In this document: positions 1 through 61,656 of the stretch, in pieces | Numbering within the stretch: the stretch's first letter is position 1 | How the letters are laid out: every line of letters starts with the position of its first letter | DNA from: a virus | Direction: 5' to 3' (one strand) | DNA: 61,656 nucleotides | Virus record (IMG/VR): IMGVR_UViG_3300028897_000348 | Location: 1-61,656 of that record | The notes under the pieces: model-generated | What the model saw: only the letters and a program-made list of their open reading frames with translations | What the model was told of the DNA's origin: nothing | Database searches by the model: none | Made by a program: the position numbers and the translations under genes

Positions 1-904
1 ATCAACGTCTACTTCTACATCTACTACAACTACATCTACATCCGCGTCTACCAGTACTTCTACTTCTACTTCTACTACAACTACATCTACATCGACGTCT
101 ACTAGTACAAGTACATCTACGTCAACTAGTACATCAACGTCAACATCAACCAGTACTTCTACTTCTACCAGTACTACTTCAACCACAACTTCTGGAGCCA
201 CTTTCAGTCCACCTGACGTATCAGGTTTAGAACTATGGTATGATGCCTCTCAAGAATCTTACAATGATAATGACGCAGTTGGTACTATCCATGATTGGGC
301 GTCTGGTTATGATGCAGTACAAGCCGTCGCTGACAAGAAACCAACGTTCAAAACTGGAATACTAAATGGACAACCTGTATTTAGGTTTGATGGCACTGAT
401 GACCAACTTCGTACTGCGGAAGGTGACATTTTTGGTGGATTTCATGACCAGACATGGTTCACAGTATGTCTTATTTCAGACCTCTCAACAACACGATGTC
501 CACACACCACATCAGTAGACGGAGCTACTTCAAATCAAAATTCCATTAGATGGTTATTTGTTATCAACCCATCAGACTTGTTAACTATTTGTAGATCTTC
601 CGGGAGAGCTTGTGAGATAGATCTAGGAATTGCTGCAGTCGAAGATACACCCTATGTGGGGATATTTGACATGGCAGGTCAAACGGCTAGAATGTGGTTA
701 AATGGAGTTTCAGACTCAGACGATTACGTTGATTTGAACAACTTAAACCCAAATTACATGGAAGTTGGCGCAGGACAAGGAGGTGGTGGTCAGTATTTCG
801 AAGGCGATTTGGCAGAGCTTATAGTTTATCAAGGGAAACTCTCAGACGTTGACAGAGGAAAAGTTGAAGCTTATTTGAAGGCAAAATATGGGATCTCATA
901 TTAA
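1..904 (+). CDS. 3' end of a Ser/Thr-repeat fibre or adhesin-like protein with a LamG-like C-terminal domain
   Basis: The frame is open from base 2 to the stop at 902-904, so this is the last 300 residues of a gene that begins outside the window. Residues 1-64 or so are an almost pure Ser-Thr tract. After it comes a globular domain beginning near the residues SGLELWYDAS and continuing with a pattern of short beta strands and Gly/Asp turns, ending in VEAYLKAKYGISY. A Leu-x-Leu-Trp-Tyr-Asp-Ala-Ser opening and a 'GELAELIVYQG'-type strand near the end are typical of concanavalin A/LamG-like jelly rolls in phage and cell-surface proteins (family knowledge). Role as a tail fibre or decoration protein is inference. 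The stop overlaps the next gene by 17 bases. Confidence 0.75.
   Translation, partial: STSTSTSTTTTSTSASTSTSTSTSTTTTSTSTSTSTSTSTSTSTSTSTSTSTSTSTSTTSTTTSGATFSPPDVSGLELWYDASQESYNDNDAVGTIHDWASGYDAVQAVADKKPTFKTGILNGQPVFRFDGTDDQLRTAEGDIFGGFHDQTWFTVCLISDLSTTRCPHTTSVDGATSNQNSIRWLFVINPSDLLTICRSSGRACEIDLGIAAVEDTPYVGIFDMAGQTARMWLNGVSDSDDYVDLNNLNPNYMEVGAGQGGGGQYFEGDLAELIVYQGKLSDVDRGKVEAYLKAKYGISY
2..191 (+). repeat. Low-complexity Ser/Thr codon repeat
   Basis: A run of TCT, TCA, TCG, AGT, ACT, ACA, ACG and ACC codons encodes an (ST)n linker. The synonymous codons are mixed, so the repeat is kept at the protein level rather than as an exact DNA repeat. It may extend further upstream than the window. Such tracts usually form flexible or O-glycosylated linkers. 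Confidence 0.85.
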
Positions 905-1409
905 TAGAATACCAGCTGCTCAGAGTGGAGAATATAGGATAGAGAAATACCGAGGTTATACTAGGTTGTGGAAGGGAGATCTACAGATCATGATAGATTC
1001 TCCTAAAGAAGCAGCCGACTTAGCTGAATTTCGTGAGAAGGTTCATGGTGATGTATTGATAAACGGTCTTGGCATTGGTTTTGCTCTTGAGATGGCGTTA
1101 GACAAGTCGACCGTAGATCTAGTAGTAGTTAACGAGATTTCAAAAGATGTAATAAACCTAGTTGGCCCCTACTTTGTCGATAACAGACTTACTATCAACC
1201 ATGCAGATGCTTTTGCTGCTAGATTACCAAAAGACATGATGTTTGATATTATCTGGCACGATATATGTTTTACCGAACAAGATATGACTTTTTTTAGACT
1301 CTGTGAATTACATGCATGTTATACTAAACGACTGAAAAAGGGAGGATGGCAATGTTCTTGGGAGGAAGCACACTTAGGATATAGATTACAGAAAATAGGG
1401 GTTCCGTAA
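888..1409 (+). CDS. Class I SAM-dependent methyltransferase-like protein (spermidine-synthase-like fold)
   Basis: 173 residues. The segment DVLINGLGIGFALEMAL (about 54-70) looks like the SAM-binding glycine loop of a Rossmann methyltransferase. It is followed at the right distance by an acidic strand end (VVVNEIS, about 80-86), a second strand with NHADAF and the strand DIIWHDI, as in spermidine-synthase-like enzymes. The ATG overlaps the upstream stop and has a GAAGG ribosome site 6 bases before it. The C-terminus is short (ends QKIGVP), so the enzyme may be reduced. The substrate is unknown. Its place between a Ser/Thr-rich fibre gene and two glycosyltransferases suggests a role in modifying the virion or cell surface, which is inference. 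Confidence 0.5.
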   Translation: MGSHINRIPAAQSGEYRIEKYRGYTRLWKGDLQIMIDSPKEAADLAEFREKVHGDVLINGLGIGFALEMALDKSTVDLVVVNEISKDVINLVGPYFVDNRLTINHADAFAARLPKDMMFDIIWHDICFTEQDMTFFRLCELHACYTKRLKKGGWQCSWEEAHLGYRLQKIGVP

Positions 1410-1521
1410 ATAACTTGGAACATAAAAGATAGGAGATGTTTGAATATCAAGACTAAATAGAACTTTACAAAAAACAAAAGAACAAATACTAAAATAAATG
1501 AAAAGAGGAGAATGAGAAATT

Positions 1522-2748
1522 ATGAAAATTGGAATCCTTACTCATTTTGGTTCATTTCAAGATGGTTACGCCCTTCACGTTGGTTGGCTCGAACGAGCTA
1601 AACTTCTAGATTACTTTAATCAAGACTTTGACTTTCTAGTTAATGAAAGATGTACGTCTGATATATATCCACATATGAAAGCAGTTCTACAGCCTGCTAA
1701 AAGCGGACAAGGTTTTGAAAATAAAGTAAAACATTATGAAAACCAATATAGAGAACTTCTAACTGAGTATGACGCAATATTAACAGCAGATTTAATTTAT
1801 CAGAGACGTGGAGACTTTCTAGCACAGAACCAAGCTATGCGGAAAGCAGCTCCAGATTTAAAAGCTCATTGGTACCACTGGATACACTCATCTTGGATAA
1901 ACCCACCAAAAAGTCCTAACTTTCCAGATAGTCTTAGATTTACTCCAATGGAGAAGTCAACGATCGTTTATATGAATAGTTCAGAGAAAACTGGAGTATC
2001 TAAAATGTATAGTGTTCCAATAGAAGACGTTGCTTGTGTTTATAATCCAAAAGATATCAGGTCATTCTCTGACTTCCATCCATTATCTTGGGAGATTATA
2101 AAACGTCTTAAAATACCAGAGAAAGACGCAGTACAAATACTTCCACATTGTAGTACAAGAATGGACGCAAAGGGAATCGATGTCACAGTTAAAGCTTTCG
2201 CAGCTTTTAAAAGAAGTGGATTAAAGGTTGCATTGGTTTTTGCTAACGCAAACGCGAGACAAGTACCTCAAGAACTTCTTATTAAAAAGAATTTTATAAT
2301 TTCGACGGGATTAATAGAAAATGAAGATTTTCTATTTACTTCAGATTTAAATGAAAATCGACCTCTACCGAGAAAAGCTGTATCAGACATCTACAAAGTT
2401 GCTAACGTTTTTGTGTATGCTACTTATAGTGAAGTCTCTCCAAACGCACTAATGGAAGCAAAAATAAGTGGGAATCTTTTAGTTTTAAGTAACCGACTTC
2501 CATCACTTGCTGAGTTTGGTGGTCCAAACGCAATTTACTTTGACGCATCTTTTAGAACTCCTGGTACCCCAAGTGGAGAAGAAGGAGATTTGCAAGTAGT
2601 TACATATCATAATGAAGCTGCTTACTTTGACGAACTTACTAAAAAAGTAGTTAGTCAGCTTCCAAGTAGAAAGCATCTGTGGGAATTCTCTTACGAACGA
2701 ATCTGGAATGAGCAACTGAAACCGCTACTTTATGGAGAGAAAAAATGA
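1522..2748 (+). CDS. Glycosyltransferase, family 4 / GT-B fold
   Basis: 408 residues. The N-terminus MKIGILTHFGSFQDGYA is a typical first beta strand and glycine loop of GT-B enzymes. The C-terminal half holds the usual nucleotide-sugar binding pattern: a strand with ALVFANANAR, then a 'VFVYATYSEVSPNALMEAKISG' type region (about 304-325) in which the E-x7-E-like motif of GT4 enzymes falls (SEVSPNALMEA). It should transfer a sugar from an activated donor. Its stop overlaps the ATG of the next gene (ATGA), so the two are probably translated together. The 110 bases upstream contain an imperfect copy of the promoter-like element described elsewhere, and GAGGAG lies 11 bases before the ATG. Confidence 0.75.
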   Translation: MKIGILTHFGSFQDGYALHVGWLERAKLLDYFNQDFDFLVNERCTSDIYPHMKAVLQPAKSGQGFENKVKHYENQYRELLTEYDAILTADLIYQRRGDFLAQNQAMRKAAPDLKAHWYHWIHSSWINPPKSPNFPDSLRFTPMEKSTIVYMNSSEKTGVSKMYSVPIEDVACVYNPKDIRSFSDFHPLSWEIIKRLKIPEKDAVQILPHCSTRMDAKGIDVTVKAFAAFKRSGLKVALVFANANARQVPQELLIKKNFIISTGLIENEDFLFTSDLNENRPLPRKAVSDIYKVANVFVYATYSEVSPNALMEAKISGNLLVLSNRLPSLAEFGGPNAIYFDASFRTPGTPSGEEGDLQVVTYHNEAAYFDELTKKVVSQLPSRKHLWEFSYERIWNEQLKPLLYGEKK

Positions 2749-3335
2749 TAGCAGGAGTCATGCCTATTTGTAGTTTTCCTTTAGCTCCCGAATTGGCTGG
2801 TAAACTAGCGAAGAGAGTAAATCATATAAGTTTAAGATTCGATAGTATAAAGGGTGACAGAAAAATATGGGAAGAATGTAAAAAGACAGTAAAAGAAATA
2901 TGTCCATCAACTCACTTTTTTGAAACAGATATTAAGTGGAATAGATGGAATTGGCGCGAGCAACTGATTAGATCACTTGATCATATTAGACCAGAATATG
3001 TTCTATTTATTGACGAAGATGAAGAATATGATAATAGTTTTGATGAGGATTTTGAAAAGTTTAAACTTTCTGAATTCCCAATGATGATGTTTGATTACCA
3101 AATGGTCACCGATGATAACCGACAAGTAATGAAGTATCCAAAAGCTAGACATTGTAAAGTTTATAAATGGATGCCCGGAATAAAATATCAACCATACCAT
3201 GGTTACGCTATACCAGATTTTCCCGGCGAACCAAAACCTACCTACCATACAAACAGATACAGAGCAGAATCAAGGATAAAACACTATTGTTTTTATACTC
3301 GTGAAATGGAAGAATCTAAGATTCTCCATAAGTAG
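2745..3335 (+). CDS. Glycosyltransferase-like protein, GT-A/family 2 type
   Basis: 196 residues. A predicted strand PEYVLFIDEDEEY (about 84-96) carries an acidic DxD-like cluster typical of GT-A glycosyltransferases, where it binds a metal and the nucleotide sugar. The preceding NWREQLIRSLDHI helix fits the same fold. No signal peptide or membrane segment is seen. It overlaps the preceding GT4 gene by four bases, so the pair may build a short glycan. A target such as the Ser/Thr-rich fibre at the start of the window is speculative. The protein is shorter than most GT2 enzymes. Confidence 0.55.
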   Translation: MIAGVMPICSFPLAPELAGKLAKRVNHISLRFDSIKGDRKIWEECKKTVKEICPSTHFFETDIKWNRWNWREQLIRSLDHIRPEYVLFIDEDEEYDNSFDEDFEKFKLSEFPMMMFDYQMVTDDNRQVMKYPKARHCKVYKWMPGIKYQPYHGYAIPDFPGEPKPTYHTNRYRAESRIKHYCFYTREMEESKILHK

Positions 3336-3414
3336 GTCAAGTATCGTTCTAAAATCATAGAGTATCGAACTAACCCAAATAGTTAAGTACTCAAAACCTT
3401 TACCTATAACGAGT

Positions 3415-3438
3415 TAGAACAAATATTAAAAATATAAA
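3415..3438 (+). promoter_or_regulatory. Weak copy of the phage promoter-like element
   Basis: TAGAACAAATATTAAA followed by AATATAAAT lies 23-46 bases before the ATG of the metallophosphoesterase gene. It resembles the 17-nt element seen upstream of 7404 and 18004 but the spacing between GAACAAA and the TATAAA block is altered. Confidence 0.4.
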
Positions 3439-3460
3439 TTCAAAAAAAGGAGTATAATAT

Positions 3461-4726
3461 ATGACTTATGTTCGTTATCCAGGAATGCTGGAGTTTGTTC
3501 AAGAACAGAAAGAAAACGGGTTAAATAGTAAAGAAATATATGATCTAGTTAGAAAAGAATTTGGCTACTCTAGTAGTTACCCAACATTCAGAAGATACGT
3601 AGTTTATGTTCAACAAAAGAAAACAGATATAGATATAAATATAGAACCAGAAGATATTGACACTTTAGATAAGAGATATAAAAAAATAAGAGTAAGTAGT
3701 CGAGATGATATAAAGTTTCTAGAAACAATATCTAAACACCGAGTTCTAAAAGTAGATGACCTTTGTAATAAACTAAATTGTCCTCCAAAAATTGTATATG
3801 ATTTTGTTGACCATTATAGATCCAAAGGATATGAAATTGTTGTTGATGACGATAAAGTTATCTTCTCAGAAGGAGTTGTATCGAACGGTGAACTTAGAGT
3901 ACATCCTCTTGAAGAAAAAGAAATAATATTTGGCGTAGCTGGTGACTTCCATTTTGGTTCGAAGTCAGTCCAAATAACGCCGTTAAATGAATTTTGCGAA
4001 TTGGCCAGGAAAAAAAGTGTAAAACACATGTTTATTCCTGGAGACATAGTTGCTGGTTATAATGTATATCCAGGTCAAGTATTTGATTTATACGCTATTA
4101 GTTCTGAAGAGCAAGAGAAGTCTGTAGTTACTAATTTACCTTATGGATTCGAATGGTATGCTCTTGGCGGGAATCATGATTACTCATTCATAAGACGAGG
4201 AGGTGGACATAATCCTTTATTAACAATTTCAAGTTTAAGAGAAGACTTCCATTATGTTGGATTTGATGAAGCAGACGTTCCAATTCTACCAGGAGTTGAT
4301 TTAAAAATGTGGCATCCGAGTGGGGGAGTTCCTTATTCAATATCATATCGACTACAAAAAGGAGTTGAACAAGTGGCGTTTGACGAACTTACTTCTATAG
4401 TAAGAGGAGTTAAATCAAGACCAACTATAAGGTTTATTCTCTCAGGTCACCTTCATATACAAATGCAAGCAATGTTTGGTAGTATATTTGGAACTCAATG
4501 TGGTTGCTTTGAAGGTCAAACAAACTACTTAAAAAGGAAAGGTCTCGTCCCACATGTTGGTGGATACATTATAGAAGCACTAATTGGAAAGAACGGACTA
4601 TTAAAGAATTTTGAAGCTAAATTCTACATCTTTGAAGAAGTAAAAGATGACTGGAAGAATTATAAACACAGTATTTCTGAACCAAAAATAACAAAACCTC
4701 TTTTTAATGGAAATAACGAAAGTTAA
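3461..4726 (+). CDS. Metallophosphoesterase with N-terminal helix-turn-helix domains
   Basis: 421 residues. The catalytic half shows the calcineurin-like signatures in order: GDFHFGS (D-x-H), PGDIVAGY (GD), GGNHDYS (GNHD) and SGHLHIQ (GHxH), which bind a two-metal centre. Before it, residues 1-50 look like a helix-turn-helix (GLNSKEIYDLVRKEFGYSS) and residues 85-130 like a winged helix (VDDLCNKLNCPPKIVYDFV). That arrangement differs from the Mre11/gp47 nucleases, which start with the catalytic domain, so pairing with the SbcC-like ATPase at 59146-61341 is uncertain. The likely substrate is a nucleic acid. The start has a GGAG site 9 bases upstream, and a strong terminator follows the gene. 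Confidence 0.8.
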   Translation: MTYVRYPGMLEFVQEQKENGLNSKEIYDLVRKEFGYSSSYPTFRRYVVYVQQKKTDIDINIEPEDIDTLDKRYKKIRVSSRDDIKFLETISKHRVLKVDDLCNKLNCPPKIVYDFVDHYRSKGYEIVVDDDKVIFSEGVVSNGELRVHPLEEKEIIFGVAGDFHFGSKSVQITPLNEFCELARKKSVKHMFIPGDIVAGYNVYPGQVFDLYAISSEEQEKSVVTNLPYGFEWYALGGNHDYSFIRRGGGHNPLLTISSLREDFHYVGFDEADVPILPGVDLKMWHPSGGVPYSISYRLQKGVEQVAFDELTSIVRGVKSRPTIRFILSGHLHIQMQAMFGSIFGTQCGCFEGQTNYLKRKGLVPHVGGYIIEALIGKNGLLKNFEAKFYIFEEVKDDWKNYKHSISEPKITKPLFNGNNES

Positions 4727-4747
4727 CAAAAAATAGATTTCAACTAA

Positions 4748-4776
4748 AAAATGGGGGAAGTCAAGTTCCCCCATTT
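4748..4776. terminator. Bidirectional terminator hairpin
   Basis: An 11-bp stem (4749-4759 with 4766-4776) with a GTCAAG loop. A-runs and T-runs flank it on both sides. It sits between the end of the metallophosphoesterase gene and the end of the small minus-strand gene. Confidence 0.85.
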
Positions 4777-4786
4777 GAATAGTAAG

Positions 4787-4957
4787 TCATATACAAAGTT
4801 TCCACTCTTCTCTAACATGTTCAATATTAGTATAAATCAACGAGTCGTTCTTCGTACTCACAACAAGTGAATCCATAGCGATATTCAGAACTCCTACGTC
4901 ACCAATGTTAGTACTACCAAAATCTTTTTTGGCGATAAGATAAATAGTTCTTGTCAT
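4787..4957 (-). CDS. Small protein, 56 aa, unknown
   Basis: Reading on the minus strand from 4957, a 56-residue frame begins MTRTIYLIAKKDFGSTNIGD and ends EHVREEWKLCI. An excellent GGAGGA ribosome site lies 9 bases before the ATG, and a terminator follows the stop. There is no Cys motif or membrane segment. I do not recognise it. It is too small to place by family but its signals are those of a real gene. Confidence 0.65.
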   Translation of the reverse strand: MTRTIYLIAKKDFGSTNIGDVGVLNIAMDSLVVSTKNDSLIYTNIEHVREEWKLCI

Positions 4958-5056
4958 CTTAAATATCCTCCATAAAGTGAATATTCTTAAAACTAATATC
5001 TACTACCAATAATTAATATATATAGATCTGTTGCTTTTATCACGTAAAATCTACGT

Positions 5057-5084
5057 AAAAATGGGAACCTGAATTCCTATTTTT
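5057..5084. terminator. Probable terminator hairpin
   Basis: AAAAATGGGAA (5057-5067) pairs with TTCCTATTTTT (5074-5084), with one G-U pair on the plus strand. It lies downstream of the minus-strand membrane gene ending at 5124. The surrounding 4958-5123 stretch otherwise holds only AT-rich sequence, including TAATTAATATATATAG at about 5010-5025. Confidence 0.55.
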
Positions 5085-5123
5085 ATTTCTATAAAATTTA
5101 CTTTACGTAACCATTACTTATCT

Positions 5124-5378
5124 TCATTTTGTAGATTGACTCATGCTAATAAATTTCGGAGTGATTTTTCCAATCTGTTCTCCTAAGAATGAGAACACTA
5201 AAATAATTCCAACAAAATGCCAATATGGAATATTATGAAGTTGATCTGGAACATACGAAGCAAAGTATACAGGGACCACAGCATTCCAAGCAATACGGAA
5301 TGGAATTGCAGAAACAATTGCGAACGCTACCTGGAATGCTACTTTCACAAAAGCCATGATGTATTCTAATCCAAACAT
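5124..5378 (-). CDS. Small membrane protein, 84 aa
   Basis: The reading frame is open further upstream to 5456, but the start at 5378 (MFGLEYIMAF) has a strong AGGAAGAGG ribosome site, so I choose it. Residues 8-32 (AFVKVAFQVAFAIVSAIPF) and 53-70 (WHFVGIILVFSFLGEQIG) look like two membrane helices. Function is unknown. Small two-helix proteins like this are found among phage lysis and superinfection-exclusion genes, but nothing here shows either role. Confidence 0.6.
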   Translation of the reverse strand: MFGLEYIMAFVKVAFQVAFAIVSAIPFRIAWNAVVPVYFASYVPDQLHNIPYWHFVGIILVFSFLGEQIGKITPKFISMSQSTK

Positions 5379-5495
5379 TTTTAAATACCTCTTCCTAAAA
5401 TTAAAAAAAGATTTCTTGAAGTCATTATTAAAATTATATTTCATTTTGCTACCCAAAAAACAGTTTCTATCTATCTACTAATTTATATATATAAC

Positions 5496-5512
5496 TAGAA
5501 CATATTATAAAC
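5496..5512 (+). promoter_or_regulatory. Promoter-like element TAGAACATATTATAAAC
   Basis: This 17-mer matches the elements at 7349 and 17963 at TAGAACA and TATAAA with the same internal spacing. TTATATATATAA lies immediately upstream (5483-5494). It precedes the gene at 5588 by 75 bases. Confidence 0.55.
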
Positions 5513-5587
5513 TTACTCATTACACTATAAACCAATGGACTTTAAACTAAAATAAGGTCGTAGTCCGAGACCTTGGGAGGAACCATT

Positions 5588-6391
5588 ATGGTGTACAAAA
5601 ATTCTTTTGTAGTCGTTGTGAAATGCAACGGTCAAATCCTTCGAGAGAGGGACAATGTTGTTATCCTACCTTTTGGAAGTCATTATTCTCTTCAACTAAA
5701 AAATCTAGAATCTAGAAAAGCAAATATCAAAGTTAGTGTTGATGGACAAGATGTTCTAAACGGTTCGTCACTTATTATGGAACCAAATTCTAATTTTGAG
5801 TTACTTGGATTTCTAGAAGGTATGGTAGTTAGGAATAAATTCAAGTTCATACAAAAAACAAAAGAGATCCAAGAGCATAGAGGAGACAGAATCGACGATG
5901 GTATTATAAGAGTAGAATTTGCTTTTGAAAAACAAGTAATTATCAGAAGTATAATTCATGACCATCACTACTACCCTCCAGTAATTCATCACCATCATCC
6001 TTATTGGGGTCCACACTGGGGATTTCACTGGGTTGGAGATTCTCACAGTCTTACAAATGATGGTACAATAGGAAGTTCTAGTGATCTTAGATGCTACAAT
6101 GCTTCTGTAAACTCTTTTAACGAATCTAAGTCGTTTGCTTCTGAACCAATAGTAGACGAAGGAATTACTGTAAAAGGTGAAGAAACAAGACAAGATTTTG
6201 TTTATGGACATATAGGAGAATTAGAATCATCTCAAGTAATAACTGTTATGTTAAGAGGAACAAAAAGTAATAATATTACTGCAGTTTCGGAACCAGTTAC
6301 TGTGAAAACTAAACTTACATGTCCTACATGTGGAAAGAGATCGTCGTCAAGTTCTAAGTTCTGTTCTAATTGTGGAACATTCTTAGAGTAA
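5588..6391 (+). CDS. His-rich protein with C-terminal double zinc ribbon
   Basis: 267 residues from the ATG at 5588. A TTG 15 bases upstream is inside the ribosome site TTGGGAGGAACC and is rejected as the start. The first 110 residues are beta-rich. A His/Trp/Pro-rich stretch follows (HDHHYYPP, HHHHPYWGPHWGFHW, about 120-145), a likely metal-binding segment. The last 25 residues carry CPTCGKR and KFCSNCGTFL, a C-x2-C...C-x2-C zinc ribbon like those at the ends of many bacterial 'zinc-ribbon domain' proteins. Function is unknown. It is a single-gene unit, with a promoter-like element upstream and a terminator downstream. Confidence 0.7.
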   Translation: MVYKNSFVVVVKCNGQILRERDNVVILPFGSHYSLQLKNLESRKANIKVSVDGQDVLNGSSLIMEPNSNFELLGFLEGMVVRNKFKFIQKTKEIQEHRGDRIDDGIIRVEFAFEKQVIIRSIIHDHHYYPPVIHHHHPYWGPHWGFHWVGDSHSLTNDGTIGSSSDLRCYNASVNSFNESKSFASEPIVDEGITVKGEETRQDFVYGHIGELESSQVITVMLRGTKSNNITAVSEPVTVKTKLTCPTCGKRSSSSSKFCSNCGTFLE

Positions 6392-6417
6392 TAAGAAAAA
6401 AGTGTAATGAGACTATT

Positions 6418-6447
6418 GAGGGATGATACTATAATATATCATCCCTC
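6418..6447. terminator. Bidirectional terminator between convergent genes
   Basis: GAGGGATGAT (6418-6427) pairs with ATCATCCCTC (6438-6447) around an AT-rich loop. It lies between the plus gene ending at 6391 and the minus gene ending at 6458. Confidence 0.85.
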
Positions 6448-6457
6448 ATCTTCATTT

Positions 6458-6838
6458 TCAATGAATATTACCTTTATTTTTAGCTCGGACTAACTCCAAC
6501 TCAACGATGAAAGAATCAAGTTCAGAAAATAATATTTCCCTCGGAAGAAGATTTCCTGCTACTGAATAGGCAGTAATAATTCTCATAACTCTTTCGAACT
6601 TCTCACCCTCTCCATTTTCACATATCTCAACTAACGGACATTCTTTACAAATACGTTTGTGAATAATACAGAATGGAACAATCAAACCTGCTGCTTCTCC
6701 CATCATCTCGAAGTCTTCTTCAGATTTTACACCTTCTGAAAACTCCCTAATTCTCGTCCATTTCTCTATTGTTAAATCGAAGGGATCCTCGCCCCTCTCA
6801 GATCTTTCTTTCATTTCCGGAACAAACATTAAAGTCAT
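6458..6838 (-). CDS. Unknown protein, 126 aa, with a Cys cluster
   Basis: The start at 6838 (MTLMFVPEMKERSE) has a GGAG site 6 bases before it and is preferred to the in-frame ATG at 6850. Residues 62-79 contain FCIIHKRICKECPLVEIC, four Cys and one His that could bind zinc or an iron-sulphur cluster. The rest is mainly helical and acidic. I do not recognise a family. It is separated from the membrane gene at 6930 by about 90 bases and probably shares its transcript. Confidence 0.6.
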   Translation of the reverse strand: MTLMFVPEMKERSERGEDPFDLTIEKWTRIREFSEGVKSEEDFEMMGEAAGLIVPFCIIHKRICKECPLVEICENGEGEKFERVMRIITAYSVAGNLLPREILFSELDSFIVELELVRAKNKGNIH

Positions 6839-6929
6839 AATAATCTCCATTCTAAAATTTTACCAAAAAATTGGCAATCGTCAAATCGTATGAGGGGCTA
6901 ATTCTAGACGACTACCAATTTTAAAACAC

Positions 6930-7250
6930 CTATGTTTCTTTTTTGAGAGCGGCTACATCTTTCTTTATATCTTCCAACTCAGATCGAACCTCCTGTTCTA
7001 TTGAACGAGTCCTCCGTCGTATCAGCCAATGTCGTACAGCCCAACATATAATAACGCCGAGTGCGAAGGCCAAGATTTGTATCAAAAGTTCATGTATCAT
7101 ACTTTGATGTACGATCCGTTGCATAGTTGATCCACTATACATAAATAGCCTTACGAGGTTAATACAAATAACTATCACACCCAGGTAATACAGAACGTTC
7201 AATAAACCAGTTAAACTAAACTTCTTAAATCTTAACGGATGAGTTATCAT
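6930..7250 (-). CDS. Membrane protein with C-terminal coiled coil, 106 aa
   Basis: Two hydrophobic helices (about residues 14-36, LTGLLNVLYYLGVIVICINLV, and 53-72, LLIQILAFALGVIICWAVRHW) are followed by an Arg-rich stretch and a charged heptad-like tail (IEQEVRSELEDIKKDVAALKK). GGGAGG lies 8 bases before the ATG. The layout of two membrane helices and a cytoplasmic coiled coil is seen in spanin- and holin-like phage proteins, but nothing here proves a lysis role. Confidence 0.6.
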   Translation of the reverse strand: MITHPLRFKKFSLTGLLNVLYYLGVIVICINLVRLFMYSGSTMQRIVHQSMIHELLIQILAFALGVIICWAVRHWLIRRRTRSIEQEVRSELEDIKKDVAALKKET

Positions 7251-7308
7251 AATAACGTCCTCCCTTTAGAATATTTTTAAAATAATTCAAAAGCCCCTTC
7301 CTGTTAAT

Positions 7309-7365
7309 TAATATATATAGTAAGTACGAACTAATCTGTTCTAAATTTTAGAACAAACTATAAAG
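7309..7365 (+). promoter_or_regulatory. Two-part promoter-like element
   Basis: TAATATATATAG (7309-7320) is followed 40 bases later, start to start, by TAGAACAAACTATAAAG (7349-7365). The second block ends 38 bases before the ATG of the virion gene at 7404. The same pair, with 41-base spacing, is seen before 18004. It fits a promoter whose -10-like box is TATAAA. Confidence 0.6.
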
Positions 7366-7403
7366 TTTATCAATAACTATTTTCTTAGTAAGGAATTCCA
7401 AGT

Positions 7404-8069
7404 ATGGAAAAAAAAGTAGAGAATATTTTAATTCAAGTAGAAGAGAAATATGGAGACCAATGTCTCTCTGACTCACAAGGAAACCTTTCTTGTGGAATAA
7501 GAAAACCACAAGGACTAGTAGAAGTTTTTGAAGTCGGTGAGAACGGATCGAAACGTCTAATTAGAAAAAGTAATTTAGTTGTATACGATGGGAGAGAGTT
7601 AATTACTCAGAAAATACTTGATATACAAAATACAAATGCAGATACTGATAAAGATGAGTTTCTTTGCTGGTTTGGATTAGGAAGCGGAGGTGTAAATCCG
7701 GCAGATCCATTTGATCCAATTCCTCCAGTAAACAGTGATACCGATTTATATGAAGAAATTCCAATAAGCGCAACTGATACAACTTGCGGAGACTTTCATG
7801 ATGGATCTTATTATAAACATCCATTCGAAAGTGTAATTTATGAACAAGACTCACATAATGATGGTAAATGGTTAATTGCAAAAATTATTACCACAATTGA
7901 TACAGATGATGCAAATGATGAGGAAATAAGTGAAGCTGGACTTTTCACCAATTTAACTAACGCATGTGGTGCTTCTGGACCATTCCACTTATTTGCAAGA
8001 GTTACGTTCCCTACAATCTTAAAAACTAACGTAAGGAGACTTACTTTTGTTTGGTATCTATATTTCTAA
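7404..8069 (+). CDS. Putative virion structural protein upstream of the tail sheath
   Basis: 221 residues. It starts as a charged helix and then becomes beta-rich with Asp/Gly/Pro turns. The C-terminal strands (HLFARVTFPTILK and RRLTFVWYLYF) resemble the ends of small beta-sandwich proteins found next to sheath genes in large myophages; that is a recollection rather than a search. The Cys residues at about 20 and 30, and later near 132 and 193, are not in a clear metal motif. It is the first gene after a promoter-like element and probably shares a transcript with the sheath gene 110 bases downstream. Confidence 0.5.
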   Translation: MEKKVENILIQVEEKYGDQCLSDSQGNLSCGIRKPQGLVEVFEVGENGSKRLIRKSNLVVYDGRELITQKILDIQNTNADTDKDEFLCWFGLGSGGVNPADPFDPIPPVNSDTDLYEEIPISATDTTCGDFHDGSYYKHPFESVIYEQDSHNDGKWLIAKIITTIDTDDANDEEISEAGLFTNLTNACGASGPFHLFARVTFPTILKTNVRRLTFVWYLYF

Positions 8070-8178
8070 ACTAAACAACCATAAAAGGATTTAAATGTAG
8101 AATAGACTCCATCAGAAAGGTTATATGATTTTTTAGAGAATTTTAACTTAGAAAAATTAAATTTGGGAGGAAACAAAG

Positions 8179-10167
8179 ATGCCAAATATTTCGCCTGGAG
8201 TCTATACCAAGATAATTGACCTCTCAACATATGTCCAAGTAGTTCCGAGTACTATCGGGTTCATTTGTGCTCTTACTACAAAAGGTAGAGATAATGAACT
8301 ACTTCTTATTGGATCTAGAGCTGACTTAGTCAGTGAATTTGGTGAACCAAACATTCAAGATTATGGAAAAAATTACGGACAAGGTCTTTACTGCGCATAC
8401 AATTTCCTAGGGGAATCTGGAAGTCTATATTTTATGAGATGTCTCCCAGATGATGCAGCTTTTGCTAATATGAGAATTGATGCAAAAATAGCTGCTGCTG
8501 ACGCAACTGCGTCAATAGTTATTACCTATGTTGACGCAATAGATACATTAGCCGACTTGAATACAAATCTTGCTGACGCAGCTCCAAACTATCCTATTGC
8601 TTTTTTATATCCGATTGGACGAGGAGAATATTACAACGGAATTGGAGTTAGATTTACAGAACATTCTAATCCGTTACTTAATGATGTTTATGTTATGGAC
8701 ATATATGAGAGACAATCTGATGGTGACGACGTAATTATCGAATCATTCGAAGTTTCATTTAATCCTAAAGCGGTTGATGATGCAGGTGAGTCAATCTTTA
8801 TCGTAGATATTCTAAATACATATTCTTCAGTACTAAGAGCAGATATGACTTTAACTTCTGGAAGTTATACTGGTGGATATGATTTAGTTTCCAGAATCTA
8901 TGACAAAAATATTGGAACTGTATCAGTAGTAGAAACTGTAGGCTCAGCAACTATTACTGATAATAAACAAGACTTTTCTGATTGGGCAACTACTGAAGCT
9001 CCTGGTGCTACACTAACTTATGTAGTAATAGCCACTGATGGAAAAGGAAATAAAGTTTGGGGTTGGTTAGGAGATTATAGTGGTGGAGATAATGAAACAA
9101 TTAACGTTTTTGACGAACGACATTATGATTCAGCAACACAATCTTGGAAAGGAGACACATCATTATTTGATGCAGTAGCTGGAACAGGAAACGAAATTAC
9201 TTACGTAATTAAGAAAGCTAATACAAGTATAGCAACTGCTTTTACTTCTAGCGAACCAGTTCCACTAAAACGAGGTTCTGACGGTTCTCTTATTGACGCC
9301 ACTGGAGACCTCGATACTGATGAAGCAACAAATATTCTAGCACAAGGTTATGCTGGAGTAATAGATGACCAAGTACTTGACGACGAAAATATCTACTTTA
9401 CTCTAGTTTTCGATTGTGGTTATCCAGATGAAGTTAAAACTAGTATAAGTTCACTAGTTCAAACAAGGAGAGATTGTGTAGGTATTTTAGACAATGGTGA
9501 TAATTCAGTAGTTGGTGGACCAAGTAGTAGTAGTGGTGCTATTTATCAACGTTTAAATAACCATACATATAATACCTTCTTGCTAGCTCTCTATGAAGAG
9601 TATAATAAAGTTTATGATGTATTTACTGGAAAAGACGTTTGGTTTTCACCGATTTATCATATGTCTTACATACTTCCAAGAAATGATACTGTATCTGAAC
9701 TTTGGTTTGCTGCTGCTGGTTTTAATAGAGCTGCTATTGATTCAATTAAAGAACTTAGATTCAATCCGAATCTTGACCAAAGAGATACAATGTATCTAAA
9801 ACAATTGAACCCAATCGTTAAGTTCAATCCTGGACATGTTGTTTGGGGTCAACTTACTACACAAGCGAAAGCAAGCGCATTACAAGATTTAAACATTGTA
9901 AGACTTGTATTGTATTGTAAACGAGCGTTATCAGAATACTGTAGATACTTTATTTTCGAACAAAATGATGCTATAACATGGAATCTAGTATCTGGCGATA
10001 TAGTTGAGTTTTTAGAAGCGATCAAAAAGAAAAGAGGTCTGTATGATTATAATGTTGAAGTTGGAGCTACAGACTATGAAAAGAAACGTAAAACATTCCA
10101 TGTTAATATAGTTCTAAATCCAACTAGAGTCGTTGAGAAGATCGAACTTAATTTCTTTATCAAGTAA
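8179..10167 (+). CDS. Contractile tail sheath protein (T4 gp18-like)
   Basis: 662 residues, almost the same length as T4 gp18 (659). The N-terminus (PNISPGVYTKIIDLSTYVQ) and the following 'STIGFICALTTKGRDNELLLI' pattern are typical of phage sheaths, which begin with a Pro-Gly-Val-Tyr segment. The C-terminal region (RRDCVGILD, AIYQRLNNH, WFAAAGFNRAAI, LNPIVKFNPGHVVWGQLT) is the conserved sheath core with the 'AAAG' and 'G..VWGQ' motifs. The middle part is a variable insertion. It would polymerise around the tail tube and contract on infection. GGGAGGA precedes the ATG, and a strong terminator follows. Confidence 0.9.
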   Translation: MPNISPGVYTKIIDLSTYVQVVPSTIGFICALTTKGRDNELLLIGSRADLVSEFGEPNIQDYGKNYGQGLYCAYNFLGESGSLYFMRCLPDDAAFANMRIDAKIAAADATASIVITYVDAIDTLADLNTNLADAAPNYPIAFLYPIGRGEYYNGIGVRFTEHSNPLLNDVYVMDIYERQSDGDDVIIESFEVSFNPKAVDDAGESIFIVDILNTYSSVLRADMTLTSGSYTGGYDLVSRIYDKNIGTVSVVETVGSATITDNKQDFSDWATTEAPGATLTYVVIATDGKGNKVWGWLGDYSGGDNETINVFDERHYDSATQSWKGDTSLFDAVAGTGNEITYVIKKANTSIATAFTSSEPVPLKRGSDGSLIDATGDLDTDEATNILAQGYAGVIDDQVLDDENIYFTLVFDCGYPDEVKTSISSLVQTRRDCVGILDNGDNSVVGGPSSSSGAIYQRLNNHTYNTFLLALYEEYNKVYDVFTGKDVWFSPIYHMSYILPRNDTVSELWFAAAGFNRAAIDSIKELRFNPNLDQRDTMYLKQLNPIVKFNPGHVVWGQLTTQAKASALQDLNIVRLVLYCKRALSEYCRYFIFEQNDAITWNLVSGDIVEFLEAIKKKRGLYDYNVEVGATDYEKKRKTFHVNIVLNPTRVVEKIELNFFIK

Positions 10168-10176
10168 ACAAAAAAA

Positions 10177-10211
10177 GAGTAGAGGAATAGATCAAAAATA
10201 TTCCTCTACTC
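10177..10211. terminator. Bidirectional terminator after the sheath gene
   Basis: GAGTAGAGGAATA (10177-10189) pairs with TATTCCTCTACTC (10199-10211). It lies between the convergent sheath gene and the FVTNSSS gene cluster. Confidence 0.9.
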
Positions 10212-10224
10212 TACTCCAAAGACT

Positions 10225-10599
10225 TTAAAGGTTTTTTTCATATTTCTTTTTTATTTCATTAAGTTTCTCTTGATATTCGTCGTACCAAGCATTTACAATC
10301 CATCCTCTATCTGGTCCTGCATCATCTTCTATAATAACTAAATTCATCTCACTTAATAATGAGTGAAGTACACTAAATTCATTATTATTTGGGTACTCGT
10401 GAACCATACCAGTGTCTCTTAATTTATAGAAAATTTCAGAAAGTTTCTCAATAGAGATCTCACCATAATCTCCAATAATATCTATTATTCCAGTTTGTTC
10501 TTTTATTGAGAGACATTGTTCAAATGTTAAAGATGGCGGTATTGCTACTATCATATTCGTTGACGAACTATTAGTAACAAAATCATTCTTTATCTTCAT
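10225..10599 (-). CDS. FVTNSSS-motif protein 1, 124 aa
   Basis: The protein begins MKIKNDFVTNSSSTNMIVAI, one of five in this window with the same N-terminal signature. After the motif, the body (helices around residues 22-60, acidic end EIKKKYEKNL) is unlike that of its neighbours. The conserved N-terminus with unrelated bodies suggests a shared signal or modification site rather than a shared enzymatic fold. Such N-termini are common in Firmicutes and phage hypothetical proteins, and I know of no established function. It is the last gene of a four-gene tandem. Confidence 0.65.
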   Translation of the reverse strand: MKIKNDFVTNSSSTNMIVAIPPSLTFEQCLSIKEQTGIIDIIGDYGEISIEKLSEIFYKLRDTGMVHEYPNNNEFSVLHSLLSEMNLVIIEDDAGPDRGWIVNAWYDEYQEKLNEIKKKYEKNL

Positions 10600-10602
10600 T
10601 TC

Positions 10603-10965
10603 TTATCCTGTGTCTATTATCTTAAATGAGATTGATTTAAAACCAAAAAGTTCCAACAATCTTTTTGGTCGAACTTTAGAATCTATAATCAACTCTCGCA
10701 TATAATGGGGTATATCATCATATGTATTAAACATACTTATAGATTCAGTTATTTCAAACATTCCCTTTCTTTTTTCTTCAACTTTTCTTGGATTGTAAAA
10801 TCTTAAAGTAGGAAGTTTCTCAGCATATCTATATGTTTCTAAATACCTCTCAAGGTACCGGTTCAAATTCGTTTGGAAACTATCTAAGTTTTTATCTGTT
10901 GACATAATAACCATAATAAAACTTGCTGAACTACTGTTAGTTACGTAATCAGTTTTAATTTTCAT
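10603..10965 (-). CDS. FVTNSSS-motif protein 2, 120 aa
   Basis: Begins MKIKTDYVTNSSSASFIMVI, with Tyr in place of Phe in the motif. The body is predicted helical in residues 30-60 and then beta-rich, ending in GFKSISFKIIDTG. It follows gene 3 by 8 bases, in the same operon. Function is unknown. Confidence 0.65.
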   Translation of the reverse strand: MKIKTDYVTNSSSASFIMVIMSTDKNLDSFQTNLNRYLERYLETYRYAEKLPTLRFYNPRKVEEKRKGMFEITESISMFNTYDDIPHYMRELIIDSKVRPKRLLELFGFKSISFKIIDTG

Positions 10966-10973
10966 TTCAGTCT

Positions 10974-11477
10974 CTAATGATGACTTATTCGAATATTCGA
11001 AAGTTCTCCAAATATATCTCCATGTTCCATATCAGAATAAATCCCTCCATCCTCATCTGAATAAGTAAAGAAATACAGTACTTTACCTATATTCTTTTTA
11101 ACGAATTCTGAAGCGACTTGTTCTGCTCCCCTTCTCCGTTTACTTTCAAATATTTTATTAACTTGTTGTATATCCATTCTAGTCTTAATAAGGCGATCAT
11201 ATTCTTCCCAACTCACATCTTCTTGAAAAGTTCCTGACATTAATTCTTCAATAACTCGATTAGTTATTCCTTTAAGTACTGGATCTAAATCAAAATCAAA
11301 ATTTCCTTGTTTTAAAACTATTGGCTCTTGATCTAGGATATCTTTAAGAACTATTCTTGCATGTTCAGTATACGTTAAATGTTCTTTAACATCGTCAAAT
11401 GTTTTTACTATCTTATCCCAAGCAACTATAAAACTTGAAGAACTTGAGTTTGTTACAAAACTCGTTTTTACTTTCAC
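10974..11477 (-). CDS. FVTNSSS-motif protein 3, 167 aa
   Basis: Starts with GTG at 11477, with GAGGAT 8 bases upstream. The N-terminus is MKVKTSFVTNSSSSSFIVAW. The body contains a charged helix-rich part (residues 25-130) and an end with FFTYSDEDGGIYSDMEHGDIFGELSNIRISHH, a pattern of acidic turns and strands. Its start overlaps the stop of gene 4 by four bases, so translation is probably coupled. Function is unknown. Confidence 0.65.
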   Translation of the reverse strand: MKVKTSFVTNSSSSSFIVAWDKIVKTFDDVKEHLTYTEHARIVLKDILDQEPIVLKQGNFDFDLDPVLKGITNRVIEELMSGTFQEDVSWEEYDRLIKTRMDIQQVNKIFESKRRRGAEQVASEFVKKNIGKVLYFFTYSDEDGGIYSDMEHGDIFGELSNIRISHH

Positions 11478-11992
11478 TTCTCAGATCCTCTTTTCTTTTT
11501 CTTGTCTCTTTCTTTTTTCCACTTTTCTATTTCTTTTTCAAAAAGGATACTTCTCTCTCTTACAAATTCTTGTCTTGTTTTCATTTTAAAATCAGTTAAG
11601 TCCAAAAACAACTCACCTCTATCATCATGGTCAAGATATTCGTCTTCGTCAACATAGCGTTCTATTTCTAGTCCTCCACCACTCCAATCCTCATTTCTAC
11701 ATGTATCAACTCGAACTTTTCGTCCTCTAGCGACATCAATCCAATCTCCTCCAAAGATAAAAGTTTCGTAATTACAAGTCCATGGAATAATAATATTCCC
11801 CTCAAATTTAGGATTGTCCTTCAACCACTTTTTAACTTCTTTCTCATGAGGATGTGGGTCGCCTTCTGAGGTTTCTTTCCAGTTCTCAAAAAATATTTTT
11901 AACATCTTTTTAGCTGTAGTGATAGGCTTTCTATACTTTACAATAAATGAAGAACTAGAACTATTAGTTACAAAATCACTTTTAACTTTCAC
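11474..11992 (-). CDS. FVTNSSS-motif protein 4, 172 aa
   Basis: Starts with GTG at 11992 after an AGAGGA site. The N-terminus is MKVKSDFVTNSSSSSFIVKY. It is the most upstream of the tandem. The body includes PWTCNYETFIFGGDWID and a long Lys/Glu-rich tail, which may bind nucleic acid. The Ser codons differ from those in the other copies (TCT/AGT mixed), so selection is on the protein. Function is unknown. Confidence 0.65.
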   Translation of the reverse strand: MKVKSDFVTNSSSSSFIVKYRKPITTAKKMLKIFFENWKETSEGDPHPHEKEVKKWLKDNPKFEGNIIIPWTCNYETFIFGGDWIDVARGRKVRVDTCRNEDWSGGGLEIERYVDEDEYLDHDDRGELFLDLTDFKMKTRQEFVRERSILFEKEIEKWKKERDKKKKRGSEK

Positions 11993-12030
11993 TAATTTTT
12001 CCTCTAAAAATATAAAAAATACACTCGAAA

Positions 12031-12059
12031 AGTGGTACTAGATCAATACTAGTACCACT
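12031..12059. terminator. Hairpin at the end of the zinc-ribbon gene
   Basis: AGTGGTACTAG (12031-12041) pairs perfectly with CTAGTACCACT (12049-12059). It overlaps the stop codon of the minus-strand gene ending at 12058. On the minus strand a short T-run follows, so it may terminate that transcript before the FVTNSSS tandem. Confidence 0.65.
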
Positions 12060-12240
12060 ATCGCAATGAAAAAACTCTGACTCCACGATTACTACTCTTC
12101 CCACCTTTCTTACATCCAGGACAATAAACTCTTGGAACTCCGTTTCCCCTCCATTCATATTTAAGTTTTGTCTTATGAGTAGTTTGACAAGAAGGACAAA
12201 TAGCTATTACAGTGTTTTTCTCCCTAGACGATTTCTTCAT
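12058..12240 (-). CDS. Small zinc-ribbon protein, 60 aa
   Basis: Two CxxC knuckles, ICPSC (about 14-18) and YCPGC (about 39-43), 21 residues apart, surrounded by Lys/Arg. This is a treble-clef or zinc-ribbon pattern, probably for nucleic acid binding. Its ATG overlaps the stop of the upstream membrane gene (ATGA), and a strong hairpin follows the stop. Confidence 0.65.
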   Translation of the reverse strand: MKKSSREKNTVIAICPSCQTTHKTKLKYEWRGNGVPRVYCPGCKKGGKSSNRGVRVFSLR

Positions 12241-12413
12241 TTTTTATCCTCCAATTTATGTTCTCTAGACAGTATTAAAACACCTACTAGAAAAATAGCT
12301 ATCACTAAATTCATCATAGAAGAAAAACAAATAGCTAAAAGAGCGTTAAAAAGAAACAGGAAACACACGAAACGTCTAACAACTTTTCTTACTTCTTTTT
12401 CTTCATTAGTCAT
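12237..12413 (-). CDS. Small membrane protein, 58 aa
   Basis: Reading from 12413, the frame begins MTNEEKEVRKVVRRF, then two hydrophobic stretches (FVCFLFLFNALLAICF and MMNLVIAIFLVGVLIL), then a charged tail LSREHKLEDKK. GGAG lies 7 bases before the ATG, and the stop overlaps the next ATG. These signals support a real gene that is easily missed because a longer plus-strand frame covers it. Function is unknown. Confidence 0.65.
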   Translation of the reverse strand: MTNEEKEVRKVVRRFVCFLFLFNALLAICFSSMMNLVIAIFLVGVLILSREHKLEDKK

Positions 12414-12426
12414 AACTCACTCCTTT

Positions 12427-13485
12427 TTAGTATTCATAAGGACATATATCTGGATGTAACTTCAATCGATATCTACATGACTGGAAGGGTACAGAATTAT
12501 TCCAAGCATTTTCAATTGAGTTATTTTTTAACGAAATTCCAAACCTTTCATGATCAGCGAAAGAACATGGAACCAACTTCATGTCCGGAGTAATATAAGT
12601 TGACATCCTTCCAGCCTCACAAGTATCAATTGACATTTCTTGAAAAGAAGAAAATTTAGCGAACTTTTTTGTCTTGTTTACCATACAACTGTCAAGTCCG
12701 ACTTTAAATCTACAATGTGGTTCTCGAAGTAAATTACTAAGACGAAATATTTGACTTGTTTTTGGAATCCAATGCAAAAGATTCTTACCTCTTCCTTGTG
12801 GTTTAAATAAAAGAAAAATAACTGCATTGAGTCTCTCTAAATCTACTTTTTTATTCCACACATCAAACCCCTGTAATATTTTAATAGATCTCTCTGCAGA
12901 TATTCTTGTAAATACAAAATGTATATTAGTTTTGATACCCGCATCTACAAACATGTTTAATGCTTGATATGTAAAATCTTTTTGATAGTCAGAAACTGCT
13001 ACAGCACCACATAGTTTTGAAACTTCTACTTGAAAATTTGTTAACCCAATTCCACTTGTTGTATAGTTTGGAACTACATTATTTTTTCTCGAATATTCTA
13101 CTATCTCTCTAAAATCTTCATGTAAGTTTGGATCACCTCGTCCACCGAGAGCTACTTGATTCGTATGATGTTTACACTCATCAATAATTCGTTTGAAATC
13201 CTCAAGTTTCATATTGGGTTCTTGAGAACTACCTTGATAACAGAATTCACATTTATTCTTACAATGTCCCATTATCCCACAATCGATCATTGACGGCATA
13301 TCAAGAGAAAAAGGGTCTGGGTGACCATTAGTACCATGAAGTACTTCAAAACCTGTCCTCGTGTTGAATAATAGTTCATAGTGGTCGTTTCTAAAGCACT
13401 TATCAAAGTAACCAACTATTTCGATACTAGTATTTTCATCTCTTAATGTTTTGAATTCTATATCGAACTTATTATTGATTCCCAT
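12427..13485 (-). CDS. Radical SAM protein with SPASM-like C-terminus
   Basis: 352 residues from the ATG at 13485; an in-frame GTG four codons earlier has no ribosome site. The cluster motif is C-x3-C-x2-C (GHCKNKCEFCYQG, about residues 78-90) for the 4Fe-4S cluster that cleaves SAM. A GGRGDPN loop follows. The C-terminal part has several Cys (DSCMVN, DTCEAGRM, LVPCSFADH, FQSCRY, DICPYEY) placed as in SPASM/twitch auxiliary-cluster domains, which are typical of peptide-modifying enzymes. The substrate is unknown. It lies upstream of, and on the same strand as, the FVTNSSS tandem. Confidence 0.8.
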   Translation of the reverse strand: MGINNKFDIEFKTLRDENTSIEIVGYFDKCFRNDHYELLFNTRTGFEVLHGTNGHPDPFSLDMPSMIDCGIMGHCKNKCEFCYQGSSQEPNMKLEDFKRIIDECKHHTNQVALGGRGDPNLHEDFREIVEYSRKNNVVPNYTTSGIGLTNFQVEVSKLCGAVAVSDYQKDFTYQALNMFVDAGIKTNIHFVFTRISAERSIKILQGFDVWNKKVDLERLNAVIFLLFKPQGRGKNLLHWIPKTSQIFRLSNLLREPHCRFKVGLDSCMVNKTKKFAKFSSFQEMSIDTCEAGRMSTYITPDMKLVPCSFADHERFGISLKNNSIENAWNNSVPFQSCRYRLKLHPDICPYEY

Positions 13486-14011
13486 CTGTTTTCTCACCGA
13501 ATCTAGTATAAACTACTCCATCAATTGTTCTAACTTGTTTAATATCTTTATAAACATCAAGAGTCATCGGCGCTATTTTATGTAATAACATTTGATCTTC
13601 TGGTCTCGTATTTTCCCACTCTTCTTCAGTAATGACTTCATCTGAATTCAGAATAATGAACTTATTTGCTTTATAGGGACCAAAGTCATTTTGTACAATC
13701 AACAAGGTATTGTAAAATTTCTTTCTAAGAACTTGTTGTAAACAATTCCCTCGATATCTATCATGGTAAACGCCCCAGCAAAGACCATTATTTACAAGAA
13801 TGTCTTCAATTTTATTTGCGTTCTCTTCGTTTGACTCAACTATTTCGTTAAGGTCATCAAAGTAGTCAATTAAAAGTTCCAGAACTGATTTCCACTTCTT
13901 TCCTACTAATCTTAAAACTCGATCTTTATTTTCATCATAATTTAAATTACGGATAATTTCTCGCCACCTTTTTTTTGGCGATAAAATAAACGTATCAACT
14001 AGATTTCCCAC
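13472..14011 (-). CDS. Unknown protein, 179 aa
   Basis: Begins MGNLVDTFILSPKKRWREII and is helical over residues 15-80 with an acidic coiled stretch (LIDYFDDLNEIVESNEENANKIEDIL). The second half looks alpha/beta (NTLLIVQNDFGPYKANKFIIL). No catalytic motif is recognised. It overlaps the next gene upstream by 17 bases and the radical SAM gene downstream by 14, so it is part of a translationally coupled run with them. Confidence 0.6.
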   Translation of the reverse strand: MGNLVDTFILSPKKRWREIIRNLNYDENKDRVLRLVGKKWKSVLELLIDYFDDLNEIVESNEENANKIEDILVNNGLCWGVYHDRYRGNCLQQVLRKKFYNTLLIVQNDFGPYKANKFIILNSDEVITEEEWENTRPEDQMLLHKIAPMTLDVYKDIKQVRTIDGVVYTRFGEKTDGNQ

Positions 14012-14294
14012 TTAGAACCTCCAATACATTAAAACCATCTGGATAATGGTGTGCTCTATACTCTTTCATTTGTTCATCCATACTCATATTGAGATCATAA
14101 ACTTCTACTACTACAATTGCACTATGTGGCTCAGAGTACTTCAAATATTCTTCTTTAAATTCCTCTAAGCCACTAGTGTAGACTGGAAAATCAAACCAAT
14201 CAATTTGGTCACAAAATACAATCATATGACTTTTTTTCTGGTTAACTCCCTCCTTAAACCACGAAATTAGATCTTGTTTTGATGCTGCACTCAT
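13995..14294 (-). CDS. Unknown protein, 99 aa
   Basis: Begins MSAASKQDLISWFKEGVNQKK. A strand-loop-strand core (SHMIVFCDQIDWFDFPVYTSG, then SAIVVVEVYDLN) suggests a small alpha/beta fold. No known family is recognised. The start overlaps the stop of the membrane gene 14291-14515 (ATGA-type overlap), so it belongs to the same operon. Confidence 0.6.
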   Translation of the reverse strand: MSAASKQDLISWFKEGVNQKKSHMIVFCDQIDWFDFPVYTSGLEEFKEEYLKYSEPHSAIVVVEVYDLNMSMDEQMKEYRAHHYPDGFNVLEVLSGKSS

Positions 14295-14515
14295 ATTTTA
14301 CTTCCATTCAGTTTTTTGACGATTGGAACTCCCTTTGTCCGTATTTTCTTTCTGACATACCAAATTGTTGGACAAATAGGACCTAAAAGAAAAATAAATA
14401 TGATAGAAAATAAGTCTACTAACATTATACCTTTATAGGACTTATTTACTCCTATAAAGTAATAGATACAAGAAACAAGGCCAATAAGTCCCCACAACAA
14501 TAATAGTAATTTCAT
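14291..14515 (-). CDS. Small two-helix membrane protein, 74 aa
   Basis: Residues 2-23 (KLLLLLWGLIGLVSCIYYFIG) and 30-55 (IMLVDLFSIIFIFLLGPICPTIWYV) are hydrophobic, with a Lys/Arg-rich tail. This looks like an inner-membrane hairpin. It overlaps the genes on both sides by four bases. Function is unknown. Confidence 0.6.
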   Translation of the reverse strand: MKLLLLLWGLIGLVSCIYYFIGVNKSYKGIMLVDLFSIIFIFLLGPICPTIWYVRKKIRTKGVPIVKKLNGSKI

Positions 14516-15573
14516 TTGTTTACCTCCTTAGTTAAATAACTACTTACTATTAATATACATAACTTGTCCAACAATTCTTTGTCTGGTTTTTCTATTAAGA
14601 AACTATGTTTTTTAAGTTCTTTAAGTTCATTTGTTTGATCATTTGTTATCGATATTAATTCGTCATAAGAAATATTTCCAGATAAGATATATCTTAGTAT
14701 CTCTACATCTGGTCTAGGAAAAGTAATATTACCATCTGATAATACTTCATCTCCTTCTGATAACAAACGATACAAGTGAGTAGCATGTTTCAAGTCATAT
14801 CCAAATTTCTCTTCTAGTTTAGCCCTAGCAGGGTTTCTATTGTTCTTCCAATTTTGATATGACTTCCATTCTCTCATTGCATTCATATACGCTTTTTCTT
14901 TGTCAAGAGCCTCAATAAAGTTATCACTAATAGGCATTAATATTTTTATAGCTTCATAATCAGGTTCTTTTAAGTTTTGAGTCAAACTAATAAAAGAAAC
15001 GAATTCTTCCATTGACTCTAATTGCTCTCTCAACTCATGAAATTTTCCAATTTGTTGTAAGTATAAAGATAACAGTTTATTAAAAGCTCCAATTTGGTCT
15101 TTTGGAATTAAGGAATGGTTACTAGGAAGACCGTACTTCTCTCTTGTTGGATATTCTTTTGGTGGGTTTAAAAGCCAACTTCTATGACGTTTGATACGTT
15201 TTAGTTGCTCATTAGCATATCCAATAAATGTATCAGCACATAATTTAGAAACAATACTATCTCTCACAGAAACTATTTCAATCCATTCCTTTGATCGTAC
15301 TCTCCACAATTTCTTTGGAATAAATAGAAATTCAAGAACAGTAGGATTATTAGCTAATAACAGTTTCATGAAACTACGAATATCATAATAAGCTTTATCA
15401 TTCTCTTTATCTTCATAGTCTTTTAAACTAATTGTATTTAAAAAACCATAAAAATATTCCTTACTCGGTATGAAAACTCCTCTGATATCCATGTCTGATT
15501 CCTCTGTACTAGTTCCATATAGATTACTTCCCGTTATAGCTTCGAATATTAATTTAAAGTTGTTTGGTATCAT
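14512..15573 (-). CDS. Nucleotidyltransferase (pol-beta superfamily, YcgL/COG3541-like)
   Basis: 353 residues. The N-terminus carries GSNLYGTSTEESDMDIRG (about 14-31): a G-S-x-x-Y-G loop and the S-D-x-D-x-R-G metal-binding motif of pol-beta-type nucleotidyltransferases, with the wider spacing seen in COG3541 proteins (family knowledge). The long C-terminal part is helical. Such phage proteins are thought to transfer nucleotides to RNA or protein, but the substrate is not established. It overlaps the downstream membrane gene and the upstream 114-aa gene by four bases each, and lies two genes from the CCA enzyme, so a shared role in RNA end metabolism is possible. Confidence 0.75.
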   Translation of the reverse strand: MIPNNFKLIFEAITGSNLYGTSTEESDMDIRGVFIPSKEYFYGFLNTISLKDYEDKENDKAYYDIRSFMKLLLANNPTVLEFLFIPKKLWRVRSKEWIEIVSVRDSIVSKLCADTFIGYANEQLKRIKRHRSWLLNPPKEYPTREKYGLPSNHSLIPKDQIGAFNKLLSLYLQQIGKFHELREQLESMEEFVSFISLTQNLKEPDYEAIKILMPISDNFIEALDKEKAYMNAMREWKSYQNWKNNRNPARAKLEEKFGYDLKHATHLYRLLSEGDEVLSDGNITFPRPDVEILRYILSGNISYDELISITNDQTNELKELKKHSFLIEKPDKELLDKLCILIVSSYLTKEVNK

Positions 15574-15914
15574 ATCAGACCATATTCTTTGAATTTCTGA
15601 TCTGCCTCTTCTTCAAGTTTGGCTTTTAGAACTTCTGAATTTCGTAGTAAGAAATTAAGCATTATTCCATCGAACACCAGTTTAGTAAACAATTTTGTTT
15701 CAAAGTCCCACTGTACTACTTCTTTTTCCTTACAAAGAACAGTTATTATATTCGTCATTACAGGTGGTATCTCTAAACTAACTGGCGTTTTTTCTTTTTT
15801 GTTAAACCAAAATAAAGGTCCATTTTCTAATGTTTCTACTACTATTTTCTTGACCATTGACTTTTCTTCCTCAGAAAGGTTAAATGGATTTTTAAGATAT
15901 TCATATATGTTCAT
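15570..15914 (-). CDS. Unknown protein, 114 aa
   Basis: Begins MNIYEYLKNPFNLSEEEKSMVKKIVVE. Mainly helical, with a central stretch LEIPPVMTNIITVLCKEKEVVQW. Not recognised. It is coupled to its neighbours: the ATG lies inside the end of the CCA-enzyme gene and its stop overlaps the nucleotidyltransferase start. Confidence 0.6.
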   Translation of the reverse strand: MNIYEYLKNPFNLSEEEKSMVKKIVVETLENGPLFWFNKKEKTPVSLEIPPVMTNIITVLCKEKEVVQWDFETKLFTKLVFDGIMLNFLLRNSEVLKAKLEEEADQKFKEYGLI

Positions 15915-17235
15915 TATATTCCTCCACTAATTTAGTTAGAATTTCTTTAGTGTTTAACTCTGGTTCATCTAGAACCTTATCTAAAAGAAAGTCAAGAATT
16001 TTTCCGATTATTGTTCCAGGACTTAAACCAGTTATTTCCATTATTTCATTTCCGTCTAATGCTAAATCACCAAACTTCTTCGGTGGTTTCTCGTTAACTA
16101 CTTTCTTTATAAACTCTAATAACGTTTTTACTTCATTAATTTTATACGGTAATTGTTTCAGATTTCCATGTTTGTCAGCAATTACTACTCTTATTAAATC
16201 CCTACAGTCTATTCCAGCTTCATGTAATTCTTTTAGAACTCGTCGAAGTGCTTTTGGATGACCAGGACTTATGTCTCTCATATGTAGAAATACTAATTTG
16301 GAAATATAGTCTATCTCTCTATTTGAGAACTTTAAAGTACTTAGTTCATCTTTTATTAAATCAACTCCGATATCAACATGACCAACAAACGTTAAGTCGT
16401 TCGTTCTTGGATTTATCTTACTCGCACTTGGTTTACCTACATCATGTAAATAAGTTGCTAACTTTAATAGTGGATATCTAGTAGAAATACAATCACCACA
16501 TATCATACTATGTTCAAAGACATCTTCATAATGATGCGGTCCATGTGGGTGATTAACACAGTCTTCTAACGATGGAAAAATATATATTAAGGCACCAATT
16601 TGGTGAAGAGTTCTAAAAAATTTTGAAGCTCTTCTGATTTCCATACTTTTAAGGATCTCAAGTCGGATCCTTTCTGGAGAAATAAGAGTTTCTACATAAT
16701 CAGAATATTCTCTAAGAGCATTCCACGTATTTTTCTCGATTATACCATCTAATCTTGCGTCAAACCTACAAGCTCTTATTATCCGATTTGGATCTTCAAG
16801 AATCCTCTTTTGAGGTTCTCCAACAAACTTTATTACTTTATTTTTAAGATCTTCCTTGCCTCCAAATAGGTCAATCAATTTATAATTTTTTACATCGAAA
16901 GCCATTGCATTGATTGTAAGATCTCTTCTAGCTAAATCTTCTTCTAAAGATCCAGCGAAAGTTACTTCTACATTTTTATCATTAAGACCACCATATCTAT
17001 CAATTCTATAAGTAGCTACTTCTACTCCATCAACTAAAACAACTCCAAAATTTTTTCCTACAGTCTTTATAGTTCTATCTCGAAATATATATTCAATCTC
17101 ATCGGGTCTAGCAGAAGTAACTATATCAATATCATGAGGTTCTTTTCCTAACAGATAATCTCTAACTGTACCACCAACTAAGTAAGCTTCGTATCCATAG
17201 TTATGTAATCTTTTAATTATCGGATGCGATCTCAA
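15901..17235 (-). CDS. cca: CCA-adding enzyme / tRNA nucleotidyltransferase with HD domain
   Basis: 444 residues, close to bacterial class II CCA enzymes. The head domain has GGTVRDYLLG (about 21-30), the DID catalytic carboxylates (HDIDIVT), and RRDLTINAMAF for the second part of the active site. The neck shows the EDPNRIIRACRFDARL pattern that selects nucleotides (ED-x-x-R). A C-terminal HD domain is marked by HSMICG and LATYLHDVGKP, which in bacterial enzymes gives phosphohydrolase activity. It would add or repair tRNA 3' CCA ends. The start is TTG at 17235, 9 bases after AGGAGG. A full CCA enzyme is uncommon in phages and suggests the phage maintains its own or host tRNAs. Confidence 0.88.
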   Translation of the reverse strand: MRSHPIIKRLHNYGYEAYLVGGTVRDYLLGKEPHDIDIVTSARPDEIEYIFRDRTIKTVGKNFGVVLVDGVEVATYRIDRYGGLNDKNVEVTFAGSLEEDLARRDLTINAMAFDVKNYKLIDLFGGKEDLKNKVIKFVGEPQKRILEDPNRIIRACRFDARLDGIIEKNTWNALREYSDYVETLISPERIRLEILKSMEIRRASKFFRTLHQIGALIYIFPSLEDCVNHPHGPHHYEDVFEHSMICGDCISTRYPLLKLATYLHDVGKPSASKINPRTNDLTFVGHVDIGVDLIKDELSTLKFSNREIDYISKLVFLHMRDISPGHPKALRRVLKELHEAGIDCRDLIRVVIADKHGNLKQLPYKINEVKTLLEFIKKVVNEKPPKKFGDLALDGNEIMEITGLSPGTIIGKILDFLLDKVLDEPELNTKEILTKLVEEYNEHI

Positions 17236-17299
17236 TTTTATTGTCCTCCTTTCCTTTTATATTCTAATAGTACATTTTGTAACTTGTCTAAAAATTGTT

Positions 17300-17434
17300 T
17301 TATACATCTTCATGATACCGATAAGTCAATTCCCATTCAGACTCAGTAATCCTATTTCTTATCTTAGGTCTATCTTTTACATCTCTACAATATTTATAAG
17401 TCAGTTCTGACATTTCTTTTGGATGAATCCACAT
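17300..17434 (-). CDS. Small protein, 44 aa, unknown
   Basis: Reading from 17434 the frame begins MWIHPKEMSELTYKYCRDVK and ends ELTYRYHEDV. AAGGAA lies 6 bases before the ATG. The words ELTYKY and ELTYRY form an internal repeat about 27 residues apart. It is preceded by a terminator and followed by the CCA gene. No family is recognised. Confidence 0.5.
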   Translation of the reverse strand: MWIHPKEMSELTYKYCRDVKDRPKIRNRITESEWELTYRYHEDV

Positions 17435-17485
17435 ATTCTGTTCCTTAAATAATCACCCTAAAATTAAGATTAAAAATAATCAACA

Positions 17486-17519
17486 AAAATATCTGGAAGA
17501 AATCCTCCAGATATTTTTT
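17486..17519. terminator. Terminator of the 58-aa membrane gene
   Basis: AAAATATCTGG pairs with CCAGATATTTTTT on either side of an AAGAAATCCT loop. It follows the minus-strand gene ending at 17552. The A- and T-runs make it usable in both directions. Confidence 0.8.
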
Positions 17520-17551
17520 ACAGTCCTCTGTATGGTCCTCTACTTTGACCA

Positions 17552-17728
17552 TTACATTAAACCCAAAAGCTCCATTCCGAACATAATTACTGCCGAAATA
17601 CATCCAACGATGAATATTAGAATAATCGCAGCAGGTATAGAAGCAAGAGACCACTTGACTGTGAACTTTACCATCGACCAAAATGGCATTCGAATGTCTA
17701 TTATAGTAACTTCGCTTCGTTGTTCCAT
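17552..17728 (-). CDS. Small membrane protein, 58 aa
   Basis: The start at 17728 (MEQRSEVTIIDIRM) has GGAAGGAG 6 bases upstream and is preferred over the open frame starting at 17767. Residues 28-55 (ASIPAAIILIFIVGCISAVIMFGMELL) form a long hydrophobic segment. Function is unknown. The overlapping frame at 17445-17681 lacks a ribosome site and runs through the terminator, so it was not called. The 275 bases upstream (17729-18003) hold AT-rich sequence and the plus-strand promoter-like element, with no convincing gene. Confidence 0.65.
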   Translation of the reverse strand: MEQRSEVTIIDIRMPFWSMVKFTVKWSLASIPAAIILIFIVGCISAVIMFGMELLGLM

Positions 17729-17921
17729 TTTCTTCTCCTTCCTTATTTTTTGAAATAAGTAGATCATTTCTTACAACCCTTCTGAGGTTATATTTTCGTC
17801 AGTTTCTACCCATAAAATACTTTTCTTTTTTATTCTAGCCATACAGAAGAAACAAATATAGAAAGGTTCTCTAAGTAAGTCCTTTTACATAAACAATCTC
17901 CAACTACTTATTATTAGATAG

Positions 17922-17979
17922 TAATATATATAGTAGAACACAATCTAAACTGTTAGTATCTTTAGAACAAAATATAAAT
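17922..17979 (+). promoter_or_regulatory. Two-part promoter-like element
   Basis: TAATATATATAG (17922-17933) is followed 41 bases later by TAGAACAAAATATAAAT (17963-17979). The second block ends 24 bases before the ATG at 18004. The 17-mer is identical to the one on the minus strand before the terminase gene. Confidence 0.65.
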
Positions 17980-18003
17980 TTTATACGGTGTTGGTATCAA
18001 GTT

Positions 18004-18486
18004 ATGAATCTAAAAAAATACCTAGAACACATACAAAAAGACGAATCTATATTTCCTATCGATTCATTTGAGAAAAAGAAAAAGAATGTCTTACGAACTG
18101 TGTATCCTGAACAAACTAGTCCTTCTACTGAGAATAAACGAGTTATGATAGATTTCGATGGAGTTATTAGTAGTTACAAACATGGTTGGATGAACGGGAA
18201 ATTAGTAGATGAACCAAACCTTGGTACCAAAGAAGCAATAGACGAATTACATAATAAAGGATATGAAATAGTCATATTTACTACTAGGGCGTCTACTTCA
18301 TATGATGTTGGTCCACCTGCTTCCAGACTAGTAGAAGATCTGAAAAACTACTTACAAACACATAACATTTATTATGATTTTATTACTGCTGAGAAGTTAC
18401 CAGCAGTAGTATATATCGACGACAGAGCGATTCGATTTAAAAACTGGAAGCAAGTTTTAGAAGATTTTAGTAAAATAGAGGATTAA
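18004..18486 (+). CDS. HAD-superfamily phosphatase
   Basis: 160 residues. The motif I sequence MIDFDGVISSYKHG (about 48-61) provides the nucleophile and general acid Asp residues. Motif II is IVIFTTRAS (Thr), and the end has KLPAVVYIDDRAIRF with the motif III Lys and motif IV Asp-Asp. The spacing fits small phage HAD phosphatases related to the phosphatase domain of polynucleotide kinase, but no kinase domain is present. The first 40 residues are charged and unassigned. It is the first gene after a promoter-like element and lies directly before the tail tube gene. Confidence 0.8.
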   Translation: MNLKKYLEHIQKDESIFPIDSFEKKKKNVLRTVYPEQTSPSTENKRVMIDFDGVISSYKHGWMNGKLVDEPNLGTKEAIDELHNKGYEIVIFTTRASTSYDVGPPASRLVEDLKNYLQTHNIYYDFITAEKLPAVVYIDDRAIRFKNWKQVLEDFSKIED

Positions 18487-18508
18487 TCCTTAGAGGAGGA
18501 TAAGTAAG

Positions 18509-19231
18509 ATGAAGTATTCATTTGCTGAACTTGGTCAAAACATAGTTTCTAGAAGATTTGGAGGAACTACTATTGGAGTTGCTGACCCTTATGTTACAGG
18601 TTATCACTTTATATGGTTTACAAAATTACCTACAAAACTAGTTGATTATACTAAACAAGGTATTTCAGGAATTTCTAGTACTTCTGAGATCCAAAATATT
18701 CTAGCAGCTTCATGTCTATCTGTCACTCCTCCTGGGGGAACATTAGGTAAAATCGAATATACTGGTCTAGGAGGAATAAAGTGGGCAGTTCCATCAAATA
18801 TTGACTATGGAAATACAGTTACAATAAAATTCTTAGAGTTCAATAAAACACCAATTCTCGATATTATGCATAGTTGGGTAAAAATGATTCGTGATTATAG
18901 AACAGGTATTAGCGATATATTAGAAGACGGAGACGCAGGTGAAGGTTATACAAAGAAAACTTATGCCGCAATGATGTACTACTGGACCACAGCTCCAGAT
19001 GGAAAAACTGTTGAGTATTACGCAGCTTATGATGGAATGTTTCCTGCGAAAGACCCACAAGATTTATTTACAAGTGACGTAGAAACTGTTGGAAGACTCG
19101 ATGTTGAGGTTGAATTTAATGTTGATTATGCATGGCATGAACCATGGGTAAAAAGTAAATGTGATTCATTTACATCTACATTCATGGCCGCAAAAGAGAT
19201 CGTCAAAAGATACGGTGAGAGAGAACAATAA
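18509..19231 (+). CDS. Tail tube protein (T4 gp19-like)
   Basis: 240 residues. It is beta-rich, with a long central region (GNTVTIKFLEFNKTPILDIMHSWVKMIRDYRTG) where T4-type tubes have a strand, helix and 'W...IRD' segment, and a C-terminal strand VGRLDVEVEFNVDYAWHEPW. Its place after the sheath module and before the hub and wedge genes supports a tube role. It is longer than T4 gp19 (163), with added loops. AGGAGG precedes the ATG. It should form the hexameric inner tube through which DNA passes. Confidence 0.75.
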   Translation: MKYSFAELGQNIVSRRFGGTTIGVADPYVTGYHFIWFTKLPTKLVDYTKQGISGISSTSEIQNILAASCLSVTPPGGTLGKIEYTGLGGIKWAVPSNIDYGNTVTIKFLEFNKTPILDIMHSWVKMIRDYRTGISDILEDGDAGEGYTKKTYAAMMYYWTTAPDGKTVEYYAAYDGMFPAKDPQDLFTSDVETVGRLDVEVEFNVDYAWHEPWVKSKCDSFTSTFMAAKEIVKRYGEREQ

Positions 19232-19260
19232 GACATACTTTCCTAAGAGGAGGAAATAAA

Positions 19261-20316
19261 ATGATACTTACAGAAAATATTAACTTAACTGACTCAACAT
19301 TATTCTTACTTTGTGCGAGAGATATTATAAAAGAAGTAGTAAATACATCCTCAATCGAGAACAAAGATACAGTTAAAAACTTCATTGTAAATGAAGCATC
19401 TGACTATCAGATCATGTCACTTCTAATTAATGAAGAACTACCAGAAAAGAAATATGATGTTGAAAAAGAAATACTACTTTTTAGTCAATTAAAAGAACAA
19501 GTAGTTTTTAATTATTCAACATTAACAGAGACGATCGGTGAAAATTTAACCAAGAATATTATTTTTGAAGTTGGACCAATCTCACCAAGATATTCTTCAG
19601 CTGCTTTAATAGCAGAGTTCCTAGTCGCTAAACGAGCCCTTGAACAAGTAGTAACAGTAACAAAGGATCCTGAAGCTGCTAAAAAAGCCCTAGCTGTAAT
19701 TAAAACAAGTATCAAGTTTTGGAAAAATAAAGCCGGAGTACTAAAGAATAGGGTAGCTGCCGCAGTTGGTCCAAATAAAGCAACTTTAGCACTACAATTG
19801 AAGAAAGCGAATCAAAAGATCGCTAGTTTAGAAAAACAACAAGGAAGTATTACGGCCAACTTGAAACGAGCAGGTAAACTTGCAGTTGGAAAAGGAAAAG
19901 TTGCTAGTATTGCGGCATCTGGAAAAGTTGTGGCAGCGTTACAAGCTATAGGAGCGAAAACTGGTGCTGCAGGAGTTGCAGCAAAACTTGGAGTTCCCGC
20001 TACTTCTGTAGGAATCGTTGGTGGTGGTGCAGTAGTTCTTGGAGGTTTAGCAGCTGCAGCTATTCTTACCTATGCAGCAGTAAAAACTTACAAACGATTC
20101 TTAAGTCAAGCAGCTAAGGCATGTAAGGGAAAATCAGGAGCAGATAAAACTGCTTGCATGAAAGCTTATAGAATTAAAGGCTTACAAGCACAGATAACTG
20201 ACTTAAACAAAGCTTTAGCAGGTTGCGCAAAAACAAAAGACCCAGGAAAATGCTCTAAAGCAGTTGGTAATAAACTGACTTCTTTAAAAAAGAAACTAGC
20301 TAAAATACAGAAGTAA
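19261..20316 (+). CDS. Cys-hairpin virion-associated protein A, 351 aa
   Basis: Residues 1-80 are helical and contain VKNFIVNEASDYQIMSLLI, which resembles a segment of the protein at 20703. The middle is Ala/Lys-rich with a hydrophobic Gly/Ala run (about 250-275, GIVGGGAVVLGGLAAAAILTYAA) that looks like a membrane-active helix. The end holds a four-Cys helical pattern: C-x10-C-x22-C-x7-C. Two neighbours share that pattern in part. Possible roles are an internal tail protein or a membrane-penetrating injection protein, both inference. AGAGGAGG precedes the ATG. Confidence 0.55.
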   Translation: MILTENINLTDSTLFLLCARDIIKEVVNTSSIENKDTVKNFIVNEASDYQIMSLLINEELPEKKYDVEKEILLFSQLKEQVVFNYSTLTETIGENLTKNIIFEVGPISPRYSSAALIAEFLVAKRALEQVVTVTKDPEAAKKALAVIKTSIKFWKNKAGVLKNRVAAAVGPNKATLALQLKKANQKIASLEKQQGSITANLKRAGKLAVGKGKVASIAASGKVVAALQAIGAKTGAAGVAAKLGVPATSVGIVGGGAVVLGGLAAAAILTYAAVKTYKRFLSQAAKACKGKSGADKTACMKAYRIKGLQAQITDLNKALAGCAKTKDPGKCSKAVGNKLTSLKKKLAKIQK

Positions 20317-20319
20317 AAA

Positions 20320-20679
20320 ATGTTAACTGTACAAAAGTATTTAGAAGACCTACAATGTGTATCTGAAATCTCACAGTATACGATATCACTGGGAACTGGT
20401 GGATGGCCCGCCTGGCAAAGAATCTTATCAGATATTACAACTGCCACTGAAGGTTGTATGAGGTTAAGAACGCCAATTGAAAGGAAAATATGTAAGTATA
20501 GAATAAAAATTATAGAAGCAAGGAGGAAAATCGCTTTTCTAAGAACTGTTGACTGTCGGTTAGCTAAACAACCAGAATCTTGTGACAAACAAATTGACGA
20601 ACAAATCGAGAAAATGCAAATGTCTCTAAGAGACAATACAGAAAAAGTTGCTAGAACACTTAGAACTATTCCCAGGTAA
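20320..20679 (+). CDS. Cys-hairpin protein B, 119 aa
   Basis: The middle and end show C-x11-C-x20-C-x8-C in predicted helices (CMRLRTPIERKIC, then VDCRLAKQPESC), matching the C-terminal module of the 351-aa neighbour. The N-terminus (MLTVQKYLEDLQC) may be a short helix. The ATG is only four bases after the previous stop, so translation is probably coupled. Function is unknown; a disulphide- or metal-stabilised helical hairpin is inferred. Confidence 0.55.
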   Translation: MLTVQKYLEDLQCVSEISQYTISLGTGGWPAWQRILSDITTATEGCMRLRTPIERKICKYRIKIIEARRKIAFLRTVDCRLAKQPESCDKQIDEQIEKMQMSLRDNTEKVARTLRTIPR

Positions 20680-20702
20680 AATAAAAATAAAAGGAAAAAA
20701 AG

Positions 20703-21242
20703 ATGACCAATAATATGATAAGGATTTTAGCAGGAAGTATAATTGTAAAATCTAAACTTCATAAAGAAGCAAAGACTCAGTTACTTAATTTTATACAAAA
20801 AGAAGCCTCTATTGAACAAGTAATGGTTCTTATATTAGATGGTAGAATCGTCCAGTTAGATGAACAGACTTCTGAAATTGTTCGAGATAGATTTAAGGTT
20901 AATGAAGCTGGTGGACGTATATCAACTATGAGAAAAACATACGCAACACAATATGGTTCTTCACTTGGTGTAGTCCCTTGGGTGCTCTATAGAAAAATTA
21001 GATCTAAATTTGATGAATGTACAAAAAGATGTGGAACATACGAACTAAACACTGCCAGACGACAAGTATGTATGTCTAAATGTAAAGTTGACAAACTAAA
21101 AGCAGAACTATCTGCTTTACGAAAAGCAAAAGTTGATCCTACAAAAATAAATAAGAAAAAAATTCAGTTGTTAAAGGCTGAAGAAACCTTCAAGAAATAT
21201 TTAGAAACTTTTAAGAAACGTGGTTCTTCTATTAAAGTTTAA
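20703..21242 (+). CDS. Cys-hairpin protein C, 179 aa
   Basis: The segment LLNFIQKEASIEQVMVLIL (about 28-46) resembles the N-terminal segment of the 351-aa protein two genes upstream. A Cys cluster follows, CTKRCGTYELNTARRQVCMSKC, and then a Lys-rich helix. It therefore combines features of both neighbours, and the three genes look like relatives made by duplication and reshuffling. The role is unknown, but the genomic position between tail tube and hub genes suggests a virion or assembly protein. Confidence 0.55.
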   Translation: MTNNMIRILAGSIIVKSKLHKEAKTQLLNFIQKEASIEQVMVLILDGRIVQLDEQTSEIVRDRFKVNEAGGRISTMRKTYATQYGSSLGVVPWVLYRKIRSKFDECTKRCGTYELNTARRQVCMSKCKVDKLKAELSALRKAKVDPTKINKKKIQLLKAEETFKKYLETFKKRGSSIKV

Positions 21243-21312
21243 AACTGAACTTAAAAACTAAAATTCATCGAACATAACTAATATTAGAAAGAGAAAAGAA
21301 AGGAGATAGATC

Positions 21313-22104
21313 ATGACATTTACGAGTTTCAATCTGAAGTTTCCAGAATATGAAGTAATCACACCTCAAACACATCAGTCATTCACGGTACGATCATTAA
21401 ACGTCCAAGAAGAAGAACAAATGAAGGGAAGTTTAATGACACCAACTAAAATAACTGAACACCTCAACAAATGTATTTTTGATTCAATTGTGAAGAAACC
21501 TGATACAATCAAAGATTATGACACATTTTTAAGGAATATAACAATAAAAGATAGAGATGCTTTATTATATGGACTTTATCATATAACCTATGAAGAAATA
21601 AGAAATTACCAAGTAAGATGTGGTAAATGTAATAGTGAATATCCAGTAACAGTTAAAGCTTCAAGTACATTTAACTTCACACCTTATCCAGGAAAAGATA
21701 TATTTACTAAAAAAATCAAAACAGTATTACCTGTTTCTAAAACGGTTAGTGCTATCGTAAAACAACCGAGTCTTTTTGACGAAATTTTCGCTATGAGAGA
21801 ACTGTTAAATACTCCTGGTTCTAGCATTGATACGATTACAGAAACTCTAATTATCGATAGTTTTGAACAAGATATTCAAGAAAAACCTGAACCAATTATA
21901 TATAAAGACCGACAAGACATAATTGACGCTTATAGATCACTTCCTGCTAAAGATAAAAGAAAAATTCATGAAGATTATATGGAAAACTTTGGAAAATATG
22001 CAGTAGAACTAAAAATGAAAAGTTTCTGTCCATCTTGTGGAACAGAGGAAACTTTAGACATTGACCTAGTGGAAAACTTTTTTCGTATGGTGTTCACGTC
22101 ATAA
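21313..22104 (+). CDS. Baseplate hub assembly protein (T4 gp26-like)
   Basis: 263 residues. The N-terminus (FNLKFPEYEVITPQTHQSFTVRSLNVQEEEQMKG) and the segment RDALLYGLYHITYEE followed by VRCGKCNSEYPV are typical of the gp26/T4 baseplate family, which has a 'tail chaperone' core with a zinc knuckle. A second CxxC (FCPSCGTEE) is near the end. The frame stops at 22102, but a second frame continues downstream (see 22070-22285). It probably chaperones or forms part of the central hub. AGGAG precedes the ATG. Confidence 0.7.
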   Translation: MTFTSFNLKFPEYEVITPQTHQSFTVRSLNVQEEEQMKGSLMTPTKITEHLNKCIFDSIVKKPDTIKDYDTFLRNITIKDRDALLYGLYHITYEEIRNYQVRCGKCNSEYPVTVKASSTFNFTPYPGKDIFTKKIKTVLPVSKTVSAIVKQPSLFDEIFAMRELLNTPGSSIDTITETLIIDSFEQDIQEKPEPIIYKDRQDIIDAYRSLPAKDKRKIHEDYMENFGKYAVELKMKSFCPSCGTEETLDIDLVENFFRMVFTS

Positions 22105-22285
22105 TGATGTTATCGAATTTAAAAAAATAATTTCCGAAGATATTTTTATGTGCATGGAAATGAGTGGACAGTCATATATAGATACCATGGCGATGCCAGT
22201 TAAAAAGTTTCAAAACTATCTGAAATGGAAAGCTGAAATTGAAGAAGAAAAGGGAAAATTGATACAGGAAGAAACACATAGATAA
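22070..22285 (+). CDS. Probable +1 frameshift extension of the gp26-like protein
   Basis: A frame shifted +1 from the gp26-like gene is open from 22070 to the stop at 22283-22285. The overlap contains a run of six T at 22078-22083. Reading from there gives CSRHNDVIEFKKIISEDIF, then an M-rich helix with DTMAMPVKKFQNYLKWK and a charged end. That 'D-M-x-x-E...I-D-T-x-P-V-K-K-F' pattern resembles the C-terminal part of phage tail and hub chaperones made by frameshifting. An ATG at 22148 could start a separate 45-residue protein but has no clear ribosome site. The fused product would be about 325 residues. Confidence 0.55.
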   Translation, partial: WKTFFVWCSRHNDVIEFKKIISEDIFMCMEMSGQSYIDTMAMPVKKFQNYLKWKAEIEEEKGKLIQEETHR

Positions 22286-22295
22286 GGATAACTTT

Positions 22296-22736
22296 ATGGC
22301 AAACTTACTTGACAGATTTAATAAAGAAGTAGTTGGTTCAAAAGGAAAAATAGCTGACTACTTATCAAAGATCTCAGCAAAGGGAGACTTTTTAAGAACT
22401 ACTAATTTAGATGTAATACTCTCGTCATGGAACAACATATTACTCACTCCCAAAAGAAGCTATGTGTGGGACCCAGAATATGGTAGTGACCTATATAAGA
22501 TGGTTTTTGAACCAGCAGATACAGGAACTTCTGAAAATATTAAAGACGAAGTTATAAATAGTATCCAAACTTACGATGATAGAGCTGAAATTACTGGAGT
22601 TGACGTAACGTTCTTATCAAACCTAAAAGGTTTCAATATAACAATAAATGTAGATTATCAAGGTGAGCAGTCAGAACTTTCTTTAACAATGGATGAAGTC
22701 ATGTTCTCTAACTTTATGGAGAGTAGTGGTCAATGA
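22296..22736 (+). CDS. Baseplate wedge protein, gp25/GPW-like
   Basis: 146 residues, close to T4 gp25 (132). The core DVILSSWNNILLTPKRSYVWDPEYGSDLYKMVFEPADT is the diagnostic gp25 segment: 'I..SI..LL.T..GE....P..G..L......', although the usual Glu is replaced here by Lys/Arg-rich residues. The C-terminal strands (RAEITGVDVTFLSNLKGFNITINVDY) complete the fold. It connects the sheath's first ring to the baseplate wedge. AAGGATAAC precedes the ATG, and its stop overlaps the next start. Confidence 0.8.
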   Translation: MANLLDRFNKEVVGSKGKIADYLSKISAKGDFLRTTNLDVILSSWNNILLTPKRSYVWDPEYGSDLYKMVFEPADTGTSENIKDEVINSIQTYDDRAEITGVDVTFLSNLKGFNITINVDYQGEQSELSLTMDEVMFSNFMESSGQ

Positions 22737-23245
22737 AACTTTACTTTATTGGACTAAAAACCCTTAAAGGACGATTTTCACTAAAATGGACTGGAAGTTA
22801 TATTCCGTTGTTATTAACCCCACTAACAAATATGTATGGTGCTTTATTTATTATTGGAGCAGAGTCAGCGACAGAAGAAAATGTATATTATTGTCCTAGA
22901 ACATCTAGTTTTCCAACTTCAGAAATCGAGCAACGAGTTCAAAGGGAACTTGAACATAATAAAGAACAAAAGAAAACTGAGTGGGTAATAGTAGAGTCAC
23001 TAGATTGTTCAGCTAGAAAAGTAACATCAAATTTCGTAATAACTCCTAAAAGAACTGGTAAATATATAAAATCAGAACTTCTATTGGAGTTCGATCCAGA
23101 CCAAAGTAGTAAAGACATTAAAATTTATAAGTTAACTGGAGATATTAATGTTAATATTGAGGTGTCGGATTTAACTACAATGAAAATGACTTTATTTAAG
23201 AAGATGGCTTTTTACAAAGGTTTGAAAAAACTACGAGGAACTTAA
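22733..23245 (+). CDS. Unknown baseplate-module protein, 170 aa
   Basis: Beta-rich, beginning MKLYFIGLKTLKGRFSLKW and ending with a helix KMAFYKGLKKLRGT. It overlaps the gp25-like gene by four bases and the next gene starts two bases after its stop, so it belongs to the wedge operon. The position matches where large myophages have small wedge or gp53-type proteins, but I see no diagnostic motif. Confidence 0.5.
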   Translation: MKLYFIGLKTLKGRFSLKWTGSYIPLLLTPLTNMYGALFIIGAESATEENVYYCPRTSSFPTSEIEQRVQRELEHNKEQKKTEWVIVESLDCSARKVTSNFVITPKRTGKYIKSELLLEFDPDQSSKDIKIYKLTGDINVNIEVSDLTTMKMTLFKKMAFYKGLKKLRGT

Positions 23246-23247
23246 AA

Positions 23248-23892
23248 ATGCAAAGATATGATAGACTATATGATTACATACACGAATATCAACATCTAGT
23301 TTATAACTACTACAGTAAACATGGAATTGCATTTTTAACCACTTACTACAATATAAATCCTCAAGCTACCGTATGGGAAGACGAAGATTTACTAGGAGGG
23401 GCTTATGAAGAAGTAGGAGACCTAACAGGAATAAAATTCGATAAAATATTATTGTTGCCTGTTTATTTCATTGAAGAAGTAAACACAACTTTTGATGGAC
23501 AAGATATAGGTTATATAAAAGAGAACGAAACAAATTTTGTAATTCCATATTCATATGGAATAACTCCGTACCCCAGAGACTTAGTTAAGTTAGAACAAGA
23601 ATATTTGAGGCCAACAAACGACATTTATCCAACTTTCGTAGTTACTGGTGCAGAGATTTCTGCAAATACTGATAAAAGATTTTGGAAATTAAAATTAGAA
23701 ATTTTTCAAAGTAAAACTACTACTCAAATAGAACAACAAGTAGAAGAAACACATGTATTTTTTGATTACGATAAAAAAATACATACTTTACCTGACTCTG
23801 AGTCTTTAACTAGACTTCTAAATAAAAATGAGACTCTTAGAGAAACGTTAAGAAGTTTATATGACGAAAACTCAGGTTTTTATCTTTGTTAA
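23248..23892 (+). CDS. Unknown baseplate-module protein, 214 aa (possibly gp53-like)
   Basis: Begins MQRYDRLYDYIHEYQHLVYNYY, an aromatic-rich amphipathic helix, then a beta-rich body (FDKILLLPVYFIEEVN, NFVIPYSYGITPYPRDLVKLEQ, PTFVVTGAEIS). The 'F.IPYSYG..P.P.D.V.L' segment and location between gp25-like and gp6-like genes fit a wedge component. Function is inferred from neighbours only. It precedes the gp6-like gene by 16 bases. Confidence 0.5.
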   Translation: MQRYDRLYDYIHEYQHLVYNYYSKHGIAFLTTYYNINPQATVWEDEDLLGGAYEEVGDLTGIKFDKILLLPVYFIEEVNTTFDGQDIGYIKENETNFVIPYSYGITPYPRDLVKLEQEYLRPTNDIYPTFVVTGAEISANTDKRFWKLKLEIFQSKTTTQIEQQVEETHVFFDYDKKIHTLPDSESLTRLLNKNETLRETLRSLYDENSGFYLC

Positions 23893-23908
23893 CTTTCGAG
23901 GATAAAAT

Positions 23909-26386
23909 ATGACTAAACCAATTTCAACTCAAATTCATCTGTCTAGAGATTCGATAAGACAACAAATAACTGACTATGTAAAAACATATCTTGAGTTAGA
24001 GAATGTGGATCTTACAAAGTCGTCTTTCCTTTCTTTTATAATAGATATCATTTCTACTCTTACGGGAAATTTGATGTTTTATCAAGTCTCCACATATAAG
24101 GAATTTTTCTTAACAAAAGCACAGTTACCTGAGTCAATCTTAAATCTTTCTGCTTTCTTGGGATACTCATCTCAAGACGCATCTTACGCTTCTACAAATG
24201 TTTTGATGAAAGTTCCTCTTTCATTTCAAACTTCTCCAGCGACTTTCATAATTCCAGAAAAATTTAAATTTTACGCTAGTGCTGTAGAATTTATTACATA
24301 CTATACAGTTACAGTTACAATTGTTAATAATGCTTCTGCTACAATACTTCTTTCTGAAGGAAGTAAAAGGTACAATGTTCCTTTTTCCATTACAGATGAC
24401 GTACTTTCTTTTGTACTTCCACTAAGACAATATAAAATAACAGAACAAGAATTTCAAATCGACGAAGATACTCCACTATTTCAGTTCGTAACTCTTGATG
24501 TTCCGATTTCCGGAAAAGTTGCAGAAATGGTTGTAAAAGTAAAAAACCCAGGTGACTCATCATTTACAACATGGACAGAATTTAACAGTATTTATCTGAT
24601 GTCATCAACCAACCAGGGCTACGTTTCTAGAAGAACAGACGAAGGACAAAGACTTTATTTTGGAAATAGTTTAATTGGAGTCCAACCAACACCCGGAGCA
24701 ACTGTACAAGTAACTATTAAAGAAACTGAAGGCGCAGACGGTAATGTAATCGCCGGTTCTGTAAAAACTGGTCAAAGAATATATACATCTACTGGTACTA
24801 CAACACAAATAGTAAATTATACAGTTACAAATCCATCTCCAGCTATAAACGGAGAAGACGAGGAGTCAATGGAAGACATCAGAAAAAATGCGATTGCAAG
24901 TCTAACTGCCCTTGGAAGATTAGTAACAGAAAACGACTACGAAAATATCGATGTTGTAATACCAACTTCTCCATTGGCAGCGAACTCCTTACCTGTACTA
25001 AAGAGGTCCGATGTAAAAGTTAATGAAATAGAGATTTTTACTACTTTACTTTTTGGTTCTGAGACTACTACAATAGAAAATCTAGTTCCGTCAAGGAACG
25101 CGAAATATGAAATTCCGATTACAACAACTTCCATACCTAGAGGAACAATTATATCGTTAGATGGAGTAAATTACATAACTTTATTTGATATGAATGTAGA
25201 TCTATTGAACTCTGTAGCTTATTATGATTATACAGTATATTCTATATATCAAACTCCATCTCTTGTAACTAGTTATAATTCTGATTATGATTTAGTTTCT
25301 GACAATTTAACTATTTCAAAGGTCGGTAATACTGCTGTTTTTGAACTCCATTATACTTCAACTGAGTCAGACGCTGATCTTACTACTTGTGAAATGGAAG
25401 TGGTATCTTCTAGTATGAAATATACTATGACAAATGATGCAACTTCGCACAATTTTATATTAATCATAGATCCTTACACATCTATCCCAGAAGACATCCA
25501 AACTTACTATTTTATAATCAGAGACGCATCTTCTTCCCCAATTGCGAAGTATTCTGGTTCATTGGTTTTTAGAAAAGACTTAACTGACTTCATGAGATCA
25601 AATACGTTTTCTGATTCTACGAGCACAACAGTCTACGATATTCCAGTAGTAAAAAATAGTTGGTATAATGGAATAACGAAAGCAGACTTCGAAAACCAAG
25701 TTCTTCAAACGATGATGACTTCTATGGACTTCGCTAGTTATAAAATGTTAACAGATTTTGCTAATGTCAAATTATGTAATACTACTGGAACCATGGAAAA
25801 CATGAAATTAAACCCAGTTACTAAAAGTGCTGTGCTAAGTATTCTAGCTACTCCACCAGTTAGTCCATCTTTTGACGATAGATATATAGTTGATCCACAC
25901 CAAACTAGTGGTGAGTGGATTGGTCACGAAAATGAAATAGCATATTGTACTGACGCAACTTCAGTTACCTGGGCATATATCGAACCAGTAGCTGACGATA
26001 TAGTTTACGTAGGAAATATAAAATACATTTTTGCAGGAATAGGTTGGATTCCAATTCCAGATTATCAAATGCCTCTGGAGATAGAAATAGAAGTTTTTAA
26101 AGATGAAAGTTATTCAGGAACCTATAATGACCTCTCAAACGCAATTCGAGATACAATTATCGAAGAGTTCAGTGACAGATTTGGTCCCAACGCTGAGATC
26201 TACAGGTCGGAAATTAACGAGACAGTTCAGAATGTAGATGGAGTTGACCATTGTAGAATAGTAAAACCAGAGTCAAGTATATTCTATACATTTAGATTAG
26301 ATGAGTTAACAGAAACAGAGCTGTTAGAATATGGTCCAGAATACGTTTATTTTACAGAAGACAGTATTACAATAAGGATCTTATAA
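23909..26386 (+). CDS. Baseplate wedge protein, gp6/GPJ-like
   Basis: 825 residues, longer than T4 gp6 (660). The N-terminus has the family pattern DLTKSSFLSFIIDIISTLTGNLMFYQVSTYKEFFLTKAQL followed by LNLSAFLGYS. In the middle, RRTDEGQRLYFGNSLIGVQPTPGATVQV is the beta-rich 'F.G.G..G..P..G..I.V' core seen in gpJ proteins, followed by the helical EDEESMEDIRKNAIASLTALGRLVTENDYENI. The C-terminal portion contains an extra beta domain (about 640-730). It should form the wedge ring around the hub. The stop overlaps the next start. Confidence 0.85.
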   Translation: MTKPISTQIHLSRDSIRQQITDYVKTYLELENVDLTKSSFLSFIIDIISTLTGNLMFYQVSTYKEFFLTKAQLPESILNLSAFLGYSSQDASYASTNVLMKVPLSFQTSPATFIIPEKFKFYASAVEFITYYTVTVTIVNNASATILLSEGSKRYNVPFSITDDVLSFVLPLRQYKITEQEFQIDEDTPLFQFVTLDVPISGKVAEMVVKVKNPGDSSFTTWTEFNSIYLMSSTNQGYVSRRTDEGQRLYFGNSLIGVQPTPGATVQVTIKETEGADGNVIAGSVKTGQRIYTSTGTTTQIVNYTVTNPSPAINGEDEESMEDIRKNAIASLTALGRLVTENDYENIDVVIPTSPLAANSLPVLKRSDVKVNEIEIFTTLLFGSETTTIENLVPSRNAKYEIPITTTSIPRGTIISLDGVNYITLFDMNVDLLNSVAYYDYTVYSIYQTPSLVTSYNSDYDLVSDNLTISKVGNTAVFELHYTSTESDADLTTCEMEVVSSSMKYTMTNDATSHNFILIIDPYTSIPEDIQTYYFIIRDASSSPIAKYSGSLVFRKDLTDFMRSNTFSDSTSTTVYDIPVVKNSWYNGITKADFENQVLQTMMTSMDFASYKMLTDFANVKLCNTTGTMENMKLNPVTKSAVLSILATPPVSPSFDDRYIVDPHQTSGEWIGHENEIAYCTDATSVTWAYIEPVADDIVYVGNIKYIFAGIGWIPIPDYQMPLEIEIEVFKDESYSGTYNDLSNAIRDTIIEEFSDRFGPNAEIYRSEINETVQNVDGVDHCRIVKPESSIFYTFRLDELTETELLEYGPEYVYFTEDSITIRIL

Positions 26387-27498
26387 TGGAAGAGTTACTT
26401 TCAAAGTCCAAAATTGATAAGTTAAATTTAAAACGTCTTTTAATTAAAGTAGTCGCTACGAACTTATCCAGACTTTCTGAACCATGTTTTTATCCAGTTG
26501 TAAGAAAGAACTTTCATGAATTCCTTCGTTTATGTAATTTAACAGAAAAAGATATTAAGGAGTTTACAAAGAGACGTTGGGAAAAAAGGAAGGAATCTAG
26601 ATTTAAAATTCATATGGATCCAAAAACTAACTTCTACATCTTCCTAATGCAGTATTTCCTCTCAGAAAGAGATCAACCTTCTTTTCGAACAATGATGGTA
26701 TTCTTTATGATACGTTATTACGCAAATCTCATGTTTAGACAGATTCAATATTGCAACATTTCTTTATTTAGATATACTCTAGAGCATCTAACAAGAACTC
26801 ATTTATTTTCACGAGAAAGAACAATACCTAATGCGTTGTATTACCTTTCTGACGAAATGATAAAGAAATATCAAAGAAGTTTAAAAGAAAATAATCTAGA
26901 TGAGATCTCAAAGTTTATTCAAGAAAGTAGAACAAGAATAAGTCAAAGTGTGAAAAGTTTTGCGGAAACATATTATAAGGCTAGTAAAGAAGGAAGTAAA
27001 ATAACAACTGCACCCGAACCTACAGAAGGAGAAGAAGATACTTATCAATATCAAGCTATAGAGAAAAGTACTAGATCAGTCGACGAAGTTACAAAAAAGA
27101 TAACAATTTACAAATACATTGATAAGAATGCAAAAGAAGAATCTAAGAAACTAACTAGAGTTAGTTCTGAACTAGTAGAACTAATTTCTTCTGGAATCAC
27201 AAATACTAAGTACTCAGATGACATTAGAATCATTTTGCAGTTATTTGTTAAAGACTTAAAGAACGTGAATGTTATTTGTGGAAAGGCATATTATGAATAT
27301 GTAAGACGACTAATGGCTGTGAAAAGAACTAAGTCAACTATATACTTTAAGCAACGTGTTAATATTCTGTTATTAAAAATCTTAGAAGATGTTAAGTTCA
27401 AAAAGAGATTTGAATTACTTACAAGTCAAACAAAATCTTTAATAAATCTGTTCCTTGCCTACTACATCACTATGGTTCTTAGAAATACAATTTGTTAA
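26386..27498 (+). CDS. Unknown baseplate-module protein, 370 aa
   Basis: A strongly basic, helix-rich protein. Notable segments are RKNFHEFLRLCNLTEKDIKEF and a long aromatic helix FYIFLMQYFLSERDQ with FRTMMVFFMIRYYANLMFRQIQY. A Glu-rich linker (PEPTEGEEDTYQYQ, about 206-219) divides two helical halves. I do not recognise the family. It overlaps the gp6-like gene by one base and ends the plus-strand tail operon, 12 bases from the convergent minus operon. Confidence 0.55.
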   Translation: MEELLSKSKIDKLNLKRLLIKVVATNLSRLSEPCFYPVVRKNFHEFLRLCNLTEKDIKEFTKRRWEKRKESRFKIHMDPKTNFYIFLMQYFLSERDQPSFRTMMVFFMIRYYANLMFRQIQYCNISLFRYTLEHLTRTHLFSRERTIPNALYYLSDEMIKKYQRSLKENNLDEISKFIQESRTRISQSVKSFAETYYKASKEGSKITTAPEPTEGEEDTYQYQAIEKSTRSVDEVTKKITIYKYIDKNAKEESKKLTRVSSELVELISSGITNTKYSDDIRIILQLFVKDLKNVNVICGKAYYEYVRRLMAVKRTKSTIYFKQRVNILLLKILEDVKFKKRFELLTSQTKSLINLFLAYYITMVLRNTIC

Positions 27499-27509
27499 AC
27501 ATAAGTATT

Positions 27510-28670
27510 TTATAACCAAATTAAATCATCATAAATACTCTTATCTTCAGTACTTACTCTATTAGGTATTATAGTAGGGGGTCTAGATGTGGGTGGTCTT
27601 CTTCTTGCAGACTGATTATTTATTAATTGTGGGCCCTGACTTTTTTCAGCTATTTGCTCATTTGTTATTAGAGAAACACTTTCATAACCCACCATCTTTT
27701 CTGCAGTAGAATAATGATCTCTAATAGATGGCAACGTATTTTTCATTGCCTGTAAATATGAATACAAAGTTGGTCTGTCTTTGTTTTTGGAACCTACTAA
27801 TATACTATTAAATAAGCTTCCAAAATCTATTCTTACATCAACTATACTAAGCGCTTGGTTAAAAGAAATCTGTTGTTGGTCACCACCTTTTACTACTGTT
27901 ATATTTGTAATCATCGCAGGATTTAGACTATAAATGCCAGGAGCTTCTATTTGTTGGAAAAACGGCCAATTATAAGTATTTCCTTCTGTTGACACTGGAA
28001 GTCCTAAACAAAGAAGAACAGCTAAAGGACCAATTATATATCTGTCAGTAGATTCTTTATTTCCTGGTCTTGGATTATATAGTCTAATAGTCATCGTATA
28101 AGATGGAGTAAACCCACTGTTTCTCCAAAGTTGTGGAAAATCAACTCTAGCACCAGCTAACATAGCACCAATAGTTTTAGCAGCGCCAAATCTTCCTTCA
28201 AGTGCTTTTAAGGCCGATACAGCCGTTTCTCCAGCTTTACCTGCCATCTCAATCATTGAACCTCCTAGTCCTCCCGTACTTTCTGCCATTCCCTTGACAA
28301 GACTAGTCGCCCTCTCTAAACCACCTCTTAAAGATTGAGTCCCAGTAGCTTGCATTACTTCTCTTACACCTTGAGAAGCTACATCTGTAAATTTTTGTAA
28401 AAAAGACTCACCATACTCATTAGTAAAAGAGTCTGTTGGAAAATTATCAGCTAAGAAGGCTACCTTAATTGGCGGATCATAATCATAGCCAACAGAATTT
28501 AAATAACGTTTATATGTCTCGGGAGACCGACGTACACGAAAGACAGTCATTCCTTTTGTAAGACTTGGTGTTGCTGGATATATCTTTGCTATTGGCATAG
28601 ACTCTTCAATTACATGACTACTTACATAGTTACCTGGTGGTAATCCTATAATACCCTCGATTTTTATCAT
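27510..28670 (-). CDS. Baseplate tube initiator or cap protein (gp48/gp54-like)
   Basis: 386 residues. The core AGARVDFPQLWRNSGFTPSYTMTIRLYNPRPGNKESTDRYIIGPLAVLLCLGLP is a pattern I associate with large-myophage proteins that start tube assembly on the hub: 'FP..W..S.F...Y...I.L.NP...' followed by a helix and Gly-Leu-Pro. A Gly/Ala-rich helical insertion lies at about 95-170. The position next to the tape measure gene supports the call. It would cap the baseplate and nucleate the tail tube. Confidence 0.6.
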   Translation of the reverse strand: MIKIEGIIGLPPGNYVSSHVIEESMPIAKIYPATPSLTKGMTVFRVRRSPETYKRYLNSVGYDYDPPIKVAFLADNFPTDSFTNEYGESFLQKFTDVASQGVREVMQATGTQSLRGGLERATSLVKGMAESTGGLGGSMIEMAGKAGETAVSALKALEGRFGAAKTIGAMLAGARVDFPQLWRNSGFTPSYTMTIRLYNPRPGNKESTDRYIIGPLAVLLCLGLPVSTEGNTYNWPFFQQIEAPGIYSLNPAMITNITVVKGGDQQQISFNQALSIVDVRIDFGSLFNSILVGSKNKDRPTLYSYLQAMKNTLPSIRDHYSTAEKMVGYESVSLITNEQIAEKSQGPQLINNQSARRRPPTSRPPTIIPNRVSTEDKSIYDDLIWL

Positions 28671-28685
28671 CTTACTTTACCTCTA

Positions 28686-31355
28686 TTATTGAGTATTACA
28701 CTCCAATGCTTGTGCCACAAATGGGTCCAATCCACCAGAATATTCACCTTCTAACTGGGGTGTAGTTACATTAGAATTAGTTGAATTTGCTAAACTTAAA
28801 TTAGTTACCATTGCAGTAGTTGCCTTGTTTACTATTGATCCAACTTCTTTTGCGCCTTCTCTAATTTTACTACCTAATTTTTCTACCATTCCCTTAGTAC
28901 CAGCTGCAGCTATTTCTGATTGTCGTCGCACATACTCAGCTGTTCCTACATGTGTTTCTGCTCTACGAGCTTCAGTAATTCCACCATATGTAGATACTTT
29001 AGCTAGTTCGTACTCAGAAAGAGGTTTACCTTTCTTTTTTAAGTACTTCAAAAACGACTCTTCTCGGCTTCGTCCATATTTCTCTGGACTCTCAAAAAGT
29101 GATTTTCCTCGAAAGTGACTCAAAAAACTCTTATTCCACTCTGACCTCAATTGATTTACTTGTTCATGACCATATGTAATATATTCACCTATATGTTCTT
29201 GCATGTATTTATCTTGTTCAGCTTCAATTAAGGGCATAGTTGTTCTACCCCATATTCCAACCTGTTTCGCCCTTTCTTCAGCTGTCATTGCTCCTGCACG
29301 ACCTGCATATATTTTTGTGGCTATCCGTTTCTCTACTCGTTCTTTACCTGGAATTGGTGCCATAGCACCACGACGAGCTTCTTCAACTGCTCGTATTGCC
29401 GCATCTGTCGATTTTTTAGTTCTTTCGTCAAGTGCTTTGTACCACTTATTAACTATTGGATTTATTAAATATTTGTTTATTATTGACCCAACAGCAACAC
29501 CTGCTGCTCCAGCTAAAGCAACGCCCATTATTGGTCCTAAGTGTGGACCAATTGCAGACGCCAATCCTCTACCCATCGTCATGAATCCACCCTTAAGAAA
29601 CATACCAGTAAAAGAAGTTACTTTTGAAATAAACGGACCTATAAAACTCTTAAGCATAGTAAAAGCAAGCATTATATATTTCCAAAATGATCCACCTAAC
29701 TTTCTTAGTCGGCTTCTCATTCCACTAACACCACTACTTACTTCATAAACTCCCTTTCTAGTTTTCTTCATTTCAAGTGCCTGTTCCTTAGCTGTTTCAA
29801 TGGACTTCCTTTCTATCCCAGGAAAAAATCCTCTAAAGAAAGCAAGATGTGCTTCCGTTCTAGTAGAAGCGTCAGCGATAACATCTATAGCAGCCCGTCC
29901 GGGTACTACTTCTTTTTTCTTTCTAAAAAGACCCAAAATACCCTTTCTTTCCCTTGTTAACATTTCTGCTTGTTCTTTCGAAAAAATCATCTGTTTTTCG
30001 CCAAGTTTTTTCACAGCAAACTCAAATGGTATTGCTGCTCCCCTCAACATCTTTCTAGCAATCGTCCATGTTGGTCCTTTTAGTTCTTTTGCTTCACCAG
30101 TTTGAAACTCGAGAAGTTGTTTCACATAAAAGTTTAATTGGTCAAGTTTAAACATTCCTTCTGTAAAGATCAACCCTAGAACACCAATCATTTTCTCATA
30201 CGCATTAGCAGGTCTTGTAGCTCCTCGTAACATACTTAAATACCTACCACGAGCAGCAAAAAGGAATCTAAAAGGAAACGTAAAAGCTTTTGTAAGCTTA
30301 GTAGTTAACATTATTAAAGTTCTAAAAACAGGATGGAGAACTAAAGTTCTTTGCCAGGCTAATCTTAAACGAGATGACATTCCAACTAAACCAATCTTCA
30401 AGTCAAGAGTTGCTCTCAACATCCTATCTTGCCAAGTCTCTTGTTGTAGATTAGTAGCTTTTGTAAAACCAATTATAAAATCACGAACTAAACCTTTTCT
30501 TCGTACATCTTCAGTACCAACGTATTTTTCAAGACGAGCTGAAGTCTTTGAAAGGGAACCAATACCTTTAACTATCATGCTTTCAGTTTCTTCAGCAGGT
30601 TTTACTCGTTCGTCAATACGTTCTAACAAATCATCAATCGGAATAACAGCTTCAGCTGGGTGAACTCTAGCTAAACCACCCTTCTCAATGTATCCACCTC
30701 GTTGCATTGTTGGAATCGCTTCAGTTTCTTCAGTTACTTTTTCCGCTACCTCAGCAACTCCTTTTGGTTTCCTACTAAATAAATCTCGTATCTTACTACC
30801 AACAGTAGTCGTTACAGAAGAAATAGCAGAACCAATTCGAGATTTAATTTTACTTATTGCATTTTTAAAAACGTCAGTCTCCATAAATTTAGCAGCAAAA
30901 TATCCAAAGATCGGAGTAGATCTAGCAAGCGTCATTGCAATAACACTTTGTTTATTTATGCTAATATCTTCGCTTATAGCTTTTCCATATTGAGAAACTG
31001 CGTCCTTTGTCGCTCTAGCAGTAGCAACTGTAATATCTTTCATTCCAGTTGCTAATCGTTGGACTGTTAATCCAAGTTTATCTAATATTCCCGTTACTGC
31101 TGGAACCATCGATTCAATTTCTGTTGACGGAGATTCTTTTATCTCTTTTAAAATGTCGTCAGTTTCTTTCTGTTTTACCATTACAGAACTGACTTGCGAA
31201 CTTATTTTCTTAGTTGCCTCTTGTGCATCTTTGTTCATTCTATTCATTTTGTCGGCAAGACCACTAATTCTTTTTACTCGATCAGTGGTTTCCATATCTG
31301 CTTCTTCAACAAGTGCTTTTGTTTTTGGTGGTATATCTGGTGGTTTTGCAGCCAT
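28686..31355 (-). CDS. Tail tape measure protein
   Basis: 889 residues. The protein is helical and rich in Lys/Ala, with hydrophobic segments (for example about 600-625, HLGPIMGVALAGAAGVAVGSIINKYL). Residues 218-240 contain QRGGYIEKGGLARVHPAEAVIPID, the 'GG.......HP.EAVIP' segment that is a hallmark of tape measure proteins. It should fill the tube, set tail length and help form the DNA channel. It starts with ATG at 31355 after GGAGATAG and is followed by the tube initiator. Confidence 0.82.
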   Translation of the reverse strand: MAAKPPDIPPKTKALVEEADMETTDRVKRISGLADKMNRMNKDAQEATKKISSQVSSVMVKQKETDDILKEIKESPSTEIESMVPAVTGILDKLGLTVQRLATGMKDITVATARATKDAVSQYGKAISEDISINKQSVIAMTLARSTPIFGYFAAKFMETDVFKNAISKIKSRIGSAISSVTTTVGSKIRDLFSRKPKGVAEVAEKVTEETEAIPTMQRGGYIEKGGLARVHPAEAVIPIDDLLERIDERVKPAEETESMIVKGIGSLSKTSARLEKYVGTEDVRRKGLVRDFIIGFTKATNLQQETWQDRMLRATLDLKIGLVGMSSRLRLAWQRTLVLHPVFRTLIMLTTKLTKAFTFPFRFLFAARGRYLSMLRGATRPANAYEKMIGVLGLIFTEGMFKLDQLNFYVKQLLEFQTGEAKELKGPTWTIARKMLRGAAIPFEFAVKKLGEKQMIFSKEQAEMLTRERKGILGLFRKKKEVVPGRAAIDVIADASTRTEAHLAFFRGFFPGIERKSIETAKEQALEMKKTRKGVYEVSSGVSGMRSRLRKLGGSFWKYIMLAFTMLKSFIGPFISKVTSFTGMFLKGGFMTMGRGLASAIGPHLGPIMGVALAGAAGVAVGSIINKYLINPIVNKWYKALDERTKKSTDAAIRAVEEARRGAMAPIPGKERVEKRIATKIYAGRAGAMTAEERAKQVGIWGRTTMPLIEAEQDKYMQEHIGEYITYGHEQVNQLRSEWNKSFLSHFRGKSLFESPEKYGRSREESFLKYLKKKGKPLSEYELAKVSTYGGITEARRAETHVGTAEYVRRQSEIAAAGTKGMVEKLGSKIREGAKEVGSIVNKATTAMVTNLSLANSTNSNVTTPQLEGEYSGGLDPFVAQALECNTQ

Positions 31356-31376
31356 CTAATCTCTATCTCCTTACTA

Positions 31377-32297
31377 TTATATTTGTTTAATCGTTTTCGT
31401 CACTTTAGCTCTAAGTCCATGTTCAGAACATATACAAATTACTTCAGAGGGATAAATCAATTCTTGAATACAAAAAACATTTAAGTTCTTAAAACCAAAA
31501 GTCCTTTTATAGGCAACATATATTGGTCCTATAATGCTTTCAAACTTCTTTGCTATTGAGTAAAAAACATCAAAGTTACGTAGAAATAATTTAACAGTAA
31601 CTATATACTCTCTAATTTTTTTATCAAATGTTTCTCCATCTAAAGTTGTAACTTTAGAAAAAGTAGAACTGAGTAGACTATAGTATCTAACTAAGTCACT
31701 ATTTGTAATCTCACCTCTTTTTAATTCTAACTTTCTAAAGACAAAACGAATTAAATCTTGGATTTCCGAATCGTTTATTTTACCTTCATCTAAACTAAAA
31801 ATAGTTTTCCATAGGTTTTTATAAAAAACAACCAATTCATCTTTAAATAAATTAAAGAAAGACATTGGACTCCTACTTGCTGACATATGTATGAGTTCAT
31901 GAACTGTAACAGCAGCTATGTAATTGTTAGATACATGAGCAAAAAAGTTTACGTTATTGTCTATAAGAACATATATTTTCTTAGTTTTTATAGGTTCAAA
32001 AAATGCTACAGTTGCCCTCCCAGACCTAGGAGTAAAAAATTTTCTAGCAACAAATCCTAATATCGTTTTTGATAAAAAACATGGGATAACTTCTTTCTTT
32101 TCAACAAGTGATTGAATTTTATCTACTACTGGTTTAGTTCTACTAGATTTTGTAAGTGCTTTAATGAAACTTCGATTCAAGTTATCAGAACCAAATAACT
32201 CAATTCCATCGAGGATAGCAACTACTCGTAAACCAGTGGGAATAACAAAAACTTCATCTACATTTACTTGTAAACTATTTCTTTGGTCGTATGTCAT
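31377..32297 (-). CDS. Putative zinc metallopeptidase (HEXXH)
   Basis: 306 residues. AAVTVHELIHMSAS carries HELIH at residues 133-137, the zinc-binding HEXXH signature, in a predicted helix after a strand (VLIDNNVNFFAHVSNN). The remaining zinc ligand cannot be fixed by eye; the later helical half offers several Glu residues. It lies directly between terminase and tape measure genes, overlapping the terminase stop by 23 bases. A virion-processing or cell-wall role is possible but not shown. HEXXH occurs by chance, so the enzyme call is moderate. Confidence 0.55.
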   Translation of the reverse strand: MTYDQRNSLQVNVDEVFVIPTGLRVVAILDGIELFGSDNLNRSFIKALTKSSRTKPVVDKIQSLVEKKEVIPCFLSKTILGFVARKFFTPRSGRATVAFFEPIKTKKIYVLIDNNVNFFAHVSNNYIAAVTVHELIHMSASRSPMSFFNLFKDELVVFYKNLWKTIFSLDEGKINDSEIQDLIRFVFRKLELKRGEITNSDLVRYYSLLSSTFSKVTTLDGETFDKKIREYIVTVKLFLRNFDVFYSIAKKFESIIGPIYVAYKRTFGFKNLNVFCIQELIYPSEVICICSEHGLRAKVTKTIKQI

Positions 32298-33957
32298 CTA
32301 CATTCCCTCGATTATACATAGAAAGAATATCAATAAATCCTCCCATTTCATCAATGTTATCTTTAACAACTCTCATAACTGAACGATTCGAAACTTCCGT
32401 ATCACCAACATTAAAATCAAGTATTTCGTTTAAATCACCTAGTTGTACTTTTGTAGTACTTTGAATCATTAGAGGAGGATCCCATTTTCGAACATAAAAA
32501 GCAGCAGAAGTAGCAATCACTAAGTCATCATAAGTATCAGTGTCAGCTTCTACTCGTCCACTAGTTTTTGAAACTAAACTAATTAGTTCTAAAACTAATC
32601 GTTTTGACTTAACAGATCCAGGAAATTCTGTAATGTATGAATATAAAGCGTCAATCATTAGAGGTCTTGTTTTTGAGTTAGTAGATAAACCTGGAACCAT
32701 TTTTCCTAAACCTCTTGTTTCTTTGTATAACATCATAGAAAATTCAGAAGCATTTAGTTCTTCTACTACTTGATTTCCATATGAATTAGACTCAATAACC
32801 AAACAACCAGGATATAAAGCGCAAGCAAGTTTAACTACTTTTACAAAATCGAGAACTCTACATTTTCCTTGATATTCCCAAACTTGGTCTAAAGTCTCAT
32901 AATCCCAAATTGTTATTGCTGACTTATCGATACCATGTTCAGGAGCAGTATCTACTCCTATCAAATAAAACTTTTCACGACCAACGTCACGACTAGGTTC
33001 TACAAACTTCCAAATTTCACCATTGTACATTTTTACTTTTTCAATTGGTTCTGTATCTATTTCTTGGAGTTTTTCAACAGTATCACTATCAAAGAATGAT
33101 CCAGTAGTGGGTAAGAACTTCAATTCTAATTCTTGTTGTATCTTTCTAGAGTCATTACCAAATAATCTACACTGGTTTCTGTACCAATTTGGATCATTAG
33201 CTAACTGTGGTATTTGTTTCCAATGTATCTTAAAAGGATGAAATATTTCGTCTCCAGTTATTGCTTTTGAGTAATTATCAAAAAACCATTTTCCAACTCC
33301 ATGAGTTTTATTAGGAGTCGATAATAATACAGTACCAAAAGGAATATTATTTTTCTTAGCCATCATCTGATTTGTAGAAAGAGCTGGAACCATAGCAGTC
33401 CAAGCAACATCAATAAACTTAATAAATGCACCTTCATCAATAACTAAAAGCGTTATTGCTTTACCTCTAAGAGTTTTCTCTGGTGCTGTTGGAGCCACTG
33501 GTGAGGCATAAACTTTACTTCCATTTGTCAAAATAAACGACTGTTCTGTTCTTTTTGAGAATCCTCTTCCTACAATTCCCTTTGGTGGTTTCATCCAGTC
33601 TGGAACTTTCTCAATCATTCCTCTTATGCTTCTAGCAAAATCAGTAGCTTCTTTTCCATCTTTTGAAATAATTCCAACTACCACATTGTCATAAAACAAA
33701 GCTAACCAAGCAGCATAAGCCTGAATTACAGTAGAAATTCCTATCTGTCTACTTTTCAGAACCAAAACATATTTTTCAGAATTTATAAGGTCAACTAGTT
33801 CTAACTGTTTCTGGTATGGTGTCATTAAAACGTCACCACCTGGAAGTTCTAAATAAACGTAGTTCTTACAAAAGTACTCAAAGTTACTCTTACACCTAAT
33901 ATAGTCAGAAACTTTACTTTCTGCGTCTTGTTTGGTTCTCTCTATAGTTACGTTCAT
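32275..33957 (-). CDS. terL: Terminase large subunit (T4 gp17-like)
   Basis: 560 residues. The ATPase domain has an adenine/Walker A region VLKSRQIGIST (about 66-76), Walker B LLVIDEGAF (170-178) and the coupling motif LLSTPN. The nuclease domain is a RNase H-like fold with IGVDTAPEHGIDKSAITIWDY, an acidic second strand CLVIESNSYGN and TYDDLVIATSAA near the end. The Walker A lysine is replaced by isoleucine at the usual GKS/T position (QIGIST), with the Arg/Lys earlier in the loop as in other gp17-type motors. It packages DNA into the prohead. A promoter-like element lies 27 bases upstream. Confidence 0.9.
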   Translation of the reverse strand: MNVTIERTKQDAESKVSDYIRCKSNFEYFCKNYVYLELPGGDVLMTPYQKQLELVDLINSEKYVLVLKSRQIGISTVIQAYAAWLALFYDNVVVGIISKDGKEATDFARSIRGMIEKVPDWMKPPKGIVGRGFSKRTEQSFILTNGSKVYASPVAPTAPEKTLRGKAITLLVIDEGAFIKFIDVAWTAMVPALSTNQMMAKKNNIPFGTVLLSTPNKTHGVGKWFFDNYSKAITGDEIFHPFKIHWKQIPQLANDPNWYRNQCRLFGNDSRKIQQELELKFLPTTGSFFDSDTVEKLQEIDTEPIEKVKMYNGEIWKFVEPSRDVGREKFYLIGVDTAPEHGIDKSAITIWDYETLDQVWEYQGKCRVLDFVKVVKLACALYPGCLVIESNSYGNQVVEELNASEFSMMLYKETRGLGKMVPGLSTNSKTRPLMIDALYSYITEFPGSVKSKRLVLELISLVSKTSGRVEADTDTYDDLVIATSAAFYVRKWDPPLMIQSTTKVQLGDLNEILDFNVGDTEVSNRSVMRVVKDNIDEMGGFIDILSMYNRGNVDDIRPKK

Positions 33958-33983
33958 TTTTTCTAACCAAAAAATCTTCCTTT

Positions 33984-34045
33984 ATTTATATTTTGTTCTA
34001 CTATTTAAACGTATTCCTGTTTATCTAAGAATTCTATATATATAA
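33984..34045 (-). promoter_or_regulatory. Two-part promoter-like element upstream of the terminase gene
   Basis: On the minus strand TTATATATATAG (34045-34034) is followed by TAGAACAAAATATAAAT (34000-33984), identical over 17 bases to the plus-strand element at 17963. The start-to-start spacing is 45 bases. It ends 27 bases before the terminase ATG. Confidence 0.65.
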
Positions 34046-34061
34046 ATAAGTAGAATATAAG

Positions 34062-34235
34062 GTAAGGTTGTTTTTAACTATCAAAACCTCTAAATGGAGT
34101 TCTTAAAATGGTAAAGTTTTCGGTCGTTTTTGTGTTTCAATTCTTGATAGGAAGGTAGTCTTTAAACCTTACAAAATTATAGTTTTTGGTTTAGTTTTTC
34201 CATTAGTCACCTAGTGTGACTGGAAAAACTTTTTT
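34062..34235 (+). ncRNA. Possible structured plus-strand RNA ending in a terminator
   Basis: The 288 bases between 33958 and 34245 hold no gene. On the plus strand, GTAAGGTT (34062-34069) pairs with AACCTTAC (34165-34172), and inside it CTATCAA (34078-34084) pairs with TTGATAG (34144-34150). Around 34089-34100, CTCTAAATGGAG can form a small hairpin. A strong terminator with a T-run ends the region on this strand, although both flanking genes are on the other strand. No tRNA arms are visible. It may equally be a 5' leader structure or chance in AT-rich DNA. Confidence 0.3.
34193..34235 (+). terminator. Strong hairpin with a T-run on the plus strand
   Basis: AGTTTTTCCA pairs with TGGAAAAACT, and AGTCAC with GTGACT inside, around a CTAGT loop. 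T follows six times (34230-34235). On the minus strand it lies just after the gp27-like hub gene, where it may also end transcription but without a T-run. Confidence 0.75.
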
Positions 34236-34245
34236 GTATAAATGT

Positions 34246-35511
34246 CTATATTTTTTTGTTCGTTCTGATTAAATTGACTATAGCTACAGATTGCCATTCT
34301 CCAGACTTAGTAAATCTTAATTCACTTGACCACAAAATATACTTACCTGATAAACTAACATAATCCATTATCTGAGTATTGAATTTAACTGACTCTCCAA
34401 CATTCATCAAATTTAAAATCGGTAAGTTTCTTTCCAAACTAAAACTAACAGTTGCTAAATTTGATACCATCCTTGCGATTCGAGAGGTAAACTGAGTCGA
34501 TGAATCTTCATAACCAGTATCATCATTATAATATCGAACTCTAGTTTCTTTAGAAATATCTGAATCTACTGAAATGTCTTTATTCTTATAAATTAATCCG
34601 TAATTAGCACAAATTGTTTGTAAATCTGATTCAAGTGTATAAAATAATTTATCAGAGGGTTTAGTAATATACCTAAGCGTTGGCGCAATAGTTGCAAACT
34701 TCGCGTTACCAGAAAAGTTATTATCTATTGCTGTATATGTATAAAAGTTCTTACCATCAATACTTTTTTCAATTATGTCTTCGTTTTTTGATGAAGAACT
34801 AAGCTGATACATTGTAAATGTTTGATTCTTATTAAATTTTGAAGAAAGATTTTTTATATAAACCTTATTGTCATATTGACAAAAAACTCCTGGAACACCA
34901 TCAAATAAACCAAAACGACTATCTAAATACCCATCAAACTCATCAGGGTTTGCTTTTGATTCTTCTTTTATAATTTTATAAAAAGTAGTTGGTGGGATAC
35001 AAACTTGGTCAATTACTTCTTTATTTTCACCATCAGAATCATATTCAACATATGCTCCAACTTTACTTGCTAAATCTTCTATAATATGTCTCATAGTAGC
35101 CCCAATATATACTTCATTAACAAGAGTATTCATAGTTTTAAATGGTTTTCTACAAACAGTAGTAATAAGAAGCGGGGTCCTTTCTTTTTGCTCAGCAGGC
35201 GCAGTATCTGATTTCTCAATAATTTTAGAGTCTGATTTAAGATATATTAACTCAAGATCAACTTCTTCCATTGGTGGAACCTCTAATTGACCAATGTACC
35301 TAATGTTTAACTTTATTGGATCAGATCCAAAGAGATCTTGTAGAATAAAATCACTAGGATCAGATAACAATCTCAGTAAAACAATTTGATAAGCAGAAGT
35401 TAATGACGAAACGACTCTGACTCCAAGAAGGTCGTTTGTAAAGTCTATATCTTTAATTGTCATCTGAATATCATAACTTCTACCCGGAATTACATATCTT
35501 TCAGTAGGCAT
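34246..35511 (-). CDS. Baseplate hub protein (gp27/gpD-like)
   Basis: 421 residues. The beta-rich N-terminus with DLLGVRVVSSL and QIVLLRLLSDPSDFI, then a segment GATMRHIIEDLASKVGAYVEYD, resembles the 'peptidase-like' barrel and helical part of hub proteins of the gp27/VgrG/gpD family. The end (IARMVSNLATVSFSLERNLPILNLMNVGESVKFN, then SGKYILWSSELRFTKSGEWQSVAIVNLIR) has the typical beta-barrel closing strands of these hubs. It should form the central hub on which the tube starts. It is a single transcription unit with a promoter-like element upstream and hairpins around it. Confidence 0.65.
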   Translation of the reverse strand: MPTERYVIPGRSYDIQMTIKDIDFTNDLLGVRVVSSLTSAYQIVLLRLLSDPSDFILQDLFGSDPIKLNIRYIGQLEVPPMEEVDLELIYLKSDSKIIEKSDTAPAEQKERTPLLITTVCRKPFKTMNTLVNEVYIGATMRHIIEDLASKVGAYVEYDSDGENKEVIDQVCIPPTTFYKIIKEESKANPDEFDGYLDSRFGLFDGVPGVFCQYDNKVYIKNLSSKFNKNQTFTMYQLSSSSKNEDIIEKSIDGKNFYTYTAIDNNFSGNAKFATIAPTLRYITKPSDKLFYTLESDLQTICANYGLIYKNKDISVDSDISKETRVRYYNDDTGYEDSSTQFTSRIARMVSNLATVSFSLERNLPILNLMNVGESVKFNTQIMDYVSLSGKYILWSSELRFTKSGEWQSVAIVNLIRTNKKI

Positions 35512-35522
35512 AAACTTCTCCT

Positions 35523-35539
35523 TTTTTATATTTGTTCAA
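35523..35539 (-). promoter_or_regulatory. Promoter-like element upstream of the hub gene
   Basis: On the minus strand TTGAACAAATATAAAAA, 12 bases before the ATG. It lacks one base between GAACAAA and TATAAA relative to the 17-mer, and the ribosome site follows at once. Confidence 0.4.
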
Positions 35540-35578
35540 AATAGTTATATTATTAGAACCTAGAGAACTTAAACGTAC

Positions 35579-35610
35579 AAAAAAAGAAGGAAATATCATC
35601 CTTCTTTTTT
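35579..35610. terminator. Terminator after the 302-aa gene
   Basis: AAAAAGAAGGA (35581-35591) pairs with TCCTTCTTTTT (35599-35609). It lies between the minus gene ending at 35616 and the hub gene, with A- and T-runs on both sides. Confidence 0.85.
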
Positions 35611-35615
35611 AAAAG

Positions 35616-36524
35616 TTACACAAGAGATATCATCTGGTTTGGAACTATTAGTACCCGCTCAGCTATGTTTTCTAACAAAACTTTAGCATTCAAGTTTTTC
35701 TCACGACTACTAAACCTTGTAATTGCTAGGAACATATTCCAACTAGACGTAGTAGCTGAACTACCAGACAATTCTTCTAATATTGATGAGATACCTTCTC
35801 TTCTTCTTTTTCCAATTTCTTCAACGAGATCCAAAACTCGTAGTACATCATCTTCAGATAATGAATTATTGAAGTTATCTTCAACAAGTGATACTATATT
35901 CTGCGAAAAGGTAGATACATAAACTCCAACGGCTGTACTAATAAAAGTTTTAGAACTGTCTACATGCACTTGAAATATCGTTCCCAATTTCGTACGGAAC
36001 CCGAAACCTACCCATCTAGTAGATAAACCATCAACCTCAGACATAGAAAGACCAAACTCAATAGTAGCTCTCCTAGTTCCATTGTAACTATTTCTAACTA
36101 TTAAGGTTGGAAATATATCTCCAACTCTCGGAACATTCGAAGGATGTTGTATAGTAATCATATTATACATTTGTGTAAAGTTAGATGAAAATACTGGGAG
36201 TTCGACCAAAATCGGATTTCCTGTTTCAGCAACCGAATCTCTTATTTGTTGATTAAGCGTGTCGTTACCGATAAATTTATATAAATCAGAAAGTATCGCA
36301 ACTAACTTAAAATGTACATCTCTTCGTTTTCTTGTAAATAATGCAAGATAGGGTACTCTAAAGTTGTTCAAATCGTTTAAAAAAGATAATTCTTCACTAA
36401 AGTTAGAACTAGACATTGTAGTTAAAATTCTATAGACAACTTCTCCATACCTATCTATGTAGTAAAAACAACCACCTCCAAGATTACTTAAACCCATAAC
36501 CTGTGCTCGTTCTTCAAAGCTCAT
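35616..36524 (-). CDS. Unknown protein, 302 aa
   Basis: Residues 125-170 (VPRVGDIFPTLIVRNSYNGTRRATIEFGLS) resemble a strand-rich core seen in phage/plasmid DUF932-type proteins ('VGD.....L...NS..G..'), but the likeness is weak. The remainder mixes helices and strands. No catalytic motif is seen. It overlaps the upstream 113-aa gene by 11 bases and ends at a strong terminator. Confidence 0.5.
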   Translation of the reverse strand: MSFEERAQVMGLSNLGGGCFYYIDRYGEVVYRILTTMSSSNFSEELSFLNDLNNFRVPYLALFTRKRRDVHFKLVAILSDLYKFIGNDTLNQQIRDSVAETGNPILVELPVFSSNFTQMYNMITIQHPSNVPRVGDIFPTLIVRNSYNGTRRATIEFGLSMSEVDGLSTRWVGFGFRTKLGTIFQVHVDSSKTFISTAVGVYVSTFSQNIVSLVEDNFNNSLSEDDVLRVLDLVEEIGKRRREGISSILEELSGSSATTSSWNMFLAITRFSSREKNLNAKVLLENIAERVLIVPNQMISLV

Positions 36525-36855
36525 TCGCCAACCTCTTTTTTATTTCCCTTACAAACTTTCTATGATTCTTCTTAGAAGTCCTCATATTATGAAAAGTTAA
36601 AACTTCTTGGACCACCCTTTTTAAATCATCTTTAAAAACTTTTTCAAACATATTAGAGTTACTGTTAAAATAAATTCTTGAAAGTAAATTAATACAAAAA
36701 TCTAATATTTCATCGTTTTTGTTCTTACTATATGTATAAGATTTATATCTATCTTTTACTACTAAAACTTCTCGATCTTTTATAAGTATCACTATATCGC
36801 TTTTTAGAACTTTGTCATGAAAATAATAAGATGCAGACCCTATCAATTCTTCCAT
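36514..36855 (-). CDS. Unknown basic protein, 113 aa
   Basis: Begins MEELIGSASYYFHDKVLKSDIVILI. Strand-rich first half and a basic helical second half (SKKNHRKFVREIKKRL). Not recognised. The start is three bases after the methyltransferase-like gene's stop, so they are probably translated together. Confidence 0.55.
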   Translation of the reverse strand: MEELIGSASYYFHDKVLKSDIVILIKDREVLVVKDRYKSYTYSKNKNDEILDFCINLLSRIYFNSNSNMFEKVFKDDLKRVVQEVLTFHNMRTSKKNHRKFVREIKKRLANEL

Positions 36856-36858
36856 AAT

Positions 36859-37470
36859 TTATTTCACCTTTTTAGCAATAAAATGGATATAGATGTCCCT
36901 ACCTTCAAATTCAAATCTCTCCTGTATAAGTTTTATTTCAAATCTTCCTTCTAATTGAAAGAAATATCGAATTCGTTTTAGAGTCCAAATACTAGCATGT
37001 GGATCATAAGGTTCGTTTAAAAGTTCAGTTGTAGTTAAGATATTTTGTGATTCAAAATCTGGAACAAACGGATCTTCAGTAAGAATTCGTCTTGCTAGAG
37101 TTTCATAGTTCGGAACTATTACGTCAACAATTCCTCCAACTTTTAAACAAGTAGAAAGTGAGTATATAAAAAACGGAACGTTAGTCATCTGAACATGTTC
37201 TAGAAATCTCCAAACAACAATAACATCAAACTCTATCAAACAAGAAGGAAGAAACTTTTCCCACGAGTCATTACAATAAAGAACTTTTTTTGGTTCTTTA
37301 AAAATATTCCAGTCTCGAAATTCAGAATCTATCTGGTCCGATTCCAAAACAAAATGTTGTTTATACATAGGGTCTAAGTTTACTAAAAAGAATATGTCAT
37401 AATCCTCTAACCATGTTGGAGTTACTTTTCCAGCAGCTATATTCAAAATTACAGTCTTTATATTACTCAT
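36859..37470 (-). CDS. SAM-dependent methyltransferase-like protein
   Basis: 203 residues. The N-terminal strand and loop TVILNIAAGKVTPTW (about 6-20) stands in place of the glycine-rich SAM loop. LVNLDPMY provides an acidic strand end. The segment FDVIVVWRFLEHVQMTNVPFFIYSLSTCLKVGGIVDVIVPN matches motif IV to VI of class I methyltransferases, with the 'D.I.....EH......L...LK.GG.......P' pattern of Methyltransf_11-type proteins. The glycine loop is atypical, so activity is uncertain. The substrate is unknown. Confidence 0.6.
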   Translation of the reverse strand: MSNIKTVILNIAAGKVTPTWLEDYDIFFLVNLDPMYKQHFVLESDQIDSEFRDWNIFKEPKKVLYCNDSWEKFLPSCLIEFDVIVVWRFLEHVQMTNVPFFIYSLSTCLKVGGIVDVIVPNYETLARRILTEDPFVPDFESQNILTTTELLNEPYDPHASIWTLKRIRYFFQLEGRFEIKLIQERFEFEGRDIYIHFIAKKVK

Positions 37471-37484
37471 TCCTAAAAAGTCTC

Positions 37485-37877
37485 CTAGGCGTCCATCCAG
37501 GACTCTTCTATATAACTAAGTTCCTTAATAACAAGACCACTTTCTTTTAATGAATCTAGAACTTTAGTTTTAAATTCTCGTAATGTCTCATCGTCTTTCA
37601 TCTTACTAACTAACTTTCCTATAAGAATGTCATCATAATCAAACCTTCTTTGTACAGTCAGATCATACTTGTTAAAATGTTCATGGAGAAATTCAGTTAA
37701 TACTTCTTCACACTCATCATACTCATCGTCTTCTGTTTCTGTCAAACCATGTTCCGTTTTGTATTCATCAAACTCCTTCTTTAATCTTCTTTTTAAACTG
37801 CTTTCGTCAGTTTGTATTCCCCACGCAACAAAACTACAAGAACTAGAGTTAGTTACAAAATCACACTTTACTTTCAT
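37485..37877 (-). CDS. FVTNSSS-motif protein 5, 130 aa
   Basis: Begins MKVKCDFVTNSSSCSFVAWG, the same N-terminal signature as the four-gene tandem at 10225-11992, but 26 kb away and with two Cys in the motif region. The body is acidic and helical (DEYDECEEVLTEFLHEHFNKYD). It overlaps the upstream membrane gene by four bases. A dispersed copy argues for a mobile or repeatedly recruited N-terminal module. Function is unknown. Confidence 0.65.
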   Translation of the reverse strand: MKVKCDFVTNSSSCSFVAWGIQTDESSLKRRLKKEFDEYKTEHGLTETEDDEYDECEEVLTEFLHEHFNKYDLTVQRRFDYDDILIGKLVSKMKDDETLREFKTKVLDSLKESGLVIKELSYIEESWMDA

Positions 37878-38146
37878 TTCTTCTTTTTCCTCATTCTTTC
37901 CGTATCAGCAATATCTTTATCACATTGCTTGATTTGTTGTTCTATCAGTAATAAAGTAGAAGTAACATCAACTTCTTCTTTCTTGGCTTCTAACTCATTT
38001 CGTTTAACAACTAACTCCTCTCTTTTCTTAATAAGACTTTCTAATTTAATTTCATGTCTATTTAAATATGGTCTTACTATAAACTTCATACCTATCCAAA
38101 CGATAACAACAATTATCACTATTGTTATAAGTGATTGTGCTAACAT
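37874..38146 (-). CDS. Single-pass membrane protein with coiled coil, 90 aa
   Basis: An N-terminal hydrophobic segment (SLITIVIIVVIVWIGMKFIV, residues 5-24) is followed by Arg and a long charged heptad stretch with Glu/Lys (KLESLIKKREELVVKRNELEAKKEEVD). It ends in KKKK. The gene is next to the SPFH protein, but a hairpin lies between them. A scaffold or membrane-anchored coiled-coil role is inferred. Confidence 0.6.
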   Translation of the reverse strand: MLAQSLITIVIIVVIVWIGMKFIVRPYLNRHEIKLESLIKKREELVVKRNELEAKKEEVDVTSTLLLIEQQIKQCDKDIADTERMRKKKK

Positions 38147-38174
38147 ATAACTCTCCTATTTAGAATTTTGAAAC

Positions 38175-38207
38175 ATTCCTGGAACTAAGAAAATTAGTCC
38201 CAGGAAT
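38175..38207. terminator. Terminator after the SPFH gene
   Basis: ATTCCTGGAACTA (38175-38187) pairs with TAGTCCCAGGAAT (38195-38207), with one mismatch. It separates the SPFH gene from the coiled-coil gene downstream on the minus strand. Confidence 0.7.
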
Positions 38208-38217
38208 ATTAGAACAC

Positions 38218-39462
38218 TTACTTATTAGAAACAGCACCCTTTGGGATGCTAAAGTCTAAACCCAATTGCTTCACAGCCATTAAAGATATAACTTCAGACA
38301 TCGAAAGGGAGTCGCCATCAGTAGGAGTTTTTGATCCTCCCATTATAACAGTAGGAACTAATCTCTTTGAATGAGCATCGGCCCATATTGCCATAACTTT
38401 CTCATATGTTTCAAGTTTCTGTTTCAAAGCACCATCAGCAGCAAGAACTAGACGTTTCCTCTCAGCTTCACCCTGTCCAAGAAGGATCTGTTCTTGTTTC
38501 TTAAGCGCAGCTGCTTCCTTATCAAGCGCAGCAACTTCCTTTCTTTGCTCAGCAGCAATAACGTTGACTTCTTTTTCTCTATTTGCAACAACTACAGCTC
38601 GGACTTTAATCTGTTCCTCTTCATATCGTGCTTTTGCTACATTCGCTTTGCCCTGCGCTTCAAGAGTCAGTTTATTTTGCTCAGCTTCCTGGGCTTTTGC
38701 TTTAGCAGTTGCAACCGCCATTAATGCTTCCTGCTGTGTAGCGATCTGACTATTTACTTTACCTTCGTAAACAAACTTTTTAATTTCAAAGTTTTGTAAA
38801 AGAATACCAGTTCCTTCTAGAGGATTAGGATGATGAAGAGAATTTCCATTTTCATCTCGTTTTACTACTTTGAACGATTTAGTGACCATCTCACCAGAAA
38901 TCATATCCGTTATTTTCCTCTCCTCAGAAGTAGTCTGATACATTCCTTTTATAATCTGCTCTCTAGCCCACATCACATAGTCAGCCCTCTTTGTAGAATA
39001 ACTTTCTCTAGCAGTCATAAGGTTTGCTGTTAACCTTAAAACGTTTCTGATTGTAGGAAGAATCAATTTCTGTTCCACATCTTTGTATGTTTTATGACCA
39101 CGTACAGTTGTCAAAGCAATCGCTTCAGATTCTGTAGTTGGAAGAATAATACGTAAAGTTCCTGAAAGATTACATAAAGATCCATCTACAAATCTTACTT
39201 CAATACTCTGGTCAACTTTTTCTCCCTCTAATACATCAGCTGTAAAGAAGAAAGTTTCTGCCTTTGGCCATGTTTCAATATCACCAAAGAACTGAAACCA
39301 CAAACCAGGGTCCATTTTGGCGGACATGGTTCCAGATACAGCAGCTTGTTTTATCTGATATGTTCCTTTTTCAACTGTTTCTATAATACTTCCTCCTACA
39401 ATCAAACCAGCTAAAATGATTATGATTATAAGAACCAAACCTATCATCTTTTTACTTCCCAT
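38218..39462 (-). CDS. SPFH/Band 7 (stomatin/prohibitin/flotillin-like) membrane protein
   Basis: 414 residues from the ATG at 39462, which has AAAGGAG 8 bases upstream; a TTG 24 bases earlier lies before that site. Residues 6-28 form one membrane helix (MIGLVLIIIIILAGLIVGG). The next 190 residues are a beta-alpha SPFH domain. A long Ala/Glu/Lys-rich coiled coil (about 245-350) is typical of SPFH oligomers. Such proteins make large membrane rings. In phages they are known from jumbo and T4-related genomes but their role is not settled. Confidence 0.8.
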   Translation of the reverse strand: MGSKKMIGLVLIIIIILAGLIVGGSIIETVEKGTYQIKQAAVSGTMSAKMDPGLWFQFFGDIETWPKAETFFFTADVLEGEKVDQSIEVRFVDGSLCNLSGTLRIILPTTESEAIALTTVRGHKTYKDVEQKLILPTIRNVLRLTANLMTARESYSTKRADYVMWAREQIIKGMYQTTSEERKITDMISGEMVTKSFKVVKRDENGNSLHHPNPLEGTGILLQNFEIKKFVYEGKVNSQIATQQEALMAVATAKAKAQEAEQNKLTLEAQGKANVAKARYEEEQIKVRAVVVANREKEVNVIAAEQRKEVAALDKEAAALKKQEQILLGQGEAERKRLVLAADGALKQKLETYEKVMAIWADAHSKRLVPTVIMGGSKTPTDGDSLSMSEVISLMAVKQLGLDFSIPKGAVSNK

Positions 39463-39478
39463 TCGTTGTTCTCCTTTT

Positions 39479-40207
39479 CTATACAAATTCTACTACTATA
39501 CTTTTCGTAAAAGGTTTAATATAAAAATCAAAATACCATTGTTTGTCTACATCATTTAATTCCATCATTTTCGTTGTTTGTTTAGTTATCTCAATATTAC
39601 CAAGTTCTTTTAAAACTACAGTATATTTATCACTCCCCTCTATTGGAATACAAAACATTTCTGGGTCTTTTGAAAATAGTATTTTATCTTTGATCTCTTG
39701 TAGACGTTTAAAGATCCTAGATGGAATGTTGAAATTTATCTTTGTAATTTCATTATAAATTTGATCAATTCTTTCATACCTATACGGAACTCCCTTTATT
39801 AATGACTCAGTCCCATCAAAAGCAAGGTACTTAGATCTATCAAAAGAAATAATAAAAACTTCAAATATAGAACGAAGTTCAAGAGGAATAAAATCTGTGA
39901 TCGTTTCTGTAAGAGTTCTTGTCACAATAATTCCATCATATTGTCTTAAGATTAACTCATCACTACTAACTTTATTTCTTAAAAGATATTCATCAACTAA
40001 GTAATTTGTTTGACTTCTCAATACATTAACTAACCTAGGGTTCTCCCTCATCAACTTTCCGATCTGAATATTTCTCTCTTTTTTATTATTCTTATCTATA
40101 TTTAACATATTAAACCCTAGTCTCTCTAGAATCGTATAATGACAAGCTCGAATATCATATAAATAGATATTTCTTAAAACTAACTTACAACTCTTATTTA
40201 TATCCAT
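39479..40207 (-). CDS. Unknown protein, 242 aa
   Basis: Contains YLYDIRACHYTILERLGFNM (about 15-34), a 'D.R.C.Y..L' segment reminiscent of polymerase-like active-site strands, and LRQYDGIIV (about 87-95). Both could be coincidental, and no full polymerase motif set exists. The rest is helix and strand. It lies 17 bases upstream of the SPFH gene. I do not assign a function. Confidence 0.5.
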   Translation of the reverse strand: MDINKSCKLVLRNIYLYDIRACHYTILERLGFNMLNIDKNNKKERNIQIGKLMRENPRLVNVLRSQTNYLVDEYLLRNKVSSDELILRQYDGIIVTRTLTETITDFIPLELRSIFEVFIISFDRSKYLAFDGTESLIKGVPYRYERIDQIYNEITKINFNIPSRIFKRLQEIKDKILFSKDPEMFCIPIEGSDKYTVVLKELGNIEITKQTTKMMELNDVDKQWYFDFYIKPFTKSIVVEFV

Positions 40208-40215
40208 CTCTTTAA

Positions 40216-40275
40216 AGTACTAGTAGTAGAAGAGAACTTCCCAGCTAAGTTCTTATAGTTCCTACTACTAATACT
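40216..40275. other. Long imperfect inverted repeat between two minus-strand genes
   Basis: AGTACTAGTAGTAG (40216-40229) pairs with CTACTACTAATACT (40262-40275) with one mismatch, and the inner arms AAGAGAACTT and AAGTTCTTA extend the stem. No clear T-run follows on either strand. It may be a terminator, an RNA-processing site or a protein-binding site between the 248-aa and 242-aa genes. Confidence 0.5.
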
Positions 40276-40282
40276 TGCCCTT

Positions 40283-41029
40283 CTATTGTAAACTTCGAAT
40301 CAAGATATTATCAATTTGAAGATGATGATTAATATCCATAACAGTTTTTTGTCGTTCCAAGAACCAGTTTACAGTATCTTGTTTCGTTTTAATCTCACCA
40401 ATATGTTTAACTATTTGTTTATACAAAATTTGTAAAGATTCTGTATCTTCTGGAAGAACCAACTTCGCCATTAGGTCTTCTGTATTCCTATGAATTACAA
40501 CTAGGCTAGAATCTTTTCTCTTTACTTTCGTTATGGCGTATGAAATTATCTGGTTATCTATGTTTTTACAAAACACAACAAATAAACCAGTTTTTACTCC
40601 ATAACATTTTAGAAAGATATCGTTGTAATTATAGATGATTTTAAAACCGTTACTAAAGACATCCATCGCCAAACCTGGAAGATCAAGAACTGGAGTTATA
40701 TCAGCATCTTCAAATATAAACAACTTTCGTTTCTGACTTTCTGTTTGATCTAGAGTAGACACAGACATAATTAAGGTCTTAGATGAGTCAATTCCCCTAA
40801 TTGCTACCTTTACATGATTTACATTATCAAACCTCTCATGATTCTGTTCAAACCATGTAGAAAGGGCCACAGTTTTTATCACATCAATAGTTTGAGACTC
40901 TTCTTCCGGCGATTCCGGAATACTTTGTGTATCATCTCTCACATTCTCAGGGGTATCTAAATCTTCTTCAGAAAATCTTACAGGTTCTTCTGGACGTTTA
41001 ATCATATCTGTTAAATTTTCATTATCCAT
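40283..41029 (-). CDS. Unknown protein with acidic N-terminus, 248 aa
   Basis: Residues 1-50 are an acidic, Pro/Glu-rich, probably unstructured tail (EEPVRFSEEDLDTPENV, PESPEEESQT). The rest is alpha/beta: strands VKVAIRGI and LFIFEDADI, then KIIYNYNDIFLKCYGVKTGLFVVF and a helical end. Not recognised. GGAG lies just before the ATG. Acidic tails occur in DNA-mimic and polymerase-binding phage proteins, but there is no direct evidence. Confidence 0.5.
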   Translation of the reverse strand: MDNENLTDMIKRPEEPVRFSEEDLDTPENVRDDTQSIPESPEEESQTIDVIKTVALSTWFEQNHERFDNVNHVKVAIRGIDSSKTLIMSVSTLDQTESQKRKLFIFEDADITPVLDLPGLAMDVFSNGFKIIYNYNDIFLKCYGVKTGLFVVFCKNIDNQIISYAITKVKRKDSSLVVIHRNTEDLMAKLVLPEDTESLQILYKQIVKHIGEIKTKQDTVNWFLERQKTVMDINHHLQIDNILIRSLQ

Positions 41030-41062
41030 TTAGTGTTCTCCTTTCATAGACATTCTAAAACT

Positions 41063-41389
41063 TCACAATTCTGGTCGCCACTTAGAAACGTCGATTTCAG
41101 TATACGATTCCAACGCAGCGCCTGCTAAAGTCATTATTTTAATAAGTGCGTCGTACGTAGTCACTGGCGCAGACTTTTGTATTTGTAACTCCCTACAAGA
41201 AACCAACCAAGACGGAAGTTCATTAGTCCAGTCCTCAGTATATGATTTGTCTGCTCGTGTAATATACGCTCTCAAAAAAGTTAACACACTAGCCATATTT
41301 AAACAATCGTTTAGTTCGTATCTACCAAATTCCTTTGTTTGATATCGTCTTTCTTTCTTATATAATTCAACTACTTCTTCATATGTCAT
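41063..41389 (-). CDS. Conserved-looking small phage protein, 108 aa
   Basis: Features Y-K-K-E-R-R-Y-Q (about 10-17), then NMASVLTFLRAYITRADKSYTEDW and, near the end, TYDALIKIMTLAGAALESY. The pattern of paired helices with 'LIKIMTLAGAALE' recalls small helical nucleotide-metabolism proteins in phages (MazG-like), but the family's EExxE and ExxD metal residues are not visible, so that call is not made. The start has no strong ribosome site (AAGGGTTAGT). Confidence 0.5.
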   Translation of the reverse strand: MTYEEVVELYKKERRYQTKEFGRYELNDCLNMASVLTFLRAYITRADKSYTEDWTNELPSWLVSCRELQIQKSAPVTTYDALIKIMTLAGAALESYTEIDVSKWRPEL

Positions 41390-41403
41390 TACTAACCCTT
41401 TTT

Positions 41404-41565
41404 CTAAGGTTCATCTTTAGTAAAGAATAATTTAACTAAAGTAAAGATCCACTTCTCATACAACTTACAAATTCTTCTACATGTTTTAACAGAAAAGTTA
41501 TGTTCCCTAAGTCTACAGTAAATATGCAGAGGATTTAAGAAATGTTGAAATCTTATTGGAATCAT
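41404..41565 (-). CDS. Small protein, 53 aa, unknown
   Basis: Frame beginning MIPIRFQHFLNPLHIYCRL and ending KWIFTLVKLFFTKDEP. It is rich in aromatic and basic residues, with two Cys (about 17 and 29). The ribosome site is weak (AGGATAG, 11 bases upstream). It fills an otherwise empty 200-base gap. It may be a small membrane-active peptide or a spurious frame. Confidence 0.35.
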   Translation of the reverse strand: MIPIRFQHFLNPLHIYCRLREHNFSVKTCRRICKLYEKWIFTLVKLFFTKDEP

Positions 41566-41589
41566 CTTTTAAGTCTATCCTACTTTTTT

Positions 41590-42327
41590 TTATTTTTTTG
41601 TTCTCCTATTACCAAAAACTTCATTGCCAAGCAATCTATTCAAATAAAGCCAGTTAGAAAAAAGTTTATTTGAATAATCAGATAAATACTCTAAAACAAT
41701 ATCACCACTCCACTTATAGTTCCTTAGTTTTCTTACAAAATCTACTAACCTAAGTTCTCCTTTCTCAGCTGTAAAAGGACGATGTCCCTTTCTATCCACT
41801 CGATTCGATAAGTGAATTATAGAAATTTCAGGTAATAAATAACTAAATATTTTATCTTCAAACCAAACAACTTCTGAATGACTCGTATCAAAAGTAATCT
41901 TTACATTTGGAAATCTTCTACAAACATCATAAATCTGGAGTGGACTTCTCAACTCTTTCTTCCTTTTCCACAAGAAATTCTCAATACAAAGTTCATAAGA
42001 TCTTTCATAACATATAAAATAACTTATAAATTTCGTTATACTTCTGTTAGGATGTATTACAAATTTTTGTACGTTAATATTATTATAGAAGAAGTCCATT
42101 AAATCTATTATAACTGAAAACTCTAATGATAGACAATTAATAGGAAGATGAACTATATTTACAAGTATTTTTTTATCTTTAATTATAGAAACTAAATCTT
42201 CTTTGAATTTAAAATAAGTTACATTCTGAGAAATAGATAATTGAATTGGTATATAAAAGGAATGATTTCCAAGTCTAATTAAAGAACTCTCATTTTTTAT
42301 TCCAAAAGATATCAACGTATTTATCAT
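41590..42327 (-). CDS. TIM-barrel protein of the sugar-phosphate isomerase / endonuclease IV superfamily
   Basis: 245 residues. Strands carry likely metal ligands in the order of AP endonuclease family 2: CLSLEFSVII, FVIHPNR (His), LCIENFLW (Glu, 'ENF'), ITFDTSHSE (Asp and His), IIHLSNRVDRKGHRPF (His, Asp) and IVLEYLSD (Glu). The set of Glu, Asp-x-x-His, His-x-x-D/N and a final Glu is typical of xylose-isomerase-like barrels. Whether it acts on DNA or a sugar is unclear. It lies 12 bases after FolE2 in the same operon. Confidence 0.7.
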   Translation of the reverse strand: MINTLISFGIKNESSLIRLGNHSFYIPIQLSISQNVTYFKFKEDLVSIIKDKKILVNIVHLPINCLSLEFSVIIDLMDFFYNNINVQKFVIHPNRSITKFISYFICYERSYELCIENFLWKRKKELRSPLQIYDVCRRFPNVKITFDTSHSEVVWFEDKIFSYLLPEISIIHLSNRVDRKGHRPFTAEKGELRLVDFVRKLRNYKWSGDIVLEYLSDYSNKLFSNWLYLNRLLGNEVFGNRRTKK

Positions 42328-42339
42328 AACATTAATTTC

Positions 42340-43218
42340 CTAAATGTAGTAAGTATCGTCGAATCCCCCTTCAATTCCTTTCCAGTTTATTGCGATCGCC
42401 TCAGAAGTATGTATCGACTCTTCATGTATACATTTAATTATCCAATCAAAAAAGTCCTCTCGACCCTCAAGTGCTTTAGATATCTCTCGTATCGTATCTT
42501 CAACAAACATCGGGTTCTTAGCCGCGACCTTGGCTATTTCTTGTTCATCAACACGCTTTATTACAGGATATGGAAGAGTTTTTATAGCATCTTCTACTGT
42601 TTCAATAATATCTTCCAACCAAACATAATGTCTTTCTACTACTTGTACTAAAACATCAACAAAAGACCTTTGAGCATGTGGAAATCCCAAAATTTCTTTC
42701 TTCGATAAATCATTACAAAGCTCCGCTGAACATGGACAATATGAGGAATATTGTATTCTAACACCTTGAAAAAACTTAAAAGCATTAGCAGACCAACTTC
42801 CTTTACTTGATATTTCTGTAAGTTGTCCCTCAAATCTACATTTATAATAAATTGGAAATTCATTATCAGAAACTGGTGATCTCTTAATTATTGGTAATCT
42901 AAACTCAAATTTCATAAAACTGTTTGTAGAACCAATATTTATTTTTAGATCTTCTAATATTTCTCTTATTAAAATATGTTTCAATGGTTTTTCAAGATAT
43001 TCCTTTAAAGTAAGTATTAGTCTTGACATAGAAATACCTCTAACAGAAGGACCTAAACTAGTTCGCATCGAGACTCGAGCTACTAAGTCAGAAAATCCAC
43101 CGTACTTCAATTCCAGTTTAAACGGAACTTCTAAGTTCTCAATACCTACTTGTTGAATTGGAATCTCAATTTTAGGTCTTGTTTGTTGAATGTCTGATAA
43201 ATCATCTTTTTCCATCAT
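42340..43218 (-). CDS. folE2: GTP cyclohydrolase FolE2 (GCYH-IB)
   Basis: 292 residues. Diagnostic features: GISMSRLIL (about 61-69), YSSYCPCSAEL with the zinc/catalytic Cys (161), GFPHAQRSFVDV (179-190, His ligand), and LPYPVIKRVDEQ and NPMFVEDTIRE near the end. It converts GTP to dihydroneopterin triphosphate, the first step to folate or 7-deazaguanine. In phages FolE-type enzymes usually feed 7-deazaguanine DNA modification or hypermodified tRNA. QueC, QueD and QueE are not recognised in this window, so the downstream path is unknown. It starts 4 bases before the end of the RNA polymerase beta gene. Confidence 0.88.
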   Translation of the reverse strand: MMEKDDLSDIQQTRPKIEIPIQQVGIENLEVPFKLELKYGGFSDLVARVSMRTSLGPSVRGISMSRLILTLKEYLEKPLKHILIREILEDLKINIGSTNSFMKFEFRLPIIKRSPVSDNEFPIYYKCRFEGQLTEISSKGSWSANAFKFFQGVRIQYSSYCPCSAELCNDLSKKEILGFPHAQRSFVDVLVQVVERHYVWLEDIIETVEDAIKTLPYPVIKRVDEQEIAKVAAKNPMFVEDTIREISKALEGREDFFDWIIKCIHEESIHTSEAIAINWKGIEGGFDDTYYI

Positions 43219-43221
43219 AGT

Positions 43222-46200
43222 TTATTCCTTATCTCTAGAAAGTCTAGTTTTTCTATGTTCCACCCCTAAAACAGTTAAATACGCATTTAATAATTTTACA
43301 GACTCAGGTACACTATCAACTTCTTCTTTTGGAATCAAATCCGTTTGTATATAATTTCGAATATATTCGTTTTTCAAGTCAATACAATCAGATTTAGTTG
43401 TAAGAAATTCATGAAGATCAGATGGAACATCATGAGCGATTAGACATGCAGTTTCCATTTCACCGCATCTTTGTCCACCTTTATTTTTTCTTCCTCCTAA
43501 TGGCTGTAATGTTCTCCTAGCATATGAACCAATTCCCCTCGATGATAATCTCTCTTCAGCTATATGGACCATCTTAAAAAAATAGATAAAACCTGCTGCA
43601 ATATCATTTTCAAGATTAGTTTTCGATACTGGATCAAAGATATTATATTTAAATTTAGTACCTGTATATTCTAATGCTTTTGTAACCTGTTCTTTTGTAA
43701 CAGATTCAAAAGGTGATTGTATCAAAGTTAACTCTTCTACAAAACTTTCATCTATAACTTTGGGACATTGATCTATAAATTGTTTAGAATACCAGTTATC
43801 TTTTGTATTATCTATTATTTTGATATAATCTAACAGATACTTTTTAATTTCCTTATTATTTTGATTGTTTTTTATTTTCTCAAGAAGTTTATCTTTCAAG
43901 TCATTCAATGACATTGCGAGATGGAGTTCAAATAACTGACCAATATTCATTCTTGAAATTATTCCAAGAGGGTTAATACATATGTCTACATGTCTACCAT
44001 CTTCTAATTGTGGCATTTTCTCATGCTCAACAATTTGAGAAATAACTCCTTTATTTCCATGTCGATTTGCAATTTTATCACCAACTTGAATTTGTCTTGA
44101 AAAAACTCCGAACATCTCAACAAATATTCCATTTATACGTTCTCGTTTATTCTTATATTTTCCAACGAACGAAAATTTATCAAGTCCTTTCTCCCGAATA
44201 ATTCTAGAAGCTACTTCTTTAGGAAACATGTCATACAAAATCTTTTTGAAATAATTCTCTTGTTTTTGTTGAGAACTTATCTTTTCATTTACCCATCGTT
44301 TAAATTCTGGTATTTCTTCATCCCAAACGTTTGGATATATATTTGTTTCTGTTATAATAAGTTTTTTCTCAGCTTCCAAACTTATTTCTTCTTCAAAAAC
44401 TGAGAAATAATCGTCAGAAGAAACTTCTTTTAAAATGGCGTAAGGATTCCCAACTTCTATAGTTTCATATATATTTGGAAGTGGTTTATAACTTTCTTCA
44501 CTCAAACTTAAAAGTACTTTATTTGGTGGTAATGTAAATGACAAATCTTTATAATGGACCGAAGTAAAAATACCACTATTAACTAACTTGTCTGAAACTA
44601 CAATCCCATCTTCATAATTATTTCCATAATAAGACATAACAGCAGTTAGAAGATTCTTTCCAAAACGTACTTCTCCATTTTTACAGAAATTACTTTCTGC
44701 TAAAATATCACCAGCCTTAAATTTATCTCCTACCTTGACATACACACTCATAAAGTCCATATTTTCAACATAAATTTTCCTATATGATACATCAAAAATA
44801 TCAACGTCTTTGTCTTCATATACTACTATAATATAATTCATATCTTGATAAACAACATCGCCATCCTTTTTCGCTCTTTTTACAAACTGAGTAAAATCAG
44901 TATATAGTCCTTCGCAACCAGATTGAATCATTGGAGTATCAAATTCTTTTAACATAATAGATTGTCGCATTTGAGATGACGCCATTTGTAATCTAGTTTG
45001 ATCATCATGCTCAAGAAACGGAACAAACGAAACTGGAATTGAAACAGGTTGATTTTCTAACGTTTCTTCTGTAAACCGTAAATCATCATCTAAATGAACA
45101 TTTAAAATTAAATCTTGTAAAACTCCACAATTATCTCGGTCTGGAGTATCCACAGGACATATTCTTCCAAACATTGATGGATATATATCTCGAAGATGCG
45201 CAGGAACATTCTCTCTCTTAAATCCACCTGGACCTAGAAGACTTATTCTAGAAAGTCGAGTTAGTTCTTCTATTGGGTTAATAGAAAAGTCAAATTGAAT
45301 AATATCAGAAACATTACATTCAGATAAGATCTGCGTTGAATTTACATTAAACTTTGGTTGTCTTGTAGACCTATTAGACAAACATAAATCAAAAATAGAC
45401 TTTGCAACCTTTGACAATACTATATATTCAAAACATCTTACTCGTTTATTAGTAAATAGAGTGTCGTCTAGTTCTTCTTTTTCAATCACAGAAACCAACT
45501 CGTCCAGAACATTATCTTTCTCAAAAAATCTTCTTGACATAATGTCGACTTTCAACATTAAATCGAGAGCGTAAACGATATCTTCTCCTTTTGATTTGGA
45601 ATTAAACTTCGAATAGTTTCTTCCTAACTCAAGTATAAAATCGTCTTGCGTCATTCCTTTAGACTCGACCTCGTATAACTTTAAATCACTCATCAACTTA
45701 TTAATCATGTTATCAGTTTTTGGTCTTAACTCCGAAATCTTATATTTCTCTTCTATCTTCTCAGGACCAAAATATGAAAGCATTAAAAGAGCAAGAGGAA
45801 CTTTTTTATTTAAGAAAGTGACTTTAATATATGGATATTCTTTGTCCTCAGAAATAGTTATAGAAGCTACATTAGTACGTAACTTAATATTGTCTCCTCT
45901 TGTAACAATTGGAATATCCATCAATTGAAATTGTGGAACTTTCTTTCGCCCATTGATAACAATGTAATTATGGTCAACTAGTTTTGGCACTAACATACTT
46001 ATATCAATTTCAGAACTACCTTTCTGGAGTTTGATAACTAAGTTATTTCTCAATGTTTTACTTAATTCACCAGAAGAGAACTTATGTTCTCGAAAGTCCA
46101 ACTCTGATATTGTAAAACCTAACTCCTCTACAGGTTTTAGTATTTCTACAATATTGTCTAAAATCTTTACATACTCCTTCTCCCTAATAATAAAGATATT

Positions 46201-46242
46201 TCTATCTTTGTTTACTTTAAAATATGGATTTATTATATTCAA
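43222..46242 (-). CDS. rpoB: RNA polymerase beta subunit-like protein
   Basis: 1,006 residues from TTG at 46242, which has GGGGAGA before it; an in-frame GTG at 46257 is also possible. Landmarks follow bacterial beta: LLGPGGFKRENVPAHLRDIYPSMFGRICPVDTPDRDNCG (fork and rif-like region), SYYGNNYEDGIVVS (the GYNxEDAI element), GDKIANRHGNKGVISQI (catalytic Lys loop) and QPLGGRKNKGGQRCGEME near the C-terminus, ending in the beta'-binding LT.KSD region. The N-terminus and lineage insertions are shortened. It pairs with beta' just upstream to form a polymerase dedicated to phage transcription. Start coupled to the 86-aa gene. Confidence 0.9.
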   Translation of the reverse strand: MNIINPYFKVNKDRNIFIIREKEYVKILDNIVEILKPVEELGFTISELDFREHKFSSGELSKTLRNNLVIKLQKGSSEIDISMLVPKLVDHNYIVINGRKKVPQFQLMDIPIVTRGDNIKLRTNVASITISEDKEYPYIKVTFLNKKVPLALLMLSYFGPEKIEEKYKISELRPKTDNMINKLMSDLKLYEVESKGMTQDDFILELGRNYSKFNSKSKGEDIVYALDLMLKVDIMSRRFFEKDNVLDELVSVIEKEELDDTLFTNKRVRCFEYIVLSKVAKSIFDLCLSNRSTRQPKFNVNSTQILSECNVSDIIQFDFSINPIEELTRLSRISLLGPGGFKRENVPAHLRDIYPSMFGRICPVDTPDRDNCGVLQDLILNVHLDDDLRFTEETLENQPVSIPVSFVPFLEHDDQTRLQMASSQMRQSIMLKEFDTPMIQSGCEGLYTDFTQFVKRAKKDGDVVYQDMNYIIVVYEDKDVDIFDVSYRKIYVENMDFMSVYVKVGDKFKAGDILAESNFCKNGEVRFGKNLLTAVMSYYGNNYEDGIVVSDKLVNSGIFTSVHYKDLSFTLPPNKVLLSLSEESYKPLPNIYETIEVGNPYAILKEVSSDDYFSVFEEEISLEAEKKLIITETNIYPNVWDEEIPEFKRWVNEKISSQQKQENYFKKILYDMFPKEVASRIIREKGLDKFSFVGKYKNKRERINGIFVEMFGVFSRQIQVGDKIANRHGNKGVISQIVEHEKMPQLEDGRHVDICINPLGIISRMNIGQLFELHLAMSLNDLKDKLLEKIKNNQNNKEIKKYLLDYIKIIDNTKDNWYSKQFIDQCPKVIDESFVEELTLIQSPFESVTKEQVTKALEYTGTKFKYNIFDPVSKTNLENDIAAGFIYFFKMVHIAEERLSSRGIGSYARRTLQPLGGRKNKGGQRCGEMETACLIAHDVPSDLHEFLTTKSDCIDLKNEYIRNYIQTDLIPKEEVDSVPESVKLLNAYLTVLGVEHRKTRLSRDKE

Positions 46243-46499
46243 CTTCTCTCCCCCCACTCCTGTTTTAAGTTTTCTGGAAGACCATGGTAAACCTCTTCAA
46301 GTAGTCTTAAAAGAGAATCATCAGAAAAGTCAGTTAAAAAGTTCAACCCCATCTTACGTTCTACTACATAATCTTTATGACTACTTCTTGAATAGTAAAA
46401 TCTTAAAGTTTTAAACAGTTTCCTTCTAATTCGTTTTCGAGATACAGAAGTTCTTTTTAATTCTTCCATTAATTCAGAAATATTTGCGTCAAGCATCAA
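46239..46499 (-). CDS. Small basic protein between the RNA polymerase genes, 86 aa
   Basis: A helical, Arg/Lys-rich N-terminal half (ELKRTSVSRKRIRRKLFKTLRFYYS) and a Gly/Leu-rich C-terminal half (DSLLRLLEEVYHGLPENLKQEWGE). It overlaps the beta' stop by 11 bases and the beta start by four, so it is translated together with both. It could be a polymerase-associated factor, such as an omega-like or assembly subunit. That is inference; there is no sequence match to omega. Confidence 0.55.
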   Translation of the reverse strand: MMLDANISELMEELKRTSVSRKRIRRKLFKTLRFYYSRSSHKDYVVERKMGLNFLTDFSDDSLLRLLEEVYHGLPENLKQEWGERS

Positions 46500-49200
46500 C
46501 CTTTTCTCCTTCTAAAATTTTGTCCATTATTCCTCGGTATGAGTCACTATTCAGAATTCCTAAAAGAATACTTCGTTTTGGATTTGAAAAAGCTAAACTA
46601 AGTAACCATGACTCGTAACTTGGAACTGTTTGTATACTGTGATATTCTGGAGATACCTTATCTCGATTATCTAAAAGTCTCCATTTTTTGGCACCTTTCC
46701 ACATTAGTTGTGAAACCACACATTCAAAATGTATATGATGTATATTTTGTCCACTACTGTTATATACTTCAAACAGTTCTGACACTATTTCTTTATAAGT
46801 TTTATCTTTAAACTGGTGTAGTAACTTTGAAATCGTAGACAAATCCGCAACGATGTCCATTTGTCTCATATTTATATTATCATCAACACCTTTTATAACA
46901 GCAGATCCAGAAGTATGAAAAGTTCTAAGAATTAATTGCGTTCCTCTTTCTCCTAAAGATTGAGCGGCAATTACTCCAATGAATCTACTATGAAGCGTTT
47001 TATAAAGATCACCATAACATTTATGACAAATCTTTGGACTCTCACAAAATATAGGACTTCTTAGTTGTATTATTCTATCGATAAAATTTCTATAGTTATC
47101 TGGAGTAATCTGTTTTAATTCCCCATCCTCTAAAAAATATCTCCAAACTAACATCTCAGCCTTCTTTGGAGTATCTACATGAACTTCTAAACAATCTCTA
47201 GTTCCACAATCATCTAGTTCAGGGTCAATCTGAAGGTTAACGCAAGTAAATATTAGTTTCCTAGAAAGATATCCAGATGTTCCAGTATTTAATGCAACAT
47301 CTAAAAGTCCTTTTCTACAACCATATGTAGAGTTGAAAAACTCCTCTTGATTTAATCCATCTAATAAACTACTTTTAATTGGCGTCGGCAAAATCTCGCC
47401 ATTAAAGTTAGACACAAAACCTCTAGATAAAATTATTTGTCGTACTTGATCCCAAGTTCCTCTCGCACCAGACTCCACTAAATAAGAATAGGTAAAATTT
47501 TCTTTAAGTAACTCTTCTGTTTCTTTCTTAGTAGTATTAGTAAGTTGAGATCTTATATCTTGAGGAGAGTACAACAATTCTTTTACTTTCTCAGAACCCT
47601 CAAAAAAGCAATCATCTAATGCCATTGTAACACCAAGTAAAGTCGAATATTTAAATCCAATTCTTTTAATATTATCTAACGTTTTTATAACAACAAGTTC
47701 ATCATATTTCGATTTGATATCATTCAATATTTTCATCAATGTTTTCTTATCGACAACTTCATTTACTAATGGATAATCTTCTGGTAGACTTTCATTAAAA
47801 ACTTTTATCCCTTGATAAACGTCTTCTCCTTTGTAATGAACTTTCTCTTGTAAATTAGAAAATCTATCTGATGTAAGACTAAAAACTCCTAGTATAATAT
47901 CCTGCCCAGGAATTGTAGTTAAATTTCCATCTGCAGGACTATTCAAATTTTTACCTACAAACAGTTTCTCTCTAACTTCTTGTTTACTTTCTTCTGATAT
48001 CGGAATGTAAACCGCCATTTGGTCTCCATCAAAATCTGCATTAAATGGAGTACAAATAAGGGGATGTATCTTAATAACTGAGTCTAAACTAATCTTAATA
48101 TTAAACCCTAACATTCCAAGTCGGTGAAGAGAAGGTTGTCTATTTAAAATACATACTTCATCTTTTGATATCTCTTCACAAACTTTGAAAAGAACTGGAG
48201 ACTTGAGTTTAATACAATTGTCCACAAAATCGATAGCTTTGTTTAATAATTTAAATCTCCTAACTTCAAGTAACTTTTTCGCTACAGGAATTTTAAACAT
48301 CTCCAAAAACATCAAATATGGAATAATGCACTCATCTAAATTTAAAGTTGGGTCTGGAACAATTACAGCTCTTCCAGAAAAGTCAATGCGCTTACCTAAG
48401 ATGTTTCCTCTAATAAGACCTTCTTTCTTAGAAAGTTTGTCAAGAATATGATGATATAACTCATTTACGTCTTTCTGTAGTTGCTTAAAATAAGTATAAA
48501 ATAGACTTTTATCACGTTGAATATCAAAGATCGTATCTTTCATTATCTCCTTTTTCGTAAGTATTTGAACATAGAATCTGTTAATCTTATCTACTACTTG
48601 GTCATTTTTACTTACACTTTTCGAAGCAGGTCTAAGATCTGGTGGAAGAACTATAACATGTTTAATAAAAAGTTTATCAATATTATCTCGAACTAACTTC
48701 CAATCTAATAAATCATCTGCAAGATTATTTGCGAGATCTAAAACTACTTTCTGGATTGCTTCCAATTTCTCCCACTTTTGAGCACCACTAGGGACTTGTT
48801 CTAGTTTAGTTGTAACTACATGCTCGTCACCATCCATATATAAAATACTTTTCTCACTTCTCAACAACTCATCAAGAACTGACTTTAGATCACTTCCACC
48901 TACATCAACTAGTAAATCATAAAATACAGGATTTACTACCGGAATAGGCAACGTTATCTTAGCAAATCTTTGACGTCGTTCATAACTATTTACAATGTCA
49001 ACTCCACATATTTTACAAGTCCCACCAGACTTAGAAACACCATAATACGTACCACATTGACAAGTATAGTTCCTCACAGGCCCAAAAATCTGTTCAGAAA
49101 ATAGACCTTCTGGATGAAACCTTCTTTTTAACATAACCTTGGTTGAAGTAACTTCTTTCAAGTTCTCACAGAATTTATTGTTGTCCAAGAGTTTTGGCAT
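46489..49200 (-). CDS. rpoC: RNA polymerase beta' subunit-like protein
   Basis: 903 residues. The first zinc site C47-x-C49-x12-C62-x2-C65 (CQCGTYYGVSKSGGTCKIC) matches bacterial beta'. GKRIDFSGRAVI (269-280) and LNRQPSLHR (352-360) come next, followed by the catalytic NADFDGD (387-393). The bridge helix/trigger region reads YGCRKGLLDVALNTGTSGYLSRKL, the second zinc site ICHKCYG, and AAQSLGERGTQLILRTFHTSG follows. The end resembles beta' 'FSNPKRSILLGILNSDSYRGIMDKIL'. It is shorter than bacterial beta' (about 1,400) because lineage inserts are missing, not because of truncation. AGGAGA precedes the ATG. Confidence 0.92.
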   Translation of the reverse strand: MPKLLDNNKFCENLKEVTSTKVMLKRRFHPEGLFSEQIFGPVRNYTCQCGTYYGVSKSGGTCKICGVDIVNSYERRQRFAKITLPIPVVNPVFYDLLVDVGGSDLKSVLDELLRSEKSILYMDGDEHVVTTKLEQVPSGAQKWEKLEAIQKVVLDLANNLADDLLDWKLVRDNIDKLFIKHVIVLPPDLRPASKSVSKNDQVVDKINRFYVQILTKKEIMKDTIFDIQRDKSLFYTYFKQLQKDVNELYHHILDKLSKKEGLIRGNILGKRIDFSGRAVIVPDPTLNLDECIIPYLMFLEMFKIPVAKKLLEVRRFKLLNKAIDFVDNCIKLKSPVLFKVCEEISKDEVCILNRQPSLHRLGMLGFNIKISLDSVIKIHPLICTPFNADFDGDQMAVYIPISEESKQEVREKLFVGKNLNSPADGNLTTIPGQDIILGVFSLTSDRFSNLQEKVHYKGEDVYQGIKVFNESLPEDYPLVNEVVDKKTLMKILNDIKSKYDELVVIKTLDNIKRIGFKYSTLLGVTMALDDCFFEGSEKVKELLYSPQDIRSQLTNTTKKETEELLKENFTYSYLVESGARGTWDQVRQIILSRGFVSNFNGEILPTPIKSSLLDGLNQEEFFNSTYGCRKGLLDVALNTGTSGYLSRKLIFTCVNLQIDPELDDCGTRDCLEVHVDTPKKAEMLVWRYFLEDGELKQITPDNYRNFIDRIIQLRSPIFCESPKICHKCYGDLYKTLHSRFIGVIAAQSLGERGTQLILRTFHTSGSAVIKGVDDNINMRQMDIVADLSTISKLLHQFKDKTYKEIVSELFEVYNSSGQNIHHIHFECVVSQLMWKGAKKWRLLDNRDKVSPEYHSIQTVPSYESWLLSLAFSNPKRSILLGILNSDSYRGIMDKILEGEKVDA

Positions 49201-49215
49201 GATTGTCTCCTTTTA

Positions 49216-49419
49216 TTAATCGAATTTTTCTTTGATAAATTCTGCTATTTCTACAAAATGTTGTTTTACTTTTTTAGAAATTAAACGGTCGAGATCTGAT
49301 TGAATTTCTTGTACAATTTTTGAGATCTCGGCTTTAGTGATTTCAGTTTGTGTTTCCTTCACTTTTTTCTCAACTAGTTCATTTACTTCTTTCTCGATTT
49401 GTTCACTTAAAATCGTCAT
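49216..49419 (-). CDS. Small coiled-coil protein, 67 aa
   Basis: I choose the ATG at 49419 (MTILSEQIEKEVNEL), which has AAGGAAAAG upstream, over the open frame starting at 49467. Almost the whole protein is charged helix with Glu/Lys heptads (EKEVNELVEKKVKETQTEITK and QSDLDRLISKKVKQHF). It overlaps the E2-like gene by 17 bases and ends 16 bases before beta'. It may be a polymerase- or Ubl-associated adaptor, which is speculation. Confidence 0.6.
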   Translation of the reverse strand: MTILSEQIEKEVNELVEKKVKETQTEITKAEISKIVQEIQSDLDRLISKKVKQHFVEIAEFIKEKFD

Positions 49420-49912
49420 CAACTTTTCCTTTCTTCCTTTGTTGAGGGAGTATTCTACCTTTATCAAAAATACTTTTGATTTTATCTTCTATAAATCTTG
49501 AAATTAAACCTAATTTAGGTGAGTTAGAAAAAACGTCTGTTTCTTTTCTTTCTTTTCCTATTTTTAACCACTTTTCAACTCCGATACTTTCATATTTAAT
49601 TTCTCCCCACGGAGTAAAGTAACAATTATCCAAGTTGAAAATATTGATCATATGTTCTATATACTCAATAGACTGTTCATTAAGAGGGAGATTTCTCAAC
49701 TCAAACGGTATACAAAATTCGTTTGTATCTGGGTCAGAATTTGGATGTATAGAATCTAAATAAACTGAGTCAATTTTTCCGTCAACTAATCTAACTGTAT
49801 ATTTCCTTATAACATATTTTGGGTCAATATCCGTAATTCTAAACAAACTATTTCTGTATATCATTTTCTTTGGAACTATAACTTTTTTTGTTTCTACCTC
49901 TTTTATACTCAT
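49403..49912 (-). CDS. Candidate E2-like ubiquitin-conjugating protein
   Basis: 169 residues. The region KYTVRLVDGKIDSVYLDSIHPNSDPDTNEFC (about 37-67) has the order of a UBC fold: strands, then HPN (56-58), then Cys67 eight residues later. A helix SIEYIEHMINIFNLDN follows, as in the helix after the active site of E2 enzymes, whose signature is HPN-x7-C. The N-terminus (25 residues) and the basic C-terminal tail (about 115-169) are extra. It is coupled to the ThiF-like gene by a one-base overlap (TAATG). E2 function is inferred from the motif and the context; a chance resemblance is possible. Confidence 0.5.
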   Translation of the reverse strand: MSIKEVETKKVIVPKKMIYRNSLFRITDIDPKYVIRKYTVRLVDGKIDSVYLDSIHPNSDPDTNEFCIPFELRNLPLNEQSIEYIEHMINIFNLDNCYFTPWGEIKYESIGVEKWLKIGKERKETDVFSNSPKLGLISRFIEDKIKSIFDKGRILPQQRKKGKVDDDFK

Positions 49913-50769
49913 TACGCTGCTCCAGTCTCTGGAATTAGTACTACGTAATTTTTATCTTTTTCTGTATAAGTAGATATAATAAAGTTATTAAATATAACTG
50001 GTAAGTTTAACATAGAAGTTAAATTAACAATAACATCTTCTCCAGATTTTAAAGAACCAGCTGGTATAGTTTTTACTGAAACATTTTTTTCACCAATACA
50101 CATACTTACATCTAAATCTGATTTTTTATTCATTTGAAGAATTGGAAGTAAATTTTCTTTTAAGTTTATTAGTTTCTCCTCTCCAACAGTAGCGTCATAA
50201 GCCACATCATCTGTACTTTGATTCATCTGTTTTAAATAATCTAAATCAAATTTACTTACATTATTATCTCGGATTAAAGAAGAAATAATATCGCTCTCGA
50301 TGAGCGTTGTTACCATATTAGCGGCGTTTCTCAAATCACCTTTAGTCAATCTACTTATGTATCTCCCTTCGAAATGTCTATCATACATTACATTCTTGCG
50401 ACAGTCTACTATTAAGTATCTCGACGATATATGCAACCTCGCATGGATTAAATCTTTCCTGTCATAAGTAAAATCTCTACAATCTAATATCAAATCGCAG
50501 TTTGGTAATTCTTCTTCTCCTTCAACAAATCTTGTATTTAATTTTACAACTTCTAAATCTTTATTCCTTGCCTGAATTATATCTGAGATCGCGTCAACTT
50601 TTAGTTTTCCAACATCGTTAGTTTTATATATAGCATTTCTCAAGTTCTTCTCATATACGACGTCATAGTCTACTAAGACTATCTTCTTTATCATATCAAG
50701 TTGTGAAATAACGTCGGCAACAAATCCACCGAGAGTTCCAAGTCCGATAACAGCAATATTAGAATACAT
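49912..50769 (-). CDS. ThiF/E1-like adenylyltransferase 2
   Basis: 285 residues. Rossmann start VIGLGTLGG (8-15), acidic strand VDYDVVYEKNLRN (33-45: the Asp34-x-Asp36 and the N42-L-R44 motif that binds ATP) and K55 after GK. These are the residues used by ThiF/MoeB/E1 enzymes to adenylate a ubiquitin-like C-terminus. A catalytic Cys is not obvious; Cys91, Cys97 and a later Cys (DCRKN) are candidates. The C-terminal third is beta-rich and unlike ThiF. It lies between a PC4-like gene and the E2-like gene. Confidence 0.75.
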   Translation of the reverse strand: MYSNIAVIGLGTLGGFVADVISQLDMIKKIVLVDYDVVYEKNLRNAIYKTNDVGKLKVDAISDIIQARNKDLEVVKLNTRFVEGEEELPNCDLILDCRDFTYDRKDLIHARLHISSRYLIVDCRKNVMYDRHFEGRYISRLTKGDLRNAANMVTTLIESDIISSLIRDNNVSKFDLDYLKQMNQSTDDVAYDATVGEEKLINLKENLLPILQMNKKSDLDVSMCIGEKNVSVKTIPAGSLKSGEDVIVNLTSMLNLPVIFNNFIISTYTEKDKNYVVLIPETGAA

Positions 50770-50805
50770 CTTATCCTTCCAAAATAAAGATTTTTACAAT
50801 CAAAA

Positions 50806-51069
50806 TCAAGAACTTTCTTTACTACTTTCAAAATTAACAATAAGTTCTAGTATTTCCGGGCCACGATCTAAAATAAATTTAACTTCTTCTTTATTAAGAC
50901 GTCCTATCTTAGAATAACCTATTGTACCATCTTGTTTCTTAAAAGACCTCACAAGTTGAAGTTTTGCTTCGCCTCCATCATAAGAAAATACTGATAGCTG
51001 TAAAGTCGACTTCTCCTGTTCAAATTCAAACAATTTTATCAAAATGTCTTTCTCTTGGTCATATCCCAT
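50806..51069 (-). CDS. PC4/YdbC-like single-stranded-DNA-binding coactivator
   Basis: 87 residues from the ATG at 51069 (GGAG six bases upstream; an in-frame ATG at 51081 lies before that site). The core LQLSVFSYDGGEAKLQLVRSFKKQDGTIGYSKIGRLNKEEVKFIL is a four-strand sheet followed by a helix, as in PC4/YdbC proteins: 'V..Y.G..K..VR......DG.....K.G..L..EE...I'. Such domains bind ssDNA and melted promoters as homodimers. It is the first gene after a hairpin and is upstream of ThiF-2, E2-like and RNA polymerase genes. Confidence 0.6.
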   Translation of the reverse strand: MGYDQEKDILIKLFEFEQEKSTLQLSVFSYDGGEAKLQLVRSFKKQDGTIGYSKIGRLNKEEVKFILDRGPEILELIVNFESSKESS

Positions 51070-51089
51070 ATTTTTCTCCATTTAAGTTA

Positions 51090-51115
51090 ACGGGACGAAC
51101 AAATATTCGTCCCGT
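51090..51115. terminator. Hairpin between the unknown protein and the PC4-like gene
   Basis: ACGGGACGAA (51090-51099) pairs perfectly with TTCGTCCCGT (51106-51115) around a six-base loop. A T-run follows on the plus strand and a weaker AACTTAAA on the minus strand. On the transcribed strand it may cause partial termination or protect the 3' end of the upstream message. Confidence 0.65.
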
Positions 51116-51127
51116 TTTCTAAAGGAA

Positions 51128-51718
51128 TTATAAGAGGAATAGTCTCTTCTCCGTATCGGTTGGATCAGGCATAAATTCAGATTTAAACTTAAAAACTTTG
51201 ACAGTTTCTTTTAATGGATAATCTCGTGGAATCTTATATAGAATCTTAACTTTCTTATTTCCCTTTGAATCTTCTTCTGTTAAAGTCTTAATCCAATTTT
51301 TATCGTCAGCTTTTAAACCAGAAAGAATAGGAAGAACTTCACCATTAAAAAAGTCAAGATCTTGATCATTTCTCATTCTCATAGATCTCCCAACAAACAA
51401 AGTCTTCCAACGATATGGCTGATTATTAATCGGTTCAGAACTCACTTTATACTCAGCAGCTTTTAGTGCTCTACTTAAAGCAATTCCTCTTCCAGTTGCT
51501 TTCGAAAATGAGTCTAGAACAGAACATATAGCAACTCCTCTAGCAATCATAGTCTTATCAATGTTAAAGAAAACACAAGCAGTAAAAATATTTTGAGTCA
51601 CTGGTGAAGTATGACGATAATATTTTACAGATACTTGTAAATCGTCTAATCTTTCCTCTACTGTTTTCCTTACTTTAACATTAACAACAGACCCTTCTAC
51701 ATTTGTTTTTGATTTCAT
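51128..51718 (-). CDS. Unknown protein of the Ubl cluster, 196 aa
   Basis: Two halves: a strand-rich N-terminal part (VNVKVRKTVEERLDDLQVSVKYYRH) and a segment IARGVAICSVLDSFSKATGRGIALSRALKAA (about 55-85), a 'RG.A.CS..D.F.K..GR.IA..RA' pattern I have seen in phage and plasmid hypothetical proteins. The end (VKVFKFKSEFMPDPTDTEKRLFLL) is a strand plus helix. It sits between hairpins and follows the Ubl gene by 67 bases. It may be the target, an adaptor or part of the Ubl pathway. I cannot assign a family. Confidence 0.6.
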   Translation of the reverse strand: MKSKTNVEGSVVNVKVRKTVEERLDDLQVSVKYYRHTSPVTQNIFTACVFFNIDKTMIARGVAICSVLDSFSKATGRGIALSRALKAAEYKVSSEPINNQPYRWKTLFVGRSMRMRNDQDLDFFNGEVLPILSGLKADDKNWIKTLTEEDSKGNKKVKILYKIPRDYPLKETVKVFKFKSEFMPDPTDTEKRLFLL

Positions 51719-51744
51719 TTCTCTAATTCCTTAGTTTTAATGAA

Positions 51745-51768
51745 GGGAACTAGATAATTCTAGCTCCC
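51745..51768. other. Hairpin between the Ubl gene and the 196-aa gene
   Basis: GGGAACTAGA (51745-51754) pairs with TCTAGCTCCC (51759-51768) with one mismatch. A weak A-T run follows on the minus strand. It may set unequal amounts of Ubl and the downstream genes. Confidence 0.5.
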
Positions 51769-51785
51769 CCCATATTCCCAGTTGT

Positions 51786-52253
51786 CTAACCTTTAGTTCC
51801 AGCTGTTTTTAAGAACTCAAGCGTGTCTCCCGGTTGAAGGATGTAACCATCGTTTACTGGATTTCCATTAACAATTCCTTGTGCTAGTCGGTCAACATTT
51901 AGAACTTCCTTCAAGAACTCAGCTACAGCACCTACAGTCTTATATGCTACATCAAAAGTTCCAGAAGCAGCGCCGCTTGAGACCCGAACAGTAGTAGTAG
52001 TCCTATCACCTTTCTGATTCTGAGGTTTCGTTAACCTACTTTCAAACGTACCTGCCATAGCAGTAACTCGCTGATCCACTTTTTTCGAAGGTGCTACAGA
52101 AGCTGTACCACCTTGCTTCTCAAGAATCGCACTTATGATCACATCTTTCCTTTTCTTAGTTAACCCAGGAATGTTAAGATCATAAACACACATTTGTCTT
52201 AATTCGACTACCGTTTTTTGTTCGAGTTGTTCTCTTGTATACGTAGTAGACAT
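51786..52253 (-). CDS. Ubiquitin-like protein with SAP/Rho-N-like domain and GTKG tail
   Basis: 155 residues. Residues 8-47 (LEQKTVVELRQ... GLTKKRKDVIISAILEKQ) match the SAP/HeH/Rho N-terminal helix-turn-helix that binds nucleic acids. After a linker, residues 84-150 have the strand-helix-strand order of the beta-grasp fold: TTTTVRVSSGAASGTFDVAYKTV, AEFLKEVLN, then DGYILQPGDTLEFLKTA. The protein ends in -GTKG, the tail I recall for PRTRC system protein C. The glycine tail is the reactive end in ubiquitin-like proteins. GGAGG precedes the ATG, and the E1 stop lies three bases before it. Confidence 0.7.
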   Translation of the reverse strand: MSTTYTREQLEQKTVVELRQMCVYDLNIPGLTKKRKDVIISAILEKQGGTASVAPSKKVDQRVTAMAGTFESRLTKPQNQKGDRTTTTVRVSSGAASGTFDVAYKTVGAVAEFLKEVLNVDRLAQGIVNGNPVNDGYILQPGDTLEFLKTAGTKG

Positions 52254-52255
52254 TA

Positions 52256-52948
52256 CTACCTCCTTTGTCTAATTGTTCTGACTTTGGCGTCAGATGTCAT
52301 TGTCAAAATATCAAAATAGACTTCAGAGAACTTGTAGTTCTCTTTTATAGCAACATTATAAAGTGCCCAGCACATGATTGTTGCTACTCCCATATTAGTA
52401 AAAAGTAACTGAGGTTCTGACTTAGATAACTCTTCACAAGATAGTTCATCAGGCGTTTTGTCAAGTGGATTTTGTATTTCTGGATGATAGGCGCATAAGT
52501 CCGGCGTTAAATCTTTACCCTCCTTTCTGACATAAATTTGCACGTTCCCATCTGTATATTCATTTCCGCCTGAAACTAGAGTTACATTCTGTAACTCCTT
52601 ACAATAATTTGATACCAGCATCCTCGTTTTATGATTATCTACACCTAGAAGAACTATATCATTCTCCTTTATTATACTTGGTATAATATTCTCGTCAACA
52701 AAACAAGGAACTGAGTTAATTGTTACATGTTCGAACTTAATACTAAGTTCTCTCTCCTTTACATCAGCCTTATTTCCCAACTGAGAAAATTCCTGTCTCT
52801 CAGTATTTTTCAATTCGTAACTATCTCCATCAACTAATGTTATTTCAGTCTGTATGTCTCTCAAATGGTCTACAAATCTACAAACTTTCTCCGATAAAAT
52901 AGAACCAATTCCACCTAAACCAATAATCCTTACCTTCATCTCCTTCAT
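52256..52948 (-). CDS. ThiF/E1-like adenylyltransferase 1 (PRTRC-type)
   Basis: 230 residues. RIIGLGGIGS (7-16) is the ATP glycine loop, followed by the acidic strand LVDGDSYELKNTERQEF (38-54) with the D-x-D and N-x-x-R-Q motifs of ThiF proteins, and Lys residues 60-64. Later, VNYTL-like strands with GNEYTDGNVQIYV and a cysteine-rich part (PDLCAYHPEI, DELSCEELSK) lie near the expected catalytic-Cys region. The total length suits the PRTRC ThiF family. It should adenylate the C-terminus of the Ubl three bases downstream. Confidence 0.85.
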   Translation of the reverse strand: MKEMKVRIIGLGGIGSILSEKVCRFVDHLRDIQTEITLVDGDSYELKNTERQEFSQLGNKADVKERELSIKFEHVTINSVPCFVDENIIPSIIKENDIVLLGVDNHKTRMLVSNYCKELQNVTLVSGGNEYTDGNVQIYVRKEGKDLTPDLCAYHPEIQNPLDKTPDELSCEELSKSEPQLLFTNMGVATIMCWALYNVAIKENYKFSEVYFDILTMTSDAKVRTIRQRR

Positions 52949-52994
52949 TTAAATCCTCCATTAAGAAATAATAAAATCTGATTCAAAGAATGTC

Positions 52995-53969
52995 TTATTC
53001 CAAATCTAAAATATCTTTTAATATTAGATCTACTTTAAAATTTCTAAACATACAATCCGTACATGGGTTATAAGACTCGTCTCGATCTTCGTCTTTCTTG
53101 ACGTCAACAATTGAGGTAACTCCAACTTGCTTAGTTGGACTTTGATATGATTGGAACAAATCTGCATAACCTGAATACAAACTAGTAAAATCTACATATT
53201 TACCACTATAAGCAGTATATGTTGTTTTTCTTGACTTAACAAACCCAATCCACCTTTTATCAAATTTCCTTTCTTCTCTACTAGCTAAAATTGTATAACC
53301 AAGTTTAGACTTTACATATTTTTTGTACTCTTTTTTTCCACCAACTACTGTAAAATTAGGCTTAAACATCGAAGGCCACCAAGGAGTATATTCAACTAAA
53401 TTTAAACCATCTATATACTCTGTAGGACTCACCATAAATCTATAACCATTTGCCATAACTGACGCAGAAATAGATATAAATTGATCATCTACGTCTCCAA
53501 TAGTAATATGAAGTCCGTCAAAGTGCGCCTCGTCCATATGATCAATAGTTGAGTGAAAAGCAGACATATTTCCATGACTATGAATTGAACCTATCAAATT
53601 ATAACCATCATATAAAACATTTTTTACATAACTAATTCCACCATATGAAACTTCTTGGGGTGGTACTTGTATTATATAACGTTTTTTCTTCTGATTATAA
53701 TGAAGAAGAACACAAGCTTCGCTCTTCTTTAGTTCATAAATTGTTTTAAAGAACTCAAAGACTTTTGCGAATCTTTCACTAGGAATCTTCTTGATATGTA
53801 GAGTTGCTTCTGGAGAAATATCTTCCAATATCGAAATTTTATCAACTGGCGCTAAACTCTCAAGAACACCCATTCTTTTCTTTAAATAAATTCCACCTTT
53901 TGCTATAACATAAAAGATATCATCATTTGGAAGTTCTGATTTTCCATCATGTATAACTACTTTAAACAT
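52995..53969 (-). CDS. JAMM/JAB (MPN) metallopeptidase, PRTRC-A-like
   Basis: 324 residues. GSIHSHGNMSAFHSTIDHMDE contains H130-x-H132-x7-S140-x2-D143, the zinc-binding signature of active JAMM isopeptidases, and Glu84 (KSEACVLL) is placed for the catalytic base. The surrounding strands (SYGGISYVKNVLYDGYNLIGS, DGLHITIGDV) and the phrase 'SISASVMANGYRFMV' fit PRTRC system protein A from memory. JAB enzymes release ubiquitin-like proteins or mature them. The C-terminal extension has CTDCMFRNF, a possible metal knuckle. It overlaps the 841-aa gene by 8 bases. Confidence 0.85.
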   Translation of the reverse strand: MFKVVIHDGKSELPNDDIFYVIAKGGIYLKKRMGVLESLAPVDKISILEDISPEATLHIKKIPSERFAKVFEFFKTIYELKKSEACVLLHYNQKKKRYIIQVPPQEVSYGGISYVKNVLYDGYNLIGSIHSHGNMSAFHSTIDHMDEAHFDGLHITIGDVDDQFISISASVMANGYRFMVSPTEYIDGLNLVEYTPWWPSMFKPNFTVVGGKKEYKKYVKSKLGYTILASREERKFDKRWIGFVKSRKTTYTAYSGKYVDFTSLYSGYADLFQSYQSPTKQVGVTSIVDVKKDEDRDESYNPCTDCMFRNFKVDLILKDILDLE

Positions 53970-56487
53970 TGTATATTAACCTCCTATCAACTCGAAAAAC
54001 CATAGGTGATCTTGGTTCTTCTGTATATAATCCATGAAAATTTGGAAATAAAGTTCTTCTGGAAAAACCTTGTTCTTTACTTTCAGAATATCTTGGCATC
54101 AGAAAACCATACCTAGTTTTTGATGTAACATAACCTGGACTTTCAAATCCCCAGAAAGCACCAACATTACTATAATTTTGAAGTGAAAAGTATACACTAT
54201 ATCCACCTCTGTCTTTTACAGACATATAATGATATAATTTTTTGGAATAAGTAGAAGTAACAAAAATATCACCTGGTTGATTTCTAATCCTATTTAACTT
54301 CAGTGGAACATGTTGTAAGTTATTCCATTCTTTAGAATCTGGAGGAATCAAATCAAAATTCTCTTCGAGGTCAAAAATCCACAATGTACAACAATTAGAA
54401 CATAGTACAAGAGATGGTCCACCAGTATCAATTATAAAAGCTACAATCATATTTATATCTTTCTTTGGAAAGCATGAAATCCCTGTAGTTTTTGCTCTGA
54501 TTTTTGTACCAACCTTAATTCCATTAAGTTCGTTAACAACTTTACGAACTAATCCTACTTCTACATCTCCAGTTAAAATGTTAACATATGTTACTTCTTT
54601 TTTTTCCATCTTATGTTCCAAACAAAGTTTTATATCAACCGAATCCGTTTTAAAACCAGTAACTGTCCAAACTTTTAACATCTGCATTGGATCAACCCAA
54701 TCTGCAACTACTACTTTGTCATTAACACTAAAACTGATATCTAAGTCAAAACTCCTAATTTCGAGTTTATTATCTTTAATAATCTCTTGTCCAGCAACTT
54801 CTGAACTATAATTCTTCTCAAGTTCAAGTCGACCATTAAGTAGTACTTTATTACCTCTCGAATAAACAGTTTTTCCAGAATCTATAAGAAGTTTTCTTCC
54901 AACTCGAAAAAGTTTACCTACATGTTGAAACTTCTGTTTAGGTTCAATATTCCAGTTATCATCACCAACACTTATATTGTACTTCTTGCCTGTCATGAGA
55001 CTAAATTCCATAACTAATTTTCCGTCTTTAGAATTATTTAACTGATTAAACTTAACTTCAAAACAAGAAGAAATTGGAAGACTATTCGTTTTAACTTCTG
55101 TTAAAAAGTATTTTTTCCCCGATTGTAATCTCACTGACTTATAAGAAAAGTCCTTGAAATCAATTAGTTCTGCTTCTAGATTTTTTGCAATATAATAATC
55201 ATTTAGTAACTTAACTTCTACTAATCCATCTCTAGCAATTCGAATCTTCTCTACCGTTCTATATGACTTCACTGGAAAATCAACACATAATATATCACCT
55301 ACTTTAATCACTTTCTTATCACTAAGTTTTACTGAATCTAAAAACTTAGTTTTGTCAAGTTGTTCACTAAAAGTATCTAACACATTCTTTGTTAACTCAA
55401 CTGTTTCTATATTTCCATCTTCACTTTCAATATTAACATGAGTAGGTTCTAATGAATCTTTCGGACCAAGGAATGAGTAAATATAATAATTCTTCCCTTG
55501 AAATATAACTGCCTCACCAATAGAAAGTTCTTTATTTGACAGAAATATTGAGTCACAAACATTATCTAACTCTGGACCATCTTCAGTAGGAATTTCTACT
55601 TGGGGTTTAACAAAAACTGCTCTTACATTATTATAAGTTAAATGACCCCCTTCTTCACTTCTACCAGAAGCGTCAACTATCATAGATTTAAGCAAAGAAC
55701 CTACAGTATGTGTATATTTAATCCACGGAATGTTAAAAACAAACAACGGATCTCGATTTGTATTATATGACCAAGTCAAGAAACTACATATTTCTGGAAC
55801 ATCATCGTACTTCCTGTAATTTTCTGTATAGTCACCATTAAACGAGTTAACCCACCATTTTTCTAGAGCTTCATAGAATGACTCAGCTAGTGGTAGATAT
55901 TTTGACGAAGGGTCTCCAAGACAAGCCGAAGAAGAAGAATCTAAATTCGGAAGATTACAAACAAGAAGATAATCTGAAAAAGAACTAATAGGACTTAATC
56001 GATAAAATACTTTAAATCTATCATACACAAATTTGTTTCTTTCACTATAGAAGGAAACAAAGTAAACTATATATGGAAATGATAAAGTAAATCTGAACGG
56101 AGAATTATTCTTTTCAAGGAAATTTTTAAATCCATACTCAACTAGTTTACCTGTTTTTTTAAGACGTTCAATATCACGTTCCATACTCAGTTTAACTAAA
56201 ATTGTTCTAATCTTTGGTGAGTCTTCAACTACAAGAATTACATAAGATCCAAATCTTCTAACAAATCTACAGTTTTGAGGAAGTACATCTAATACTTGAC
56301 TACCACTTAACTTACTAAGTTTATATAAAAAATCTCTAGTCAACAAAGTCTTATTTCTTATTCTTGGTTCTGTATCTCCAACTTGTTGGTCATGAACTTT
56401 AGACACTAAACAACTAGAGTACCTTGAATCAATTCGTATCTCATGTATTGCCTCACTAGTATCAGGAAACATATCATACCTTCTCAT
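53962..56487 (-). CDS. Large protein of the Ubl cluster, possibly PRTRC-B/E2-like at its N-terminus
   Basis: 841 residues. Residues 80-260 contain features that recall PRTRC system protein B (Prok-E2 family D): strand-rich PFRFTLSFPYIVYFVSFYS, then ACLGDPSSKYLPLAESFYEALEKWWVNSFNGDYTENYR, where a C-L-G motif is followed by 'W...S.FNGDYTENY'. The likeness is weak. The rest (about 300-841) is a string of beta-rich domains with repeated 'VGDILCVDF', 'VNDKVVVADW', 'IKVGTKIRAKT' units that look like SH3/KOW-like small barrels. The stop overlaps the JAB start. It could be a scaffold for conjugation. Confidence 0.5.
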   Translation of the reverse strand: MRRYDMFPDTSEAIHEIRIDSRYSSCLVSKVHDQQVGDTEPRIRNKTLLTRDFLYKLSKLSGSQVLDVLPQNCRFVRRFGSYVILVVEDSPKIRTILVKLSMERDIERLKKTGKLVEYGFKNFLEKNNSPFRFTLSFPYIVYFVSFYSERNKFVYDRFKVFYRLSPISSFSDYLLVCNLPNLDSSSSACLGDPSSKYLPLAESFYEALEKWWVNSFNGDYTENYRKYDDVPEICSFLTWSYNTNRDPLFVFNIPWIKYTHTVGSLLKSMIVDASGRSEEGGHLTYNNVRAVFVKPQVEIPTEDGPELDNVCDSIFLSNKELSIGEAVIFQGKNYYIYSFLGPKDSLEPTHVNIESEDGNIETVELTKNVLDTFSEQLDKTKFLDSVKLSDKKVIKVGDILCVDFPVKSYRTVEKIRIARDGLVEVKLLNDYYIAKNLEAELIDFKDFSYKSVRLQSGKKYFLTEVKTNSLPISSCFEVKFNQLNNSKDGKLVMEFSLMTGKKYNISVGDDNWNIEPKQKFQHVGKLFRVGRKLLIDSGKTVYSRGNKVLLNGRLELEKNYSSEVAGQEIIKDNKLEIRSFDLDISFSVNDKVVVADWVDPMQMLKVWTVTGFKTDSVDIKLCLEHKMEKKEVTYVNILTGDVEVGLVRKVVNELNGIKVGTKIRAKTTGISCFPKKDINMIVAFIIDTGGPSLVLCSNCCTLWIFDLEENFDLIPPDSKEWNNLQHVPLKLNRIRNQPGDIFVTSTYSKKLYHYMSVKDRGGYSVYFSLQNYSNVGAFWGFESPGYVTSKTRYGFLMPRYSESKEQGFSRRTLFPNFHGLYTEEPRSPMVFRVDRRLIYNV

Positions 56488-56488
56488 A

Positions 56489-56857
56489 TTATTCTCCCTT
56501 CATAAATTTAAATATTTTCACATATTCTTTAACTATTTTACCAGCCTCATTCTCTCTAATTTCAGTTGCTTTAGACCTCTTCATATTGTCAAGACCTTTC
56601 TTCCTCGCGTTAGTCCACAGGACTATTATATATCGTTGAGACATTTCTCTTTCTAAAGCAAGAAACGCTACCTCTTCCTTTGTTCTACCAGGAACTTCTA
56701 GTGCTAAAAATATATTTGGTCCACTTGGTAAATTATTGAAATGTTTTATATTTCCTTTTTCTTTTTCTTCATCAAAAATCTTATCACATATTTCTCTTAC
56801 TTGTTGGTCAACATCATTTGACTCAATCTCGTTTAGAAGAGTTTCCAGAATTCCCAC
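56489..56857 (-). CDS. Unknown protein, 122 aa
   Basis: The start is GTG at 56857 (GGAGG six bases before it); a TTG at 56869 lies inside the ribosome site. Mainly helical and charged: EIESNDVDQQVREICDKIFDEEKEKGNIKHF, then strands IFLALEVP. A 'WTNARKKGLDNMKRSKATEIREN' stretch is basic. It overlaps the membrane gene upstream by 35 bases and ends two bases before the 841-aa gene. Not recognised. Confidence 0.6.
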   Translation of the reverse strand: MGILETLLNEIESNDVDQQVREICDKIFDEEKEKGNIKHFNNLPSGPNIFLALEVPGRTKEEVAFLALEREMSQRYIIVLWTNARKKGLDNMKRSKATEIRENEAGKIVKEYVKIFKFMKGE

Positions 56858-57062
56858 TTTTCCCTCCAAACTTTGGGATTATTCGGATTGCTAATGTAAG
56901 AAATAATATAACAACTCCAAGTAACTTCAGAAATATAGAACTACTAACTAGTGGCCAAAATATATTTGACGCTACTGCTATTATTACAGCAAACTTTGCT
57001 ACAGAATCTAGTTTATCATAGAATTCATTTATTCTTTTAGAAATACCAAAAAAGTTTTCCAT
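56823..57062 (-). CDS. Two-helix membrane protein, 79 aa
   Basis: Residues 20-36 (SVAKFAVIIAVASNIFWPLV) and 41-62 (SIFLKLLGVVILFLTLAIRII) are hydrophobic, followed by a Gly/Ser/Asn tail that may be flexible. The start overlaps the stop of the 115-aa gene by one base. Function is unknown. Confidence 0.6.
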   Translation of the reverse strand: MENFFGISKRINEFYDKLDSVAKFAVIIAVASNIFWPLVSSSIFLKLLGVVILFLTLAIRIIPKFGGKSGNSGNSSKRD

Positions 57063-57409
57063 TACTTACCCTCTAATGTCTTCGCTAGTTTGTTTATCAC
57101 TTCATAAGAAGTATCAAGAAATTCTTTCTTATCTAATAACTTCGGATTCTGAAATGTTTGTAAAACTAGAAGTTGTACTATATCTTCAATCTTCTCATTT
57201 AAATCGTCTTCGACTCGAGGTATTTTAGATCCTTCTATCATTATCGCTTTATTATTAGCAATGTCTATCACATCAAACTTTTCACTCTTAATTTCAAAAT
57301 CCAATCTACATATTCTAAGAACGCACTTAGTTAAGTCATTCAACCAAATTCTTCCTTCGTCTGGGTCAACTTCTAACGAACCCAACAAGATCTTCTTCGC
57401 AATTCTCAC
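57062..57409 (-). CDS. Unknown protein, 115 aa (relative of 61338-61619)
   Basis: Starts GTG after AAGGAG. Residues 20-45 (RIWLNDLTKCVLRICRLDFEIKSEKFDV) resemble the 93-aa protein at 61338 (SIWINDLAKLILDSIKVNELKFSI), with the shared pattern IW-x-NDL-x-K and the same following hydrophobic spacing. The C-terminal half is helical. The two may be diverged duplicates. Function is unknown. Confidence 0.6.
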   Translation of the reverse strand: MRIAKKILLGSLEVDPDEGRIWLNDLTKCVLRICRLDFEIKSEKFDVIDIANNKAIMIEGSKIPRVEDDLNEKIEDIVQLLVLQTFQNPKLLDKKEFLDTSYEVINKLAKTLEGK

Positions 57410-57419
57410 TTTCTTCTCC

Positions 57420-57728
57420 TTACTTTACCCTATAGAATCTTCGTTTTTGAGGATCCTCTACCCACTCAACTTTATCAAAGGGAACTGATCTCCAGTCATG
57501 TTTTTCTAAGTCGTAAACATGAAGAATTCCATGTTGATGCATTAACTTCAAGATCTTAGATAAATTTACTCCTTTCGGACGGTTTGATACTGGTATCTTA
57601 TCAAAATTTAATGTACATTTCATTAAACGAATAGTGCCATCTTTCTTCGTAAACTTAACAGTTATTTCATCTTCTTCTTTGATCTTGTCTAAAAAGTCAG
57701 TAACAGTACGTATTATATCATTTGGCAT
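57420..57728 (-). CDS. WYL_2-like / Sm-like SH3 beta-barrel protein
   Basis: 102 residues. EITVKFTKKDGTIRLMKCTLNFDKIP (about 20-45) is a strand-turn-strand pair, followed by KGVNLSKILKLMHQHGILHVYDLEKHDWRSVPFDKVEWV, a helix and strands ending in 'D...WRS.PFD.V'. This is the layout of the small WYL_2/DUF2693 phage proteins, whose function is not settled. GGAGGAAAA precedes the start. It lies next to a radical SAM gene. Confidence 0.65.
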   Translation of the reverse strand: MPNDIIRTVTDFLDKIKEEDEITVKFTKKDGTIRLMKCTLNFDKIPVSNRPKGVNLSKILKLMHQHGILHVYDLEKHDWRSVPFDKVEWVEDPQKRRFYRVK

Positions 57729-57729
57729 A

Positions 57730-58764
57730 TCATATTTTCCTCCTATCTAAATGTACTAAATCACCTAAACTTTCTTTATCATCAACTAATTCTGCCATCA
57801 TAGTACAAGTCCAGTTACATTTTTTACAGTAGAACCTTTTATCTCTAAACAAATATACTTTCAAAAACGGATTAAGTTCATTATCATTTGTAAAAAGATT
57901 AGAAAGACTCATATATTTTGGAGAGTCAACCCCTCTAACTCGTAGACAAAGTCTTATAGATGAGTCTGCGTCAACAGTTATAACTTGGACATCATGATAG
58001 TTACTACATTCCATATCAGAAGGGAGTGAGTCCCATATCTTAGCCACTAAATCCTTACCCATATGAACATTTAATTTATCATTAAAAATCTTTTTAAACT
58101 CTTCCGCCAGTTGCGCTGATGGATATACTAAAGTACTCTCGTCTCTGATATTAGAGAAATCATAATATGGAGTTTTTGCTATATCAACAAATGTTATAGA
58201 ACTACTTATATCACGACTATCTAAATCTTTTACAAGACGATGTAAATATTGTACAGTATTCTTATCAACAGTTATCTCAGCAACTAAATCTTTTACAAAC
58301 TTCTCAAATCTAGTTAACTTCTTAATTCCAGAAATACTTTTCAAAACAATATCACCGCTAGCATTTTTATCGAAAATAATAGGATCTACTGAAGATGTAA
58401 GACCACCAACAAACTCTACTTTAGAAAATAGGTTCTCCAACATTGGTTGAACTTGATCTGAATTATTTGTAATAATTGTATAGAAAATATCTTCTTTGTT
58501 ACAATAGTTAATAATCTCAGGGAGATCTTTTCTTAACAGAGGTTCGCCACCATACAATATATGGAAACAATCTGGATTATGAAGTTTGAATCTCCTAAGA
58601 CCTTCAATAACTGTATCAGTCGACATTTCGTTTTCTAGATAATACTTCATATCCGGATATTCAGTAGGTTTCCCATCATAGTCTCGAACTATAGAACAAT
58701 ATTCACACCTTAAATTACATCGTCTTGTTAATAACCAGTTAACAATTTTTACTTTATCCATCAT
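57730..58764 (-). CDS. Radical SAM/SPASM-like protein 2
   Basis: 344 residues. The cluster motif is C-x3-C-x2-C in RRCNLRCEYCSIVRDYDGK (about 15-33). GGEPLLRKDLPEI follows, as in SPASM-type enzymes ('GGEP'). The C-terminal part has Cys in METMECSNYHDVQ, LCLRVRGVD and YCKKCNWTC, a probable auxiliary-cluster region. The closest known functional types are peptide-modifying (anSME/PqqE-like), so it may modify a protein. No small precursor peptide gene is seen next to it. The stop overlaps neither neighbour. Confidence 0.8.
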   Translation of the reverse strand: MMDKVKIVNWLLTRRCNLRCEYCSIVRDYDGKPTEYPDMKYYLENEMSTDTVIEGLRRFKLHNPDCFHILYGGEPLLRKDLPEIINYCNKEDIFYTIITNNSDQVQPMLENLFSKVEFVGGLTSSVDPIIFDKNASGDIVLKSISGIKKLTRFEKFVKDLVAEITVDKNTVQYLHRLVKDLDSRDISSSITFVDIAKTPYYDFSNIRDESTLVYPSAQLAEEFKKIFNDKLNVHMGKDLVAKIWDSLPSDMECSNYHDVQVITVDADSSIRLCLRVRGVDSPKYMSLSNLFTNDNELNPFLKVYLFRDKRFYCKKCNWTCTMMAELVDDKESLGDLVHLDRRKI

Positions 58765-59132
58765 ACTTTCACCATATTCAATTCAACCTTGTATCTTCCG
58801 TCCCCGCCCATACTATTAATAATAATAGTACCGGGATGTTCTTGTCCTCCATAATTAGTTTCATCTAACCAATCCATCCAATCTTTTTCTATCCAATAAC
58901 AAGGGTCAGAAACTACCATTTTTCCAGAAGTAATCTCAACAGTTCCCTCCCCATCTATTCTTCCGTTCCAGGTATCTCTAATTAGCCACTTCACTTGATA
59001 TGTGCCAGGAACTACATCAAATGTATTTTTTCGATCAGGATTCTCATCCATATCATATCTCTTATAATAATCTTCATCACAAATCATTATTAAACCAGCG
59101 TCAACCCCAACATTTTCAGCCGTCAATTTCAT
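58761..59132 (-). CDS. Unknown beta-rich protein, 123 aa
   Basis: The start at 59132 (MKLTAENVGVDAGLIMICDEDY) has a GGAG site; the in-frame ATG at 59144 lies before it. Strands alternate with turns: VDAGLIMI, GTYQVKWLIRDTW, GTVEI, SGKMVVSDPCYWIE. The 'SGK(M/L)VV.DPCY' phrase recurs in small phage beta proteins, but its function is not known to me. It overlaps the radical SAM gene by four bases. Confidence 0.6.
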   Translation of the reverse strand: MKLTAENVGVDAGLIMICDEDYYKRYDMDENPDRKNTFDVVPGTYQVKWLIRDTWNGRIDGEGTVEITSGKMVVSDPCYWIEKDWMDWLDETNYGGQEHPGTIIINSMGGDGRYKVELNMVKV

Positions 59133-59145
59133 TTTATTCTCCATT

Positions 59146-61341
59146 TTAAAAGAAACTTAAAACCTCATCAGCATCGATCTGGTCTATATGTCGATGACTA
59201 ATGATATTTATCGACTTATCTACTACTAATGTACGAAGTAGATTTGAAACGTATGTAATATTTTCATCATCTAAACTATCAAAAATTTCATCAAATAAAA
59301 CAATATTAAACTTGATATCTTGAATATCATTTTGTAAATCACATAAAGTCAAAATTGTGGCAATGTCAACAAGTCTTGTTTGTCCGCCAGATAACTTAAC
59401 TCTAGAATTTGCTTTAGTAAGATTGTCAAGAACGTTTACTGAAATTTTGTCTCTAAATTCACCCTCTTTTGTTGCTTTTAGAGTATCAAAAGAAACAATG
59501 TATCTTCCATTCGATATCTTATCTAAATAATACGAAACTTTCATATTCATAAATGGAATTGACTCATCGATTAATAAACTAGGAATTCCAACAGACGAAA
59601 AACCAACCTTCCAGAATTCCAAAACTACTATGTCGTCCTCTAAACTACTCTTCTGAGTTTCTAGTCCCCTAATTTCTTCTTCTATAGATTCAACTTTCTC
59701 TGTATAGAAGTTTAGCTGAGACTCATCAAATTTCTCTTCTTGTTTACGAGCAAGAAATCCTTCTACAGTCTTAATTCCAGATTCAATATCAGAGATTTGT
59801 TTTTCTAATTTATTGATCATTCCGATCTTACTTTTAATATTACCAATTTCAGTTTCTAAATCTTGTTTCTTTAATTTCAAAAGTTCCATCTCATTAGAAG
59901 ACTTTTTAGTTTCTTCTTCAAGTTTCTTACTACTTAATTGTTCTACTTGCTCTACTAACTTATCATATTGCTCTTGAACTTTCTGAATTTCCGAACTCTC
60001 GTTAATGTCTATAACATTAAGTTCGTTTTCTTTCTTTTGATTGTTCTCTGAAACTTTAATAACTAAATCATCATGTTTTCTAATTATTGTCCTTATATAA
60101 AACTCAATTTCCTCCTTTTTCCCTCCAAGATTGAGAATTTCATTTTTGATCTGTTCTCGTTTCTCCTCCAAATTACGTATAGTGCTTGGACCAATCTTCT
60201 GTTCACAAGTGGGACAAGTAGCAATTTCTTTATCTATCACACTTTCTTTAATTTCAACACTTCGTTCATCCAACGAAGTTATTTTAGTTTCAATACTCGC
60301 AACTTTATTCTCTAGTTTGTTTCTTTCCTCGCTTAAAGAAAGTAGTTCAGAATTAATTTCATCTTTTTCAGACCCTAAAGTGCTTCTTAACTCATCTCTC
60401 AACTCATCATATTTGGTTTTTATTTCATCAGAACGTTTCAACATTTTATTCTGAAGTTCAGAAATCTTTAATCGTTTCTTGTTACCTAAGTCTTGATAGA
60501 AAGAAACTAAACCTGAATCGATTATCGAAATTTCTTTCTCAACCAAAACTACTTCCTCAGAAAGTTTCTCAAGGTTAGAAGTTTGTTCTCGAACTTCTTC
60601 AACCTCTTCAAAGAGACTATCGATTTCTGACTTCCGTCTTACTATCGTGTTCTGATACTCTTCTATGTCTTTAGCTTTATTTATCTCAAAATCAGATTTT
60701 ACTTTATTAAGGGTTACAATTTGAAACTTAGCATCAGAAAGTAACTGTTGGTCTACTGACAACTTATTCTTAATTTCGTCCAAGCTTTCTGATATTTGTT
60801 TTATTCTTTTTACAGTTTCATTATAATATAAAACATAATCGTCTAACTGCAAAATCTTTCTGAAGATCTCTTTCTTATCAGTATCAGTAAGATCAGTAAA
60901 GAAGTTTTTAACTTTCTGTCCAAACAACAACGTATTCATAAACAATTTCTGTGGAATAAGTATTCGTTCAAGCTCAGGTAGAACTTCTCGTTGACCCTTT
61001 TTTATAGGGTTCTTCATATCATGTCTATATAGAAGTACTGTATTCCCATTCTGACGATGCTTATGAAATCTATCAACTCGATATGGAACACCATCTACTT
61101 CAAATGTTAACCAAGTGTGACAGTCTCTCATTATCACATCATTTACTACATCATCTCCATGTCTACCTGTACTAGTTACTCCATATAATGTATAAGGTAA
61201 ACAATCAAATATCGAAGATTTCCCAACTCCATTTGGTCCAGTAAAAAGAACCATTTTATTGTCTCTAAAATCATGAACCATCTCATTAATATAACAACAA
61301 TAGTTCTTCATTCCAACTTGGAGAAATTTTACATCTTTCAT
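59146..61341 (-). CDS. SbcC/Rad50-like recombination ATPase (T4 gp46-like)
   Basis: 731 residues. Walker A is GPNGVGKSSIFDCLPYTLYG (about 36-55). Two long coiled-coil arms flank a zinc hook, ATCPTCEQKIG (about 374-384), where dimers join. The C-terminal signature LSGGQTRLVDIATILTL (about 653-669) and Walker B IVLFDEIFDSLDDENI (about 688-703) are complete. These proteins work with an Mre11-like nuclease to process DNA ends in recombination-dependent replication. A classic Mre11/gp47 gene is not adjacent; the HTH-metallophosphoesterase at 3461 is the only candidate in the window. Confidence 0.88.
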   Translation of the reverse strand: MKDVKFLQVGMKNYCCYINEMVHDFRDNKMVLFTGPNGVGKSSIFDCLPYTLYGVTSTGRHGDDVVNDVIMRDCHTWLTFEVDGVPYRVDRFHKHRQNGNTVLLYRHDMKNPIKKGQREVLPELERILIPQKLFMNTLLFGQKVKNFFTDLTDTDKKEIFRKILQLDDYVLYYNETVKRIKQISESLDEIKNKLSVDQQLLSDAKFQIVTLNKVKSDFEINKAKDIEEYQNTIVRRKSEIDSLFEEVEEVREQTSNLEKLSEEVVLVEKEISIIDSGLVSFYQDLGNKKRLKISELQNKMLKRSDEIKTKYDELRDELRSTLGSEKDEINSELLSLSEERNKLENKVASIETKITSLDERSVEIKESVIDKEIATCPTCEQKIGPSTIRNLEEKREQIKNEILNLGGKKEEIEFYIRTIIRKHDDLVIKVSENNQKKENELNVIDINESSEIQKVQEQYDKLVEQVEQLSSKKLEEETKKSSNEMELLKLKKQDLETEIGNIKSKIGMINKLEKQISDIESGIKTVEGFLARKQEEKFDESQLNFYTEKVESIEEEIRGLETQKSSLEDDIVVLEFWKVGFSSVGIPSLLIDESIPFMNMKVSYYLDKISNGRYIVSFDTLKATKEGEFRDKISVNVLDNLTKANSRVKLSGGQTRLVDIATILTLCDLQNDIQDIKFNIVLFDEIFDSLDDENITYVSNLLRTLVVDKSINIISHRHIDQIDADEVLSFF

Positions 61342-61619
61342 ATATCTCTCCCAAAAAGTACAGACCCAAAAACTTCCGATAGGACACCAGACTCACTAGG
61401 GTGTTTTGAAACAACGTCATCAATATTAGACACTCCAAACATTACTGATATTGAGAACTTTAATTCATTAACTTTTATAGAATCTAGAATAAGTTTTGCT
61501 AAGTCATTAATCCAAATCGATAGTCTTTCTCTATTAGTCTGTGTTTCAGGAGGGATCAGTTCTTTTAAAAAGATAATCAAACCGATTACTTCACTTATCG
61601 GAATCTCGATTTTTTTCAT
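61338..61619 (-). CDS. Unknown protein, 93 aa (relative of 57062-57409)
   Basis: Starts MKKIEIPISEVIGLIIFLKELIPP after AGAAGGAGAC. Residues 33-60 (RLSIWINDLAKLILDSIKVNELKFSISVMF) match the pattern of the 115-aa protein at 57062. It overlaps the SbcC-like start by four bases, so it may be a small partner of that ATPase. Function is unknown. Confidence 0.6.
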   Translation of the reverse strand: MKKIEIPISEVIGLIIFLKELIPPETQTNRERLSIWINDLAKLILDSIKVNELKFSISVMFGVSNIDDVVSKHPSESGVLSEVFGSVLFGRDI

Positions 61620-61656
61620 ATTATTGTCTCCTTCTGACTTTCAATTATATCAATTG

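Follow-up and report, generated by a model that had tools for sequence, protein, structure and literature searches.

A run of minus-strand genes in this virus probably encodes a system for the conjugation and deconjugation of a ubiquitin-like modifier (Ubl), with a PRTRC-type core, namely a B-type E2, a JAMM protease, a ThiF/E1 and the Ubl, and a second arm composed of another E1-like protein (ThiF2, also named E1b) and an E2-like protein with an HPN-x8-C motif (E2b), the chemistry being one that we infer. The cassette is read as a viral Ubl-conjugation system because of the kinship of its B-, A- and ThiF-type proteins with PRTRC, of the ThiS-like Ubl, ending in G-x-K-G, that is encoded between the two E1 genes, and of the further E1/E2-like pair, in agreement with the viral modification cluster related to PRTRC put forward in the earlier note. 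This suggests, as far as sequence can tell, that a virus may tag proteins much as cells do with ubiquitin. If true, phages use ubiquitin-like signaling for their own ends, with an apparently complete set in more than 30 lineages beside the RNA polymerase. In the conflict between phages and bacteria, Ubl conjugation is known on the part of the host, i.e. Bil and type II CBASS, and a literature search, with subscription papers and preprints mostly outside its reach, found no publication that describes the phage set.

Organization and conservation of the cassette

In the window, i.e. the whole stretch of 61,656 nucleotides analyzed, the minus strand carries in order the 841-aa protein, the JAMM protein, ThiF1, the Ubl, two accessory genes, ThiF2 and E2b, then the RNA polymerase beta' and beta genes (Table 1). 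The tightly packed minus-strand cluster described earlier was confirmed, every ORF of the cassette being found at its coordinates and on that strand; an Rfam scan of the window gave no match.

Table 1. Genes and domains of the cassette and of its downstream neighbourhood
Feature	Coordinates	Strand	Basis
841-aa protein with PRTRC-B / Prok-E2_D E2 domain	53962..56487	-	hhalign, PF14460, Cys conservation
N-terminal ~267 aa E2 domain of the 841-aa protein	55687-56487	-	PRTRC-B / Prok-E2_D type
JAMM (JAB) isopeptidase, PRTRC-A type	52995..53969	-	TIGR03735, active-site residues
ThiF1, E1-like activating enzyme, PRTRC-ThiF type	52256..52948	-	profiles, tree, invariant residues
Rho_N + ThiS/MoaD-like Ubl, 155 aa, end G-T-K-G	51786..52253	-	Rho_N, ThiS profiles
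Accessory 196-aa protein, in a minority of relatives	51128..51718	-	gene neighbourhood
Accessory 91-aa protein, in a minority of relatives	50806..51081	-	gene neighbourhood
ThiF2, divergent E1-like protein	49912..50769	-	PF00899, fold matches, tree
E2b, HPN-x8-C E2-like protein	49403..49912	-	motif, invariant residues
83-aa gene between E2b and rpoC, in several relatives	49216..49467	-	ORF, neighbourhood
Phage RNA polymerase beta' (rpoC), constant downstream neighbour	46489..49200	-	context
Putative phage RNA polymerase beta	43222..46257	-	sequence and position; next to rpoC in relatives

A neighbourhood check in phage genomes showed that the order JAB-E1-Ubl-E1b-E2b-rpoC is kept on the same strand in 32 of 34 virus lineages, counted as distinct at <90% E1 identity, and recovered PRTRC-like sets in other phages; since the gene order recurs in so many distinct lineages, the cluster is not a product of chance. 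Catalytic residues are essentially invariant across the relatives, the remaining sequence having diverged to 20-40% identity. The assignment to a jumbo-type phage is borne out by the size of the syntenic contigs (224-277 kb) and by the tail sheath, baseplate wedge and TerL genes that the window also encodes. A radical-SAM gene lies upstream of the cassette in most relatives. MoeB matches in 'Acinetobacter phage MD-2021a' were set aside, as their surroundings are metabolic genes of bacterial type and resemble host chromosome.

The PRTRC-related core

The possible PRTRC-B-like protein of the earlier note holds over residues 1 to ~267 of the 841-aa ORF, which align by hhalign to phage and plasmid PRTRC-B proteins (E=3e-7), the PF14460 Prok-E2_D profile being matched in 4/7 relatives (best 4.5e-7). 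It does not hold for the rest, and an assignment of the whole protein to PRTRC-B was rejected since the homology is limited to this N-terminal part, in which N181 and C189 are invariant (C189 in 35/35 relatives). The remaining ~570 aa have no function assigned.

The JAMM protein and ThiF1 both carry the motifs that had been ascribed to them. In the former, IHSHGNMSAFHSTID corresponds to the complete H-x-H-x7-S-x2-D motif, upstream of which the catalytic Glu, E84, is likewise found, the residues E84, H130, H132, S140 and D143 being invariant in 46/46 relatives. The protein matches the PRTRC_A model (TIGR03735) with E=1e-11, at 44.7 bits vs. a curated cut-off of 101.8 bits, as well as Prok-JAB (E=2e-4), and is, by its sequence, homologous to PRTRC-A but outside the curated family. 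ThiF1 displays the D-x-D and N-x-x-R-Q motifs as DGD...N-x-E-R-Q, with matches to PF00899 (E=2.8e-20) and PRTRC_ThiF (E=2e-10); it nests with PRTRC ThiF proteins in the tree while scoring below the curated cut-off of TIGR03736 (40.3 vs. 144.75 bits). Its residues D40, R51, Q52, K60 and D104 are found in 54/54 relatives, and C171 in 'SCEEL', a candidate thioester Cys, in 52 of these.

The 155-aa protein ends in GTKG, as reported for the Ubl, and combines an N-terminal Rho_N domain (E=3e-6; found in 7/8 relatives) with a ThiS-like C-terminal half, matched at 0.12 for the protein alone, at 3e-4 in the best relative and in 4/8 relatives; the TGS profile is matched at 0.003. Nearly all relatives have a G-x-KG end, either at the very terminus or, in some, followed by a short extra tail that the JAMM protein could trim. 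The protein is predicted to be a modifier of the beta-grasp type, ThiS/MoaD-like and with its terminal Gly exposed. Its identification as PRTRC-C was not supported, as the Prok_Ub profile had no match in 8 relatives, ThiS being matched instead, and hhalign to PRTRC-C-like Ubls reached only E=0.005 with a probability of 7%. An apparent Ubl-ThiF2 fusion in one locus (L049) may be a frameshift and was excluded from the evidence.

The likeness to ThiS raises the alternative of a sulfur-carrier pathway, in which the ThiS/MoaD-like protein, once adenylated by ThiF1, would bear a C-terminal thiocarboxylate used to thiolate RNA, DNA or a cofactor, and trimming of this carrier would be the sole task of the JAMM protein. 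While ThiS is the best Pfam match of the Ubl (3e-4) and sets of JAB, ThiF and ThiS are known from sulfur pathways (PMC1779556), two E2-like proteins with an invariant Cys have no sulfur-transfer role, the Ubl tail is K-G rather than G-G and neither rhodanese nor cysteine desulfurase was found among the neighbour proteins tested; such a pathway is deemed improbable.

The second arm: ThiF2 and E2b

The doubling of the E1 noticed earlier stands insofar as a second ThiF is present (PF00899, E=5.5e-16), with invariant D34, K57 and C97, but this protein is without the R-Q of active E1s and its origin as a recent duplicate of ThiF1 was rejected, as it forms a separate clade with support of 100/100 in a tree with long branches. 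At the fold level, UBA5 and Cap2 are matched at E of about 1e-8. The C-terminal part of ThiF2 is a bb-a-bb domain (about residues 219-280), and its ...ETGAA terminus is conserved. The bb-a-bb order would fit a further member of the Ubl's own family, an assignment that was not retained given that the profile comparison with the Ubl returned no match; the domain is a possible ubiquitin-fold domain.

The fold of ThiF2 also resembles MccB and PaaA, a likeness that, together with the upstream radical-SAM gene, would fit a RiPP-like maturation in which a small peptide is the substrate of both the ThiF proteins and the radical-SAM enzyme; a conserved precursor peptide gene was not seen, however, and the JAMM and E2-like proteins would be left unexplained, so that this scheme appears hardly credible.

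The E2-like HPN-x8-C protein expected after the second ThiF is present, and E2b has three residues that are invariant in 34/34 relatives, H56, N58 and C67. The pattern occurs in 37 of the 1,520 non-overlapping ORFs of all loci, all 37 being E2b or its counterparts, and in 0.012% of shuffled E2b proteins. In the structural model, with a core pLDDT of about 90, a beta-meander precedes the HPN..C loop and a helix follows it. Profiles of E2b matched ubiquitin E2s of the PDB weakly (E=0.08-1.2) and in register at the catalytic Cys, the only other matches being one designed repeat protein and, with the small profile, a plant resistance protein outside the motif. By Foldseek, the best match was UbcH7 (weak, E=0.47), with no match among viral models, and the Pfam E2 profiles did not match E2b. 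Taken together, the model hints weakly at an E2 fold. E2b was not retained as a copy of the B-type E2, in the absence of a profile match between them (at best E=0.03). With the B-type domain and E2b, the cassette has two predicted E2-like proteins, not one.

Comparison with known systems

The PRTRC cassette corresponds to the operon type 6d of Iyer, Burroughs and Aravind 2006 (PMC1779556), with which the phage cassette shares the adjacent B-type E2 (Prok-E2_D), A-type JAMM and PRTRC-type ThiF, as well as the G-x-K-G end of the Ubl. Unlike PRTRC, however, the phage Ubl is ThiS-like with Rho_N instead of Prok_Ub and is placed after ThiF, ThiF2 and the HPN-C E2 are added, and the whole sits beside the RNA polymerase. 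Because the JAMM protein and ThiF1 miss the curated PRTRC cut-offs, the Ubl is not PRTRC-C, and ParB and PRTRC D, E and F were not found among the neighbouring proteins scanned with NCBIfam in this genome fragment, the cassette is, on its sequences, PRTRC-related but not PRTRC.

A simpler B-A-ThiF-Ubl form, without Rho_N, E1b and E2b, exists in other phages and in NC10 bacterial contigs. Vibrio phage D69, Salmonella phage Arash and Bacillus phage KLEB27-3 share the B-type E2 and the A-type JAMM, preceded by a Ubl gene that is in tandem in D69 and KLEB27-3; ThiF is also present in Arash and KLEB27-3, D69 having only a short related ORF. In contrast to the present cassette, their Ubls are PRTRC-C-like, Rho_N, ThiF2 and the HPN-C E2 are lacking and an RNA polymerase gene is absent from the stretches seen. 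The simpler forms and the isolates Arash and KLEB27-3 make the system directly testable, and the series from B-A-ThiF-Ubl to the addition of Rho_N, ThiF2 and the HPN-C E2 bears on the assembly of multi-enzyme ubiquitin cascades.

For phage lambda, a role of TAPK/TAPI in the maturation of tail or capsid has been proposed. A comparable virion assembly or processing module, in which JAMM and Ubl would mature tail or capsid with conjugation as an incidental, could be considered from Arash, whose PRTRC-like set lies near a PAAR spike gene with ThiF and E2-type proteins annotated as structural. To our knowledge, though, the lambda case includes neither E1 nor E2 enzymes, and the present cassette is tied to RNA polymerase rather than tail genes, which makes this module an unlikely explanation, even with Gp246-249 and Gp251 listed in the Arash proteome table (PMC10585845), a numbering not safely matched to GenBank.

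Bil/Bub and type II CBASS have in common with the phage cassette the logic of E1, E2, JAB and Ubl (or Ubl-like target), the fold of ThiF2 being like Cap2, but they are host defence operons with E2 and E1 fused in Cap2 and BubCD, and their profiles match the phage proteins in the E1 domain only. As host Ubl systems are known to act on phages (PMC10097602) and a full JAMM protease is part of the phage set, the latter could serve to attack these defences, mainly by deconjugation, or to decoy them. Yet two E1-like and two E2-like proteins, their catalytic residues invariant, are superfluous for a protease or decoy, and the cassette is kept in all rpoC-linked relatives and so looks core rather than patchy; counter-defence is considered very improbable.

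Proposed mechanism

Within the favoured reading, Ubl conjugation and deconjugation by the phage, any tail beyond the G-x-K-G of the Ubl would be cut off by the JAMM protein. ThiF1, from its invariant E1 residues, would adenylate the Ubl C-terminus and load the Ubl onto its own conserved Cys, from which it would be handed to an E2 Cys, i.e. C189 of the 841-aa protein and/or C67 of E2b. The Ubl would then be joined to amino groups of targets, and the JAMM protein would take it off again; counting against the scheme, no E3 was recognized. Being without R-Q, ThiF2 would most likely be a partner E1 subunit, recruiting E2b via its C-terminal domain. Rho_N and the constant location of the cassette next to the genes for RNA polymerase tentatively suggest that the targets belong to phage transcription or sit on nucleic acid, which is the weakest step of the scheme.

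Eukaryotic heterodimeric E1s, namely NAE1-UBA3 and SAE1-UBA2, associate one active and one degenerate adenylation subunit. By analogy, ThiF1 would be the active and ThiF2 the degenerate subunit, whose terminal domain could recruit an E2. A broader proposal, rather doubtful, is a lineage-wide pathway of jumbo phages that is coupled to the RNA polymerase they encode and comprises an E1 of two subunits, as in eukaryotes (ThiF1 and the pseudo-E1 ThiF2), two distinct E2s and a modifier with a nucleic-acid-binding Rho_N domain that would mark transcription complexes or DNA/RNA-bound proteins. In such a two-subunit E1, it is the pseudo-E1 that would carry the E2-recruiting, ubiquitin-fold-like domain.

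Gene content and relation to PRTRC

The virus record, 61,656 bases long and probably fragmentary, encodes a tail sheath, baseplate wedge, tape-measure protein and TerL besides the phage RNA polymerase beta' subunit, and a tight minus-strand gene run sits upstream of this rpoC gene, with overlaps of 8 bases for the 841/324-aa pair and of one base for the 285/169-aa pair. From its sequence and position, the conserved 1,011-aa gene adjoining rpoC is taken as a putative RNA polymerase beta gene.

Cassette genes, neighbouring genes and Ubl-like ORFs of isolated phages
Feature	Position	Strand	Characteristics
841-aa gene	53962-56487	-	First 267 aa, PRTRC-B type E2 domain by homology
324-aa gene (JAB)	52995-53969	-	Profile matches: Prok-JAB E=2e-4, PRTRC_A E=1e-11
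230-aa gene (ThiF1)	52256-52948	-	Profile matches: PF00899 2.8e-20, PRTRC_ThiF 2e-10
155-aa gene (Ubl)	51786-52253	-	Rho_N + ThiS/TGS-like
196-aa and 91-aa genes		-	Between Ubl and ThiF2 genes
285-aa gene (ThiF2)	49912-50769	-	Profile match: PF00899 5.5e-16
169-aa gene (E2b)	49403-49912	-	HPN...C motif
83-aa gene		-	Last of the run, after E2b
Radical-SAM protein	57730-58764	-	Viperin/PapB/MoaA-like scores; regularly found upstream of the cassette, in most relatives
Rad50/SbcC-like ATPase	59146-61341	-	Lies upstream of the cassette and is kept in relatives
GTP cyclohydrolase FolE2	42340-43218	-	PF02649 1e-61; adjoins putative rpoB; also conserved in relatives
Salmonella phage Arash ORF	L004:107-307	+	66 aa, unannotated, ending RRTGTKG; GenBank calls another frame (gp251c, 72 aa)
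Bacillus phage KLEB27-3 ORF	L005:2718-3425	+	Four tandem Prok_Ub repeats, each with AGVKG end
Vibrio phage D69 ORF	L003:5304-6095	+	Three Ubl-like repeats with TGTKG ends; B and JAMM genes follow downstream

In a tree, ThiF1 nests among PRTRC ThiF proteins. The possible PRTRC-B-like protein of the earlier note is borne out for the first 267 residues of the 841-aa protein, which align with four B proteins of phage and gut-element origin (hhalign 3e-7); besides, 4 of 7 relatives directly match Prok-E2_D (best 4.5e-7), i.e. PF14460, which the reference B proteins themselves match, one strongly and the others weakly. The Ubl family combines an N-terminal Rho_N (7 of 8 relatives) with a C-terminal beta-grasp, ThiS-like in 4 of 8 (best 3e-4) and TGS-like in 4 of 8 (best 3e-3), and a profile scan of these 8 relatives gave no match to Prok_Ub. 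Ubl ends read G-x-KG, in some cases with a further C, R, YK, LL or IDVGL behind. The suggested PRTRC relation stands as regards the PRTRC_A, PRTRC_ThiF and B-type homologies: the cluster is built like a PRTRC cassette, with additions, but is not that cassette itself, as it falls below the curated cut-offs and no C, ParB, D, E or F turned up among the genes scanned.

PRTRC corresponds to the bacterial operon type 6d. This type, with its Ub-like, JAB, E1 and E2 proteins, has been described, and so, separately, have lambda-type tail Ubl/JAB pairs (Iyer et al. 2006, PMC1779556). The terms searched brought up no mention of a phage ThiF or Ubl system in a large jumbo-phage survey (PMC7824862) or in a 2026 review (PMC13282480).

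Conservation across virus lineages

A ThiF1 profile search recovered 48 loci from viruses and another 12 from genome assemblies. Grouping by 90% ThiF1 identity leaves 34 lineages, among them the window and one MAG contig, in which rpoC adjoins the cassette; the strict one-strand order JAB-ThiF1-Ubl-ThiF2-E2b-rpoC is kept in 32 of them, nearly always with the 841-aa type in front, and in two E2b is replaced by a protein with, as seen by eye, a longer HxN-to-C insert. Since contigs of this rpoC-linked group attain 224, 244 and 277 kb, these would be jumbo phages, as had been proposed. In a MAG titled Thermoplasmatales archaeon the phage gene order is complete, with rpoC in it; this is probably a virus contig binned with an archaeon and not an archaeal system.

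The second E1-like and E2-like proteins

ThiF2 forms its own clade (support 100/100), on long branches that restrict inference on its origin. Its model adopts the E1 Rossmann fold, matching UBA5, Cap2 and MccB at E about 1e-8, with a C-terminal strand-strand-helix-strand-strand unit. D34, K57 and C97 are kept in all relatives, the R-Q of active E1s is absent, and ETGAA or a near variant ends the protein in almost all of 36 relatives.

For E2b, the strongest evidence is the conservation of H56, N58 and C67, the sole fully invariant residues among 34 relatives, some as little as about 20% identical, together with the rarity of the HPN-x8-C pattern, confined to this gene and its counterparts among 1,520 ORFs of all loci compared. 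The protein matched no Pfam family. The best PDB match of a 7-sequence profile is the ubiquitin-conjugating enzyme 1yrv, with HPN...C in register (E=0.08), and the natural-protein matches of a 27-sequence profile are three E2 chains (E 0.11-1.2), ranking below one designed repeat protein. The AlphaFold2 model, confident over about the first 100 residues, runs from a beta-meander through the HPN..C loop to a helix; its Foldseek matches are weak, the best being UbcH7 (E=0.47) with several further E2s behind, and nothing convincing came from viral models. E2b is E2-like, its E2 fold being putative.

Proposed function

Considering the observed gene content, order, homologies and invariant active sites, ThiF1 would most likely activate the Ubl, one or both E2s would carry it, and the JAMM protein would trim and recycle it; ThiF2 would assist, probably by serving as partner E1 and recruiting an E2. 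The main rival, sulfur transfer, is disfavoured by the two E2-like proteins with invariant Cys and by the K-G end of the Ubl. The Rho_N domain and the proximity of the RNA polymerase genes hint, most tentatively, at targets that lie on nucleic acid or belong to phage transcription.

Simpler forms and isolated phages

A simple set of B-like, JAB, ThiF1 and 90-115-aa Ubl genes, and no more, occurs on several contigs of NC10 (Methylomirabilota), on one Neisseriaceae MAG contig and on two large viral contigs, of which one measures 340 kb; the Ubls are without Rho_N, and no rpoC, ThiF2 or E2b lies near these sets. The fusion to Rho_N, the additional E1 and E2 and the link to RNA polymerase therefore belong together as a single derived form. 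One locus, L011, has a Rho_N-Ubl and no ThiF2 within its fragment. The NC10 loci (L059-L067), whose B-like, JAMM, ThiF1-like and short ThiS-like Ubl genes are ordered as in the phages, look chromosomal from their neighbour genes and are apparently an undescribed cellular relative.

The six-gene form was not found in any isolate of the phage collection; the isolates D69, Arash and KLEB27-3 harbour PRTRC-like sets instead, whose Ubls resemble PRTRC-C and are arranged in tandem in D69 and KLEB27-3. The Arash 66-aa ORF looks like the Ubl of its set, and the KLEB27-3 four-repeat protein is a natural poly-Ubl, with a few genes between its own and the downstream B, JAMM and ThiF genes. With 251 aa, the D69 ORF in the place of ThiF is short and seems truncated.
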